From Onthophagus taurus (taxonomy: Eukaryota > Arthropoda > Insecta > Coleoptera > Scarabaeidae), in NCBI RefSeq assembly GCF_036711975.1, contig NC_091967.1, forward strand, positions 17,236,001 through 17,300,000: 64,000 bases of DNA, written 5' to 3'. The notes under the pieces were generated by a model that saw only the letters and a program-made list of their open reading frames with translations, did not search any database and was not told the origin of the DNA. Positions 1-64,000 of the stretch are shown here, piece after piece (position 1 is the stretch's first letter; every line of letters starts with the position of its first letter). A program made the position numbers and the translations under genes.

Positions 1-1
1 A

Positions 2-496
2 TCAAATAATCCTTTCGCAGATTTAAACATTGATGTTTCAAGTTTAAACAAATTAAAGAATGATGATGTTGTTAGTGTGAAATCATTCAAATCCTTGAAA
101 TCTGAATTAAGTGCTAAAACTAATACTTTATCTAAAAAAGATAAATTGAAGTTGAAAAAAGATTTATTGTTAAGAAAAATAGATACGGTAAATCAATTAA
201 AGAAAGAAGCCAAGTTGAAGAAGAAACGTAGTAAGGTGGCTATTATTGGTGATACAAACACTTTAAGGGATGCTTTACCTGATTTGGAATCGTTGATAAA
301 GAGTAGTGGTGATGATAAACCTAAAGAAGGGGTGGTTAAAAAGAAAGCGATTGCTAAGGAGAGAAAACGGAAGAAAAATATGGCTCTTCATTTGCAGATT
401 TATAAAAATTTGATGAATAATAATGATTTTAAGAAAGATCCGCTTGGTGCTATTTCTGATCATGTTAAAGCTGTTTCTGAAAATAAACAATTATAA
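2..496 (+). CDS. SLX9: Ribosome biogenesis protein SLX9/FAM207A homologue, C-terminal part
   Basis: The frame is open from the left edge of the window to the stop at 494-496, so only the 3' part of the gene is visible. The 164 visible residues are very rich in lysine. They show the layout of the SLX9/FAM207A family: a basic helical segment (SKKDKLKLKKDLLLRKID), then a GDTNTLRDALPDLESL block matching the family's conserved RDALP element, then a basic stretch and a C-terminal helix ending DPLGAISDHVKAV. Family members act in the nucleolus in early small-subunit (pre-18S) processing and pre-ribosome export. The codon at 77 is GTG and is not a start; the real start lies to the left. An AG at 19-20 could be a splice acceptor, but the frame is also open before it. 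The family call rests on motif order seen by eye. Confidence 0.75.
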   Translation, partial: SNNPFADLNIDVSSLNKLKNDDVVSVKSFKSLKSELSAKTNTLSKKDKLKLKKDLLLRKIDTVNQLKKEAKLKKKRSKVAIIGDTNTLRDALPDLESLIKSSGDDKPKEGVVKKKAIAKERKRKKNMALHLQIYKNLMNNNDFKKDPLGAISDHVKAVSENKQL

Positions 497-794
497 TATT
501 TTTTTTTGATATTTTGTAAATAAATTAATGTTAAAAATTGTTTTTTTTATTTTCTATCAAATTTTACATTCTTAAAAATAAATTGACTTTTAAATCATGC
601 GATAATTTTAAGTTACCAATGATTAGTTTAAACATTAAGCTTAAACTGTAACAACTTTTCCAACAAACATAACTGTTTTAAAGAGACTTCATTATCAAGC
701 TTTCTGCAAATATGTACAATAGCCGAACGGTATACTTTTCGCATATTTAAATAGTTCAAGAGTGCATTTCTGATTTATTGAAGCTTTTTGCATT

Positions 795-3783
795 ATGTAT
801 TTCACTATTATATTTCTAGTATTACCAATTTTTGGTATAACTGTAAAAAATAATCTAAATATTATAGAGAATCAAGATACAACACTTGAAAGAAATGGGA
901 AATGTAAATATTGTGTTCTAAAAATATAAACAAAAATTGAGTTGTATTTTTTAAGTTATTGGATTTTGGGGACTTGGATTTGGTGTCGGCGTAGTTAGAT
1001 TTGCCAATAATGCCTGTAACAGCTCGAGTAGCCTTGTTGGTACTTGTTATACAAAAAGGCAATGTGCTGATATTGGGGGTATAGCATCCGGAAGTTGTGC
1101 AAGTAATATTGGTGTATGTTGCGTAAGTAAGTAAATTAATTTTATAAACAACATTTTAACTTTATGGAAGATCCACCCCAACATCCACCTTCAGTAGGTA
1201 CATGGCCTGCACATCCTCTAACAGCCCTTGCTCCTTTCATCCTAATATCTCCACTCCATACATCATAACGCTTTTTATCAAGCTCTCAAAGATTATTCTC
1301 CTTTTTCCCACATTTCTCCTAAATATTCTCTCATCCCATCCCCAGACCTATCCTATAACCTTATTAGCTTTCACTGCCATCATTCTAATATACCCGCCTT
1401 CCTTTGTTATTTTCTCTAAATCTGTATCCCAAATATGTGTACTCCCTTACTTCCTCGATCACCTTCTCCTCCCATCTCCGATCGTCAGTCTTCTTTCTAC
1501 CCCCTCTTACAAAACTTCAACATCTTCGTTTTGTCTACGTTAACCTCCAATCCTCCACTAAAAAATACTATTTACATAAAGATTATTTACAACAGAGGCA
1601 TATCTTATTAATTTTTATATTATGTTTTGAAATAACTTATAATTTTTGTTTTCTTGATGAAACAATCAACTTGACCAGAATAGGATTTCTGGTTCATTCA
1701 GTAGAATATTATTTTCTTCTGCCCACTTTATGCACACATCAAAATTTTTAACTGCCTTATTATTCTTAACATTAATTTTTAACTCTTGATCTTCATTTTC
1801 ACTCTCGTGCTGTTCATCTGTACCATTTATGTCTTCCAGTTTTTTTTTCACCTGAAGAAAGCAGATTGCGATGCAATTGATAAATCATCATCAGATCTTC
1901 AGCGTCGTATTCAGTGGTTGAGTTGGTATTTACACGTGAGTCATAATTTTGTGCCAGCACTTTTCCAAGACTTCGGGGGAAGCTTTTTCCTCAGTATTGC
2001 ATAGCAGATATACAGTGTCCTTCAGGTTAATGGTTTTTAATAACTTAACAAAGTCTTTTTCAATATTAGATAAAATATGGACTAAAACACTTTTCTGACA
2101 AAAAAGTTTTGTCAGCCTAATCGCATTTTGGCTCATAAGCTGTAGAAGTACAGTACAATTTGGTGAAGGAAATAATGTTGTAAATTGTTCATTCTCACTA
2201 GTCAGCTCTTCAATAGTTTTTATGTATTGAGGCGTTATCGCCGATTAGCAGAGCTCTTTCAGACAAATTAAGACTTCTTTTTAGAGTTTTAGAAAATTTC
2301 TGTTGTTATCCATGCAATGGCAGATGATTTATATTCAACAGGTATATTTTCGTTCTTATAGCCCTCGAATTTTTTGCTTTTCCTATCACTTACAGCTTTT
2401 ATTTTTATGAACTATCACATACTATGTCTTTTTCTGTAGTTTGAAATCCGGCCTCTATTAACTCTAAAATTATCATTTCCATATATTTCAGTATAAAACT
2501 TTCCTTTGGCAGATAAAATTTTGTAAAATATTGGTATGTGTCTTTTTGCACATTTGCCTTTTCATAAGGTTTTTCTAGCGCCATCACATTTGGCAATAAC
2601 TCTAAAAGAACTTCATTTATTGAGGTGAAATATTGACTCGTCACTTTAAAATTAACTACTTAGTAAGGTGTAAAATAACCTAGTTTACTACATTTACTTT
2701 ATCTCAGTTCAACTTGGCTGTGGGGCAACATCTTCATACAACAACACATACTTTGTCAATACAAATTTTCCATCCACAGTAACCGGAACGGGTAGTGATC
2801 GTTGCGTTTACACAATAAAGCAATGTAACTCAGATATTTGCCAAGTACGTTTTATACCAAATGCAATATTTGTTAATTATGATTGCTACTTACTGTTTAT
2901 AACTTAGGTTCGAATCGATTTTATTAGTGCCACGCTTGCTCAGCCTGACGGCGATGGAAATTGTAGAGACGATAGTTTAACAATAATCGGGGGAGGATCT
3001 CAAGTACCCGTTTTATGTGGTGAAAATACCGGTCAACACGTTTATGTCGATTTTTATCAAAGTCAAGACATTCAAATCATCGTAACAACGTCTGCTGCTC
3101 AAGGAAGCAATCGTAATTGGAATTTTAAAGTGACTCAAATCGGTTGCGATTGTCCCACAAAAGGTATAAGTTTACTTTTTTATTATAATTCTATTGAAAG
3201 TATTATTTATTTAGCACCTTCTGGATGTCTTCAATATCATACGGAATTAAGTGGAACCGTTCAAAGTTTTAATTACGGTTCTACCGGAAGTAGTAGTTTA
3301 AATAATATTGGTGCAGTCGGAACCAGACAATTAGTTAATCAAAATTACGGAATTTGCGTAGCAATGAGACCAGGCTACTGTTCGATAACGTGGACACCAT
3401 CAAGCATGTCATCATTTACCGTTTCTGGGGACACTGACGGAGTTCAAATGTTAATTGGAACTCCGGCTGCTGGAATTATGGGAGAAAATTGTACCAGCGA
3501 TTTTGTCGTTATTCCAGCGCCATTCGTTAATAATGTTCTTCAAAATTACGACCGGTTTTGTGGAAATTATTTTCCTCCTGTTACAAGTATGGTTAATAAA
3601 ATATGTAAAAAAAGTAATTTATTTTTAAAGTAATTTAAAACTTTTCTAGCTTATTCAAAACCGTTTGTATTAACTGTGTACACCAATGGAAATGAGACGA
3701 ATGATGTTGCTAATCGTGGATTTTCTTTGAATTATCAGCAAAATAGGTGTACGATGTTAACTAATATTGAAATGGTTGGATAA
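795..3783 (+). CDS. Secreted CUB-domain protein, paralogue 1 of a tandem cluster
   Basis: Six exons can be joined in frame: 795-903, 956-1126, 2708-2844, 2908-3163, 3215-3586 and 3650-3783, giving 392 residues. Exon 1 encodes a signal peptide (MYFTIIFLVLPIFGI). Exon 2 encodes a compact cysteine module typical of insect CUB proteins (GTCYTKRQC, then GSCASNIGVCC). Exons 3-4 carry a CUB-like domain (YNNTYFV, DICQVRIDFIS, CGENTGQHVYVDF, CDCPTK). Exons 5-6 carry a second related module (NYGICVAMRPGYC, DRFCGN, FVLTVYTNGNE). CUB domains are extracellular, disulphide-bonded binding modules; the partner here is unknown. Intron phases are 1,1,0,1,1, exactly as in the paralogues at 8454 and 14519. Intron 2 is about 1.58 kb because transposon remains landed in it; the paralogues have 73 and 60 nt there. 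The last exon ends without the cysteine-rich tail of the third paralogue. Confidence 0.85.
1145..1560 (-). pseudogene. LINE reverse transcriptase fragment in intron 2 of CUB gene 1
   Basis: Read on the minus strand, broken frames give pieces typical of the region after the reverse-transcriptase core of insect non-LTR elements: KTKMLKFCKRGG, EVREYTYLGYRF, then SLIKSVMMYGVEI and LLEDVQAMYL. Stops and frameshifts interrupt it, so it is a dead fragment. It lies wholly inside the intron and antisense to the host gene. Confidence 0.7.
1660..2645 (-). pseudogene. Tigger/pogo-type transposase remnant in intron 2 of CUB gene 1
   Basis: Minus-strand pieces appear in the order expected of a jerky/Tigger DDE transposase. 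They include a segment with IPVEYKSSAIAWITTEIF, a degraded LLIGDNA catalytic box, QNAIRLTKLFCQKSVL, and the C-terminal block NLKDTVYLLCNTEEKA followed by VLEKCWHKI. Several stops and frameshifts separate them. Together with the LINE fragment beside it, it accounts for most of the enlarged intron. Confidence 0.7.
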
Positions 3784-4639
3784 TTTTAATACAACTTTAT
3801 TTTAAATGGTAGTTTCAGAACAATTTTTGTATTATATATTTATACAGGTGATTCATTAGATATACAAAAAGATGTTCATTTAAATGTTGTACTGTAACAA
3901 ACCGCATTTTGGGATTCGAAAGCGATTAAAAAAAAAATAATAAAACGCAATACAGGCAGAACTTTGTAATTTAATTACGAAGTTGCGTCTTGAGAACCGA
4001 GGGTCCAGACTAAATACTACGTAGGCGGTTCTAGCAGGAATGTGCCGAGGTGGCAGTTAGAGTAGATGGAGCAGGGAAGAAATGAAGAAAAAATCGGGGA
4101 GTCGGTTACGGGATTGGAATAGAAAAGCATCGGGCGAAACCGGGAAATTAAAGTTTTTGTTGTGTTTTTAAATTCGAGACGTGCGATTTGAACTTATAGC
4201 AATTTAGTTATAAAATTCGTTGAATTGGATTCTCTTTCTTCGATGAATATTTTACTTTAACAAACGGGTAAGCGTTATTAAAATCTTAAACTTCCGATTT
4301 CTCATTGAACCTGCTAACCACCTCGGCAAATTTCGTAATGATGTTGTTGAATAGCTTACGTCATGTAATTTTTACTTTTTAAAATCTTTGTCAGTGTTTT
4401 TTTTTTATATATAATATAATACGTTCTTTTTCAAAAATAAAGCAAACTTATTCTTTAGCAGTGAAATTTCGTTTTCTTTCAATCTATTTTTATTCTTAAT
4501 TTCAAATTACTGCCGTTCGCTTTCAAGTGAACGAATGCAGTGTGCCAAACCCTAACTCAGTCATTGCTAGCTATCAAGAAAACGGTAGTGCGTGGACAGT
4601 TAGGTACGCGAGCCGCTCCGTGGACCTAGCTAGGAAACC

Positions 4640-4890
4640 CACTACGGGAAACGAGAAGTTCTCGAGAGCAAGTTTGTGACAGTACGTTGCACACTTTGTT
4701 GGTGATAATGGCACAGCTTTTAGCGATGTAATGCTTTTGACGCAACATTTAGTGCTAGCCCTAAGTTTTGTGCAATGCGTTTGGCACTACTTTGCGGTTG
4801 TTTAATTGCTGTATTTATAACGTTTTCAAGAATTTTAATACTTACGTCATTTGGTGGAATGGACCTTGGGCAAGTGGTAGAAAAACTTGA
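4640..4890 (-). pseudogene. DUF4817/mariner-type transposase fragment
   Basis: Minus-strand translation gives a helix-turn-helix stretch (KQPQSSAKRIAQNLGLALN, then ASKALHR), a stop, and KLCHYHQQSVQ. This matches, in order, the helix-turn-helix and the HPYHIQLVQEL segment of the open transposase reading frame at 62927-63988. It is therefore a broken relative of that element. Confidence 0.55.
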
Positions 4891-5479
4891 TAACTAATCA
4901 AACGTCCAGAAGAACTTAGGGATTGGGGATTTGAAAGGCGATGTTTGAAAGGAATTTCGCCAGGGTCTGGGAAGACCACAAAATCTGGTGGTTGACAATC
5001 GGAAGGTGGGAGACGCTACAAACCGAATATATGTATATTGTTATAAAAAACTATGGGTACAAGGATGAAATCTTGCTATAAACAATAACTTATTATCAAG
5101 GAAGATGCAATCTTTATTTATATGAACACATTTCAATAAATTTTTATAAATGTGTGTAAAGAGTTATCCTATATAAATTTAGGTTGGTTACTGTTCAATT
5201 TATATGTTGTCAATAAAAGTTTATGATCTATTTCTATTCTTTTTGCTTTTAATATATTTAAAAAAAATCCCGCATTCTTCCATACTATTAAGTTACTTGA
5301 ACAATCTTTTTTACCTATTACAATGAAGACTTTATTGAAAAGAGATATAGTCTGATGTTTTTTTGGTTCAATAAAAATGTTTAAAAACAGTTTGGGTTCA
5401 AAATAGGTTCAGGGTGGCCACCTAATTTTATATAAAATTTTAAATATCTACGTTTCAATTTTAAGGGTTTAAGAATATA

Positions 5480-5660
5480 TTTCTTCTTCTTCCAGTGGTG
5501 TTACAGCTTAGATTGAGCCTTAACATTCTTCAATTTATGCCTCCAAGTACCCCTACTCCTGGTAACCGCTCGCAAATTCCCTACTTCAAGCAACTCCAAA
5601 GCATCCATCTTTATGTTATCTTGCCATCGAGTTCGCCATTGGGCTCATTTTTTAGCAGTT
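5480..5660 (-). pseudogene. LINE C-terminal fragment
   Basis: Minus-strand translation gives RWQDNIKMDALELLEVGN, then LRAVTRSRGTWRHKLKNVKA. This is the W..R..W pattern found near the C-terminus of many insect non-LTR retrotransposon polyproteins. It is short, with no intact upstream reverse transcriptase visible. Confidence 0.45.
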
Positions 5661-7214
5661 CATAGAACTTGATTTCTTCCTCGGTCTTTATGTTGTAATG
5701 CTCTTTGGAACATTAATTAAAATTCACAAAAATTAACCTAGTTATTGCCAGTCATGTCTTCAATTGTCTTGAAGTTCGTTGCGATGTTGCCAACTTAACA
5801 TATTTTTATAAAACAGTCTTCTCCTCAGTGGGTGCATGTTTTATTCGTTGATGTACATTCCTGTTGACAACTAATACACAACCAAGCTCATGTCTATTAT
5901 CACTTCCATCAATAGAGTGTATTGTTTGCTGCCCTTTAATAAAGGATCCTGCTTCTGGCTATCTTATTTCTTGCAGAGTTGTGACATTCATTCATGCATA
6001 CACCGATTTTTCTCAAGTCAGAGTAGGCATTATATTGCGTGATATTGAAACAGCGTACGAATAAATTTAATATGATTCTTTTTGAATATTGGACAGGAAG
6101 AAGCATTTCAAGTTTGTGGTTTTCTTCTAGTGATAATTTTATGATTCGAGATGATATGTTTACTTTTTGTTGATTATTGACTAGTCTGTTAAGTAATAAT
6201 TTTTTATCATGAGGGGAATATCCGGGTTTGGGATCATAATCACTTTAGCCACCTACCACAGCTGCGACACATATTGTAGTTGGAATGTAGCACTAACCAG
6301 GTTAATTATTTTGACTATCGCTTTTCTCGAAAGCTTTTGAAAGTTATCAAAGAAACTTTGAGGAACCATTTTTAATTTCCATTCACAATGCCACTAGGAC
6401 TTCGTTTCTTTTGTTTTCTGAACAAAGAATTAATTGTCCTATTCTACTTGGTATGTCAAACGGTTATTTTTCGAAACTTGGTATACGGTTTACAGGTAAC
6501 TTAAAACCGTTGCTAAAGAGTGTCAAAATGTTCTGATATAACTAACTTTTTAAATTATCATATGATTGCTCTTCGTTGACTATAAAAAGCCAACGTGCTA
6601 TGTGGTCTGATTACTCCATATGGATGCAAAACATTAAGAACTTAAGACAACCACTTAGGACATACCTACTTAGGATGTAGTTTTGGCATATCGTTAACGA
6701 GTACAAAAATTATTATTAAAAATTATATAAAGAATTTAAAAACGTTAATGTTATTAGTCATAATTAGGAAGTTTTATTTCGTTTAGTACCAATCATGTAA
6801 TATTGGTGGACTATTTGTGATAATGTATATCGATATGCATTTTTATAATCCGTCATTTTTTTAAATGTATTATTTATCTAGCATCCACAGATCTGTCATT
6901 ATCAAATATTTGAAAGTGTTTAATTTTTGACTTTTGGCATACATACAAAATTTTCAGTAAGAAATTCTCAAAAATGGCTTCCAAAGTTTAGTTTGTAATA
7001 TGTTGTTAACCTAAAAAGAACGGGTGCTGAAGCATCGTTTTCGTAATCTAATTAATAACCTTGTGGTGAATATAACAGTACCGGACATTTTGCTAATAGG
7101 TGAATGATATTGACCTAGACATAGTTTTTTAACGATTGTTAACTAATTTATTTTATATACTTTTTTCTAGATTTGGGTCACACTTTTTTAAAATTTAAAC
7201 CATAAACATTTAAG

Positions 7215-7930
7215 ATGGCAGAAAAGAGAAAATGCGGATGTGCTAAACCTGGTTCAGTTTCATCTATTGTTCCAGATGAATCACCAACAGCAAAAATATG
7301 TATTCAGACAGAAGCAGCACCATTACCAGTCGGTCCATACAGGTTAATAATTTTATTTCAATTAAATGTTAGCACTTTACAAAGCTTCGTTTTTAATTTT
7401 AGTCAAGCCGTTAAGATAGATAAAACCATCTACATATCGGGATGTTTAGGTCTTAAACTTGATCCTAACGAATTGGTGGAAGGTGGAGCGGCAGCAGAAG
7501 CGAAACAAGCTTTAAAGCACATGGGCACAATTTTGGAAGCCAGCGGATCCAGTTATAATAACGTTTTAAAAACGACTGTTTTTCTCGGTTGCATGGATGA
7601 TTTCGCAGCAGTTAACGATGTATATAAACAATGTAAAATATTCAAAATAACAAAAATGTTGTTTACTTTCACAATTTGTCATAACCCTCAGTTTTCACAA
7701 AAGACTTCCCAGCGAGATCTTGTTTTCAAGTAGCAAAACTTCCATTAGAAGCAAATGTTGAAATAGAAGCGATTGCGACAATAGTTGAAGGCGAAGTTGC
7801 AGCTCCACCAGCAGACGGAGGTGGCGATGATGCCCCTCCACCAGATGGTGATGCACCCCCAGAGGATGCACCTCCAGAAGATGCACCTGCAGAAGATGCA
7901 CCTGCAGAGGATGCTCCAGCTGAAGAATAG
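7215..7930 (+). CDS. RidA: RidA/UK114 family protein with N-terminal extension and acidic repeat tail
   Basis: Three exons join in frame (7215-7342, 7403-7632, 7692-7930; phases 2 and 1) to give 198 residues. The RidA (YjgF/YER057c/UK114) core is clear: PVGPYSQAVKIDKTIYISG, NVLKTTVFLGCMDDFAAVN, YKQFFTKDFPARSCFQVAKL and VEIEAIA. The conserved arginine (PARS) and glutamate (VEIEA) of the active-site pocket are present. RidA proteins hydrolyse reactive enamine/imine intermediates made by PLP enzymes. Two parts are unusual. An N-terminal extension of about 40 residues begins with a cysteine-rich KRKCGCAKPG. A C-terminal tail of about 45 residues is built from repeated Asp-Ala-Pro-(Pro/Ala)-Glu units. 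Typical RidA is about 130-140 residues. The gene lies between two unrelated CUB genes on the same strand. Confidence 0.88.
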
Positions 7931-8453
7931 TTAATACCGGCGATATGAAAAAAAGAAAGCTAAGAAAGATAGAATAATAATAAATAATTTTATATTAAAA
8001 GATTTTATATGTAATGATAAATATAATATCAGTTTGATAAAATTGAAAGCTCCAGAAATTATATAGATTAGTTAGATGCTAGGGTGTAATAGAAGACATG
8101 AGTTGAACTTTGTACCAAAAACTATTTCTAATTATCAGTATTGGTAAATGTCGAAAACAACTATCACTCACTTTGATGTTCAAAATACATAAATTATATA
8201 TGGATTAAAAAACTGAACAACATATCTTAGATTTTTTAAAATACAATTTCGTTTAGTAAAATCGTTTTTGATGGTCCAAATATCTTTAAGGCTATAATGA
8301 AATATACCGCTGTGACAACAAACGCAAACACGTACAGATGCCTCGTTACGATTACCCCATTTCTTATTTAACACCAATTAGCACCAGCCGAAAAATGGCC
8401 TTTATTGTTAAACGAGAACCGATTCTTACACCAGTTTGTAAGACCACGAAAAA

Positions 8454-9857
8454 ATGTTCGCTAGAAATTTTATGTTATTTTTTTGTCTTGTAGTAGTAGC
8501 AACAAAAAATCATACAATTAAATTCAAAAATGAAGTTTCTCATAGGCATGGAAAATGTAAAACTAATTTTAACATTTTTGCGGTACATTTAATATTATGG
8601 TTTTTTGTAGTCATACCATTTTGGAATTGGGGAATTGGTGTCGTTCGCTTTAAAAATGACGAGTGTAGCGCTGCCGATGGGTTATCAGGAACTTGTTACA
8701 CAAAAAGACAATGTAGTGATATCGATGGGATTGCTTCCGGTGGTTGTGCTAGCAATATTGGAGTTTGTTGTGTTAGTACGTATAAAACATAATTCTCTTT
8801 ATATAAATATAATTATTAATTATTAAATTAATATTTACTTTTTTTAAGTACAACGTTCTTGTGGATCTACATCGTCTTATAATAACACATATTTCGTAAG
8901 TTCACCGTCGTTTAAACAAACAACAGGAGCCAATAAGTGTATTTATACAGTACCTAGATGCGATTCTGATATTTGCCAAGTAAGATTTTTTTAAATAAGA
9001 TACTAAAAAAAAATATATATTTTTAAATAATTTAGATACGAATAGATTTTCTAAGTTTCTCGTTAATGCAACCAAACGCTCAAGGTGTTTGCGCAAATGA
9101 TGCCTTCAATGTAATTGGAGGTGCTTACGAAGTACCGGAAATTTGTGGAGAAAATAGTGGGCAACATCTTTATGTGAATTTTAACGGAGCCGATGATATT
9201 AAACTCGTTATTAACACAAATTCAGATTCTACTTTTGGTAGATCTTGGAGATTTAAAGTTACTCAAATTGGTTGTGATTGTCCTACAAGAGGTATATTCA
9301 CATCAAAGAGATATAGCAAATCTTAGAATTATCATAAATTTTTTCAGCTCCAAATGGATGTTTACAACATTATACTGGTATATCTGGTGTGGTACAATCT
9401 TTAAATTATGGAACAACTATAGCTGGTCAAGGTACAAGACAATTAGCTAATACCAATTATGGAATTTGCGTAGCTCCGGCTGCCGGATATTGTGGTATTC
9501 AATGGAGTCAAGGCACCGCTAGTCCTAATACTTTTACGATTTCTGGGGACGCCACGATGGCACCAACGTCTCTTTCTGGGGATGATTGTACAACAGATTT
9601 TATTGTAGTTGCGAATCCTTATATTGCTGGAACTCCAGCGAATACTGATAGATTTTGTGGTACTCAATTACCAACATTAGTCAGTAAGTAATCTTGTTCA
9701 TTCTTTTTTCTGTGTAAATAGTTTTATTCTTTTAGGTTATTCGAGGCCGTTTGTACTTTATGTGGTTACTGATGGAAATGAAGCTAACGACGTAGCTAAT
9801 AGTGGATTTTTATTATCATATACACAACTTGCTTGTAGAAATTCGATTTGTCGGTAA
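8454..9857 (+). CDS. Secreted CUB-domain protein, paralogue 2 of a tandem cluster
   Basis: Exons 8454-8556, 8611-8775, 8849-8979, 9036-9291, 9348-9683 and 9736-9857 join in frame to give 370 residues; intron phases are 1,1,0,1,1. The start gives a hydrophobic signal peptide (FMLFFCLVVVATKN). Exon 2 encodes PFWNWGIGVVRFKNDEC, GTCYTKRQC and SNIGVCC. Exons 3-4 encode the CUB-like domain (YNNTYFVS, DICQIRIDFLSF, CGENSGQHLYVNF, CDCPTR). Exons 5-6 encode NYGICVAPAAGYCGIQW, DRFCGTQLP and FVLYVVTDGNE. The cysteine spacing matches the other two copies, which argues for one ancestral gene duplicated in tandem. All introns are 52-73 nt. The protein is predicted to be secreted; ligand and role are unknown. 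Confidence 0.88.
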
Positions 9858-10845
9858 AATTAGTTTTATTTTTTTAATGTGAAAATAAAATTAATACAAA
9901 ATGAATTCTGATTCTTGTTTTGATAAAGAGAGTTTTATTTTTATGCACCACTAAAACAAGTGTTTTCAGCAAAAATCTTTTAGTTCATTTGTGTAACATT
10001 AAACAAAGCTGAAAAACTATAGACATTCTATATCATTCATATAAATAAACATCTCGCTCTTTTTGTTATTTGCCAGACATTCTTCAAGTGATTGGTAAAT
10101 CTATTTGGATTAATAGTTCTAAAAGATCGAAAGCAATGATACAAATAAATCGAACAGCATCATCATTTTAATGTCGAAGAATGTACGATGTTATCAAAAT
10201 ACCATAAAAGCATATAATAAATCGGTTCCCTTAGGTTTAAAGTTTAGGTGAAGAATCCATAATAAGAATTTTTGCAAAGCAATATTAATTGAGGAAAGCG
10301 TTATGAAAATGATGAAACTTCAGACTGTTATTAAAGCAGAAAGTTTTACGAACGTTTAAACTGCCCAACCAGTCATTGACGATATAGATAAAAATTCGCC
10401 ACTGATCATCTTCAATAACAGGAACTTCTATACCATCCACAGATCGTCAAAAATCGTACATTATTTTGATTCCTTGCCAAAACAAGGAAAGAAAGTTTTC
10501 GTCTAAAGAAATATTTGCCAGAGAGACAGAAACATAAGGAACATTTCTAAAACTATATGGAAGAGCTTACGCATCATTTAGAACTTTAAAAAACTGGAAT
10601 TGATATGATTTTCAATACAATGGCAGCTACTGTGAAAAAAATCCGATCTTGCCACCCGGTCGAAAGCGAAATTCAAAATAGTCCCAGAAACGGAACTACT
10701 GAAGCTGTAATTTCTTTTCCATATACCACAGTTTTTACTAACATCCAATACAATGAAACCAGTCTTTGTATTCCTACGAATCAACATAATCTTTCAGACA
10801 TATCCCAGGATTTACAAATATCTAATACAATAAAATTCCGTCATT
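9858..10845. other. Spacer left of the hAT insertion
   Basis: No gene recognised. A short open stretch near 10605-10845 runs into the hAT element and is cut by it, so it is not a gene. Joined across the insertion, this sequence continues into the LINE remnant at 12831. Confidence 0.45.
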
Positions 10846-10853
10846 GTGATAAG

Positions 10854-12822
10854 CAGAGCCCGGACAGTTTAGGAAAAGTGCGCCCCTCCACACGAAACGA
10901 ATTCCATGACAACGACGTAAGTACGTTGTTGTCGCTTTTGACACCTTTTGATCACTAAGTTACTCTTCAAAATTGAATTTCGAAGAGCGATGAGCGTACC
11001 TTAGCGAAGAACTTGCTGTACAACATTAATTAATGAATTAATAAAAATAATATAAAAATACGCACTGAATTAATCATTTTCGATTTTATTAAATTTATAC
11101 TTGCTGTTTACACAAAGTAATACCATCATCTCCAAATGTGTGTCTGTAAAAGATGTTCTTCGAGATGTAAAAATAGTATTAAATATAGAAAACGATCGTT
11201 CTACATCGCAACTAGTCAGCAGAGCATAGTTAAAATATGGCAGTAAACATTCATATTTATCTTTAACTTCAGCCTTTATATTTTTATATGATAGTTGCTG
11301 AATGATGTTTAAATCTGGATTTCTGTTATATACATCTCGAATTTTATCGTTAAATAAAATTCCGAATTCTCCAGGAATTTGTTTAAATTCCTCCAACAAA
11401 GAAAACAAACTATTAACTGTCTCTTTAATATGAAGACCTTGTTTTTGAAAGTATTTTATTTTCACGGTTAATTTTGAAAAATTGTAGTTTATATATTTAA
11501 GCTGTTCATGTAAATTTGATATTTGAATAATTTCTTTGCATTGTACAATGCTTGCTGCATCATTCCTCAGATTTAATATGCAATTTTTAATGCTATCAAA
11601 ATTGTTTGCGTAAAATACACACGCTTCAATCCATGTTCCCCATCGCGTGACAATTGGTGAAGGAGGAAGTGGTAAATTTTCACATAGTTCTCTATATATT
11701 GACACACGTTGGGGAGCTTTTAAAAATATCTTTTTGCATAAACTAATAAATTTGTCGACATCTGGAAAATGGTCTCTGATAAACTCACATAATCGATGGA
11801 GACCATGAACAATGCAAGTTACATGCAGCAAATTTTGATACATTGTCTTTAATAATTTGCCAGCTTTCAGCATATATGCTGCTGCATCAGAAATAAATAA
11901 CAGGACTTTACCAGGATTTTCTTTTACAATAGGTTTTATGCTTTCGCAAACAACTTTTACGATTATGTCTGCGTTAACTTTTTGATAGATTTTAGTCGCT
12001 ATTAAGTAAGGTTGGGATATCTGTGTAGGATGCATAACGCCTGCTACTACATTAACCACGCATCTACCAAGAATATCAGTGGTTTCATCAGCACTTATCC
12101 ATATGTAATTATTTGATAATGTATTTATTATAGGTTCCATCGCTTTACTATATAATTTTGGTATATTATATTTCCGTAAGGTCGATTCATCAGGTACTTT
12201 TTGGTGTGTGTACTTTTCTAAGAAACTTTTCAAAACAGGATTTTTCAATTTTTCTAAGGGTATGTTTGACGCCAAAAATGCCTCACATAACTCCTCCGCA
12301 AACATTGCTTTTAATGGATCGCTATTTTTCGCATGCTTGTTGGTTTTTATGTGTTGAAACACATGATCCTGTTTTCTACATACGATGGAAACGGAACAAA
12401 TATTACAAAATATTATATTCTCTTCTAAAACAGACAGTCCATCGCAACCGCGTATCCATTCCTCCAATTTTTGGAAACGCGAACACATTGTAAATATTAA
12501 TATTAAAGTTATATGTTCTTATCGCAATAAAACGAAGATAAAGAAATAAAGTGAAACTAAAAATGTCTATGAACGAAACTAAATTCAAATAAAAAAGGAA
12601 TATCGAATAAAATTAAATACACAAATAGAACGAAGATATAGGCTTAAAGAATAACTCGATATGTACGATGAACAAGCAAGACAGCAAGTGCAACAAGACA
12701 CAATGTCAAAATTTCGTGACATAAGGTTCGACATATTCGACACATTTCGATTTACGACGTTGAAAATTGAAAATGGAGTGGGAGGCATTTTAGTATTATT
12801 TTCCTAAACTGTCCGGGCTCTG
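10854..12822 (-). mobile_element. Complete hAT-family DNA transposon (1,969 bp)
   Basis: The left end CAGAGCCCGGACAGTTTA... (10854-10877) is an exact inverted repeat of the right end (12799-12822), 24 bp without mismatch. The octamer GTGATAAG directly flanks both sides (10846-10853 and 12823-12830), which is the 8-bp target duplication diagnostic of hAT elements. The transposase at 11070-12488 has no stops. Perfect ends, perfect duplication and an open gene indicate a recent insertion that may still be active. It landed in or beside an old LINE. Confidence 0.95.
11070..12488 (-). CDS. hAT transposase, intact reading frame
   Basis: One uninterrupted frame of 472 residues starts at the ATG 12486-12488. 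A BED-like zinc finger is visible near residues 25-52 (FCNICSVSIVC ... HVFQHIKTNKH). The catalytic core begins around YIWISADETTDILG and continues with LLFISDAAAYMLKAGK and CIVHGLHRLCEF. The C-terminus has the hAT dimerisation pattern (LLTSCDVERSFSIFNTIFTS, then RRTSFTDTHLEMMVLLCVN). Transposases of this group cut and paste the element by recognising its terminal repeats. The gene is placed centrally inside perfect terminal repeats, which supports an autonomous element rather than a domesticated gene. Confidence 0.93.
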   Translation of the reverse strand: MCSRFQKLEEWIRGCDGLSVLEENIIFCNICSVSIVCRKQDHVFQHIKTNKHAKNSDPLKAMFAEELCEAFLASNIPLEKLKNPVLKSFLEKYTHQKVPDESTLRKYNIPKLYSKAMEPIINTLSNNYIWISADETTDILGRCVVNVVAGVMHPTQISQPYLIATKIYQKVNADIIVKVVCESIKPIVKENPGKVLLFISDAAAYMLKAGKLLKTMYQNLLHVTCIVHGLHRLCEFIRDHFPDVDKFISLCKKIFLKAPQRVSIYRELCENLPLPPSPIVTRWGTWIEACVFYANNFDSIKNCILNLRNDAASIVQCKEIIQISNLHEQLKYINYNFSKLTVKIKYFQKQGLHIKETVNSLFSLLEEFKQIPGEFGILFNDKIRDVYNRNPDLNIIQQLSYKNIKAEVKDKYECLLPYFNYALLTSCDVERSFSIFNTIFTSRRTSFTDTHLEMMVLLCVNSKYKFNKIEND

Positions 12823-12830
12823 GTGATAAG

Positions 12831-14150
12831 TGATAATGGACTTCCAACTGTCCTTCCATCTTTTGGGTAGATGTTTAAATTCCTGCTTGTTTTTCCTCTA
12901 ATGCTTTAATGCTAATCTGCTTGAACTCATCCTTTTCACATGGATGATAATGTCCTCTGCTTTTTTGTCTCCCCCATCTTACCACATCTAGTATACCACA
13001 TCACGCGTCTGTATTTCTTATTCGGTCTCTTCTAGTCTTAGCCAGGATAGTTCGCAACGTTTTCATATCAGCAAGTCTTAGTTTTAATCGTATCTTCGCA
13101 TTCCACATGTCATGACGCGTCTTATACAAATTTTTATAAATTCTTATCTTGCTATCCAGTCGAATATATATATATGACCAAACGATCTTTCTCAAGCATC
13201 CTGATAGAGGTCGCCTTCATTGATCTAATTTGGTGGATATATCCAGTTAAAGATATTTCAACATACTGACTTTTTTGTTGAATGACCATGACTTTCGTTT
13301 TATCGATGGATATCGTCATGTTTAGTTGTTAGCTTCCTTAATAGAATTTAAAGAGCTATCTATGAAGATTATCTTCCGTTTCTGCCATAATTGCTGTACC
13401 GTCGTATTAAAAAATAAAGAATCCGTTGTTAAATCCTTGTTGTTAGAACGCTTGTAAATAATTTTATCGCTATACTTAGAAGGATTATTTTTTTATAGTG
13501 GTCTGGACAGGTCTTTTGTTCTTTTTGGAAAGAGGTATTACAATGTTTTTGTGCCAATTTTCTGGTATTTCTGATGGGTTTAAGATGTGGTTGCATAAAA
13601 TCAATAAATTTTGCATTGAGATCTTTTCCTCCGTATTTTAAAACGTCGTTAGGTATATTATTTAGTCCCGCTGCTTTTCTATTCTTTAATTTCCTCAGTT
13701 TTTTTTCCAACAATTTGCCACGGTTTATTTTTTTCTCTGTGGGTTATTTAGTCGTTTCTTCAGTATTGATTGTTGAAAACAGCATTTCTATGTTTCTGGC
13801 GGGATGACTTCTGTTTATATACGGATGCTTTCCTGCTTCTGAGCATTCTCAATATTTCCTTTTCTGCTCCGTGTAGCTCGTAGTCAAAGTTACTGGTACA
13901 TTTGTGATGTCATTTAATAGCCTTGACTGATTTCTACATATACAGTACGTCGGGCTTTTGTTCCTTTGGTCTTGCTTTTTGTATCTGCCAGTTCTTGTAC
14001 TTCTTCACAGAACCACGATTTAGTATGGTTTGTGGCATTAGGTTAATATTAAATTTTGCTAGAGCTTCGTAAGCATCTTATTACGCCCACGTATTAATTT
14101 CTTACCAGCAGCTTGCTTCTTCACATTTGTCTGTTATATTAGTATTTTGT
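12831..14150 (-). pseudogene. Decayed LINE (reverse transcriptase and C-terminal region)
   Basis: On the minus strand, 13713-13429 encodes LEKKLRKLKNRKAAGLNNIP, then NDVLKYGG, and later CPDHYKKIILLSIAIKLFTS. These are the N-terminal landmarks of a non-LTR reverse transcriptase. Lower coordinates (13195-12831) encode a degraded C-terminal part (AKIRLKLRLADMKTLR, KTRRDRIRN). Frameshifts and stops occur throughout. The hAT element at 10854-12822 inserted at its 3' flank. Confidence 0.65.
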
Positions 14151-14518
14151 GGTTTATGTATTAATCAACTCTCCTTAGTAAAACTTGATCAAATTTATAA
14201 CAATATTCCAAGTCAATAAAATAAACAATTTTTTTAAAATTAATACTAAATAAATTTATTTAAAACGATCTCCATTAAAAAAAAAATAAATAAAATGTCC
14301 TGTTATAAAAAATTAACAAACAAAAGTAAGTTAATTACCAAGAATTTATAAGAAGTGGAAAATTTCACAATAATTATTAACAATTAACACTCTAAATTAT
14401 TTTCTTAACATCAATTAAATTATTACCGTTATTTAAAAATAGAAAAATAGATCACTCACATTAAAGGCATTTAAATTTTTAGTAGTAAACTTAATGTATT
14501 TCTGTAAAAGCTCGAAAA
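14151..14518. other. AT-rich upstream region of CUB gene 3
   Basis: Very AT-rich with long A and T runs. No reading frame, repeat or RNA gene recognised. It presumably holds the promoter of the gene starting at 14519, but no element can be named with confidence. Confidence 0.4.
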
Positions 14519-15965
14519 ATGTATAATCGTAATTTTAAGAAAACTTTTACGTATATTTTAATATTATGCATAAAAGTGTGCAATAGTAGCCAAAAAATAG
14601 AATTATTTGGAAAGACACCAAATAATCGAACAGCTAAATGTAAGTCAACTAATTTCCTTTTTTTTAAGTAATCCTAAGATTGTTTTATTAGTTCTTCCAT
14701 TTTGGAACTTTGGAATCGGGGTTGTACGATTCGCAAATAACGTATGCGACAGTGCTGATGGCTTATATGGGACTTGTTACACAAAAAGACAATGTGCAGA
14801 AGTTAATGGTGGGATTATATCCGGTTCTTGTGCGAGCGGAATCGGTGTTTGTTGCGTAGGCAAGTCTATTAAAATCACAAAAAATCATAAATAATGAAAA
14901 GAATTAAATTAATTTTTAGTCCTTCTTGGATGCGGAAGTATTTCTTCGAGTAATAACACATACTTTGTGAACGAAGGATATCCGGCCGCTTATTCTGGAG
15001 CCGGATGTTGTACCTACACAATTCAAAGATGTAGTCCAGATATTTGTCAAGTATAAAAACATAAATATAAAATAGAAAGCAACAACTTTATTATTCTTTT
15101 AATTTTGTTTTAGGTCAGAATAGATTTTCTAAGTTTAACTTTAGCACAACCCGATGGAACTGGTCGTTGCATTTACGATGCTTTAACAATAACAGGAGGA
15201 ACATCAAACATTCCGATAATTTGTGGCGAAAATAGTGGCCAACACGTTTATGTCAATTTCAACGACGACCAAGACATTCGTATTGTAATTGATACCAGTG
15301 CAGATGTTGATCTTGCTAGAAGTTGGAATATTAAAGTTACTCAACTTGCTTGTGATTGTGGAACATTAGGTATTTTATTAGTATTGTACAGGATGATTCA
15401 ACATTTCTTATATTTTTTTAGCACCACCTGGTTGTTTAATGTACTACACTAATATTAGTGGGACCGTAAATAGTTTTAATTATGGTACAACAGCAAATGG
15501 TGCTTTAGTGGGCGATGTTCTTGGTACAAGAGAATTAGCAAATTTAAATTACGGCATTTGTATTGATCCTAAACCGGGATATTGTTGTATTACATGGAGT
15601 CAATCCGGAGGTGATCCTTATTCTTTTACGTTAACTGGAGATACTATGGCTTTAGGGAACACTTTACCAACGGGAAGTGTCGTTGGAACTGATTGCACAA
15701 CGGATTTTGTTGTTATTCCAAACCCACAAGAAGTTGCTGCAGATAGATTTTGTGGAAACGCATTCCCAACCCTTACTTGTAAGTAATTTTGAATTAATAT
15801 ATGGTAAAAAGTCTATCTAAAAAATTTGTTTTAGCGTGTGCAAAACCTTTTGTATTAACAGTGGTTACAAATGCAGATGAGATGGGAGATGTTGCAAATA
15901 GAGGATTTTCTTTAACATACACGCAAAAGAGATGTGCATGCGCAGGAAATTGTTATCCTGTTTAG
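14519..15965 (+). CDS. Secreted CUB-domain protein, paralogue 3 of a tandem cluster
   Basis: Exons 14519-14639, 14692-14859, 14920-15050, 15114-15369, 15422-15778 and 15835-15965 join in frame to give 387 residues; phases are 1,1,0,1,1 as in the other copies. The N-terminus is basic then hydrophobic (FKKTFTYILILCIKVC), compatible with a signal peptide. Exon 2 gives PFWNFGIGVVRFANNVC, GTCYTKRQC and ASGIGVCC. The CUB-like part follows (SNNTYFVN, DICQVRIDFLSLTLAQPDG, CGENSGQHVYVNF). The second module contains NYGICIDPKPGYCCITW, DRFCGN and FVLTVVTNADE. The tail ends in an extra cysteine cluster (CACAGNC). Intron 2 uses a GC donor (14860-14861); the nearby GT at 14856 would break the frame with the acceptor used. 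Confidence 0.88.
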
Positions 15966-17039
15966 TTATTAACATTTTTATAATATATTTATAGCTTGAT
16001 AAATATTAAAGAAATATTATATATAGATAAATATACATAAAGGTCATCCTTCGTTTTCGTTTCCTAGAATATTGCGCTGAATCAATGAGAGTACTTCTGA
16101 AAATGTGAACAATATCCAATGCATGAAAAAACTTATCTGCAAGTGCGTTCGGGCTTTTCTGGGCTAGAACTTTAGATCAAGATAAAATGTAAGGAAAGTA
16201 GGAGTGAGACGTTAGCTTGGAACGATTTTATTAATATTGGCCGAGGATATAATATAATCGAATGGCTACAAAAAAATGCATGATACAATGTACGAGTATA
16301 TATCATCCAACTATCTTAGGGAAAGAAAATTCAGAGAACAATGAGAATGATGCCGACTTCGGTTCTTATTTTAAGGAAGAACAAATTGAACCAACCTAAG
16401 TAATGGAAGCTGTTGATGGACATTCGAAATGAATCAATAAATTACCCATTTTTTATCAACTTTGTACCTTTCTTTAATAAGACTCCACTCTATATACAAA
16501 AAAAATAGGAACAAATCAATTTTAAGAAGGCATACGGTGTGTTGCTGCACGCAAAGCAGATTTTTAAACTTTCTCTACACTTAACCGGTATTTCTAGGAG
16601 AATAAATAGCAAATTCTACTGTTCGGAGAGGCATTTGGAATGTTAGAAGCCGTTATGCTTCTGCAATATTTGAATAACTTGTTCAGGAGTTCAAATGTGC
16701 TATGTGAACGTAGAGTAAGGATCGTGGACGTGGCGACGGTAACGCAAGCAGAGCTGATATCAATAGAATTAGGGATGGAATGGGTGAAGAGAAGGGGTGT
16801 GTATGGGTTCATAAAGCAGGAATTGAAGGATGGGTTAAGTGATCATGTCCACCAAAGACATTCAGCTAATCAGTCAAAGGCATGTTCTTTTTAATGTGTA
16901 TCTTAGGCGGTCTTACCCAAATATATTGAGAGAGTTGTACAATTCAGATATCTTAGATGCTATATCACGAACAAGTAGATCCAGATCAAGAAATTAAGTG
17001 CAGAATTAAAACAGATCGTATAACTTTTCTGAGAATGTA
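15966..17039. other. Spacer downstream of CUB gene 3
   Basis: No gene recognised. An open stretch at 16640-16894 has no resemblance to a known family that I can name and no splice or start context that supports it. The remainder is AT-rich. Confidence 0.4.
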
Positions 17040-17475
17040 ATCATTCTTCTGTATTGATAACTTAAAATTAAAATTGCGTTGATATTGACGTTCTGATCAA
17101 TGAAAATCAACGGCGTTTTCCCAGGTTCCCAAATGCCGGCATAAACCATTGCAGAAGCAGGGAAATGGCTACGAACGTTAACTTTTGCAGCAGCAGTTTT
17201 CTGCTGACACTACCTAAGTAATTGACGTTGGTTCTGATAGTTGAGGAGCAGCTTGATCGTGAAAATCTTCTCATCAGTGAAGATAACTTTTGATAAAAAA
17301 GCACCAGCGATTAGGCGAAAATTATCCAATCTTTTCAGCTTCATTGTATCTTTGAGGAAGTGGAGACGACCGATCTTGTAGCTCCACTCCCTTGTAACGT
17401 TTGATGGCATCATAGACAGTTTGTTTCTTTAAACCAGTCAGTGCACGTGTAATATTTAGGGACAAAATTACATGA
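17040..17475 (-). pseudogene. Mariner/Tc1-type transposase remnant
   Basis: Minus-strand frames give TGLKKQTVYDAIKRYK, a short basic stretch, then VIFTDEKIFTIKLLLNYQNQ with the first catalytic aspartate (FTDEK), and later GNLGKR from the segment after the second strand. Two or more frameshifts and stops separate these pieces. The order fits the helix-turn-helix to catalytic-core part of a mariner-like DD34D transposase. Confidence 0.65.
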
Positions 17476-17731
17476 GGAATTCAATGAAATCATCAGAATA
17501 AACAAAGAACCACAATGTCAACGTCAATTAACGTCTAACAAAATATGGGTACTTTTTGAACATGCTGTATTTATAAGTATTAAGATAAGTAAGATATCAT
17601 ACCTTGGGCAACCGAAAGCCTCGAACAATTTCGGCGATGTAATTGCTGACGTGATATGGCATTTTCTCACTGTGCCGAAAATAATTAGTACAAAATGTAT
17701 TTCATAACCTCGAATTGTCGAGGTTCTATTG

Positions 17732-18017
17732 CAAGGTTTATAGAACATAAGGTTACCTCATTCCCTATGCCTCTGTAGTATCGATTATTACCCCGCAAAT
17801 TGACGTCACTGGTTCGATACAGTCAGAATAAAAGATAGCTTATACATGTGCCTATACGTGACAACACGATGCGAGGTTTAAATATTTTATATAGACTGTA
17901 CCACAGTATAGGTGGTGTTGTGTTGTTCATAGAACCAGCTACGTCACTGACCCACCTTGCCTTGCCTCTCAGAGGAGGAGAATCGGTATTGGGTAACCTT
18001 ATGTTCTATAGACCTTG
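17732..18017. mobile_element. 286-bp MITE with about 26-bp inverted ends and 9-bp direct flanks
   Basis: The left end (from 17732, CAAGGTTTATAGAACATAAG...) and the reverse complement of the right end (to 18017) agree over about 26 bases with one mismatch. Agreement continues more loosely inward. GTTCTATTG is repeated directly at 17723-17731 and 18018-18026, consistent with a 9-bp target duplication. No transposase is encoded. The duplication length would suit a Mutator-like source; this is an inference. Confidence 0.75.
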
Positions 18018-18026
18018 GTTCTATTG

Positions 18027-18435
18027 TATATATGTAAAATATTTTTTCCACATAATATAAACGAACGAACGGGGTGTCCGTCGTTTCTGGTTAATCTTTC
18101 TTATTCACTTCATAGTTTTGTATTGACTCTGAGTCACAAATAACGATATAATGATATTGAGAGATGTAAGAGATTTGTTTAAGGTATCAAAGGTAAAAAA
18201 GGCAGCAATAAGATTAATAATAAACATGGTATTCAATTTATTGGAAGCACTTTAACCAATTAAATACCCACCTTCAAGAAGTTAAGAATATCAGATTATG
18301 GTTTCTTAAAAATAAAAAGATAACTAAAACATCTTAATATATTTACTTTTTTTTAATAAGCTAACAATAACATTTATTAAACTAAATAGAGAAATAAAGT
18401 CAAATAACATATCACAACCATCACATAGGCAATAA
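18027..18435. other. Spacer between MITE and PTGES2
   Basis: AT-rich. It includes the likely 3' UTR of PTGES2 near 18350-18435, with no clear gene or repeat otherwise. Confidence 0.4.
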
Positions 18436-19835
<1,400 letters not shown>

Positions 19836-20216
19836 TATTTGTAATGTGGAAAACTAACCTCATTTAATCCTGTTTTATGTAAGAAATTCACACTGACAGT
19901 TGTCAAATTTCAAGAGTGCCAATAGCATATCTAAAAATTAATTTTATTTATTGAAATTGCAGTTAAATTTCAATTAATAATACATAACATTTTACCCAAT
20001 TCGTTTCGTTTTTGTAATTAAATTGATGTTTTTAAATATTTATTAATAAATAAAAATAAATTTGTAACAGATTTATTTTTGTAGGATGGCGCGCCGTTTA
20101 AAGGGCTCCAGCGACATCTTTGGATCAACCAATAGTAGTAATTCGGCATTATAACCTCAAAAAATAGTACCGCAAATTTTTTTTACTTCCTTTACTAATT
20201 TTACTAACATAAAGTG
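19836..20216. promoter_or_regulatory. Probable bidirectional promoter between PTGES2 and VARS2
   Basis: The start codons of PTGES2 (19835, minus) and VARS2 (20217, plus) are 381 bp apart in head-to-head orientation. Within this AT-rich gap, 20085-20125 is a sharp GC-rich block (GGATGGCGCGCCG, CTCCAGCGACATC). No TATA-type element can be assigned with confidence. Shared promoter use is inferred from the layout. Confidence 0.5.
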
Positions 20217-23200
20217 ATGTTTGTGGTTTTAAGAAAATACAGAAATGGTTCGCATAAATTTAAACTAAAACCTGCGGTGTATCGGCTAAAATCAACTACC
20301 GCTAAAAAAGGTTAGTTTGAATTTGTGTTTATTTCGATAGATGTCCTTACTTACTTTGAATTTTGCATAGATTTTGCCGCTGCTTATAATCCAAAGTTAA
20401 TAGAAGAAAATGCTGATAATTCGGAATATTTTTACGCCACCAATAATGGAAGAAAATATAGTTTAATCCTTCCACCGCCTAACATCACAGGAATTTTACA
20501 TTTAGGACATGCTTTGGCTGTTACTGTTGAAGATGTTTTGGTTAGATGGTGAGATTCAAAAATGATTGTAAATCAAATTTAATTGCATTTTTGAGTTATC
20601 ATGTTACATACAATAGTTGAAGGGAGTTCAGGGGTCTTAAATCCATTAAAATCTTCAGGACAAATTTTAGCACAATTACAATACTTTCTCTTTATTGGAC
20701 ATGAGGAGATTGTTATAAAGTAACTTTGAATTTGATTTGTGCTGTAACTATAATGTTAAACATTGCTTAATATAAAACATTTATTAAACCAAATCTATTT
20801 ATCCATTAAAACTTTAAAAATATGTAGTGCTATAAGATAACTACTCATTAAGAAGGAATATTCTTCGTCAAAAAGCTGTGCAAACTTTCTTCAATCATTC
20901 TCATAGGTCATAATAAGTCTTATAACTTTGCCATGATGATACCATGAGTTTTAGTTGCTTTATCAAAATTCGTCACTAAAATTCGATTGATGGCTGTAAA
21001 CAAGCACTGTTTGGTAAACTGTATAAAGTTAATGCTGAAAGACAATGTATAAAATGCTTAAGAGCATTTTGCAATTCATGAATCAATGATTAAATATAAA
21101 GGTATGCATTATTATCAATAAATCTGGCTATTGTCTAGATTTTGGTATTTCCTATTTAAGGATATAAATGTGGTAACATAGTTGATTTAGGGTCCAAAGT
21201 CATATCAACCTTTATTAAATATTTTAAATTAATATTATAAAGTATTTTTTGATAATTAGTTTGCAATTCCTTGTGAATCTATTAACATCTCAAGAAAATA
21301 TTTACTAACATTCGCTTCAGACAAAAAATATGAAGAGTGGTGGCTTCTTCTTTCAGTAATATAGTTTATTTATATATAAGTTGGAAGTATGTTATTATGC
21401 AAATGCAAAAAGTTTACAAGTAAACAGAAAACTCCAGAATTAAACTATTGTTCTGATATCCTACATACTTTGGCTAAATGAAATCAGTATTATAACATAC
21501 TGAACGATAAAAAATCGATTCCTGCAAAAGTAATCGTCATCTACTTCAAAATAATTGATAGAGCACATCCACATCCAATATACCTTACAAGCCATTGCCC
21601 GTAAATATTAAAATTAAAAATTTGTTCTTATAAGTCACAGTATAGACAACACAACATACACTCTCAATAATGCGGAGAAAATATAACCGACTTCGATTTT
21701 GAATATAATTGAGAGAAGTTTTATCATTTCCAAGTATAATTAAGGCAATGATTATACTTCAAAAGCACAAACTTTAAATAATTTAAAAAAAAGTGGATGA
21801 GATCTTCTTTTGTGTGGTTCTTGATGGGATCAGAGCGGTTTTGCCTGCAACAGTCGTAACAAGGTCGGGTGCAGGCGTCTAGAATAAGTATCTAGCTATA
21901 CCCAGACATCATATCCCTTAGAACTCAAGAAGGATCTAAAGCTACAATAATCCTGAGAAAATCTCATAACATTCATCTAATATCATTCTATAAGATATAA
22001 AATGTGCCATCTCTTGAGTAAGATCTCTAACTATACCTATACATAATCTAAATTTAAACTTTAACCGTTTAAGGTTTCTACTTTCAAATCATAATATTGA
22101 AATTACAATATTTGCCTCATTAGTTGCAACAAAACAAAATCCCATTTATATCTTATTGTTAGTACCCTTGATACTTTTGCATAATTGGTTGATGAAATAA
22201 GTGTAAGCTCGATTTTTAGTATACAAAGTGATTAGTCAATATAAATTTACTCCTATAACATTAAAATAAGTGCTTTATATTTAACACATTACATCCCACT
22301 CACATCATTAATTATAGATCTTTCCCACCCCGAAATAGTCGTCAATGTCACTAATATTCCGAGAAGGGATGAAATAAGCTCAGCTAACCGAATTTTAGAT
22401 GATACTTAGGGTCTCTTAACGGCACCCATGGCACATTAAATATTAACGAAACTTCCGAAACGCTTCTAATACCGTGTACATTAGATCGATAACCACATCA
22501 AATCTGTTAATAATAGGCTTTGTCTTTAAAGTTATTATCGTCGCTTACAGGCACCGTATGCGTGGATTTGACACAGTATGGGTTCCAGGGATGGATCATG
22601 CCGGAATTGCTACACAAGTCGTCGTCGAGAAAAAGCTTTATAAAGAGAAGGGTTTGACTAGACACGATTTTGGAAGGGAAGCTTTCGAAAAAGAAGTGTG
22701 GAAGTGGAAGGAAGAAAAAGAGGAAGTTATTGGTGAGAGATTAATGATAATATTGATTTGTTTTGTCGGAATGTAATTAATTAAATGATGATGAACGATA
22801 ATAATATTGGATTGAGCGCGGAAGCAATTAACTTTCAGAGAACGAACTCGCGGTAACCTGATAATGAAATATAACTCCACTTTTTCTCCGAAAATCGGAT
22901 CGCCATCCAAATGAACATCGATCAGCATAAATCCGCGCGTCACGGCGAGGGAAAAAATAGGTAAAACATCGACGGAAATTAATGGACAGGATTGCGTTCG
23001 CCAGTTTGGGTTGCACGTCGATGTATCTTATGGCCCGTTTGTAAATAAATTTGACGGCCTCGTTTATTCGTTCGCGTTAAATGTTTGAGCTTTACGGGTT
23101 CTGGCCTCGTATAGCTTTATACCGGCATTACGCACTCGTTCAAAAAGTCGTTTTCGTTTACAATTGATGATGGTATTCTTTGATCCTCGAATCTAGTTTT

Positions 23201-26200
23201 ATAATTTCATATTATTTAACAAGCAAAATTTAGTACTCTTATGTTTTCAGAAGCCGGATTTTCATCTCAAATAAGAAATAAGAATACATTATTTATTTGA
23301 TTTAGGTTCCTGTGTACTCGCTTTGCTTTCGTTACTTTACATTGTTCCGAAACGCAGCTTTACAACTGATAAAATAAAATATGAATGTAAAGGAAACTTG
23401 AAAGGAAATGCGATGGAAAAGTTTTATTTGACAGACTTTTATATTTATTTACAAATTATCCTATAGAAACGCATAATATTATATAATAAATATTGTTTTT
23501 TTTAATGTATTTGTGTGTACGTAGCAAGCCGTATTTTCAATTTTAACACAAATGTAGTATCAGTTTTGTTTTAAATATAAATTTAACATAACGAGTAACA
23601 TGGGGTCACACGTGTGGGTTACGACGATTTAATATTCGACTTCAATTTATGAGTTTTTTGCAATTTAAAGCGAGCATTAATAATACGAAAACGCTGAAAT
23701 TGTATTTAAAATAGCTGGAATTTATGTAATGTGATCCAACAAACTATACCAATAATTATGTAAAGGAACCTCCGGGTTGTATAACATAGGTATCTGCGTA
23801 CTAAGGGCATATTGTACTTCCCATAAGCAAGACCTCTAGTTCGGGGAAAGCTATGCATTCCACCCGAGCGATTAAAGCAGTGTAGTAAAGCGCATTCAGT
23901 GTGAAATATCACTGCCATTACTGCCAACTTGGTGTCTTCAATTTCCGTGGTATATTTTGTCTCTTATTCTAACAGCACATATCTCTGGGTACTAAATTTA
24001 TTATACTAACTTATACAGAATGTCATAGAAAGAAGATATTCAAAGAACTATATTTGACACTACTATATTTTACAAATGTATAATTCATTATTCAGAAACT
24101 TTCATATTCAAGATCTTCTTACAAAATTATATGTATTGACGGTTAGCACGTGAGGGAGGTAGATACATTGTTCTAATGACGTAGAATAATGTATGTTCAA
24201 CAAAAATGTAAGATCAATAATCGTAAATAATGTTTAGGAATGTTTTGCAACGTTAGCTTTGTTTACTACGACTAACATCCACATCTCATAGATATGCGTA
24301 ATACTAGTGTCCATGAACTTCAGAAGTTTTACAGTTTATAGATTGGGAAAAATTTGAAACAAATTACAGTAGTTACTATACTGTCCAAAAATGTAAAATG
24401 TTTAATATTCCGAATGAAGGGTTTACTCCCACTAAATCCATATAACTCTTTATATATTTTTGCTGAGTAATTGGTTATAATATGGGAAAACAAAAAATAT
24501 GGGTATTTGTTTTTCTGCTCTATCAAATATAATAAAAAAATGATGTATGTACTATTTGTACCAACTCCAAATTGAAGCCACCAGTACACTTGATTTGTAA
24601 ATATTTGGACTATAACGAGAGTGGTTCGCCCTAAAATCGGACCGTCAAACTGTAGTTGAATATCACCGGGTATTCCCGCATTGCTACTAACTATTAAATG
24701 ACTTGGTCTATTGTTTACGCAGTCTACTCTCCACATAGCACAATTATAAATAATCCGAATCTACTCGTACAGAGCTAAAAAAGCAATCTGTGAAATAATA
24801 ACATTTTCATTTTAAAATTATTGCTTTCCAATATATTCATATTGATTGTATGTAGTTGTATTAACAGAATTAATTTTATTACACTTACTTGCAATTTGAA
24901 AGGCACAACGTGAGATCCGTAATATTTTAGCACCATACAAACTTTTGCAACTGACACTTCAAAAAGAAAGTTTAAACTTGAAATCAGTTCCAAATTTATG
25001 AATTTTGTATATTTTCAGACAATGCAGGTGAGAATCATTAAATCCCAGAATTCTAAAAAACACAACTTCTCTTCTTCAGCCTTTAGATCTAGGAATTATA
25101 GCTACATTCATAGCATATTATACCAGAAGAAGTTGCTAGATAATTTAGATAGTGATACCGACCTAACTTTACCACAATGCTGGAAAAATTACTACATTGC
25201 TGATTGTATTGAAAATATTGAATAGTAGCGCCGTGAACTGAAAAAATCCACATTGAATGGTTGCTGGAGGAATATCTGGCCAAATGTTGTCACATCAGAG
25301 AAGGGTTATGAGAATTTGCTGAATGACATCCAGGCTACAGTAGCTTTAGGGCGGTCGTTACTGAGAGATGGTTTGATGACCATCATTCAACTATCAGATA
25401 TTGAAGAGCTACTTGAATCACATGATTCTGAACTGAAAGAAGATGGCCTGGCAGATTCAGTAACTGATAATAACGATGAATGCAGTGATAGTGACGAAGA
25501 TATGGTTAAAGTACGAGATTGAAAATACAAGTTTTTTACTATACTGTCCAAAAATGTAGAATGCTTAATATTCGGAATGAAGGGTGTGTTCCCACTAACA
25601 CATATCTCTTTATATGTTTTTGCTGGGTAGTTGGTTATAATATGGGAAAACAAAAAATATGGGTATTTGTTTTTCTACTCTATCAAATGTAATAAAAAAA
25701 TTGATTTATGTTTTATTTGTACCCATTCCAAATTGAAGCCACTAGTACAGCTGGTTTGTTAATATTTGGACTATAACGAGAGTGGTTTGCCCTAAAATCG
25801 GACCGTCAAACTGCAGTTGAATATCACCGAGTATTCCCGCATTGCTACTAACTATTAAATGACTTGGCTTACTCTATTCTTTACGCACTCTACTCCACAT
25901 AGCACAATTCTAAATAATCCGAATCTACTCGTACAGAACTGAAAAAGCAATCTGCGTAATAATAACATTTTTATTTTAAAATTATTGGTTTCCAATATCT
26001 TCGTATTGATTGTAGTTATATTAACAGAATTAACTTTATTACACTTACTTGCAATTTTATAAAACGATGGTGATTGATCTTCTCAAAATAGGTGTGTTAT
26101 AGAACATGCATTTCAAAAAGATATTTTCAAAAAGAAAATCTGTTTAACTATACATATAAACAAGACGGTAAATTTTAATTAGAAAAAAGAAATTAACTCT

Positions 26201-29200
26201 TAAATAACCCTACTAGAAGTACATCCTCACAAAAATTAGTTTATAAATATTAACTTAAAGCTAACATGGTTATTTTTCAAGCGTTTAATGTACTTCCATC
26301 GTCAAAAAAAGTACCGAAAAGTTTCATTACATAAACTTTGTAGAAACACCGAATTTACATGTTCCTTAAGTAAACATGATTCGACGTAAATTAACATGAA
26401 ACCACATCGACAGTCGAAATTGGCACATACCGGTCGCAATGAACGATACAATTCGTCCAATGCTATAATTTTCTAGAAAACGCAATTACCACCGGAATGT
26501 ATAGGTAACGAGAACACGAAAGGAAGGAACTTTTCAAATTAAACTTTCATCTGGGGGGCCGAATTAAAAACGTAAATTACAGGTAATAAAAGTGCATTAA
26601 CCAGGACGAGGATGGAAAAGATAACCGGGGTGCAAACGCTCCGTGGGATTTAATGCGACCCTGATCGATTTTACGTTATTAAGACCGGCGACGGTATTGG
26701 TTTATGGAATTTAAGTAATTTTGTCGTCGAAAATTTTCGCTATTAAAAATGAGGTGTCGCTAATTGCCCGTGAGATATAAATGCTAAACTGCAGTTTAAT
26801 GACTTTTAAACGACTATTACTTACAAGATTTATTGCTATTATGAAAGCTGTGGTATGTTAGTCAATTTATTAAGCTTTACAAGCTATCTTTCAAGCATAG
26901 GCGACGATTTCTAGAATTTGTTGATTATTTTAATTTATTCCAGGTACAAATAAGTTAATTAGAAAATATTATACATTTCAAAAACGTGATGACACATTAT
27001 TTTTGAATCTTGTGTTTATCACTAAAGCAGGTCGTAAATTATACCACCAACAATTTGCATATTGCATCGTGGCCTTTAAAGTATTTTAATTAAACCTTTG
27101 AATAAAACATGATCCAGTTTGGGATTTCAAAGAGGCTGCAGACGTCTTGTATCCGTCCACAATAATTGGAAAACTTACAAAGAAAACTCCCTCTTCTTGA
27201 GTTCATATTTCTAGAGGATTTTGCATATTCCCAGCAGTGAAGTGACAGCCTTAAAGTTCCACGTAAAAATGGAGGTTCACGCCGTCGTCGGCTTTAGTAG
27301 TCGCTTCATAGTCCATTTCATTCCTTCGCTTGCTGGCATAAGCACGTTTCGTCCGCGATCCTGACAAGATTAAAGACGCCCTTAATGAAGACATTCCGCG
27401 CGACAGATGTGAGACGCTTCTTCTGGTTTATCTAGGAAATGCACGGGGATGGACCTGGAGCGCGAAATGAAATGCCCAGATTCTCGCAATAGGTTTAAAC
27501 TACGAGCAATAACGCCTCTTTCTCTCCCCCGGGAGTTGAAACGCTTTACGTCGCCGCTGTATCAATTTCTTTTCATTTTCTCTTTGTTTTTAACCTCGTT
27601 CACGTTGCGCTTTGTCATCTCTCAGTTAATAGAAATTGCAATTCGCAATTTGAAGTATACGAGTTTCATATCCGCCTTTTTGAACCTTGATTTTATGTTG
27701 CCTTCCTACATTTTGCTGTAATTTTTTTTTACTGATTTTTTTTTGTTTTTTAAGGTGGACAGTTAAAACGGATGGGTGTAAAGCTAGATTGGCCCAGACA
27801 AATGTTCACATTGGACCGCAAGCAATCCGTCGCCGTGACCGAGGCGTTCATCAAATTGTACGATTCCGGTTTGATATATCGGTCGGATTATCTCGTGAAT
27901 TGGTCCTGCGTCCTGCGGTCGGCGATTTCGGACGTCGAGGTCGAACATCTCGAGGTGACCGGAAGGACCGAGCTACCGGTGCCCGGATACGACACTCCCG
28001 TCGTTTTTGGTCAGCTATCGCATTTTGCCTACAAATTATACGATGTCGAACCCACCGGATCTTTACAAGGTAATCTAACGCTTTAAGAAAAAACCCGGGT
28101 AGATACCGGAATTTATACGAAAAAGGACTAAAATCCGTAGCTATTTGTTGTGATAAGCAAAAACTTCCGCTTTAAAAATTATTTAACTCGAAAAATAAAG
28201 AAACTAGTAGATTAACAAATATACGAATACTAAATAGTTAACTAGACATCGTAATTTTTGAGATAATTTCTTGTGCAGTAGTACAGTAGTTTGCTCACCA
28301 GAAATATCAATATGGCAAATTCTAAACGATCTAGAAAAGTGTTATCACTTTTACAAAAATGTGCGATATTAGATGATCTAGATAAAAGAATGACTAGCAG
28401 AAGTAGCTAGAAAAAAATAACCTTTACGAATGTTATATAAGAACTATTCGTGAAAATAAGAGTCTTGGAATTTCCCTTCGTTTCCTTTCAAAAATCTTCA
28501 CAGTATATCAGATATTCTAGAAAAGGGCTTATAGAAAAAGTTGAAAACGCGTTGATTTTATGGATTGAGGATACAACTCAAAAAAGAGCCACTCTAAGTG
28601 TTGGACTCATTAGAGATATAAAGCTAGAAAGCTCCCTTCATCAAATATTGACAAATATTGGCATTTGTCGCAAATAAGGGTTGGTTCGACGAATTTAAAA
28701 ATCGTTACAGCCTTTACAATTTTAAATTTATGGAAGTTTGCTTCAGCCGATCATGAGCCAGCCAAGCTGTATCGAGAATCCCTAAAGAGGATACTTCAAT
28801 GTAGATAAAACCGGCCTTGTTTGAAAATAAAATGCCCTCAAGAAGTTTTATATCTAAAAATGAAAACATCGCTCCTTGTTTTAAGGTGGCTAAAGGCCGT
28901 CTTACTCTTCTGTGTAATCGTAAAACCATTATTGGTTTATAAAATCATTAAGTCCTAGAACTTCTCTTCTTCAGCCTTTAGACCAAAGTGTTATAGCTAC
29001 ACTCATAGCATATTATATCAAAAGAAGTTTCAAGAAGTTGATAGATAATTTGAATAATGATACCGACCTAACTTTACCACAATGCTGGAAAAATTACTAC
29101 ATTGCTGATTGTAAAAATGAATTGAAAAAATCCACATTGAATGGTAGCTGGAGGAATATCTGGCCAAATAATGTTGTTATGAGAATTTGCTGAATGACAT

Positions 29201-32200
29201 CCAGACTACAGTAGTTGTAGGGCGGTCGTTACCGGGAGATGGTTTTAGTGACCATCATTCAACTGTCAGATATTGGAGAACTACTTGAATCATATGATTT
29301 TGAACTGAAAGAAGAACTTCTGGCAGATTCAATAACTGATGGTAATGATGAATGCAGTGATAGTTACGAAGATAATGAAAAACTTTCACAGCTATGTTAA
29401 CTGTCAAAGCAGTTCATAAATGTTTAGATATGGGAGAAAGACTAACAGATGTGTTGATGAAAGGCACAATGTGAGATCCGTAATGCTTTAGCACCATACA
29501 AACTTTTGCAACTAAAACTTTAAAAAGAAAGTTTAAACTTGAAATCAGTTACAAATTTATGAATTTTCTATATTTTCAGACAATGCAGCTGAGAACTAAA
29601 TTTAACAACCTATTTCGGATAAATGCATTTTAAAACTCAACATCTTCTTAATCCTTGGAACCGAATCCGCATAATTCCATATAATTCAATGCTTCAATTT
29701 ACGTGGGATTTTCGCGGTATGTAACCACCGCGTAAATGGAGGGACTATTGTATATGTAGAGTGATGATGAAAGGCAAATAAAAATAAGGTTGTTGCGCGT
29801 ATTAATTTCGTTGAAAACATATGGTGCATGGTCGCAAAACGTATAGCGCCAACACCGTTCAATTCATTAGGTTAGTTGGATCGGGTGCAAAACAACCGGA
29901 CAATATGCACGTCCCGCTATTTTAACAGAACGTTTAACCGGATTAAATCTCCATATTCGCGCCGTTGTGTACAATTACGCGGCGTTATTACCGTACATTT
30001 CGGTGTCCGTCGCGACGCCCCCACTCGCGTCACAGAATCGGCGGCATGTACAACTCGATATTGGGTTATTAATTCGATTTGGTTTCGGGGGGCGCCGGAA
30101 TTGAATTATGTTAAATAGTAATTTGTTCGACATGCAAATGAGTGGCCCGGAAATTTGCATCTTCGTGAGCCGCGGACCGCGTCGCGGTTCAGACGCCGCG
30201 CGTCCTAATGAAATTGTTTACTCCGGCATCAAATTTGCATCACTTGCCGAAACTTTAGTGTCGTTTGCTTGGATTTACTTCCTTTTTAACCCTGACGGTT
30301 AACAAAACCATAATTTGATTGCATTTATTTCATTTCTATTGTTCATTTACAAAGATTAGCTTGCGAGGAGTTTGATGCGCTTAAAAATAAAAAAAAAATC
30401 AGTTAAATTTAAACTGCATGGATGCGGTCTTTAACGAACACGGCTCTTCCATTTGGACAATTTGATAAAAATAATTGCTCCGTTTGGTGCGAAGAGTAAT
30501 CAATTCGGCGCGTTCCAGCTCTCGTCCGCTCTTACCCCATCGACAAATTCCACTCGCTCGGATTCAATTATCGTCTGCGACCAGCGAACGTTTCGGCGTA
30601 TGCAGATTTGTGGAACGGGTTTTCTAAATTGAACGAACGCCTCGATTAAAATCATTAGTTTGGGACTGACAATCTTTGATGCGTTTTCTGTTACAACACC
30701 AACCATGATTTCTTCATCTCTTCTCGTTTATTTTCATTCAAATGTTCAATTAATATTAATATTTTCTAAAGAATTATACAAGTGTTTCAAAAGTCGGGTA
30801 GCACGGTATTTCTGTTGTATAAAAACAGAACGGAAGCACATAAAGACATCAAATTTGGCAATGTAAACATTAACAAACAACAATGTACAATCAAAATTCG
30901 GACTATCTACCCTTCACCTACATACAGGCGCTTCTCTGCAGACGCTTGAGGAACGCAGCAACCGTGGCAGAGTGGTACTCGAAGAACATGCCTTCTGAAG
31001 GGTGTCCTTCAGACTCTCGAGATTTCTGTGGAGAGTGCCTTGCTCTGAAAGCCCGACTACAACCTTCGATAACCCTGCTGTTAGGCAGCATGAGAAAATT
31101 GGCGTCCCGAACCAAAGCTGATGGAAGAGATCGCTATGAGCGATGTCAAAAGCAAGGGTGGCGTCATTTCCATCAAGGAGGCCAAGATTGCGAACGGACT
31201 GACCGAGCATCAGATCCGGCACCGAAGTGAAAAACCGGAATATGCCGGTTTCTTAAAGCGAATCAGGGAGAAAGTCAAGGAAAACATCTTTAAAACCTTT
31301 CATATAAAGAAATCCCCGCAACCAACAAGAGCAACTGCAGCCAGCTCTAATATCGTCGGTGAAGTATCATCTAAAGTCTAAAGAACAGTATCCCGCAAAA
31401 ACTCCTCTACCAACTTTACACATGCCACAACTGGTAGGGACGACGCCACGACTGGAAGCAAGCCAAAGATGGCACCTGCTGTCATAACTGTTCTGTCGCC
31501 ACCCAAAGGTACAACAGTTGCAGGTCAGCACGCTCAAGTGACAATTTCTTCCAAAACCACCAGAGACAGCCACCAAAGCGTAGACAGGCCCAATTGTAGC
31601 CAGCTAGGCCAGCATCAAAGTCTGAGCCGCCATTACCACCCGCGGCTAAAGAACCAATCTCGAGTGCTTTGGTCCAGTCAAGAGACGACGATCTTTTCGT
31701 TTAGCAAATTGATCCGGCACCACTACTGAATCACCTTATAAACTATATAGAACCATATAGAATGACCATTGCGGTTGAAGCATTATTGGATCGCTTATGA
31801 AGTAGAGTGGAGACATTCTTGGATTGAAGATGGGGTAAAGTTGATTTGTTGAGATAAGGCTTGATGAAATTGATATCTTATAAAATATCTAGATAAGCTG
31901 CGACATATTTTGATGAATGATGTTATTGTACTGATATGCTGTAGGAATAAAGATGATGTTGAGTTGTGACATTCTTATTCTTCAGGACAATACAGTTCAA
32001 GATAAAGTTACATTTTACGGACAAATCTAATCGGATAAGGTATTCTTCGATACATTTCTAGGTGGGATTAAGACATTCATGAATCAAGAAAGAGATTCCA
32101 CGACAGAAACATCAAAGAAGATCGACGTACAACTCACAATTTGGTGGCAGTTTGAAAACTCTTCAATATTTTTATAAATAGTAACAAAATTACCATCTAG

Positions 32201-35200
32201 TCGAAAATGTTGCTGTTGATGAAATGTTTCTTTAGTTTTCGGAAAGGTACATATTCATCAATAATATATTTCTCTGTAATAGCAGATGTCAAAAGACTTG
32301 AGAATTTACTGGTTACACCTATTTGTCAAGATCTGAAATTTCAGGCCAAAAAGAGAAGTAAGGGGCACATCAACACTTAGTTTGCGTTTTAAGACATCAA
32401 CGTTATGTGTTATTCAAATCAAATTTTCTTTTACTTTATATCTTCTCCGTGGTTTTACCTCTTTATGGTTTTATTCGCAATGACAGGCAATCTTCTCCGA
32501 AATCGCCATTGAGCACTCACGTATTACATTTATGGATTTGTGTTAAGGTTGGTCTCGGCATTTATTATTTCCTATCAAAACTGCAATCTTCTCTATAAAA
32601 AGAAATACGAATAAATAAGTAGATTTACTTATTTGTAAATTAATTAATTATTACATATATATGTTATAAAAGTAACAGCGCATTTCACGCCAACGAGCTG
32701 TCTGGAACAACGCCTATAGGTTTAGTTGAAAATCGTTGTGAAATATAAATGTTTCGTTCATTTAGACCAAAATCGGTAGAAATTAATAAAACATATAGGT
32801 TAAAGCACACTGGCAGTGGTTAAATATACAATTTAAATTTAATATTGAATTTAATAATATATAGATATACAATTAACAGAAATGTTATTTCAATCCACAT
32901 TCGTGAAATAAATAGTAAAAAAAATTGCTGGCACATTTGCTAAATATCACTACTCTGAAATTTAATTTTTAAATTATTCATAAATTATCATGACATAACA
33001 AGTCACTGATATCAGCACGTTAACGTCATGCTAAGTCATCCATAATATCACTTGTTGAAGATGAGTACTAATTGTGCTGTTTATTGGTTCCAAGGAAGCA
33101 CTTCTTTTCTAAGAACTTCATCAAGGTAGTTCTAAGAGTTGAATCACAAAAATCAAGTTCAAACCAAGACCTAAGCGGCATTACCAAAAAACACAAAAAG
33201 CAATCCTTTGGATTTTTGGAACTGTTTTTAGTAACAATGTGAGCAAAATTTCACCTTCATACACAAAAACGAAAAATTTTACAACATTGCAAAGTTAGGT
33301 TCCCGTACTTTTGTGACACCCTGTAAGAAATGTATATTGACGGAAGGAATGAGTTAATAATCAAACATAAAAGATTTATAGGATTGTATTCTTTCACGTT
33401 CATCGTTCTTTTTTGTGTTTGTTCAACCGTGAAATCTGATTTTATATGGATACAAGTATATGAGAATTGCCAGTCTTTCATAAATTCGGTGCTAACAAAA
33501 GCTTTAGGTTCGAATGTTCGCAATAAAACATGTCGCTTCCCTCCGATTTATCTAATACAATTTAAATAATCACTTTGTTTACGTATCTACACATAAAGCT
33601 GTACGTCCCTTATAAAAAAAGGAACAATGCCCTGCCATAATCGTTCTCGGGGGAACGAAAGTACCCTCGTGTTCCCTGTTTTTATGCCTATGGCTTCGTC
33701 GTTTCCTCTCGCCGGGCGCCAGACATCCTCTGGCAACGTTTCCATATCCGTCTGCACCAATATTTGTTTCCACTAAAGCTTGGCTGATGTTTGAATTATT
33801 TTTGAAATATAAATATTTCTGGGATCGTTTTATTTGTTTAAATTGTACCTTATATTCTTTTCAAATCGCGTCTAAGAAACTACAACCTTAAACATTCCAT
33901 ATTATTACAGAGTGGTGAAAGAAAGTAATCAACATTTTTAGATTATCAGTTTTAATTTAGCTTATTTTCTCAAATGTAATTAGTTTTAAGATGCTTCTCT
34001 CTTCGTTGGCTTTCATAGCTTTCAATGTTTTAAACGAATGAACTCATAAATAATTAATAAAAAAGAAAAATCCTTCTGATCTGCAGTATAAGACAATTTC
34101 TGTTATAAATAGAGGATTTAAGCTTATGTGTATGATTTATGACATTCATTCGTAAGTGTCCAATTTTTTCTGTTGGAATTTCTGCACGTTCGTTGTATTT
34201 TCTGAAATAGAACGGACGTGATTCCTTTCTTTTCAACCTCATTCGGACGAATTTTCCCGAAATCCCAACTTAATTAAAATCTCGGCATTAAGCAAGACTA
34301 CTAGGAAATGTCGGGGAGCTGTTTCCTGGCGATGCAGTTAATACAAATTGCTGGACTTTTAGTCCGAGGCACCAATTGTTAGTTTTTAATGAGATCGAAA
34401 CACGATGCACTCAGAGAATGAGTATAAGCAATAAAAGAAACAAGAAATAAATAAACCAAATAAAAATCGTCAAAATCGAATAAATACCGCTATAAATTTA
34501 CATTTATAAAAGTACACATTTCCGAGAACCGCGGTACGGGTAAAAGAAAAAGGCGCGCATAAAGAAAATTACACTTGTGTACCGGAGCAACAAATCTCCC
34601 CCGTTATAACCCAACCCAGCCCGGAGTTTCCTCTCGTCCGTAGATTGTATATCCGCCGTTGATGAAACTTAATGAGGTCGAAAGAAGAGAGACTTTATGT
34701 CTTTTCACGGGACCCCGCCGCTGTCGGAAAAATTGTGCTTTATACTTTGCGCATTTTCCAGCTGTAAACACAAAACGACCGCACGTAAACTCGGACTTGT
34801 TACAGGACGACGAGGATCTCGACCCTCTAAGACCACACCACTTTATTGATAACGTCAATTTGTTGTAGGGGATGGGGAAATTGTTGTCGCCACTACCAGA
34901 CCAGAGACGATTCCAGGAGACGTGGCGGTTGCCGTTAATCCGAACGATTCCCGTTACGCTCATCTTATTGGACAATATGTTTGGCATCCGCTTCGAAACG
35001 AAAAAATTCCCATAATTGGGGATTCTTTTGTTGACTCAGATTTTGGAACAGGTAAGATAATTATCGATTTTCATTTTTGTAAATATTTGTAACTTCATTT
35101 CATTCAAAAAAGGTTTTATTATTACTATTACCATATTGATTTGTTATGGTAACAGCTATAATAATAAGTGGGGGAAATGTAGACCCTACAGGAACGTTCG

Positions 35201-38200
35201 TTAAGTAAGCATCATAACGTCAACAACTAAATTATGCATTTCACTTCGGAACTTGATAAGTTATTGACGATGGAAGCAACGCTGCCGCTCGAGTAGAAGC
35301 TGTTTAAAACAGATTGCATCATTAATATTTTAAACGATAATAACTTTGGTTATTTTATATTATGTTTATCGTAAATTGAACCTTATTGTTTATGGTAGAA
35401 CATAGCGCATTGATTATGTTTTAGTAATCAAAATACAGTATAATCTCGATATAACCAACCTCGTTAGAACAAATTTCGGATATAACGGGGTTACCATCTT
35501 TTTAGCAACAAAAAACCGGCTTTCGGGGTAAAAAGCACTCTAGGTAATGCAAGACTGACTGAAATACTAATGAATGTTTAAAACAAGAAAGTAAACTTTA
35601 TTTCTAACATAATAAGTGTAATAAGTGAACATAACGCATATTTACATCAACGGGTTAAATTTGTTTAAAATTTAAAGTGATATTTTGTATTTGATTTTGC
35701 TGCTCTAATAAGTTCTGCTTTGCCACTTAATGCCACTTAATAGAATTCTGAATGTTTGAACGATTGCATAGTTCTACTTTCACCATTTCAACTGATAAGC
35801 TTTCTCTGTCATCATTCCATAGCTGATTCATGATTCTAAAAATTCTTTCCTCGCAAGCATTGCTACAAGGAATAGATAAAACTATCTGAAGATTTTGCAG
35901 GAAAGATAATTATTATATAGCCAGACTATCGTAATCGGCATCTTGAAGTTCAATGCCAATATGAGACGCAATTAAACTTATTTCATTCAGTTCAGGAATA
36001 CTGCTCTTACTTAGTGACTTAAATAATAAAAACAGGTTGTGATTGTGTTTTGAGGTTGAGGTTGTTGTGACACCAGTGTTTTGATTGTAGAATGGAAAAT
36101 AAATAGAATGTAGTAAACAATATAAAGGTGGCATGGAGCGAAAGTTGGATGCTTTGATAAAATTCTCCTTTCTGGTCTCCTATAAATTTCTATACGATAC
36201 GATCGAAATTTTTAGCCCCTTGTTCCAAGAAATAAGCTTCTGTAGCATTCCAATTTAGTAACAAACTCTTAATACTTGATTATACTCATCCTGAACAAAG
36301 TCAAAGCTCTCCTTGAGATTTGTCACGTTTTTCCCGCTACAACTAAATGTGTTGAAAATCTTCAATGTTAATAACTCTACATCAAAACGTAATAATTTAA
36401 GAGTGTATGGCAGTTACAATCGACTTTGATTATCTTTGGTTTTTTTTTTCTGTACGTTTTTGGTAAACAGAACAATGTTTTCCGTAATTGAGAGATGCTT
36501 TATCAGCTCCAAATGGAGTAACATTGGCAAGTTGTAGTTTTTGCAGTGCATTCAATATGTTATTGTTAATTCATTCAGAGTTTTCATCAGCTTCTTCACA
36601 AAAATCAAGTAAACAATCCCGAATGCCTTGGTTAAAGTCAAAAACACGAACAGCAAGTGGAAAGAATTTTTTACTGCCCTTGTTGGATTCGTCAAAAAGA
36701 GAATGTTTTGTTCCTTCAGCTTCCTACTTACCAACTCCTATTAATAGGTTGCTAGTATGTTGCGATTAATGACTTTCATTCTGGTTCGTCCTTGTTGATT
36801 TTTTTATATTACATTTAAAATTAAACTCGATCGAAAATTTTTGCGATAAACAATACATTTTTATCAAAATTTGTATTAACGTTATCTTGTCGATCATAAA
36901 AGATCTCCGTGATTGAATAAAAATCAATTCGATATTTCTCATTACGGCAATGCGGATAACTACGGCAATTTGGCGCCCGCTTCGTACGGAATACGTAAAA
37001 TGAAGCTCCATGGGGAGGTCGTTTAACTTTTTCAAAGCAATACCCTAATGAGTTCCGTATAAATTATACACCCCAATTTATATTGCGCCATGGAAATCCC
37101 CGCGGAATATTAAAACTTCCGTCGACATAATGGAAAATTCAACTTTTACAATCAAATATTTCGAGCTTGTCTAAATTAGAGGTTACCCGCAGTAAAACTT
37201 ATTATTGGCCATGTATATTTATAGTCTCCATGGGATAAGCACCCCACTGATTTTATCATATTTATTTGCATTAAGTTATCAACATAATATATTTATTTTA
37301 ATTTATTTGTTTTTATTTTTTTTTTAATTTGTTGAATTGTGGGATTGTGTTAAATGGTTTCTTTTGGAAAGGAGATTTCGCATGAGCGACATTTAACCGA
37401 TCTTTGTGCTACACTTTAACTTTGGTCCTAGTGTTCCGAAAGAACCTCGTTTCACGGTGGCAGACAGGTGAAGCGCACATACAATTTACAGCAAACAGTA
37501 ACGTCTGCTCTATACATGCTTTTCGAACTCAAGCTTTAATGCCTCCCGACGACAACGTACTATTGACAATTCGCAAACGTCGCTTCGTTTCGCCAACCTT
37601 TTTCGACTTTTACCTGACCGAATGTTTTAGACACGATTCTGTTCGAGCGAAATAAAAAAATTTTGATGTTAATGAAAAACCTTAACTTGATGAAATAAAA
37701 AGTTTAAATGCTGTGCTGAAGCAGGAAAAGCAGGAGGTTGGTTTGAATTGGTGTCGTGATGAGGAAGGAAACTAAGAAGGAAGGTACGGGGGAAATACGA
37801 AAGAAAGTATCCTGAAGTGGAAACGAAACGGCGCTAGAGAATCCGTCTCTGAATGTTGGGGCCATTCGATTGATTTCCCAAGACGTGGAGAACAATCGGA
37901 CGCCACATTTATTATTTATGCCCGATTGGTTCCCGACTTTTTCGCCATTAACGAGATAGGTGGTGCTTTTCATTCCGGTCGATTCCCTCGGTGCGCTAAA
38001 TACCCCTCTCTACCGCATCGGGAAATTACACGGACAAATTGCTATTATTTACCATTTAATTGCGTTTACTTGCTACCGCACTATTCGATGGACTACACTT
38101 TTAACTTTATTGATGTAGTTTTAGTAAAACATAGGTATAACTACTGTCTATTTGTACTATCTATGTGAATTTGTAGTATTCAAAACAAGTTTACGGTTTC

Positions 38201-41200
38201 AGAATATTCAATTCAAATATTAATACATTTGACATTTTACTTATATATTTAATTACTAGAACATGTTAAACATAATTCAACCAACAGTTGGACACACCAG
38301 CATCATCTAGTGTGGACTATCATAATACTAGGTCATTTTACAGCCAGAACAGGTAATGCAATAAAATCAAAAGATATGATAAAAAAATTATAACGCAAGA
38401 ACCTACATACCAACATCATGGAGACAATAACATCTGGAGACTTAACACTTGTAACACATCATTAATTAAAACTAATACACAAACATCGGAGTACGGCGAC
38501 AGCCTTGTTATTCAATCTATCCATGGATACAATAATAGACAAAGTATATACAGTGAATTATGATTAGTATGAGTAGACAAAAAATAAGGATTTTATGCCA
38601 TGCAGAAGATGCCGCCATCCTGACTAATATTGGCGATGGACTGCAGTACTGACTTAATACCGCAGCTGTTGAATTAAATACAAATCTCGATGAGCAAGAC
38701 CAAAATTATAACATTAGCATCAGAACTCCGTAAAAGCGTACCGTACAAATGCGATCAAAATCCTGAGAAGAATAACGGGTTATTCGCTGATGGATCATCA
38801 CAGAAACAGTGCAACAGATTGGATCTATCCCAAACATCCTCATCCCAAAATGCAACCACGAATAACACCCGCTTAGAGAAGAAGAAGAGGATATACAAGT
38901 GATGCAACCGTTTTGATGATTCAGAAGATCACTCTATTTTCGATTCTTGCAAAAAGTTATATATAAGGATTACTTATCTAAAAAAAGGATGTTATCAAAG
39001 AAAGAGCTGATAAAGTAGTGCTATGATAACGTTAGCCTGCAGAGAGGAAATAGATACTTCATACCTCTCTTAGATATCATATCTCTTAACAATGAAAAAT
39101 TTTGGTGGAGCTTTATTAGTAAATATGCCCCCAGAAAAATGTCAAAAAGATAATTGGTTGCACAACTATCACTTACACAAGACACTCTAGTTACATCTCT
39201 CACATCTAGAAATGGAACGCACTAAGTTTAACAAAACCTTTTTCTAGGTACTTTGAATATGTTAGGAGAAAACTTCGAAACAGTTGCACTTGTACTATTG
39301 CAAGACTTCTTCAAAAAAGAAGTATCTCGCAATTGGGTAATCAATTGTACATCAATAAAATAAATAAGATTACTTGAAATTTAATTCAGTTTAATAATAA
39401 ATCAGGAGTTGAAAAATTGTTGTGTTACCCTGACTTTTATTTGGGCATGTTAAGAAAACGGGAAACACACAAAAGAAGTACAGGCTCTTAAAGTCCTACT
39501 TTAACATGGAATTGGACAATAGTACAATAAACAGAACGAATGAAACCTTATAATTTTGTTGGTAGTGGAAGTGTTATAAATTACATGTGGATTGAAACTG
39601 ACTACAGAAAGAAATAGAAACACAATTTTGTCTGTTTTGTTATTAAGAGGTTTGTCGCTATTAAATGTCTTGAAGCTTATAAATTAAATGTTTATGGAAT
39701 CTGAACACTCTAAAATGATATGTTACAGTGTTCATTCAACTATCGAGAATTCAGGGAGAAAAATAAATATATATGATCAACACTCAAATTCAAAATTTTA
39801 AAAGCGGTAACCAAAAATGAATAACAATGTAGATGGCTAAGATGTGATTAGCTGTTAAATGTTTTATGTTATGCAAGAGAAAACCTACTCACTACTAGGA
39901 GTATCAGCTCTGATGATGTTAAGTATATTAAGATATTCAATGCACTTTAAATTTACTTAGTTTCTCATTTTTAATAATCCAATAATAATATTATGTGCTT
40001 ATTCTTATATTAATGTGGCGAAAGGAGGTAAATGACTACGGTATAAATAAAGCGTCATATTACATATATTTTACTACATTTTATAAGATTTGCTAAATTA
40101 CCAACGCAGGTGTAAATAAAACATTGTTTTAACAAAAATTTAACAACTTTATTATCAATTTTATCGGAATAATAAATAATAATGACAATTAATATGTTTA
40201 TAACACAACAAAATTGATTGTAATTTAATTTTCACAATTGATTTATCACCGCTTTTTTTATTGTGTTTTGTAACGCGAAAATTGCAGAATTTTCGGTAAG
40301 CTTACAAACAATTTGGAAATAAATAAAATAAAATCGCTTAGGCTGATAAATTATGCACACATTAATCATCGGGCCCTCCATCTGTTACTCTAATTAATAT
40401 AATATAATTAAATCAGACATACATGTCTCATTATGATATATACATTATTTGTAAGATGAAGATGTAATAACTCTTTATAAACGAAAGAAATGGTTAAGTA
40501 CGCTTAAAGTTTGCAAAAGAAATGATTGAAAAGGATATCTACCATTGGAACAGAGTATTTTTTATAAACGAAAGTAAATATAATGTGTTTGGAAGCGATG
40601 CGCTGGATGGGTAATGATTTCGCGGACATTAATGAAAAATCGAAAAGTTGAAAGGACCAATTATAATAATTTCGTTTTTGTTGATTTATTTAACACTTAT
40701 TGTTGTTGTGCTATCACTTAGTATCCGTGAGTCACTGTATAAACACTTTTATCATTATAATGAAAGTTGATTATAACGATATACAAATAATTCCATGCAA
40801 ACATAATTTTATTCCATAATATATTTGTTTTTATAAAAATTTGTTCCACATCATATAATTGAGCTTTGTAGTAAAAGTGATTATTGGTTATTAGACAATT
40901 TTATTAGAAAGTTGGTTGTTAAATTAAGAAAAAAAATGGGCTCAACCGGGATTTGAACCCGGGACCTCTCGCACCCAAAGCGAGAATCATACCCCTAGAC
41001 CATTGAGCCTCATATTGGATCGTACGATGGTTTTTTATTCACACATTTTTTTTTCATTAGAAAGTAGGTTATTTATAAATGTTCCCTTTTAACGTAATCT
41101 TTGTAATATTGTCTGACTTTCATTCAGATACAACACAAGAAATTTTGTGATCTGAGATTCAAAAACAAGTTCAGGATGCAGCTATTATCTTCTTCATGGT

Positions 41201-44200
41201 TAAAACATGCAAGATACAAGAATATTGATGGGTAGAAAAGAACCATTTAAGACGTACATATTAAAACACAATCCTTTTATTTTAACAAATCGATGCATTG
41301 GTCACTCTGCTTATTTTATGGTTATATACGCAGCAAATAATGTTGCAATATCACTAAAAATATAGGTTCCTGGTAACCAAATGTTTAGTACTTAGTACTA
41401 TTAAAATGTGTGGAAAAATATTTAATCAGTTGAATAAAGTAACCCAATGGCCAACAATTTGAATGACAACTACACAAATTAAGTGTTTATAACATACATA
41501 TTCTTTAACTTAGTGTTTACTTAATATTAATAGATCAAATTTCAGTTAGGTCTTCAACAATGTATGTTTTGAAAATTGTGGTAGCTATCAAAATGAGTAA
41601 TTCAACCCAAGGTGCATTTTATTTTATTAAAACGCCGTTGACGAGGCGTTAAAACGATTTTGTATAAATCACATGTTTTACAAATACAAATTAAGAAGAA
41701 AATAAGTTATTAAAAGAATATAAGGTTCTCTACTTGAATTTGAGTGCTGTAGATATATTATACTTACTTAACAGCATTCTTTGGAGACTATCTTTTATGT
41801 ATTTTCTTCAATTATTTCATCACAAAATTGAATAGTGCTGGGCTGAGGCTATCTCCCTGCCTCATTCCAGTTGCAATTGGAATACATTTCGTGAGACTCT
41901 CATAAATGCCTGATCCCCGCTACTCATCTCACAGGCAGATTTGTCCACGGTGTACTACTTGAATAATCATATTTTATTAAACATTGCAAGTAAAAATTTA
42001 AAGCCAGGTAGAGTTGATTGGCGATAAGAAAACGTTCTGTGGAATTCCAAAAGTGTAAATTTCCTAACACTTTTCACTCCATCTTATGAATTATATACGC
42101 TGAGAATATTGTAAGGTTAACAGCAGAGGAAGCGTCCCTAGGGTTCTATACGAACTGCTTTTAACTGAGTCCCCAGTGATCAGCTATTCGTCATGTTTAG
42201 GTTGTATGAACAGGAGAACTAGAATTTTCACCCGTACGAAATTGCTGTAGTTTAAGAATGAGAGAAGATTAGCTTTAACAGCACCCATCAGAGTTTCATT
42301 ACCGCCCCTTTTACAATTTCGAAGAATACAGGTTTAATACGTGTAATAATATATATATTTCATTTTCACTATTCACATTTATCTTACTAATCCTCCATTT
42401 TTCCATATATGCAACGTTTTTTATTGAAAATCGTTGAAATTAGATTGGTAGGGATTCGTATCGCAATTTTTATAAGGTAACGGCGATTTTTCTTCCAGCA
42501 AATTTAACATCACTTCAATTGATTTGACCTCAATTGATTTTTATTCTGGCATATTGCGTAATACTTTTATTATTAATAACTTCCGTTTATTTTAAATCTA
42601 TAATAGATGTGATGTTCACAAAACCGAAATCTATTAACACATTTTCATACCTAGGCGCGCGTAAACAGTTCGGAACGCGATTGCTGGCCGACGGATTCAA
42701 TGCGGCGTGAATATTTTCAATTTATCGGCGACAATAATTCACGGGGCGCGGCCCGATTGCGGGCCCCGTTCGCGAAAAAAGGTGCATATGTTAAAATAAA
42801 TGGTGCGATTGTTACTTTGATATATGTGGAATTTATTTCGTCGCGGCGACAGATATATCTCCGTTATTAGTTCCGGCCGCGGTCGTCCCGTGCTCGGCTT
42901 CGCTTGTCGATAAATCACTTTCGTGGCACGATATGACGCGATCTTCTGAAACTCCGCCAACTCGCCATAAAGCACCACCGGTCCGCGCTAGAATTGGACC
43001 CCGGGAAATCCCCATAAGACTCGTAATGGAAGCCCCTAAACTTCCCACCTCTCCCTACGGATAACGCCCCGAGCCAGATGAGGGATAATATTCCGGTTCT
43101 CTGAACGCAATTGAATTCTACAGAATCGACGGTACATTGAAAATTTACTAACTTTCAGAAAATGTGTATTTATCTGTGTTATATCATATCTTCTACAAGT
43201 ATAAGTTCTAATAGTATAATAGTTATTTATATTACAAGTGGGCTAGAAACATAATTACCGTACGAGTGTGGAGAATTGCACGACGAGGTCGTAGACCGAG
43301 TCGTGTAATCACACGAGTACTGTAATTATGCTCTAGCCCACGTATGATATACAGCATTTTATCTACGACTGCTAAAAATTACTTAAAAATCAATTTCTTT
43401 AAAAAAGTCTATTTGACATTTATAAAAATATTTTGAAATGATTGTTGACAATTTTGAATTGTCAGTTTCAACAACATGTTTACTCATCTGGAATAAGTGT
43501 TTCGAAATGTAAAAGCATAACAATTAATGTTTATAATAAATAGTATTGTTTCTCTGTAAGTAGATAGTACTTTTTCTTTTGTATTGTTACTCGTTTCAAT
43601 AAATTAAGTCTGTTCTGATTAGGCTAAAAATGCGTTACGTAATGAAACCAGTGCGGTAATGAACTTCATTACGTAACTCAAATCACCTCAAATGAGTGCG
43701 GTAATGATGACTTATCCAAGCAGTCGTAGATAAATTAATATATTCATATTAATATATGAATATACATATTAATAATATATAGGAATGTATATATCTTGGA
43801 TTTTGCACCGTCAGAGGATGTAAAAAGAATCCATGAAATAACAAACAAATTAGGAATGCGTGTCAAAATCGAGGAGTACAGAAAGCCAAAACAAATGCCC
43901 CAGAAATATGTCAAGTTTGGAGCCACACCAAAGGTTACTGCCACAAAAATCCGAAATGTGGCAATATAAAATAACATATAAACATAAATGGCAATGCAGT
44001 CCCTTACACCGACATCGCAAAAATATCTTGGTATGACGCTGGATGCCAAACTCAAATGGAAAGCTCACGAACTAAGTACTAAGGTTGAAACGTGACAAAA
44101 TATGATAAAAATTATTTATATCATAAACACCTTGCTAATTGCAATCAATCTAATAATTTTTACTAATTTTAGAAAGATGGTAGCTTATCTGCGTAATTCG

Positions 44201-47200
44201 TTTAATTCGCGAGTTGGTAACGAGCAATAAGATCCGTAATCTATGTGTGTAGCTGCAGACATCTCGTTAATAATGCTCGAGCGATGTTTTAATTCATTGT
44301 TAGCGCTCAGCGCGCGGTGTATGCCATCTGTTAAACGTAAATTGGATGATTTGTATCACTGGAAATTCAATAGCACGTGCACGGCAATTACCATTTGTTA
44401 TTACACTTCCCAACCTATGTTTGTTAATCAACGTAAAACTATAATCATTGTTATTATTAAACTGTAGCGGTTTTAATTTGTTTTCAATCAATAAAAACCA
44501 ACATCCTTAAATTTATTAAACATTACCTGCTTCAGTTCTAAAAGGAAAACTTTAATTTCAGGAGCGGTGAAAGTTACTCCAGCTCACGACCATAACGACT
44601 TTGAGGTAGCGAAAAGACACGGTCTCACCTCTATTCAAGTGATCGACGAGGAGGGAAAACTGAGCGATTCCTGCGGGAACTTGGCAGGTATGCGAAGGTT
44701 CGACGCTAGGAAGGCGCTTCTCGACGAGCTGAATAAATTAAATTTACTTCGGGGCACTCAGGATCATCGTATGATCGTGCCCATCTGCGGCAGATCCAGG
44801 GACGTCGTTGAATTTCTGTCGAAACCGCAATGGTTCGTTAGGTGCACCGATATGGCGAAAAGGGCTCTGCGCGATTACGAGAACGGAAATCTTACGATCG
44901 AGCCGGAACACTTCGGGAAGAATTGGACTACCTGGTTAGAAAACATCAGGTAACAACTTTAAATAGCTTTTTTTTTGTTTATAATAATTTAAGAATCAAA
45001 AGATCAAAGTAAATCTTTTCTTATTATCTTCTTTCAATTAAATCAAATTCCTGTTTCCACTTTAGCAATGATACTTTATTGTTGCTTTTTATCTGAAAAA
45101 ACTTTTTGTCAATGTAACATTTAAATTGTGTCATCACATTTAAAGTTCAAAAACATTATGGCGCACAATTTCTCTAACGAAGAACTTATGGACATGGAAA
45201 TACGGGGAATTACGGCTAAATTCTGTGCTTGCGGCTCGTCTGTATGCAGAAAGATTTCCAGGTAGATATCATCCGGCACGTAGATCCTTTTTATGTGTGG
45301 TGCAACATGGCAACATAGAGGAGCAATAAGATCTGTACACATTGTCAATCTCGAGGAGGAGGTATTGAATGTCGTCGAAGAGCAGCATAAGTACTAGAAT
45401 ACTTGCAGAATAACATGTAGTGTCACAACCACAATTTGGGGAATATTGAGGCACAACCAACTCCATCCATATCACGTGCAACGTGTACAAGCCCTACTAC
45501 CAGTGGATAATTCCCCTTGAGTACAATTTTGCGTTCCTGCATCAGCATCAGTTGAACCCAAACTTTACCAATAACATTTTAGACAATCCATCAGCACCCT
45601 GGTTTAGCCCCTCCAAGTTAGCAACTTCCAAATAAGTACAGGGAAATAAATATACTATATACAAGAGACGATGGGGAAGCCGTTCATTGTGGATGACGAC
45701 CATTTGATGTATGAAAGTTGCCGGGTTGATTACTCGAACGTTGCAACATTGGAAAAGTTGCTTACATTTGGTGTTGTGTGACAGTAGCGTTGATTTTGAC
45801 CAAGATTTTCCTGTTTGTCAGATAGCTGTGAATAAGTTTGATCAGATGTGGGGATATTGTTCTTAATAGGATTCTTCAATTTTCTTCCCCTGGTGTTCGA
45901 AATTCGACTTTGCCAAGCTTATGGCCTTATTTGGTGGGCTATACATAACGATGCACATTTTCCTGCCTGCTTCTCCGCCGAAATCGATTTCAGCTCCTAT
46001 TGCTTCGACTGATGTGGTTTCAAATGAGTTTCGCTGATCATCATAACTGAGATCTCCTTTTTGTTTTCAAACTCCAAAAGTTCTTCAGACTTTAAGAATA
46101 TGGTGATGTGTTCTTGTTTGGGTGTGGAGTTTGGCATAGCTTTGTGTATAAAAAAACAATTTTAAAAACAATCGTGATACATTTTCTGTTTATATGTCAA
46201 GATAAAACAATCTAAATTATTATTAAGTTGTCAAAAAATGGGCTCAACCGGGATTTGAACCCGGGACCTCTCGCACCCAAAGCGAGAATCATACCCCTAG
46301 ACCATTGAGCCTCTGCGTGAAAGTTTAAACGGCAGTGAGAGCCAAATTCTAAATATCCCACATTTACACCGTTATCTACGTTATTATCTATAATTACACC
46401 ATTTTTAATTACATTAATAACGTAGGTATATTTACTTTAATATATTACTTATTTTATGGGGGATAGATTACTATCTTATCATCATGATAAGACCATTTAA
46501 TACTTACTGTTAATTTGAATTGGTAAAGAACTCAATTTAAATAATCAATAAAAAGAAACTGATGGATTCTTTCATAAAATTATTTTATATTCCGTTGCTG
46601 CTGTTCTTTTTCCCAGAATAAATTTTCGAAAGACAATACGGGACTAACGAATTCGAAAGCTGCTGGAATCTTCATTAGTCATGCCGTCCCGTTCACTGAA
46701 AATGTATAAGCTAACGCTGGCATCTATGCGGAAAATTTCCAGTATAAACTTCGTAACAATGTTACAGGCGCAGAATTTGGTAAGGCGGAAGCGAAAAGTT
46801 ACGTACTATACAAGATAATATAAGGATGGGTATTTCCGTGAAACAATATAACTTGTAACGATGGTAGATTTATACAAAATTGAGCAATTTATGTTCAGAT
46901 ATCTTCAAGAATTTACTAACTTGTTGAAAAACTTTTTCAAAAAAGGTTGCATTATAATGTAAAGTTGACGGGGACAATGTATCTAACGAAAATGAGTGAC
47001 GACATATCGTTGTAACAGAAGAAGATATACAAACCGATATGGTTTCACACTTCACAAAGCACTAGATTTTAAGTGTTCGCTGAGCAGGAAAAGCCAGCAC
47101 CGCAGGATGGATGTTACTGCTGCCGCAGTCTTGAGAACTTTTCTCGAACTTAAGAAGTATAAAGCTGTCTTTAAAACAGCCACGCCGCAATACGGACAGA

Positions 47201-50200
47201 CGCCTCGGGGATTCGCCAAAGAACTTGGTGTTTGCACCAGTTTTGTCGTGATTTAAACAAAAATCAACTGTAGACGTAATAAAGTAGGTAAAATACAAAT
47301 TAATAATTTCATTAGATTATTTGGAATTTGCAATATATTATCGCACCCCAGAATTATCGAATTCTCTTGTATAGAGCCATTTCAATTCTGGAATTTGGAA
47401 TAATCGGATTTACCCCAGGGTCTACGTGCAGTATGGATAATTTAGTCGGTTGACTCGTTGTCGAAGACTTAGCGGTAGTGGCTATTCCATTTAAGATCGA
47501 ATGTTTCCGATACTGACGCCATAATTACCAGACGTGTTAATGCAGATCCGATTCAGATACAATGCATATTGCCACGATAATGCACAGCATGGAAACGGGA
47601 TTATAGGGAAATTTCCTCCCTTCACGTAATTATTGTCTAGTTTGCCTTGTACCAATGCTTCTCGGTAATGTAATATTAACGCACTCGATTGCCACCTAAC
47701 GAAGTTTGTTGGCAACTACACAAGTCAATTCTCCACTTAATTTAAACTATCGATAAACAACAACAAATTTGTAAAAGTCCACTTCCTCTTCCGAGATTTG
47801 ATTGAAATTTCATATTTGATTATTTATCATAAATGATAATACAAAAACTCATACAGTATATTAAAATTCTGCTATTATTGTATCATATTATTGTAATAAA
47901 ACATTGAAACTGATAATTTGTTCTAAAATTGTCGTAGAATTTAATTTTTGAGAGTTGTTATTTGTTTGAATTATAGGTTTTGCAGTTTGTTCATTTTTTG
48001 TTTATTACTAGTTTGAATTCAATTAATAAAGTTTTAATGACCATTTTTTTTTCAAATAACGGTCGAATTATTATCAGCAAACGACATCGATAAATTCGTT
48101 AACAAGCTACCGCTTGCCGACCGTTTTTTGAGACCTCACTCTTGAGGGTTGCTCACTACAACAGTGGTTGACTCAAATGAGTTTTGGTAGTTCAATAGTT
48201 AATAATCGCAATAATAACTTTTTGTGATTAAATTAAAATAGTTAAATTATTATTCAAAAATTAAATTTAATTTTATTGTCCGTCGAAATGATCATACATT
48301 TTTACATCGCGTTTTTACACCACTTGAGCTATTGTTTTAGTTATAGTGTTGTATAATAAATTTTGCGAAACATATACTAATACTGATTTAACATCTTTAA
48401 CCCTTAGGGCTAATCGATCAGGTTCAAATCCCGCGCTAGCCCATTCCTTTGTCAAACTCCGCTATGATCCATTTTTTTTGTTGCCGAACGACAATTCTAA
48501 CTAAATCCTCAAATAGGTCTATAGCAATACATATGTAAACAGTAAATTATTTATCGCAAAATTATTGCTCGAAATATTACTCTATTGTGTGTCCTCCTTT
48601 GTGGACATTGTTTCAAAAGAATGGCAAGAGAGGCGATAGAGCCATCTCCACTTGGATTTGACAAAAATTACTTAGTTGACAATTAGACAGTAATCAGTTA
48701 GTAATTATCTTTTTGTGTATTTATTGTCAAACTTTAACCGGTTTCGTCACTTTGAACTTGTTTCTGAAGAACGTTGCAACATGGCATCCGATACGTTAAA
48801 CATATTTTGAAAAGGTGCACAGCTTAACCCGAAAGTTTCTAGGGTTAGTGCTATTTGTACTGATAGTGCTAGTATTAGTTCTAGTTTTTGGTTAATATCT
48901 AATCTTTTTCTGGTAAAACATTGCTCGAACAACAATTTTTAACAATCACCATGAGGCTCAATGGTTAGGGGTATGATTCTCGCTTTGGGTGCGAGAGGTC
49001 CCGGGTTCAAATCCCGGTTGAGCCCATTTCTTTTTCCATATTTTAGCAAAATTTTCAGTTTCCTGCAGTTTTACTTTATTGTAATTCTCTATAATATATT
49101 TCCTGTTTGAACGCAAACGTTTGCTAGGTCGTTAAATTTGTTAGATCTGATATACTGACATTACATGATCAGAAGTTCTCGTCAGAAAGTTCACAGCAAT
49201 ATTTAATTTCTTTCTTGCAAAATTATTGCTCGAACAACAATTTTTATCCTTCACCATGAGGCTCAATGGTCTAGGGGTATGATTCTCGCTTTGGGTGCGA
49301 GAGGTCCCGGGTTCAAATCCCGGTTGAGCCCATTTCTTTTTCCATATTTTAGCAAAATTTTCAGTTTCCTGCAGTTTTACTTTATTGTAATTCTCTATAA
49401 TATATTTCCAGTTTGAACGCAAACGTTTTCTAGGTTGTTAAATTTGTTAGATCTAATATACTGACATTACATGGTTAGAAGTTCTCGTCAGAAAGTTCAC
49501 AGCAATATTTAATTTCTTTCTTACAAAATTATTGCTCGAACAATAATTTCTAACAATCACCATGAGGCTCAATGGTCTAGGGGTTTGATTCTCGCTTTGG
49601 GTGCGAGAGGTCCCGGGTTCAAATCCCGGTTGAGCCCATTTCTTTTTCCATATTTTAGCAAAATTTTCAGTTTCCTGCAGTTTTACTTTATTGTAGTTCT
49701 CTATAATATATTTTCTGTTTGAACGCAAACGTTTGTTGGTCGTTAAATTTGTTAGATCTATTATACTGACATTACATGGTTAGAAGTTCTCGTCAGAAAG
49801 TTCACAGCAATATTTAATTTCTTTCTTGCAAAATTATTGCTCGAACAACAATGTTTATCCTTCACCATGAGGCTCAATGGTGTAGGGGTATGATTCTCGC
49901 TTTGGGTGCGAGAGGTCCCGGGTTCAAATCCCGGTTGAGCCCATTTCTTTTTCCATATTTTAGCAAAATTTTCAGTTTCCTGCAGTTTTACTTTATTGTA
50001 GTTCTCTATAATATATTTTCTGTTTGAACGCAAACGTTTGTTGGTCGTTAAATTTGTTAGATCTATTATACTGACATTACATGGTTAGAAGTTCTCGTCA
50101 GAAAGTTCACAGCAATATTTAATTTCTTTCTTGCAAAATTATTGCTCGAACAACAATTTTTATCCTTCACCATGAGGCTCAATGGTCTAGGGGTATGATT

Positions 50201-53200
50201 CTCGCTTTGGGTGCGAGAGGTCCCGGGTTCAAATCCCGGTTGAGCCCATTTCTTTTTCCATATTTTAGCAAAATTTTCAGTTTCCTGCAGTTTTACTTTA
50301 TTGTAGTTCTCTATAATATATTTTCTGTTTGAACGCAAACGTTTGTTGGTCGTTAAATTTGTTAGATCTATTATACTGACATTACATGGTTAGAAGTTCT
50401 CGTCAGAAAGTTCACAGCAATATTTAATTTCTTTCTTGCAAAATTATTGCTCGAACAACAATTTTTATCCTTCACCATGAGGCTCAATGGTCTAGGGGTA
50501 TGATTCTCGCTTTGGGTGCGAGAGGTCCCGGGTTCAAATCCCGGTTGAGCCCATTTCTTTTTCCATATTTTAGCAAAATTTTCAGTTTCCTGCAGTTTTA
50601 CTTTATTGTAATTCTCTATAATATATTTCCAGTTTGAACGCAAACGTTTTCTAGGTTGTTAAATTTGTTAGATCTAATATACTGACATTACATGGTTAGA
50701 AGTTCTCGTCAGAAAGTTCACAGCAATATTTAATTTCTTTCTTACAAAATTATTGCTCGAACAATAATTTCTAACAATCACCATGAGGCTCAATGGTCTA
50801 GGGGTTTGATTCTCGCTTTGGGTGCGAGAGGTCCCGGGTTCAAATCCCGGTTGAGCCCATTTCTTTTTCCATATTTTAGCAAAATTTTCAGTTTCCTGCA
50901 GTTTTACTTTATTGTAGTTCTCTATAATATATTTTCTGTTTGAACGCAAACGTTTGTTGGTCGTTAAATTTGTTAGATCTATTATACTGACATTACATGG
51001 TTAGAAGTTCTCGTCAGAAAGTTCACAGCAATATTTAATTTCTTTCTTGCAAAATTATTGCTCGAACAACAATGTTTATCCTTCACCATGAGGCTCAATG
51101 GTGTAGGGGTATGATTCTCGCTTTGGGTGCGAGAGGTCCCGGGTTCAAATCCCGGTTGAGCCCATTTCTTTTTCCATATTTTAGCAAAATTTTCAGTTTC
51201 CTGCAGTTTTACTTTATTGTAGTTCTCTATAATATATTTTCTGTTTGAACGCAAACGTTTGTTGGTCGTTAAATTTGTTAGATCTATTATACTGACATTA
51301 CATGGTTAGAAGTTCTCGTCAGAAAGTTCACAGCAATATTTAATTTCTTTCTTGCAAAATTATTGCTCGAACAACAATTTTTATCCTTCACCATGAGGCT
51401 CAATGGTCTAGGGGTATGATTCTCGCTTTGGGTGCGAGAGGTCCCGGGTTCAAATCCCGGTTGAGTGAGCCCATTTCTTTTTCTATATTTTAGCAAAATT
51501 TTCAGTTTCCTGCAGCTTTACTTTATTGTAATTCTCTATAATATATTTCCTGTATGAACGCAAACGTTTGCTAGGTCGTTAAATTTGTTAGATCTAATAT
51601 ACTGACATTACATGGTTAGAAGTTCTCGTCAGAAAGTTCACAGCAATATTTAATTTCTTTCTTGCAAAATTATTGCTCGAACAACAATTTTTATCCTTCA
51701 CCATGAGGCTCAATGGTCTAGGGGTATGATTCTCGCTTTGGGTGCGAGAGGTCCCGGGTTCAAATCCCGGTTGAGCCCATTTCTTTTTCCATCTTGTAGC
51801 AAAATTTGCAGTTTCCTGCGGTTTTACTTTGTTGTAGTGCCCTATGATATATTTTCTTTTTGAACGAAAACCTTCTCTATATCGTAAAATTTCTTAATTC
51901 TGATATTATACTGACACTAATGTGTCAAAATGGTCCTGAGTACGTTCACAGCAATATTTAATTTCTTTCTTGCAAAATTATTGCTCAAACAACAATTTTT
52001 AACAATCACCATGAGGCTCAATGGTCTAGGGGTATGATTCTCGCTTTGGGTGCGAGAGGTCCCGGGTTCAAATCCCGGTTGAGCCCATATCTTTTTCCAT
52101 ATTTTAGCAAAATTTTCTGTTTCCTGCAGTTTTACTTTGTTGTAATTCCCTATGATATATTTTCTTTCTGAACGCAAACCTTCTTTAGGTCGCTAAATTT
52201 CTTAGTTCTGATATTATACTGATATTAATATGTCAAAAGTTCTCCTGAGAACGTTCACAGCAATATTTAATTTCCTTCCTGGAAAATTATTGCTCGAACA
52301 ACATTTTTTAACAATCACCATGAGGCTCAATGGTCTAGGGGTATGATTCTCGCTTTGTGTGCGAGAGGTCCCGGGTTCAAATCCCGGTTGAGCCCATTTT
52401 TTTAAAAAATATTTTAGCAAAATTTTCAGGTTCCTGTAGTTTTACTTTGTTGTAACTCGCTGTGATATATTTTCCTTTTGAACGTCAACTTTTGCTAGAT
52501 CGTTAAACTTCTTAGTTCTGATATACTGACATAAATATGTCAAAAGTGTTCCTGAGAATGTTCACAGCAACATTTAATTCCTTTTTTGCAAAATTATTGC
52601 TTGAACAACACTTTTTAACAATCACCATGAGGCTCAATGGTCTAGGGGTATGATTCTCGCTTTGGGTGCGAGAGGTCCCGGGTTCAAATCCCGGTTGAGC
52701 CCATATCTTTTTCCATATTTTAGCAAAATTTTCAGTTTCCTGCAGTTTTACTTTATTGTAATTCTCTATAATATATTTCCTGTTTGAACGCAAACGTTTG
52801 CTAGGTCGTTAAATTTGTTAGATCTAATATACTGACATTACATAGTTAGAAGTTCTCGTCAGAAAGTTCACAGCAATATTTAATTTCTTTCTTACAAAAT
52901 TATTGCTCGAACAATAATTTCTAGCAATCACCATGAGGCTCAATGGTCTAGGGGTATGATTCTCGCTTTGGGTGCGAGAGGTCCCGGGTTCAAATCCCGG
53001 TTGAGCCCATTTCATTTTGCATATTTTAGCAAAATTTTCAGTTTCCTGCAGTTTTACTTTGCTGCAATTTCCTATGATATTTTTCTTCTTGAACGCAAAC
53101 CTTTTCTAGATCATTAAATTTCTTAATTCTGATATTATACTGCCACTAACATGTCAAAAGTGATGCTGAGTACGTTCACAGCAATATTTAATTTCTTTCT

Positions 53201-56200
53201 TGCAAAATTATTGCTCGAACAACAATTTTTAACAATCACCATGAGGCTCAATGGTCTAGGGGTATGATTCTCGCTTTGGGTGCGAGAGGTCCCGGGTTCA
53301 AATCCCGGTTGAGCCCATTTCTTTTTCCATATTTTAGCAAAATTTTCAGTTTCCTGCAGTTTTACTTTGCTGCAGTTTCCTATGATATATTTTCTTTTTG
53401 AACGCAAACCTTTTCTAGATCGTTAAATTTCTTAATTCTGATATTATACTGACACTAACATGTCAAAAGTGATGCTGAGTACGTTTACAGCAATATTTAA
53501 TTTCTTTCTTGCAAAATTATTGCTCGAACAACAATTTTTAACAATCACCATGAGGCTCAATGGTCTAGGGGTATGATTCTCGCTTTGGGTGCGAGAGGTC
53601 CCGGGTTCAAATCCCGGTTGAGCCCATTTCTTTTTCCATATTTTAGCAAAATTTTCAGTTTCCTGCAGTTTTACTTTGCTGCAGTTTCCTATGATACATT
53701 TTCTTTTTGAACGCAAACCTTTTCTAGATCGTTAAATTTCTTAATTCTGATATTATACTGACACTAACATCTCAAAAGTGATGCTGAGTACGTTCACAGC
53801 AATATTTAATTTCTTTCTTGCAAAATTATTGCTCGAACAACAATTTTTAACAATCACCATGAGGCTCAATGGTCTAGGGGTATGATTCTCGCTTTGGGTG
53901 CGAGAGGTCCCGGGTTCAAATCCCGGTTGAGCCCATTTCTTTTTCCATATTTTAGCTAAATTTGCAGTTTCCTGCAGTTTTACTTTGTTGTAATTCCCTA
54001 TGATATATTTTCTTTTTGAACGCAAACCTTTTCTAGATCGTTAAATTTCTTAATTCTGATATTATACTGACTGTAACATGTCAAAAGTGATCCTGAGTAC
54101 GTTCACAGCAATATTTAATTTCTTTCTTGCAAACTTATTGCTCGAACAAGACTTCTTAACAATCACCATGAGGCTCAATGGTCTAGGGGTATGGTATTTT
54201 TCTTTTGGACGTTAAATATATCTAATTCCTTCATTCTCAAGTAGCGTGAATGTTGACACATCAACGTCACTTGATTTGCAAACTACCAACTTAGCGCCAT
54301 GGGTTGGAGTCTCCTTAGTGGAATATACAAGGACGTAGATAAGTGGTTTATTTTGCTATCGAAAGGAATTTAGAACTGACAGCTTTTATTACTTCCTAGG
54401 TTCAATTAGAATGTCAGATACGAACACAACTCAAGATATTTAATTTTCCCCGTAATTATATAATATTTACGCAATAATTAGCCAAATTAACGTAATAGAC
54501 ACGTTAAACCCTCTGATTTTCCCTATCAAATCTAGCCCTTTAACGGGGAATCACGTTCGTAATCAGAGCCTCGGCCCTAGGGGGTGTTGGGGGTATTTAC
54601 GGAGAACAGTGGCACCTTCATTAACCACCGCCCCCCGTTCAGTCAGTATCACTGCGATATCTCGTTCCGTTTAATTACAGGGATTGGTGTGTGTCGCGCC
54701 AACTGTGGTGGGGCCACCGGGTGCCGGTCTACTTCTGCGGATCGGATGTCGACACCACCCCCAAAGCTTCAAACACCCGGACTACGATCGCCGTCGCTGC
54801 GCGGAACATTGATGAGGCGAGATCCAAAGCGGCTGCCCTTCTATCACGACCCCCCGACACCCTTCACATTCGACAAGACGAGGATGTCCTGGACACTTGG
54901 TTTTCATCGGCACTTTTACCATTTTCAGCATTTGGATGGCCTCAACAGGTAAGCGATTTTTTTTCATCCTTTTAGGAAAAGAACTTTAATTTGGACGAAA
55001 AAATTTGCTGAAAAAAGCTTTGGCATTGTGATGCAAGGTTAACACGACTTTTATACGTTATTTAGAAAATCCTCACGCGACTTTTTTATGTAACATTTAG
55101 GTTGGCAGTCTTGGCGATTATTTAATAGGACCACTGTTTTACCAGACAAATTAAATGAGCATAAACATACCAATTTTTGGAAAATGATCTACCTCTAGTT
55201 AATGCATGATGCTGTTGCACCACATTTCGGCCTTGGAACAATGAGTAGTTCGCATGCTTGAAGTTGACGGTGCTTGAAGGTGATTAAACAGAGAAATTGC
55301 CAAAGCAGGATGATACGAAATCTCGGTAAGCAGTTAATCACTTCTTTTAAGCTTCTTGGCGTTTTTGAAATGATAGAAAGAGAAGAATAAGGTACTGGGA
55401 ACGAGAACAATCAATGTGCCGTAAGAGAAGTGGAATTGCACGTTTGTGATTGAGGATGCTGGAGCGCGGACATTTTCGAGCGAAACCAAGTACCAAAATC
55501 AGTACATCAGTACAACCTATGGTTTAATAGAAATGTTCTTGTATTTTAAGTACTTGGAATTTTCTGTCTTGTTGTTGTTATGTAAGAAGAAGAGACAAGA
55601 TTTTTTTGTGCATGGTATCTTAGAAGCACTTTCTAAAGAATTTTAGACCCTATAACAAAGTAACATCAAAGTAAACCAACTTAATAGCAACCCAATCAAA
55701 TCTCAAAACTTGTCAACATTGAAGCATCACTATTACAAAGTAACTCATTACAGAAGTAACCCAATCATATCACAACGAAAGCCAACCCCAAAATAACTTA
55801 ACCCGTTATTGGTCGCTAGGTCAATCATAGCATACGAAAACAAGTAGCTATGTGAAAGAAAATCTCACATAGCGACCAATGACGGGTTAACCACAAAGTG
55901 ACCTAACCCAACCTCCAAAACTTCTCAACCTTAAAGGAATATAATTACAAATTCATTTATCTCCAAAGCAAGTCAATCGAACCCCAAAGCTACTCAACTA
56001 GAAAGTACCTCAAATTTTAAAGCAACTCAACAGCAAAGTAACTCAAACAAAAGTCACCTTACCCTATCATAAAGTTTTTCAACGTTAATGATTACTAAGA
56101 TTAGTAAAATTTCTAAGATTACTATTAATCGGAAAACCAAATCGTTGGATTGGCAGAGGTGGGCCAGTTGCATGGCTATCACATTCTCCAGATTGCATTC

Positions 56201-59200
56201 TGAAACAAAACTTTTGTGGGGCTTGTCTACATTTCATACTTTAGAAGAGCTGCGCGACCGGATCAGTCATAGTCTTCGTGTAGTCCGCGATAGCCCTAGA
56301 ATTCTTGAGCGGTTTGACGACACTAAGCAATAATAAAAATTGTTACTAATTAATCTCAATTTTGTAATTAGTCTTGTTACATAAATTACAATAGATCATA
56401 CAATTAGTCACACAATTAAACCCATGGTCGCTTATGCTTCATTGATATGGTGGCCATGACGAATTACAAGACTGCGCAATAACTAAGCTTAACTTAAGCT
56501 CGGATACAACATTTTTTTAAGTTGAAGTTCTTGCCATAAACTTTTGCACTGTTTTGGACCTTAAAATGGATAGAAAGGGGCATCGATAAACATGTGTGAA
56601 AATTTTCGGAAAGGTTCGCCTAACACCTACTGATATTAAGCAATACATAAGGATCTAGATGTGTCCTAAACCTTTGGAGGACTTAAGTTACAATAGATCC
56701 TATAGGTCACGGTGACGGATGGGGCCGCTCCCCTCAGCCTGACAGCAATAATAATAATAATACATACATCATGTTGGTGAAATTTGGCCAAGCAATTCAG
56801 AGACGCCTGTATACTTATGTAGGTTGATTATAGCTCATATATAGCTCACATATGCCTTTTACTCTTAATAAATATTAGTGTTTCTTTTTGTATTCCAACT
56901 TTGTTACTATTGATGTTTTCCCTGAAGATGATTTAATTAACAACGAAATCGGTAATAAATAAAATTTTGAGTATCATTGAAAAAAAAACAAAACAATTTA
57001 TTTATCTAAAAGAAAAAATCTTTGTAATTAGATTGATCGTCGTAAAAATACATTTTCTTATTTTATGTAGGACGCTTCTTCCTCAAGTTTTGTGAAAGTA
57101 GGTAGAAGTCGTAAAACGACCAGAGGTATGATAAGGCGACTGGCGTTGTGAGACGTACAAATCCGGGTTTACGATCGGATAATAATTTTGAATACCGCAA
57201 TAAAGTTATAGTGGGCTGTAAAAGAATTTCGGAGATAAAATTCTTAAATGCCAATGTGATAACGTATTATCTTGGTAGAAAGATAGATGTTTTAACAAGC
57301 GGCTCAATGGTCTAGGGGTATGATTCTCGCTTTGGGTGCGAGAGGTCCCGGGTTCAAATCCCGGTTGAGCCCATTTTTTTTTTTTAATTTTAATTTTTAC
57401 ACTTGAATTTGAAAGGTATCTACGATTCATTTTATGTTTAACTTATCTTAAGTGGTCTAATGTAATTTGTCATGTAACATATTGATCAGAAGTTGTTATT
57501 CCTTGTTTCACAAATAAACTTTAACGAGCGTAAAACATATCGGCATCATCACATCAAGGGTTCGGTTTCTCCCATCTTCTTCCTTCTCGATACGTATGTA
57601 CGATAGGGAAACTGCAAACAACGGAATGCATTTACGTCGGCTTTGTGCTGCTTAACTACGTTATTGCCGACCGAACTCTGGTAATTCATGCCGAAGGTAC
57701 TTCACCTCCGTGAAATGGGCGGGCGGCGCCAGTTTCCAAACTGTGAAGTGATGAAGATAGCTGACGCCGATGATGCCGGAAGACTTTCGAAACGCGGAGG
57801 GAGCGAGCTAAGACGTAATTTGCGAGCCCACTTGTCAAGTAAACGTCGTAATTTGGCCCTCCTTCGAACGTCTCCTCGTCCTTTCGTTTTCCACTTGAGC
57901 CGCGATCGTTCAAATTACGAACTCTCGTTAACTATTAATTACGTGTTATCGCTTTTGTATACTTTACCTATATTCGTATTGAAGATTCATTAATTAATTA
58001 AATTTAGGAATACAATCATAAAGTCATTAATGTTTTTTGTTACAGACTGAAGATCTTAAAAAATTATATCCTCTATCAATCATGGAAACTGGCCACGATA
58101 TTTTATTTTTTTGGGTAGCAAGGATGGTTATGTTAGGTACACAATTAACTGGTCAACTTCCGTTTTCTAAAATTCTTCTGCATGGAATAGTTTGTGATGC
58201 GCATGGAAGGAAAATGTCTAAAAGCCTTGGGAACGTAATCAGCCCTGAAGATGTTATACATGGAAGTACTTTGAAGGTAAATTTATTTTTCAGTATTAAT
58301 CTTTAATTAACTAAATGAGTGTTAGGAATTAGAGAATGCTCTGGACAAGAATTACAAATCTGGACTGATTACAAAGGAGGAATTCAATAAAGCAATCGCT
58401 GGACAGAAGAAAATGTTTCCAGAAGGAATACCTCAATGTGGTGCTGATGCCTTAAGGTTTACTTTATGTTCCCATAATATTAAAAGTAAGTATTATTGCT
58501 CATACAGTAATAATTTTGCCACAAAAAAGTGTGGTATTATAAGGGTTAAAAAGTTGTACTGGTAATTTCATATAACTCGCAATATACATATGAATGCAAT
58601 AGTTACGAAACTATTATGCACTTGCACTGTCCCACATAAAATGCATAGCTTAATAGTACAGGCATTGGGGGGAAAATTCTAGGTGTAGTGTTTTTTTTAT
58701 ATACAGGGTGATTTATAGCATACAGAGTAGACTAAAAAGGTGGTACTAGGGGCCAATTTGAAGATTTTTCTTAATAATGTTTTGACCACAACTTAATAAT
58801 CACAAAGATATAGAACGTTAAAGTTGAACAAATGGCCGAGCATTGCCATATTGTACTGTTGACACTATTTTACATTATTTATATTATCTATAAACGATTT
58901 ATAAAGCGTAAAATAAAACACTTGACGCACGATCGCAAAACACATCCGCTCTTTAGCGATGCACAAATCGAACTGAGGTGTAGTGTTAGTTTTACTTTTC
59001 GTTCAATAAAAATATACCACAATCTAGCGCTGAATAACAATTAAAACTAGAACTAACACTAGACCTAGAACTAGAAAGTTAACTAAACCCGAAAGTTTCT
59101 AGTTCTAGGTATAGTGTTAGTTCTAGTTTTACACTTGCACTGTCACTAGAACTAACATTAGACCTAGAACTAGAAACATTTGGGTTTAGCCGTACGTCTC

Positions 59201-61698
59201 TTAAGACGGCTAAACCCGAATGATTCTAGTTCTTCTTCTAGCGCAAATATGCAACATAGTGATATTTTATGCTAACTAGAGCTACCTATTAGCCGTCTTA
59301 TTACGGCTAAACGGAATATTTCTAGTTCTAGGTCTAGTGTTAGTTATAATACATTATCTAGACATGTTGCATTTTATGTGGGATAAAGTAAGCATCTTAA
59401 GTGAAATTCACTGTATAACAATATAATCCTCTATTCCTTAAAATTCCTTCCGAGAATTAATACCGACGATTTCTCGAAAACTACCTCAATTACACTAATG
59501 AGCTACCCTCGAGATAAAATTTTATTTGAACAACCCTACAAATGTTAGGGGCCGCTTCATCTTTATTGGAAACGTCCGGCCGTTTTCCCTTTCCCTCTTT
59601 TCCTCCTTAGACCTTAAGACGCAACTTTCCTAAACTTAGTAGGGTCCGGGATAGCAATACCTTCCGAGTGGTCATAACACATGTCCTAAAACACGAGTCC
59701 CGGCCGTTTCGGCCCCAATGCTTCCCTATTGAAGAGATCTTATTAAGTATAAATGGAACTGCTACTACTCGAAAACATATCAAGAAATAAAATTGATAAG
59801 TATCGAACGATATTAAAAAATAAGTGGAAAAAACTTTGTGTGTATAAAAGAGAGTTTTTGATGTAGCATGTGTAACCCACGGGTGCTGCAACGAAAGCTC
59901 CAAAGCTTTCGAAATAAAACTTTCAGAGTTTGAAATCCTGCAGGATACAGACTGCGTCGGTAACATCGAAGAGGGTACGGTGCTATTCGCTTTGCACGGG
60001 GTTAACCACGACAAGAAAGAACCTGCAGCGATTCTATCCTGGCGGGATAACCGTACTTAAGAAGGCCCCAAAGCGGCTCACCTGCACGCGAAGTGGCCCC
60101 GAATCCCCTCCTCCCGTGGCGAAATTAAAATCGCTTCTTCTCCTTTGCAGTCTTTTATTGAGATCCGACTTTACGGAGTTGAGAATCTCTATAACAGCCG
60201 TTGCAAGCCCGAAATTACGAACCGGCTCTTGTACTCGAGGGACTTTAACAGGCGTTCTTTGGAACTTTACAAATATTTGTCGTTTCATCTTGGATTCATA
60301 GGAAAATTGCATCTGAAAAATTATATTAAAATTGTTCTAAAATTGCTATATTAAAGAACAGTTTTATTTTATATTTTGTGTTAGCTAATAGTTAATTACT
60401 CAATGACGACGCCCATGTAAAGATGTATATACTGTTAATATGTGCATAAGCTTGTTTAGTAGTCAGTTTTAGTTTGCTTCTCGGGGGGTTATAGTTTGTT
60501 TGAAAAGGGGAGCTACTACTAGTATGAGTAAAACCGCCGCAAACTTACCATGGCGTAAAGTATTACCTCATTAAATTTAACTTTATGCAATAATAACAAA
60601 ACAATAACTTTAAAAGTAAGCGCCCTATATTTTCATGTTTTAAAATCAATTTTAAACAATTCTTTTCTTTTTCTGTCTATTTCTTTACAGTATAGATACC
60701 GAAATCTTAATAAAACTGTATTTTATTAAAAACAACCTTTGTTCTTTGTCTTAACATTGAAATCTCTTCAGACAAGACTTTCGAACCCTCGGAATCCAAT
60801 ACACTCGATCTCAATAAAACCGTCGCACATCCGTGCCAATTTATGGCAGGTCGGACTGATCCTCGAATGATGTCCGTCGTCGGTTTGTCCCGGGTCGGAC
60901 TTTATCGATCTACTACTATTTTTCGATGAAACTTTGACAACATCCCGGTGACATCCCCAAAGAATAAAACCTATGGCGCGGCGTGGTGCCTAAAGGCATG
61001 CAATAAAATCGAAGACAATATAGTCCGGATTTATCTACCGCGAAACTTTTTTAATAAAACGGAAAGAGGGCCTGGAGCGCGTGGGTAAGGCAGAGAAGAT
61101 GAAGAAAAAATAACGGTATGACACAAAGGCGGGTGTTCCTTTGGGGGAACCACCGAACGGACTGGGGAATATATGAATGTGCTACGTGGTCACGTATAAG
61201 GAGAGATATGTCATTTTAGGGGAAAGTGGCCCTATTTGGTACGAGCACGTGTAATAACTTGAAGGTAATGAAATAGGAGATGATTTATAGTACTCGCAAA
61301 AAAACGGTCCTTACAAGATGTCAAAATGTATACCTTGATATATCCTTAAATTGTTTTTATTATTTCGTTATTGTTGGTTTTATTTTCTAGTTTTTATTTC
61401 GTTTTTATTAGATCACTTCGTAAATTTCGATGTGCAAGAATGCAAAATCAACAAATTTTTCGGGAACAAGATATGGCAGGCTGTAAAGTTTGCGAACAAG
61501 TGGATTGAAACAGTATTGGTTGCTCAAGAAATTGGAAACTTAAAATACGAATCGCTGGGCAAAATGGATAAATGGATACTAAGTAAACTTTCCGGTATGG
61601 TGAAGATTGTAAATGATTCCATGGAAAGGTACGAATTTCACAACGCTACCGCTGCTCTGAAAAACTTTATCTATTATGAATTCTGCGATATTTATTTG
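20217..61698 (+). CDS. VARS2: Valyl-tRNA synthetase, probably mitochondrial; C-terminus beyond window
   Basis: Ten exons join without a frame break: 20217-20310, 20371-20548, 22551-22732, 27755-28069, 34869-35051, 44562-44949, 54681-54948, 58046-58276, 58326-58485 and 61412-61698, giving 762 residues. The enzyme charges tRNA-Val. Residues 1-31 are basic and lack acids ([19 protein letters not shown]), like a mitochondrial targeting peptide. HLGH (the HIGH motif) is at 75-78, the editing-domain start [10 protein letters not shown] is in exon 5, [17 protein letters not shown] is in exon 7, and KMSKS is at about 592-596. Exon 10 ends at a donor (TTG|GTAAGT) just as the C-terminal anticodon-binding region begins. 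Human VARS2 has 1,063 residues, so roughly 300 lie outside the window. The gene exceeds 41 kb through large introns that host tRNA genes and transposons. Assignment to the mitochondrial rather than cytosolic enzyme rests on the presequence. Confidence 0.93.
20371..20548 (+). CDS. VARS2: VARS2 exon 2 (HIGH motif)
   Basis: Encodes the start of the Rossmann catalytic fold, including [20 protein letters not shown] with the ATP-binding HIGH-type motif. It ends at the donor AGATG|GTGAGA in phase 2, and the next exon supplies the last base of the tryptophan codon. Confidence 0.92.
20549..22550. other. VARS2 intron 2
   Basis: Two kilobases of AT-rich sequence. I found no gene, tRNA, transposon coding piece or obvious repeat. 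Confidence 0.5.
22551..22732 (+). CDS. VARS2: VARS2 exon 3
   Basis: Encodes [20 protein letters not shown] and then [20 protein letters not shown], the class Ia segment with the DHAGIATQ element conserved in valyl-tRNA synthetases. Phase 1 donor ATTG|GTGAGA. Confidence 0.92.
24373..24897. repeat. Direct repeat copy A (about 525 bp)
   Basis: This stretch, starting TTACTATACTGTCC and ending ACTTACTTGCAATTT, recurs in the same orientation at 25536-26057 with scattered substitutions and small indels. The two copies flank a Tigger-like coding fragment. No family was recognised. Confidence 0.85.
24898..25535 (+). pseudogene. Tigger-type transposase fragment between direct repeats
   Basis: Plus-strand frames encode [31 protein letters not shown] and a downstream acidic stretch with [15 protein letters not shown]. 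This is the C-terminal part of a Tigger/jerky transposase. A second, partly colinear copy lies at 28960-29600. Pieces are rearranged relative to that copy: the block at 24898-25030 corresponds to 29459-29595, which lies downstream there. Confidence 0.7.
25536..26057. repeat. Direct repeat copy B (about 522 bp)
   Basis: Second copy of the 24373-24897 repeat, same strand. Both ends of the similarity are sharp (TTACTATACTGTCC at the left, CTTACTTGCAATTT at the right). Confidence 0.85.
27755..28069 (+). CDS. VARS2: VARS2 exon 4
   Basis: Encodes [20 protein letters not shown], then a stretch with [20 protein letters not shown] and the beginning of the editing insertion. Base composition is clearly more GC-rich than the flanking intron. 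Phase 1 on both sides. Confidence 0.92.
28276..29750 (+). mobile_element. Degraded Tigger/pogo-type DNA transposon
   Basis: Starting at 28312 ([20 protein letters not shown]), broken frames run through a CENP-B-like DNA-binding part and VDKTGLF-like remains. They continue with [20 protein letters not shown] and LTLLCN, and end with [15 protein letters not shown]. The right end (29720-29750) reads CGTAAATGGAGGGACTATTG, and CAGTAGT stands at the left end, both typical of Tigger termini. Many stops and frameshifts show that it is inactive. Confidence 0.7.
30900..31740 (+). other. GC-rich stretch with unassigned open frames
   Basis: Base composition changes abruptly to GC-rich. Overlapping open stretches occur, including one at 31121-31381 with basic and polar residues ([15 protein letters not shown]). 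The region could be the remnant of a retroelement gag-like gene. I cannot name a family, and no intact gene or splice structure is visible. Confidence 0.3.
33240..33331 (-). mobile_element. Terminus of a mariner-like or MITE element
   Basis: On the minus strand, from about 33330, the sequence begins TTACAGGGTGTCACAAAAGT followed by ACGGGAAC. ACAGGGTG-type ends are common in insect mariner-like elements and also occur at 58704, 62164, 62287 and 62586. The other end was not found. Confidence 0.4.
34869..35051 (+). CDS. VARS2: VARS2 exon 5 (editing domain)
   Basis: Encodes [20 protein letters not shown], the conserved TTRPET element of the CP1 editing domain that removes mischarged threonine. 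It then encodes [19 protein letters not shown]. Phase 1 at both borders. Confidence 0.93.
35436..35500 (+). mobile_element. Pogo/Tigger-like terminal sequence
   Basis: ACAGTATAATCTCGATATAA followed by CCAACCTCG resembles the outer end of pogo/Tigger elements (CAGTA..CTCGATATAAC). Only this end is visible; it lies beside the hAT remnant. Confidence 0.4.
35650..36770 (-). pseudogene. hAT transposase remnant
   Basis: Minus-strand pieces include [30 protein letters not shown] and, near 35740-35890, [20 protein letters not shown], then [18 protein letters not shown]. The last is the C-terminal hAT dimerisation domain. Stops and frameshifts separate the segments. It is not closely related to the intact hAT at 10854-12822. 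Confidence 0.65.
38570..38800 (+). pseudogene. LINE reverse transcriptase fragment
   Basis: The plus strand encodes [20 protein letters not shown], a decayed version of the reverse-transcriptase YADD catalytic box (here HAED), then [16 protein letters not shown]. Catalytic residues are changed and a stop interrupts the frame. Confidence 0.6.
40938..41009 (-). tRNA. tRNA-Pro(UGG), solitary copy in VARS2 intron 5
   Basis: A 72-base cloverleaf on the minus strand with acceptor stem GGCTCAA/TTGAGCC, anticodon stem CTCGC/GCGAG and loop TTTGGGT (anticodon TGG), plus the intact B box GGTTCAAATCC. It is identical to the main array sequence and is followed downstream by a T8 terminator. Flanks are unrelated to the array spacer. 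Confidence 0.93.
41770..41950 (-). pseudogene. LINE reverse transcriptase fragment
   Basis: The minus strand reads [20 protein letters not shown] followed by ALFNFVM, the RQGDPLSP block of non-LTR reverse transcriptases with one substitution. Short and out of context. Confidence 0.65.
43238..43341. repeat. Foldback (inverted) repeat
   Basis: GTGGGCTAGAAACATAATTA... reads back as ...TAATTATGCTCTAGCCCAC, with arms of about 47 bases carrying a few mismatches. The centre is CG-rich (CGACGAGGTCGTAGACCGAG). Such a structure could extrude as a hairpin; no coding potential. Confidence 0.75.
43357..43734. mobile_element. MITE-like element with inverted ends
   Basis: TTTATCTACGACTGCT (43358-43373) is the exact inverted counterpart of AGCAGTCGTAGATAAA (43719-43734). 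Inside lies a second palindrome around 43633-43680 (GTTACGTAATGAA / TTCATTACGTAAC). It encodes nothing. The foldback at 43238 adjoins it on the left and may belong to the same unit. Confidence 0.6.
43795..44090 (+). pseudogene. Internally deleted jockey-like LINE
   Basis: Plus-strand frames give a gag zinc-knuckle remnant ([17 protein letters not shown]), then directly downstream a reverse-transcriptase tail ([16 protein letters not shown]). In intact elements these lie kilobases apart, so the middle has been lost. Confidence 0.65.
44562..44949 (+). CDS. VARS2: VARS2 exon 6 (editing domain end)
   Basis: Encodes [20 protein letters not shown], the conserved TPAHD.ND element of the editing site, then [20 protein letters not shown]. 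Enters in phase 1 and leaves in phase 2 (ATCAG|GTAACA). Confidence 0.93.
45155..45560 (+). pseudogene. DUF4817-type mariner transposase remnant
   Basis: Plus-strand frames give [13 protein letters not shown], then in another frame [20 protein letters not shown], and later [14 protein letters not shown]. These match in order the N-terminal DUF4817 region (RLYAQQFPERRHP) and HPYHIQLVQEL of the open frame at 62927-63988. Frameshifted and truncated. Confidence 0.65.
45640..46140 (-). pseudogene. Jockey-like LINE endonuclease fragment
   Basis: The minus strand encodes [20 protein letters not shown], the start of an apurinic-type endonuclease domain of non-LTR elements, then degraded downstream sequence ([13 protein letters not shown]). 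Truncated and frameshifted. Confidence 0.6.
46240..46311 (-). tRNA. tRNA-Pro(UGG), solitary antisense copy in VARS2 intron 6
   Basis: Identical 72-base tRNA on the minus strand, 2.6 kb before the array and in the opposite orientation to it. It is followed by a T6 terminator. The flanking bases do not match the array spacer. Confidence 0.93.
48406..48441 (+). pseudogene. tRNA-like relic
   Basis: GGGCTAATCGATCAGG followed by TTCAAATCCCGC and GCTAGCCC resembles the end of a tRNA gene (B box and 3' acceptor strand), with the first part collapsed. The acceptor-like ends GGGCTA/TAGCCC pair. Too short to be a gene; source isotype uncertain. Confidence 0.35.
48955..49025 (+). tRNA. tRNA-Pro(UGG) array copy 1, one base shorter in D arm
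   Basis: The D-arm/A-box reads TGGTTAGGGG instead of TGGTCTAGGGG, a single-base deletion, so the gene is 71 bases. Anticodon, T arm and acceptor are intact. The deletion may weaken folding or the internal promoter. Confidence 0.8.
49260..49331 (+). tRNA. tRNA-Pro(UGG) array copy 2, canonical
   Basis: Canonical 72-base sequence. First unit of the four-unit block that is repeated 1,221 bp downstream. A TTTCTTTTT terminator follows. Confidence 0.95.
49566..49637 (+). tRNA. tRNA-Pro(UGG) array copy 3, D-loop variant
   Basis: GGGGTTTGATT replaces GGGGTATGATT in the D arm, one A to T change. The same change is found in copy 7 at 50787, its partner in the duplicated block. Confidence 0.9.
49871..49942 (+). 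tRNA. tRNA-Pro(UGG) array copy 4, A-box variant
   Basis: TGGTGTAGGGG replaces TGGTCTAGGGG (C to G) in the D stem and A box. Shared with copy 8 at 51092. Confidence 0.88.
50176..50247 (+). tRNA. tRNA-Pro(UGG) array copy 5, canonical
   Basis: Canonical 72-base sequence, last unit of the first duplicated block; partner is copy 9. Confidence 0.95.
50481..50552 (+). tRNA. tRNA-Pro(UGG) array copy 6, canonical
   Basis: Canonical. Its downstream spacer is identical to that of copy 2 (shared TTTCCAGTTTGAACG and TTTTCTAGGTTG), marking the start of the second block. Confidence 0.95.
50787..50858 (+). tRNA. tRNA-Pro(UGG) array copy 7, D-loop variant
   Basis: Carries the same GGGGTTTGATT change as copy 3, exactly 1,221 bases upstream. 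Confidence 0.9.
51092..51163 (+). tRNA. tRNA-Pro(UGG) array copy 8, A-box variant
   Basis: Carries the TGGTGTAGGGG change of copy 4, exactly 1,221 bases upstream. Confidence 0.88.
51397..51472 (+). pseudogene. tRNA-Pro array copy 9, broken acceptor stem
   Basis: The 3' end reads CCGGTTGAGTGAGCCC instead of CCGGTTGAGCCC: a 4-base TGAG duplication extends the 3' acceptor strand. Pairing with GGCTCAA can be shifted but leaves an extra bulge, so it is probably not processed normally. Body and anticodon are otherwise canonical. Confidence 0.75.
51707..51778 (+). tRNA. tRNA-Pro(UGG) array copy 10, canonical
   Basis: Canonical 72 bases. Spacer divergence rises from here on (unit length 308-310). 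Confidence 0.95.
52015..52086 (+). tRNA. tRNA-Pro(UGG) array copy 11, canonical
   Basis: Canonical 72 bases; the trailer reads CATATCTTTTT rather than CATTTCTTTTT. Confidence 0.95.
52324..52395 (+). tRNA. tRNA-Pro-like gene with UGU (Thr) anticodon, array copy 12
   Basis: The body matches the other copies, but the anticodon loop is TTTGTGT instead of TTTGGGT, so position 36 is T and the anticodon becomes TGU (reads threonine ACA). Stem, A and B boxes and acceptor are intact. ProRS recognition normally depends on G35 and G36, so charging is uncertain. Confidence 0.85.
52631..52702 (+). tRNA. tRNA-Pro(UGG) array copy 13, canonical
   Basis: Canonical 72 bases with the CATATCTTTTT trailer also seen in copy 11. 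Confidence 0.95.
52937..53008 (+). tRNA. tRNA-Pro(UGG) array copy 14, canonical
   Basis: Canonical 72 bases. The trailer CATTTCATTTTGC has an interrupted T run, so termination may be weaker. Confidence 0.93.
53245..53316 (+). tRNA. tRNA-Pro(UGG) array copy 15, canonical
   Basis: Canonical 72 bases, TTTCTTTTT trailer. Confidence 0.95.
53554..53625 (+). tRNA. tRNA-Pro(UGG) array copy 16, canonical
   Basis: Canonical 72 bases. The spacer is nearly identical to that of copy 15, suggesting recent exchange between neighbours. Confidence 0.95.
53863..53934 (+). tRNA. tRNA-Pro(UGG) array copy 17, canonical
   Basis: Canonical 72 bases, last complete unit of the array. Confidence 0.95.
54172..54193 (+). 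pseudogene. tRNA-Pro array copy 18, truncated
   Basis: Only the first 22 bases remain (acceptor strand, D arm, GGGGTATG); after that unrelated sequence starts. This is the right breakpoint of the array. Confidence 0.9.
54681..54948 (+). CDS. VARS2: VARS2 exon 7
   Basis: Encodes [20 protein letters not shown], the conserved W.SRQ..WGHR.P element of the catalytic fold after the editing insertion, and later [20 protein letters not shown]. Strongly GC-rich compared with the intron. Confidence 0.93.
55650..56090. repeat. Degenerate CAAAGTAACTCAACC-type repeat with internal hairpin
   Basis: Variants of AAAGTAACTCAACC recur many times with irregular spacing. Inside, AACCCGTTATTGGTCGCTA (55799) pairs with its inverted copy ending at 55889 (ATAGCGACCAATGACGGGTT). 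Between these arms lies a second pair, TAGCTATGTGA / TCACATAGC. No coding potential. Confidence 0.6.
56120..56335 (+). pseudogene. DUF4817-type transposase C-terminal fragment
   Basis: In the plus strand, one frame reads [16 protein letters not shown]. This matches VGRGGPVRWPPRSPDL around the third catalytic residue of the 62927-63988 transposase. A neighbouring frame continues with [20 protein letters not shown] as in the downstream helices. Frameshifted. Confidence 0.55.
57301..57372 (+). tRNA. tRNA-Pro(UGG), solitary copy in VARS2 intron 7
   Basis: Canonical 72-base sequence on the plus strand, preceded by AACAAGC and followed by a long T run (T11). It carries no array spacer. Confidence 0.94.
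58046..58276 (+). CDS. VARS2: VARS2 exon 8 (KMSKS)
   Basis: Encodes [19 protein letters not shown] (58083 onward) and [20 protein letters not shown] with the KMSKS loop that stabilises the adenylation transition state. Phase 0 at both ends; intron 8 after it is only 49 nt. Confidence 0.95.
58326..58485 (+). CDS. VARS2: VARS2 exon 9
   Basis: Encodes the segment following KMSKS, including [20 protein letters not shown], a signature of valyl-tRNA synthetases. Phase 1 donor TAAAA|GTAAGT. Confidence 0.93.
58486..61411. other. VARS2 intron 9
   Basis: Contains a palindrome-rich element (58631-59382), an ACAGGGTG-type terminus at 58704, and CpG-rich patches at 59440-59700, 59930-60290 and 60750-61200 without convincing genes. 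Confidence 0.5.
58631..59382. mobile_element. Palindrome-rich non-coding element with inverted ends
   Basis: CCCACATAAAATGCA (58631-58645) is exactly inverted at 59368-59382. Inside are nested hairpins. Arms 59043-59077 and 59096-59130 match over 35 bases with one mismatch. 59148-59175 pairs with 59319-59346. GGGTTTAGCCGT pairs with ACGGCTAAACCC-like sequence near 59180-59217. The recurrent word is CTAGAACTAGAAA. A related stretch (AACCCGAAAGTTTCTAG) occurs at 48825-48895. No transposase is encoded. Confidence 0.65.
61412..61698 (+). CDS. VARS2: VARS2 exon 10
   Basis: Encodes [20 protein letters not shown], then [10 protein letters not shown] and [20 protein letters not shown], the end of the catalytic domain and the first helices of the anticodon-binding domain. 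Donor TATTTG|GTAAGT in phase 0; the next coding exon was not found in the remaining 2.3 kb. Confidence 0.93.
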
Positions 61699-61792
61699 GT
61701 AAGTTTCTTTTTTATTATTTTTGATTAAAATGTCTTACTTTTGTTACTTTCAAAAGTTACACGAGAATTGTTGTTAATATTGTTTTTATCGC

Positions 61793-61864
61793 GGCTCAAT
61801 GGTCTAGGGGTATGATTCTCGCTTTGGGTGCGAGAGGTCCCGGGTTCAAATCCCGGTTGAGCCC
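61793..61864 (+). tRNA. tRNA-Pro(UGG), solitary copy in VARS2 intron 10
   Basis: Canonical 72-base sequence on the plus strand, 94 bases after the VARS2 exon 10 donor, followed by a T10 terminator. No array spacer. Confidence 0.94.
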
Positions 61865-61906
61865 ATTTTTTTTTTTAATTTGTTATAAACTAGAAGTTTT
61901 AAGATT

Positions 61907-62050
61907 ATGATTGCGATTTATGTTGATATAATTGATGATTTTTATAACGAAACTGTTTCTAAAGACGTCCATTTGATTCAAGCGTTAGAAATCATCGAAC
62001 GCATTTTAACTTTACCACATTACAACTACGTTAAAATGGTGATGGAATAG
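61907..62050 (+). CDS. Unassigned small open frame, possible exon
   Basis: An ATG-initiated frame of 47 residues with balanced, protein-like composition (DDFYNETVSKDVHLIQALEI, then ERILTLPHYNYVKMVME) ending in TAG. Third positions are varied and no low-complexity sequence is present. It does not match the expected next part of valyl-tRNA synthetase and no family was recognised. It may be a last exon of an unknown transcript or chance. Confidence 0.25.
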   Translation: MIAIYVDIIDDFYNETVSKDVHLIQALEIIERILTLPHYNYVKMVME

Positions 62051-62159
62051 TCTATTAAGATGTGACCGTATATATCCAAATTTAAACATCTTTAAAATGT
62101 GCTTTAAAATTAACACAATAAATATTTCAACAAACTTTGAAAACTAATTGCTTATAATA

Positions 62160-62640
62160 ATATACAGGGTGAGTCAATAGTGCGGGGACGGAAGATAGTG
62201 GCTATACTATTGAAAATAAAAGAAATGTTTTTATGCCATCATATATTACCATCAAAGCTGTATCGATTAAAATTATTTTCAGCTATACAGGGTGTTTCAC
62301 TATTCCAGGACCATACTCAACTTCATTTTTTTAAATGGAACGCTATGTATTTTTTTACATATTCTGATTTGCTGTCTTAAATGCTACGACTGCATATCTT
62401 GTTTTTAAATTTTGAATGCAAGGTTGCCAAGTTATTATTTTTTTTGTGAAAAAGTTTGAAAATTCAGGTGGTCACTTAAAATTCGTTATCTGCATTAATA
62501 TTGAATATTGAAGATTGCAATTTGGGGTGTCGATAAACAAAGCTTGGGTCTTTCGAACACTGTTCATACTATTGGATATCATTGTACAGGGTGTTTAGCA
62601 AAAGCGATTAATTTATGCAATGTTTGGAGAACCATAACTT
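62160..62640. mobile_element. Nested ACAGGGTG-type transposon termini
   Basis: TACAGGGTG occurs in the same orientation at about 62163, 62286 and 62585. The last two are each followed downstream by TTTTAAATGGAAC(G/A)C sequences, showing related subterminal regions. The rightmost is the probable left end of the element carrying the transposase at 62927-63988. Confidence 0.55.
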
Positions 62641-62926
62641 TGTTATTTTAAATGGAACACCCCGTATTTTTCTAAGGTTTCGGATAGCCTTATTAATTCT
62701 CTTTTATTGTTGTTAAGCATATGATATATCTAATACGTGTACTTTTTGAGAAAATTAGACTGTTTTAAAAATGTCAGTATAAACGTGATTTATTTACAAA
62801 ATGTAGGCTATGGAACAACATTTTTGAACATATAAGTAAGTTTATGTCGAAAAAGATATAGGTGCAATACACAATATTAAAAAAAATACAATGAAGAATT
62901 AAGCAACAACCATTAACAAAACAAAA

Positions 62927-63988
62927 TTAAAGTAAATGTTCAATATAGCCTCCTTGTTGTTGAACACAAGTTTCAATTCGTCTAAGAAATGAAACATTAA
63001 CGTTCTGCAACATGTTTACGTTTATTGTTTCAAACGCATCGCGAATACGATTCATCATATTTGCTTTCGTCGTTGGTGGTTCTTCATATACCAAGCTTTT
63101 TACATATCCCCACAAAAAAAAATCTAATTTTGTCAAATCCGGAGAACGTGGTGGCCATCTAACAGGACCTCCTCTGCCTACCCACCGATCAACAAAAATT
63201 CTGTCTAAATGTCTTCTAACTATCCTACTATAGTGAGGTGGCGCACCGTCGTGCTGAAACCACATTCTTTGCCGAACGTTTAGTGGAACATCTCCTAAAA
63301 GTGCTGGCAGGTGATTTTCCAAAAAATTCCAATAAGATTCTCCGTTAACGTTTCCCTCGAAAAAATACGGCCCGATCAAACAAGATCCTACTATCCCTGC
63401 CCAGACATTTACAGACCATCGATGTTGGTGGTCTACTGGTCGTATAAAATGAGGATTGATAGTATCATAATAATGAAAGTTATGGCGGTTAACGTAGCCA
63501 TTTTTGTGAAACGTTGCCTCATCGCTGAATAATAGATAATCAAAAAAATTATACTCTTGTTGAACTTTTTCTAATGCCCATTCCGAAAATTCTAGCCTTT
63601 TCTGGAAATCAGTTGCATCAAGTTCTTGTACTAATTGAATATGGTATGGATGAAATTTATATTTTCGTAAGATTCTTGAAACAGACGTTTGGCTGACGTT
63701 AAGCTCATTGCTTATTTTGCGTGTACTAGTGTGCGGGTTTTCAACTACCTTTAATAATACAGAAAGTTCGTTCTCTTCCCGAGTGGTTCGTTTCTCGCGA
63801 TCTTTTTTTTCGTATTTGACGTGTCCTGTTCTTTCAAACCTTTCTTGAAGGTTTTCAAATGCTTCAACCCTAGGATGCCTACGCTCTGGAAATTGTTGAG
63901 CGTAAAGTCTAGAGGCAAGAAATGGATTTCGCTCTCCCGCACCCAAGAAATATACCATATCAATAAGTTCTTCTTGACTAAAATTCAT
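62927..63988 (-). CDS. DUF4817-type mariner-like transposase, intact frame
   Basis: A 353-residue frame from the ATG at 63986-63988; the codon at 63997 is TTG. The N-terminal DUF4817 helix-turn-helix is clear (FSQEELIDMVYFLGAG, RLYAQQFPERRHP). A second helix-turn-helix follows (STRKISNELNVSQTSVSRIL), then HPYHIQLVQEL. The DDE core has LLFSDEATFHKNGYVNRHN, WFQHDGAPPHYS and WPPRSPDLTKLDFFLWGYVK, with about 36 residues between the second and third catalytic aspartates. The usual proline after SPDLT is lysine here. The protein cuts and pastes its element. No stop or frameshift is present, but the right end of the element is outside the window, so completeness cannot be judged. Confidence 0.9.
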   Translation of the reverse strand: MNFSQEELIDMVYFLGAGERNPFLASRLYAQQFPERRHPRVEAFENLQERFERTGHVKYEKKDREKRTTREENELSVLLKVVENPHTSTRKISNELNVSQTSVSRILRKYKFHPYHIQLVQELDATDFQKRLEFSEWALEKVQQEYNFFDYLLFSDEATFHKNGYVNRHNFHYYDTINPHFIRPVDHQHRWSVNVWAGIVGSCLIGPYFFEGNVNGESYWNFLENHLPALLGDVPLNVRQRMWFQHDGAPPHYSRIVRRHLDRIFVDRWVGRGGPVRWPPRSPDLTKLDFFLWGYVKSLVYEEPPTTKANMMNRIRDAFETINVNMLQNVNVSFLRRIETCVQQQGGYIEHLL

Positions 63989-64000
63989 TTTAATCAAACA

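Follow-up and report, generated by a model that had tools for sequence, protein, structure and literature searches.

A tandem array of tRNA-Pro genes within an intron of a probable mitochondrial valyl-tRNA synthetase gene in Onthophagus taurus

The window analysed here, a stretch of 64,000 nucleotides from Onthophagus taurus (NC_091967.1, positions 17,236,001 to 17,300,000), contains most of the exons of a gene designated VARS2. A hand-made gene model comprises 13 exons, all those in the window on the forward strand, and yields an uninterrupted frame of 980 amino acids. Exon 1 (20217..20310) is basic and presequence-like and is followed by exons 2 (20371..20548), 3 (22551..22732), 4 (27755..28069), 5 (34869..35051), 6 (44562..44949), 7 (54681..54948), 8 (58046..58276), 9 (58326..58485) and 10 (61412..61698), with exons 11–13 lying past the window. 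The protein matches the valS model with 892 bits against a cut-off of 612, and its first 31 residues include neither Asp nor Glu. Judged by its sequence, the host is probably the gene for a mitochondrial valyl-tRNA synthetase. Another ValRS gene is found on C1, and three partial pieces of it hold no tRNA genes. The valS search scored five of 29 candidates, the exons of the window not being among the five, and its match on C7 would represent IleRS.

Between the end of exon 6 (44949) and the start of exon 7 (54681), the single assembly studied harbours a head-to-tail tandem array of tRNA-Pro units (48894–54193, forward strand), of which 17 are complete and an eighteenth is truncated. As the array falls between these two exons of the model, its placement in intron 6 on the sense strand is borne out. 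ARAGORN detects 17 tRNAs, all on the forward strand, between 48955 and 53934; every one exceeds the gathering score of the Rfam tRNA model (49.4–58.4 bits versus 29); and TRF reports a single array over 48894–54193 with a period of 305, 17.3 copies and a score of 8293. Neighbouring units are spaced by 305–310 bp and, as seen with TRF and a spacer alignment, are joined by homologous spacers. Unit number, unit length, host, intron and strand are all as a sequence-only reading had described them: the first two are confirmed by ARAGORN, TRF, Rfam and the unit spacing, the others by the strand of the ARAGORN calls, the 13-exon model and the valS match. Twelve ORFs of 86–93 amino acids run antisense to the units and have in common a stretch opposite the tRNA; they are taken as spurious. 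To the left of the array, 48421..48573 (+) might be a decayed older unit, with colinear matches of 33 bp (82%) and 31 bp (87%); the long local alignments there score 74 and 73, as compared with 92 and 101 for the best shuffles.

All 17 complete units were called by ARAGORN on the forward strand. The first, U1 (48955..49025), is 71 nt long, with a 1-nt deletion in the D arm, and scores 51.4 bits with Rfam. U2 (49260..49331) is intact, U3 (49566..49637) carries A21T (54.3 bits), U4 (49871..49942) carries C12G, which breaks a D-stem pair (49.4 bits), and U5 (50176..50247) is intact; U2 and U5 were also recovered as genome matches. The next three units, U6 (50481..50552, intact), U7 (50787..50858, A21T) and U8 (51092..51163, C12G with the same pair broken), have spacers equal to those of U2, U3 and U4, respectively, in the spacer alignment. 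U9 (51397..51472) has a 4-nt insertion in the 3' acceptor strand and scores 49.7 bits. The alignment assigns the intact U10 (51707..51778) and U11 (52015..52086) to spacer subfamily B, gives U12 (52324..52395) the most divergent spacer and shows that the intact U13 (52631..52702) has a subfamily A spacer amid B units. U14 (52937..53008), which ends in a T4 terminator, U15 (53245..53316), U16 (53554..53625) and U17 (53863..53934) are intact as well. The right edge of the array is formed by U18 (54172..54193, +), recognized by TRF and sequence match, which keeps no more than the initial 22 nt of its tRNA. Altogether, 10 of the 17 bodies show no difference from the consensus; the other seven are altered, through five independent events. 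ARAGORN reads 16 of the 17 as Pro(UGG) and U12, a tRNA-Pro body with G36U, as Thr(UGU). The earlier description of 18 tRNA-Pro(UGG) genes is therefore right in recognizing an array of tRNA-Pro units and too generous in detail, given the UGU anticodon and the seven altered bodies.

The array contains an exact repeat of 1,074 bp, 49171..50244 (+) being the same as 50392..51465 (+) at an offset of 1,221. Elsewhere the units are far from uniform: spacers differ by up to 19.7% (the last unit is one base short in the alignment, which leaves a single gap in the last column). This divergence indicates that the whole array is not a stuttered copy, and an assembly artefact of that extent was ruled out on this basis; the exact block is of a kind that assemblers can miscount, and its copy number may have been affected. 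A tRNA-derived SINE or a satellite was likewise ruled out. The spacer matches the array 18 times out of 18 and nothing else in the 290.8-Mb assembly; dispersed copies sharing a tRNA-unrelated body, the feature of tRNA-derived SINEs, were not encountered, and so the array is no SINE. Taken together, an expansion made by the assembler or a repeat element of either type is extremely improbable. Two homogeneous clusters (Phe and Lys), sampled at other places in the genome, display no tandem repeat with a period of up to 500.

The tRNA bodies have changed far less than the DNA that separates them. When substitutions are placed on the spacer tree, three fall in 72 tRNA sites and 118 in 234 spacer sites (p 1.1e-10), a difference that could stem from selection or from short gene-conversion tracts, between which the test does not separate. 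Subfamily B, which holds most of the spacer changes, shows one body change against 76 in spacers (p 4e-8). In subfamily A the figures are two and 23 (p 0.09, not significant), with the indels of U1 and U9, both members of A, uncounted. The 60 nt on either side of the tRNA carry 47 changes versus 59.5 expected, a weak effect (p 0.019). Seven altered bodies and the lack of significant constraint in subfamily A suggest that decay may be under way in some of the units. Carried further, the same two observations would suit a silent array, whose escaped copies gather defects while dispersed copies do the work; a precedent is the SYY cluster of Arabidopsis, reported to be silenced in most tissues (PMC12308677). 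The single body change among 76 spacer changes in subfamily B and the 10 intact bodies speak against this scenario, and it is considered very unlikely. Minimum-energy folds were left unused, as they return no cloverleaf even for an intact tRNA.

Each unit appears equipped for transcription by Pol III. The stretch GGTTCAAATCC, which we take to be the B box, is by eye unchanged in all 17 units; the A box of U1 is shifted by its deletion. A run of T4–T7 begins no more than 7 nt from the tRNA end in 17 of 17 units, and in 15 of them it is a T5 at +6. Terminators of T4–T5, present in 16 of the 17, are shorter than the T6–T13 of 10 other tRNA-Pro genes compared, a point against the account favoured below. 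With an internal promoter region and a terminator of its own, an intact unit is most likely transcribed separately. At acceptor pairs 6:67 and 7:66, both positions differ between the UGG bodies and the AGG genes on C7 and C6, and pairing is retained.

The array is not the only group of tRNA-Pro genes in the host. The 290.8-Mb assembly was found to contain 27 full-length tRNA-Pro genes, 23 of which reside in VARS2 introns 5, 6, 7 and 10: the 17 of the array, four further UGG genes, one AGG gene and one CGG gene, the only CGG found. The four UGG genes, identified by ARAGORN and placed by the gene model, are intact; those in introns 5 (40938..41009, −) and 6 (46240..46311, −) are antisense to the host, and those in introns 7 (57301..57372) and 10 (61793..61864) are on the forward strand. 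The AGG and CGG genes (L009:3230 and L009:4178) also lie in intron 10 of the model, just past the window end. Outside VARS2, three AGG genes and one UGG gene were found. Out of 28 genome matches, 15 show 100% identity across 72 nt: the array accounts for 10, the rest of VARS2 for four and C2:9.16 Mb for one. Intact UGG genes number 15 with the array and five without it. A genome-wide Rfam tRNA search, in which 63 of 13,490 candidates were scored and 20 regions viewed, revealed no tRNA-Pro among the places identified. Of two simple repeats sought, TCAGG ×6 had no match, and TTAGG ×6 had two overlapping internal matches, compared with 10 for its reversed control. The earlier placement of the array in the gene of a different enzyme that charges tRNA was accurate about the host and an understatement of how many tRNA-Pro genes are gathered there. 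A 53.7-kb gene in a genome of 290.8 Mb would be expected to receive 0.005 of 27 such genes by chance; with 23 found, chance placement is excluded.

This concentration invites the view that VARS2 acts as a control locus, where the host's chromatin or its Pol II activity would permit or hold back the nested Pol III genes and the supply of proline tRNA would track host expression. The presence of all three isoacceptors in VARS2, including the sole CGG gene found, accords with such coupling. So do observations in Caenorhabditis elegans, where the promoter of a host gene is reported to influence the tRNA gene in its intron, and 32–52% of tRNA–host pairs are conserved in other Caenorhabditis species (PMC4999229). 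On the other hand, local duplication alone explains the clustering, two of the 23 VARS2 copies are antisense, and three AGG genes and one UGG gene are retained elsewhere in the genome: host-coupled supply is accordingly judged unlikely. Equally doubtful is its broadest form, in which VARS2 would be the proline-tRNA locus of the genome, with host transcription and chromatin setting the cytosolic proline tRNA supply in step with mitochondrial translation capacity.

Influence in the opposite direction was also contemplated: Pol III traffic or cloverleaves in the intron might slow Pol II, alter the splicing of exons 6 and 7 or attract cuts by RNase P and RNase Z, thereby tuning VARS2. The 17 units all share the sense orientation in intron 6, as such an effect would suit, and two studies lend it plausibility, since tRNA-like cloverleaves promote splicing in reporters (PMC7722341) and Polr3e is subject to interference from a Pol III unit located, in antisense orientation, in its first intron (PMC5358760). 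However, intron 6 has GT–AG splice sites, separated from the array by 3.9 kb and 0.5 kb, U4 and U8 persist despite the broken D-stem pair, and the constraint on the bodies fits tRNA function as well as it fits a cloverleaf. An effect of this kind on the host is rated quite improbable.

The account that we favour, and hold to be probable, is that VARS2, a Pol II gene, houses an array of Pol III tRNA-Pro(UGG) genes subject to birth-and-death turnover. Its starting point would be tRNA-Pro genes already resident in VARS2 introns, now seven separate loci with flanks no longer clearly similar. With a cut of 4 points over the best of 60 shuffles, strong flank homology is confined to one comparison, that between two array units; the pairs 40938/61793, 57301/61793 and C7/C6b pass by 6–10 points in the downstream flanks only, apparently via their T-runs. 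In a low-stringency blastn comparison, the match runs beyond the tRNA for the 40938 and 61793 copies (76–77% over 173–198 columns, the identical body included), and these separate copies may share a distant common flank. One UGG copy in intron 6, together with some flanking DNA (about 235 bp), would then have been duplicated and expanded to 17 units by unequal exchange, the most recent step of growth being the duplication of a four-unit block, visible as the exact 1,074-bp repeat. Pol III most likely transcribes each intact unit on its own, without dependence on the VARS2 transcript; these units would add to the cytosolic supply of tRNA-Pro(UGG), while selection would retain a pool of intact bodies and tolerate mutant copies among the newest units. 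No role for the host gene need be invoked: VARS2 is not the enzyme that charges tRNA-Pro, and its tRNA-charging function may therefore be a coincidence accompanied by local duplication.

Neither tandem arrays of tRNA genes nor tRNA genes in introns are new in themselves; their combination, a tandem tRNA array residing in the intron of one host gene, was not found in the published literature. The comparisons that follow draw on parts of the sources cited. The P and SYY clusters of Arabidopsis thaliana resemble the array in being built of few isotypes, proline included, and the core of SYY has grown by tandem duplication with variant and pseudogene copies; unlike the situation in VARS2, that part of the account describes neither an intronic cluster nor a protein gene hosting all proline isoacceptors (PMC12308677). 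In the human 1q23.3 tandem repeat, tRNA genes are conserved between human and mouse and the remainder of the unit mostly is not, a likeness to the array; its units are GC-rich, CTCF-binding and 7.3 kb long, with 9–43 per allele, whereas those of VARS2 are intronic, 305 bp long and contain a single tRNA (PMC4041453). Entamoeba too has tandem tRNA units, but these comprise nearly all tRNA genes of the genome, with up to five per unit and short tandem repeats between them (PMC2652664). In C. elegans 44% of 609 tRNA genes are intronic, and identical tRNA genes occur in introns of protein-coding genes as in VARS2; Pol III occupancy is lower at intronic tRNA genes on the same strand as the host, which weighs against the account favoured for VARS2, and the sections consulted describe no tandem array within one host gene (PMC4999229). 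Human nimtRNAs are intronic tRNA cloverleaves as well, yet they derive from mitochondrial tRNAs and reportedly do not undergo the processing of genuine tRNAs in 293T cells, whereas the array resembles cytosolic tRNA-Pro genes (PMC7722341).

Within a single array are found older constrained units, young mutated units, a unit with a shifted anticodon and a perfect block duplication: a compact natural experiment on the gain and loss of tRNA gene dose. As mutations tag some of the units, part of the array output should be separable by tRNA-seq, which is not the case for identical tRNA genes. Because introns of a single Pol II gene accommodate 23 of the 27 tRNA-Pro genes found, this one locus could serve to test how Pol II and Pol III interfere with each other or are co-regulated.

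In Onthophagus taurus, most of the tRNA-Pro genes found lie within the introns of a single protein-coding gene, the valyl-tRNA synthetase (ValRS) gene VARS2 on the plus strand. The assembly, comprising 290.8 Mb in 33 contigs, was searched with a UGG gene and with a CGG gene, and both queries returned an identical set of 28 places, counts that stand as lower bounds. VARS2 accounts for 23 of these: 17 complete genes arranged as an array on the plus strand of intron 6, four further UGG genes, one AGG gene and one CGG gene. The dispersed UGG copies are located at 40938 (intron 5, minus strand), 46240 (intron 6, minus strand), 57301 (intron 7) and 61793 (intron 10), whereas the AGG gene (L009:3230-3301, C2:17303230) and the only CGG gene found (L009:4178-4249, C2:17304178) lie past the right end of the window, again in intron 10. 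The remaining five places are a UGG gene at C2:9.16 Mb, three AGG genes on contigs C7 and C6, and a UGG pseudogene on C1 (C1:36374591-36374641), which lacks part of the T arm, apparently through deletion between two CCCGG repeats, and is still followed by a T-run. Leaving the pseudogene aside, VARS2 hosts 23 of the 27 full-length tRNA-Pro genes found and all three isoacceptors. When the array is counted once, seven of 11 separate loci fall in VARS2; under random placement the probability is 2e-24, so that some local process, duplication or another, has been acting. The 72-nt UGG consensus is matched exactly by 15 copies (ten in the array, four elsewhere in VARS2 and one on C2), so that 15 intact UGG genes are found with the array and five without it. 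The AGG gene of VARS2 is a mosaic, its acceptor stem resembling that of the local CGG gene and its anticodon arm that of the dispersed AGG genes.

The host gene was modelled by hand from splice sites across the window plus the 10 kb next to it. The 13 exons encode a protein of 980 aa without frame interruption, which scores 892 bits against NCBIfam valS (cut-off 612) and matches the valyl-tRNA synthetase structure PDB 1gax with an E value of 8e-156. The final exon was taken through to its stop, and an additional exon after it is possible. Another ValRS gene is present on contig C1 at 23.09-23.12 Mb. The enzyme encoded here is probably mitochondrial, since its first 31 residues are rich in Lys and Arg and devoid of Asp and Glu, the catalytic domain begins shortly afterwards, and it resembles human VARS2. 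Intron 10 also carries a Mariner-like element (62168-64000 and L009:1-740) with a transposase-like ORF of 356 aa (62927-63997, minus strand) and, by eye, apparent long inverted repeats on both sides of it. Elsewhere in the window, inspection by eye revealed a 472-aa ORF resembling a DNA-transposon transposase (11070-12488, minus strand) and similar secreted-looking ORF pieces on the plus strand (3130-3633, 9066-9691 and 14607-15786) that share motifs, DRFCG among them, and may form a small family of CUB-like proteins local to this region.

ARAGORN detected 21 tRNAs in the window, all passing the Rfam tRNA cut-off, and 17 of them run head to tail on the plus strand at 48955-53934. TRF reports a single array at 48894-54193 with a period of 305, and the distance between units is 305-310 bp; the right end falls within a tRNA, the truncated U18 retaining only its first 22 nt. 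A T-run begins no more than 7 nt past the tRNA end in all 17 complete units (U1-U17, left to right): T5 at +6 in 15, T7 in U12 and T4 in U14, compared with T6-T13 in ten other tRNA-Pro genes. Ten of the 17 tRNA bodies are identical to the consensus and seven are altered, in positions assigned by us in canonical numbering: one D-arm base is missing from U1, A21T is present in U3 and U7 and C12G in U4 and U8, a 4-nt insertion interrupts the acceptor strand of U9, and G36U in U12 converts the anticodon UGG to UGU. Five independent changes are counted, as a block duplication (see below) turned one altered unit into two in each of the pairs U3/U7 and U4/U8. Because prolyl-tRNA synthetase reads G35 and G36, U12 is expected to lose proline charging. 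It is a local case of the anticodon shifts catalogued for eukaryotes (PMC3923123). Twelve antisense ORFs of 86-93 aa recur across the array (49141-54025, minus strand) with a common stretch of 15 residues antisense to the tRNA, and constitute a trap for gene annotation.

The spacers fall into subfamily A (U1-U9 and U13) and subfamily B (U10-U12 and U14-U17), which differ by 13.7-19.7%, the largest difference being 6.0% within A and 16.3% within B. U13, an A unit, is flanked by B units. Moreover, 1,074 bp at 49171-50244, a four-unit block, are repeated 1,221 bp downstream with no mismatches. This layout, together with the exact repeat, is what unequal exchange would be expected to produce; in a single assembly, the exact repeat is also the sole part of the array whose copy number could be miscounted. 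A search of the assembly with the array spacer gave 18 matches, all inside the array. When compared with the array flanks, the flanks of the C2 copy and of the dispersed copies in VARS2 exceeded the best shuffle by at most 4 points, but low-stringency blastn extends past the tRNA end for 40938 and 61793 (76-77% over 173-198 columns, identical body included), which counts against that null result.

Changes were counted by parsimony on a tree derived from the spacers, over 234 spacer and 72 tRNA sites and leaving out the two indels of A bodies (U1 and U9). Across the array there are 118 spacer changes against three in the tRNA (p 1.1e-10); the figures are 76 against one in subfamily B (p 4e-8) and 23 against two in subfamily A (p 0.09), indicating conservation of the bodies in B, which is the more divergent, and possible drift in A, which is younger. 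This constraint may reflect selection or short gene conversion, and the counts fit both. At acceptor pairs 6:67 and 7:66 the UGG bodies differ from the AGG genes of C7 and C6 at both partners with pairing kept, and the altered 6:67 pair is common to the CGG and AGG genes of VARS2, a pattern compatible with functional tRNAs that share a local origin or, alternatively, with local conversion.

Tandem tRNA arrays are already known in the Arabidopsis P and SYY clusters (PMC12308677), at human 1q23.3 (PMC4041453) and in Entamoeba (PMC2652664). Clusters are described as arising by tandem duplication (PMC4981973) and, in drosophilids, big ones as soon becoming rare (PMC2888827). In the available literature, which takes in few subscription journals, no published case was found of a tandem array of one isotype inside a synthetase gene's intron, or of a gene in which most tRNA-Pro genes lie. 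Two other homogeneous clusters of the genome, tRNA-Phe(GAA) with five genes in 6.3 kb (C2:13543000-13549400) and tRNA-Lys(UUU) with four genes in ∼3.2 kb plus one aberrant tRNA (C1:31800000-31809999), yielded no tandem repeats with a period up to 500, and the Pro array thus differs from the clusters sampled.

The best-supported reading of the sequence is that tRNA-Pro genes reside in VARS2 introns as ordinary Pol III genes, and that amplification of one of them gave rise to the array, which is at present turning over by birth and death. Transcription of its units is predicted. Splicing can be promoted by tRNA-like cloverleaves (PMC7722341). Two further studies report that in C. elegans an intronic tRNA is affected by the host promoter and Pol III occupancy is lower at same-strand intronic tRNAs (PMC4999229), and that at Polr3e a Pol III unit in one intron interferes with the gene (PMC5358760). 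These last two cases make host effects plausible for the array as well.
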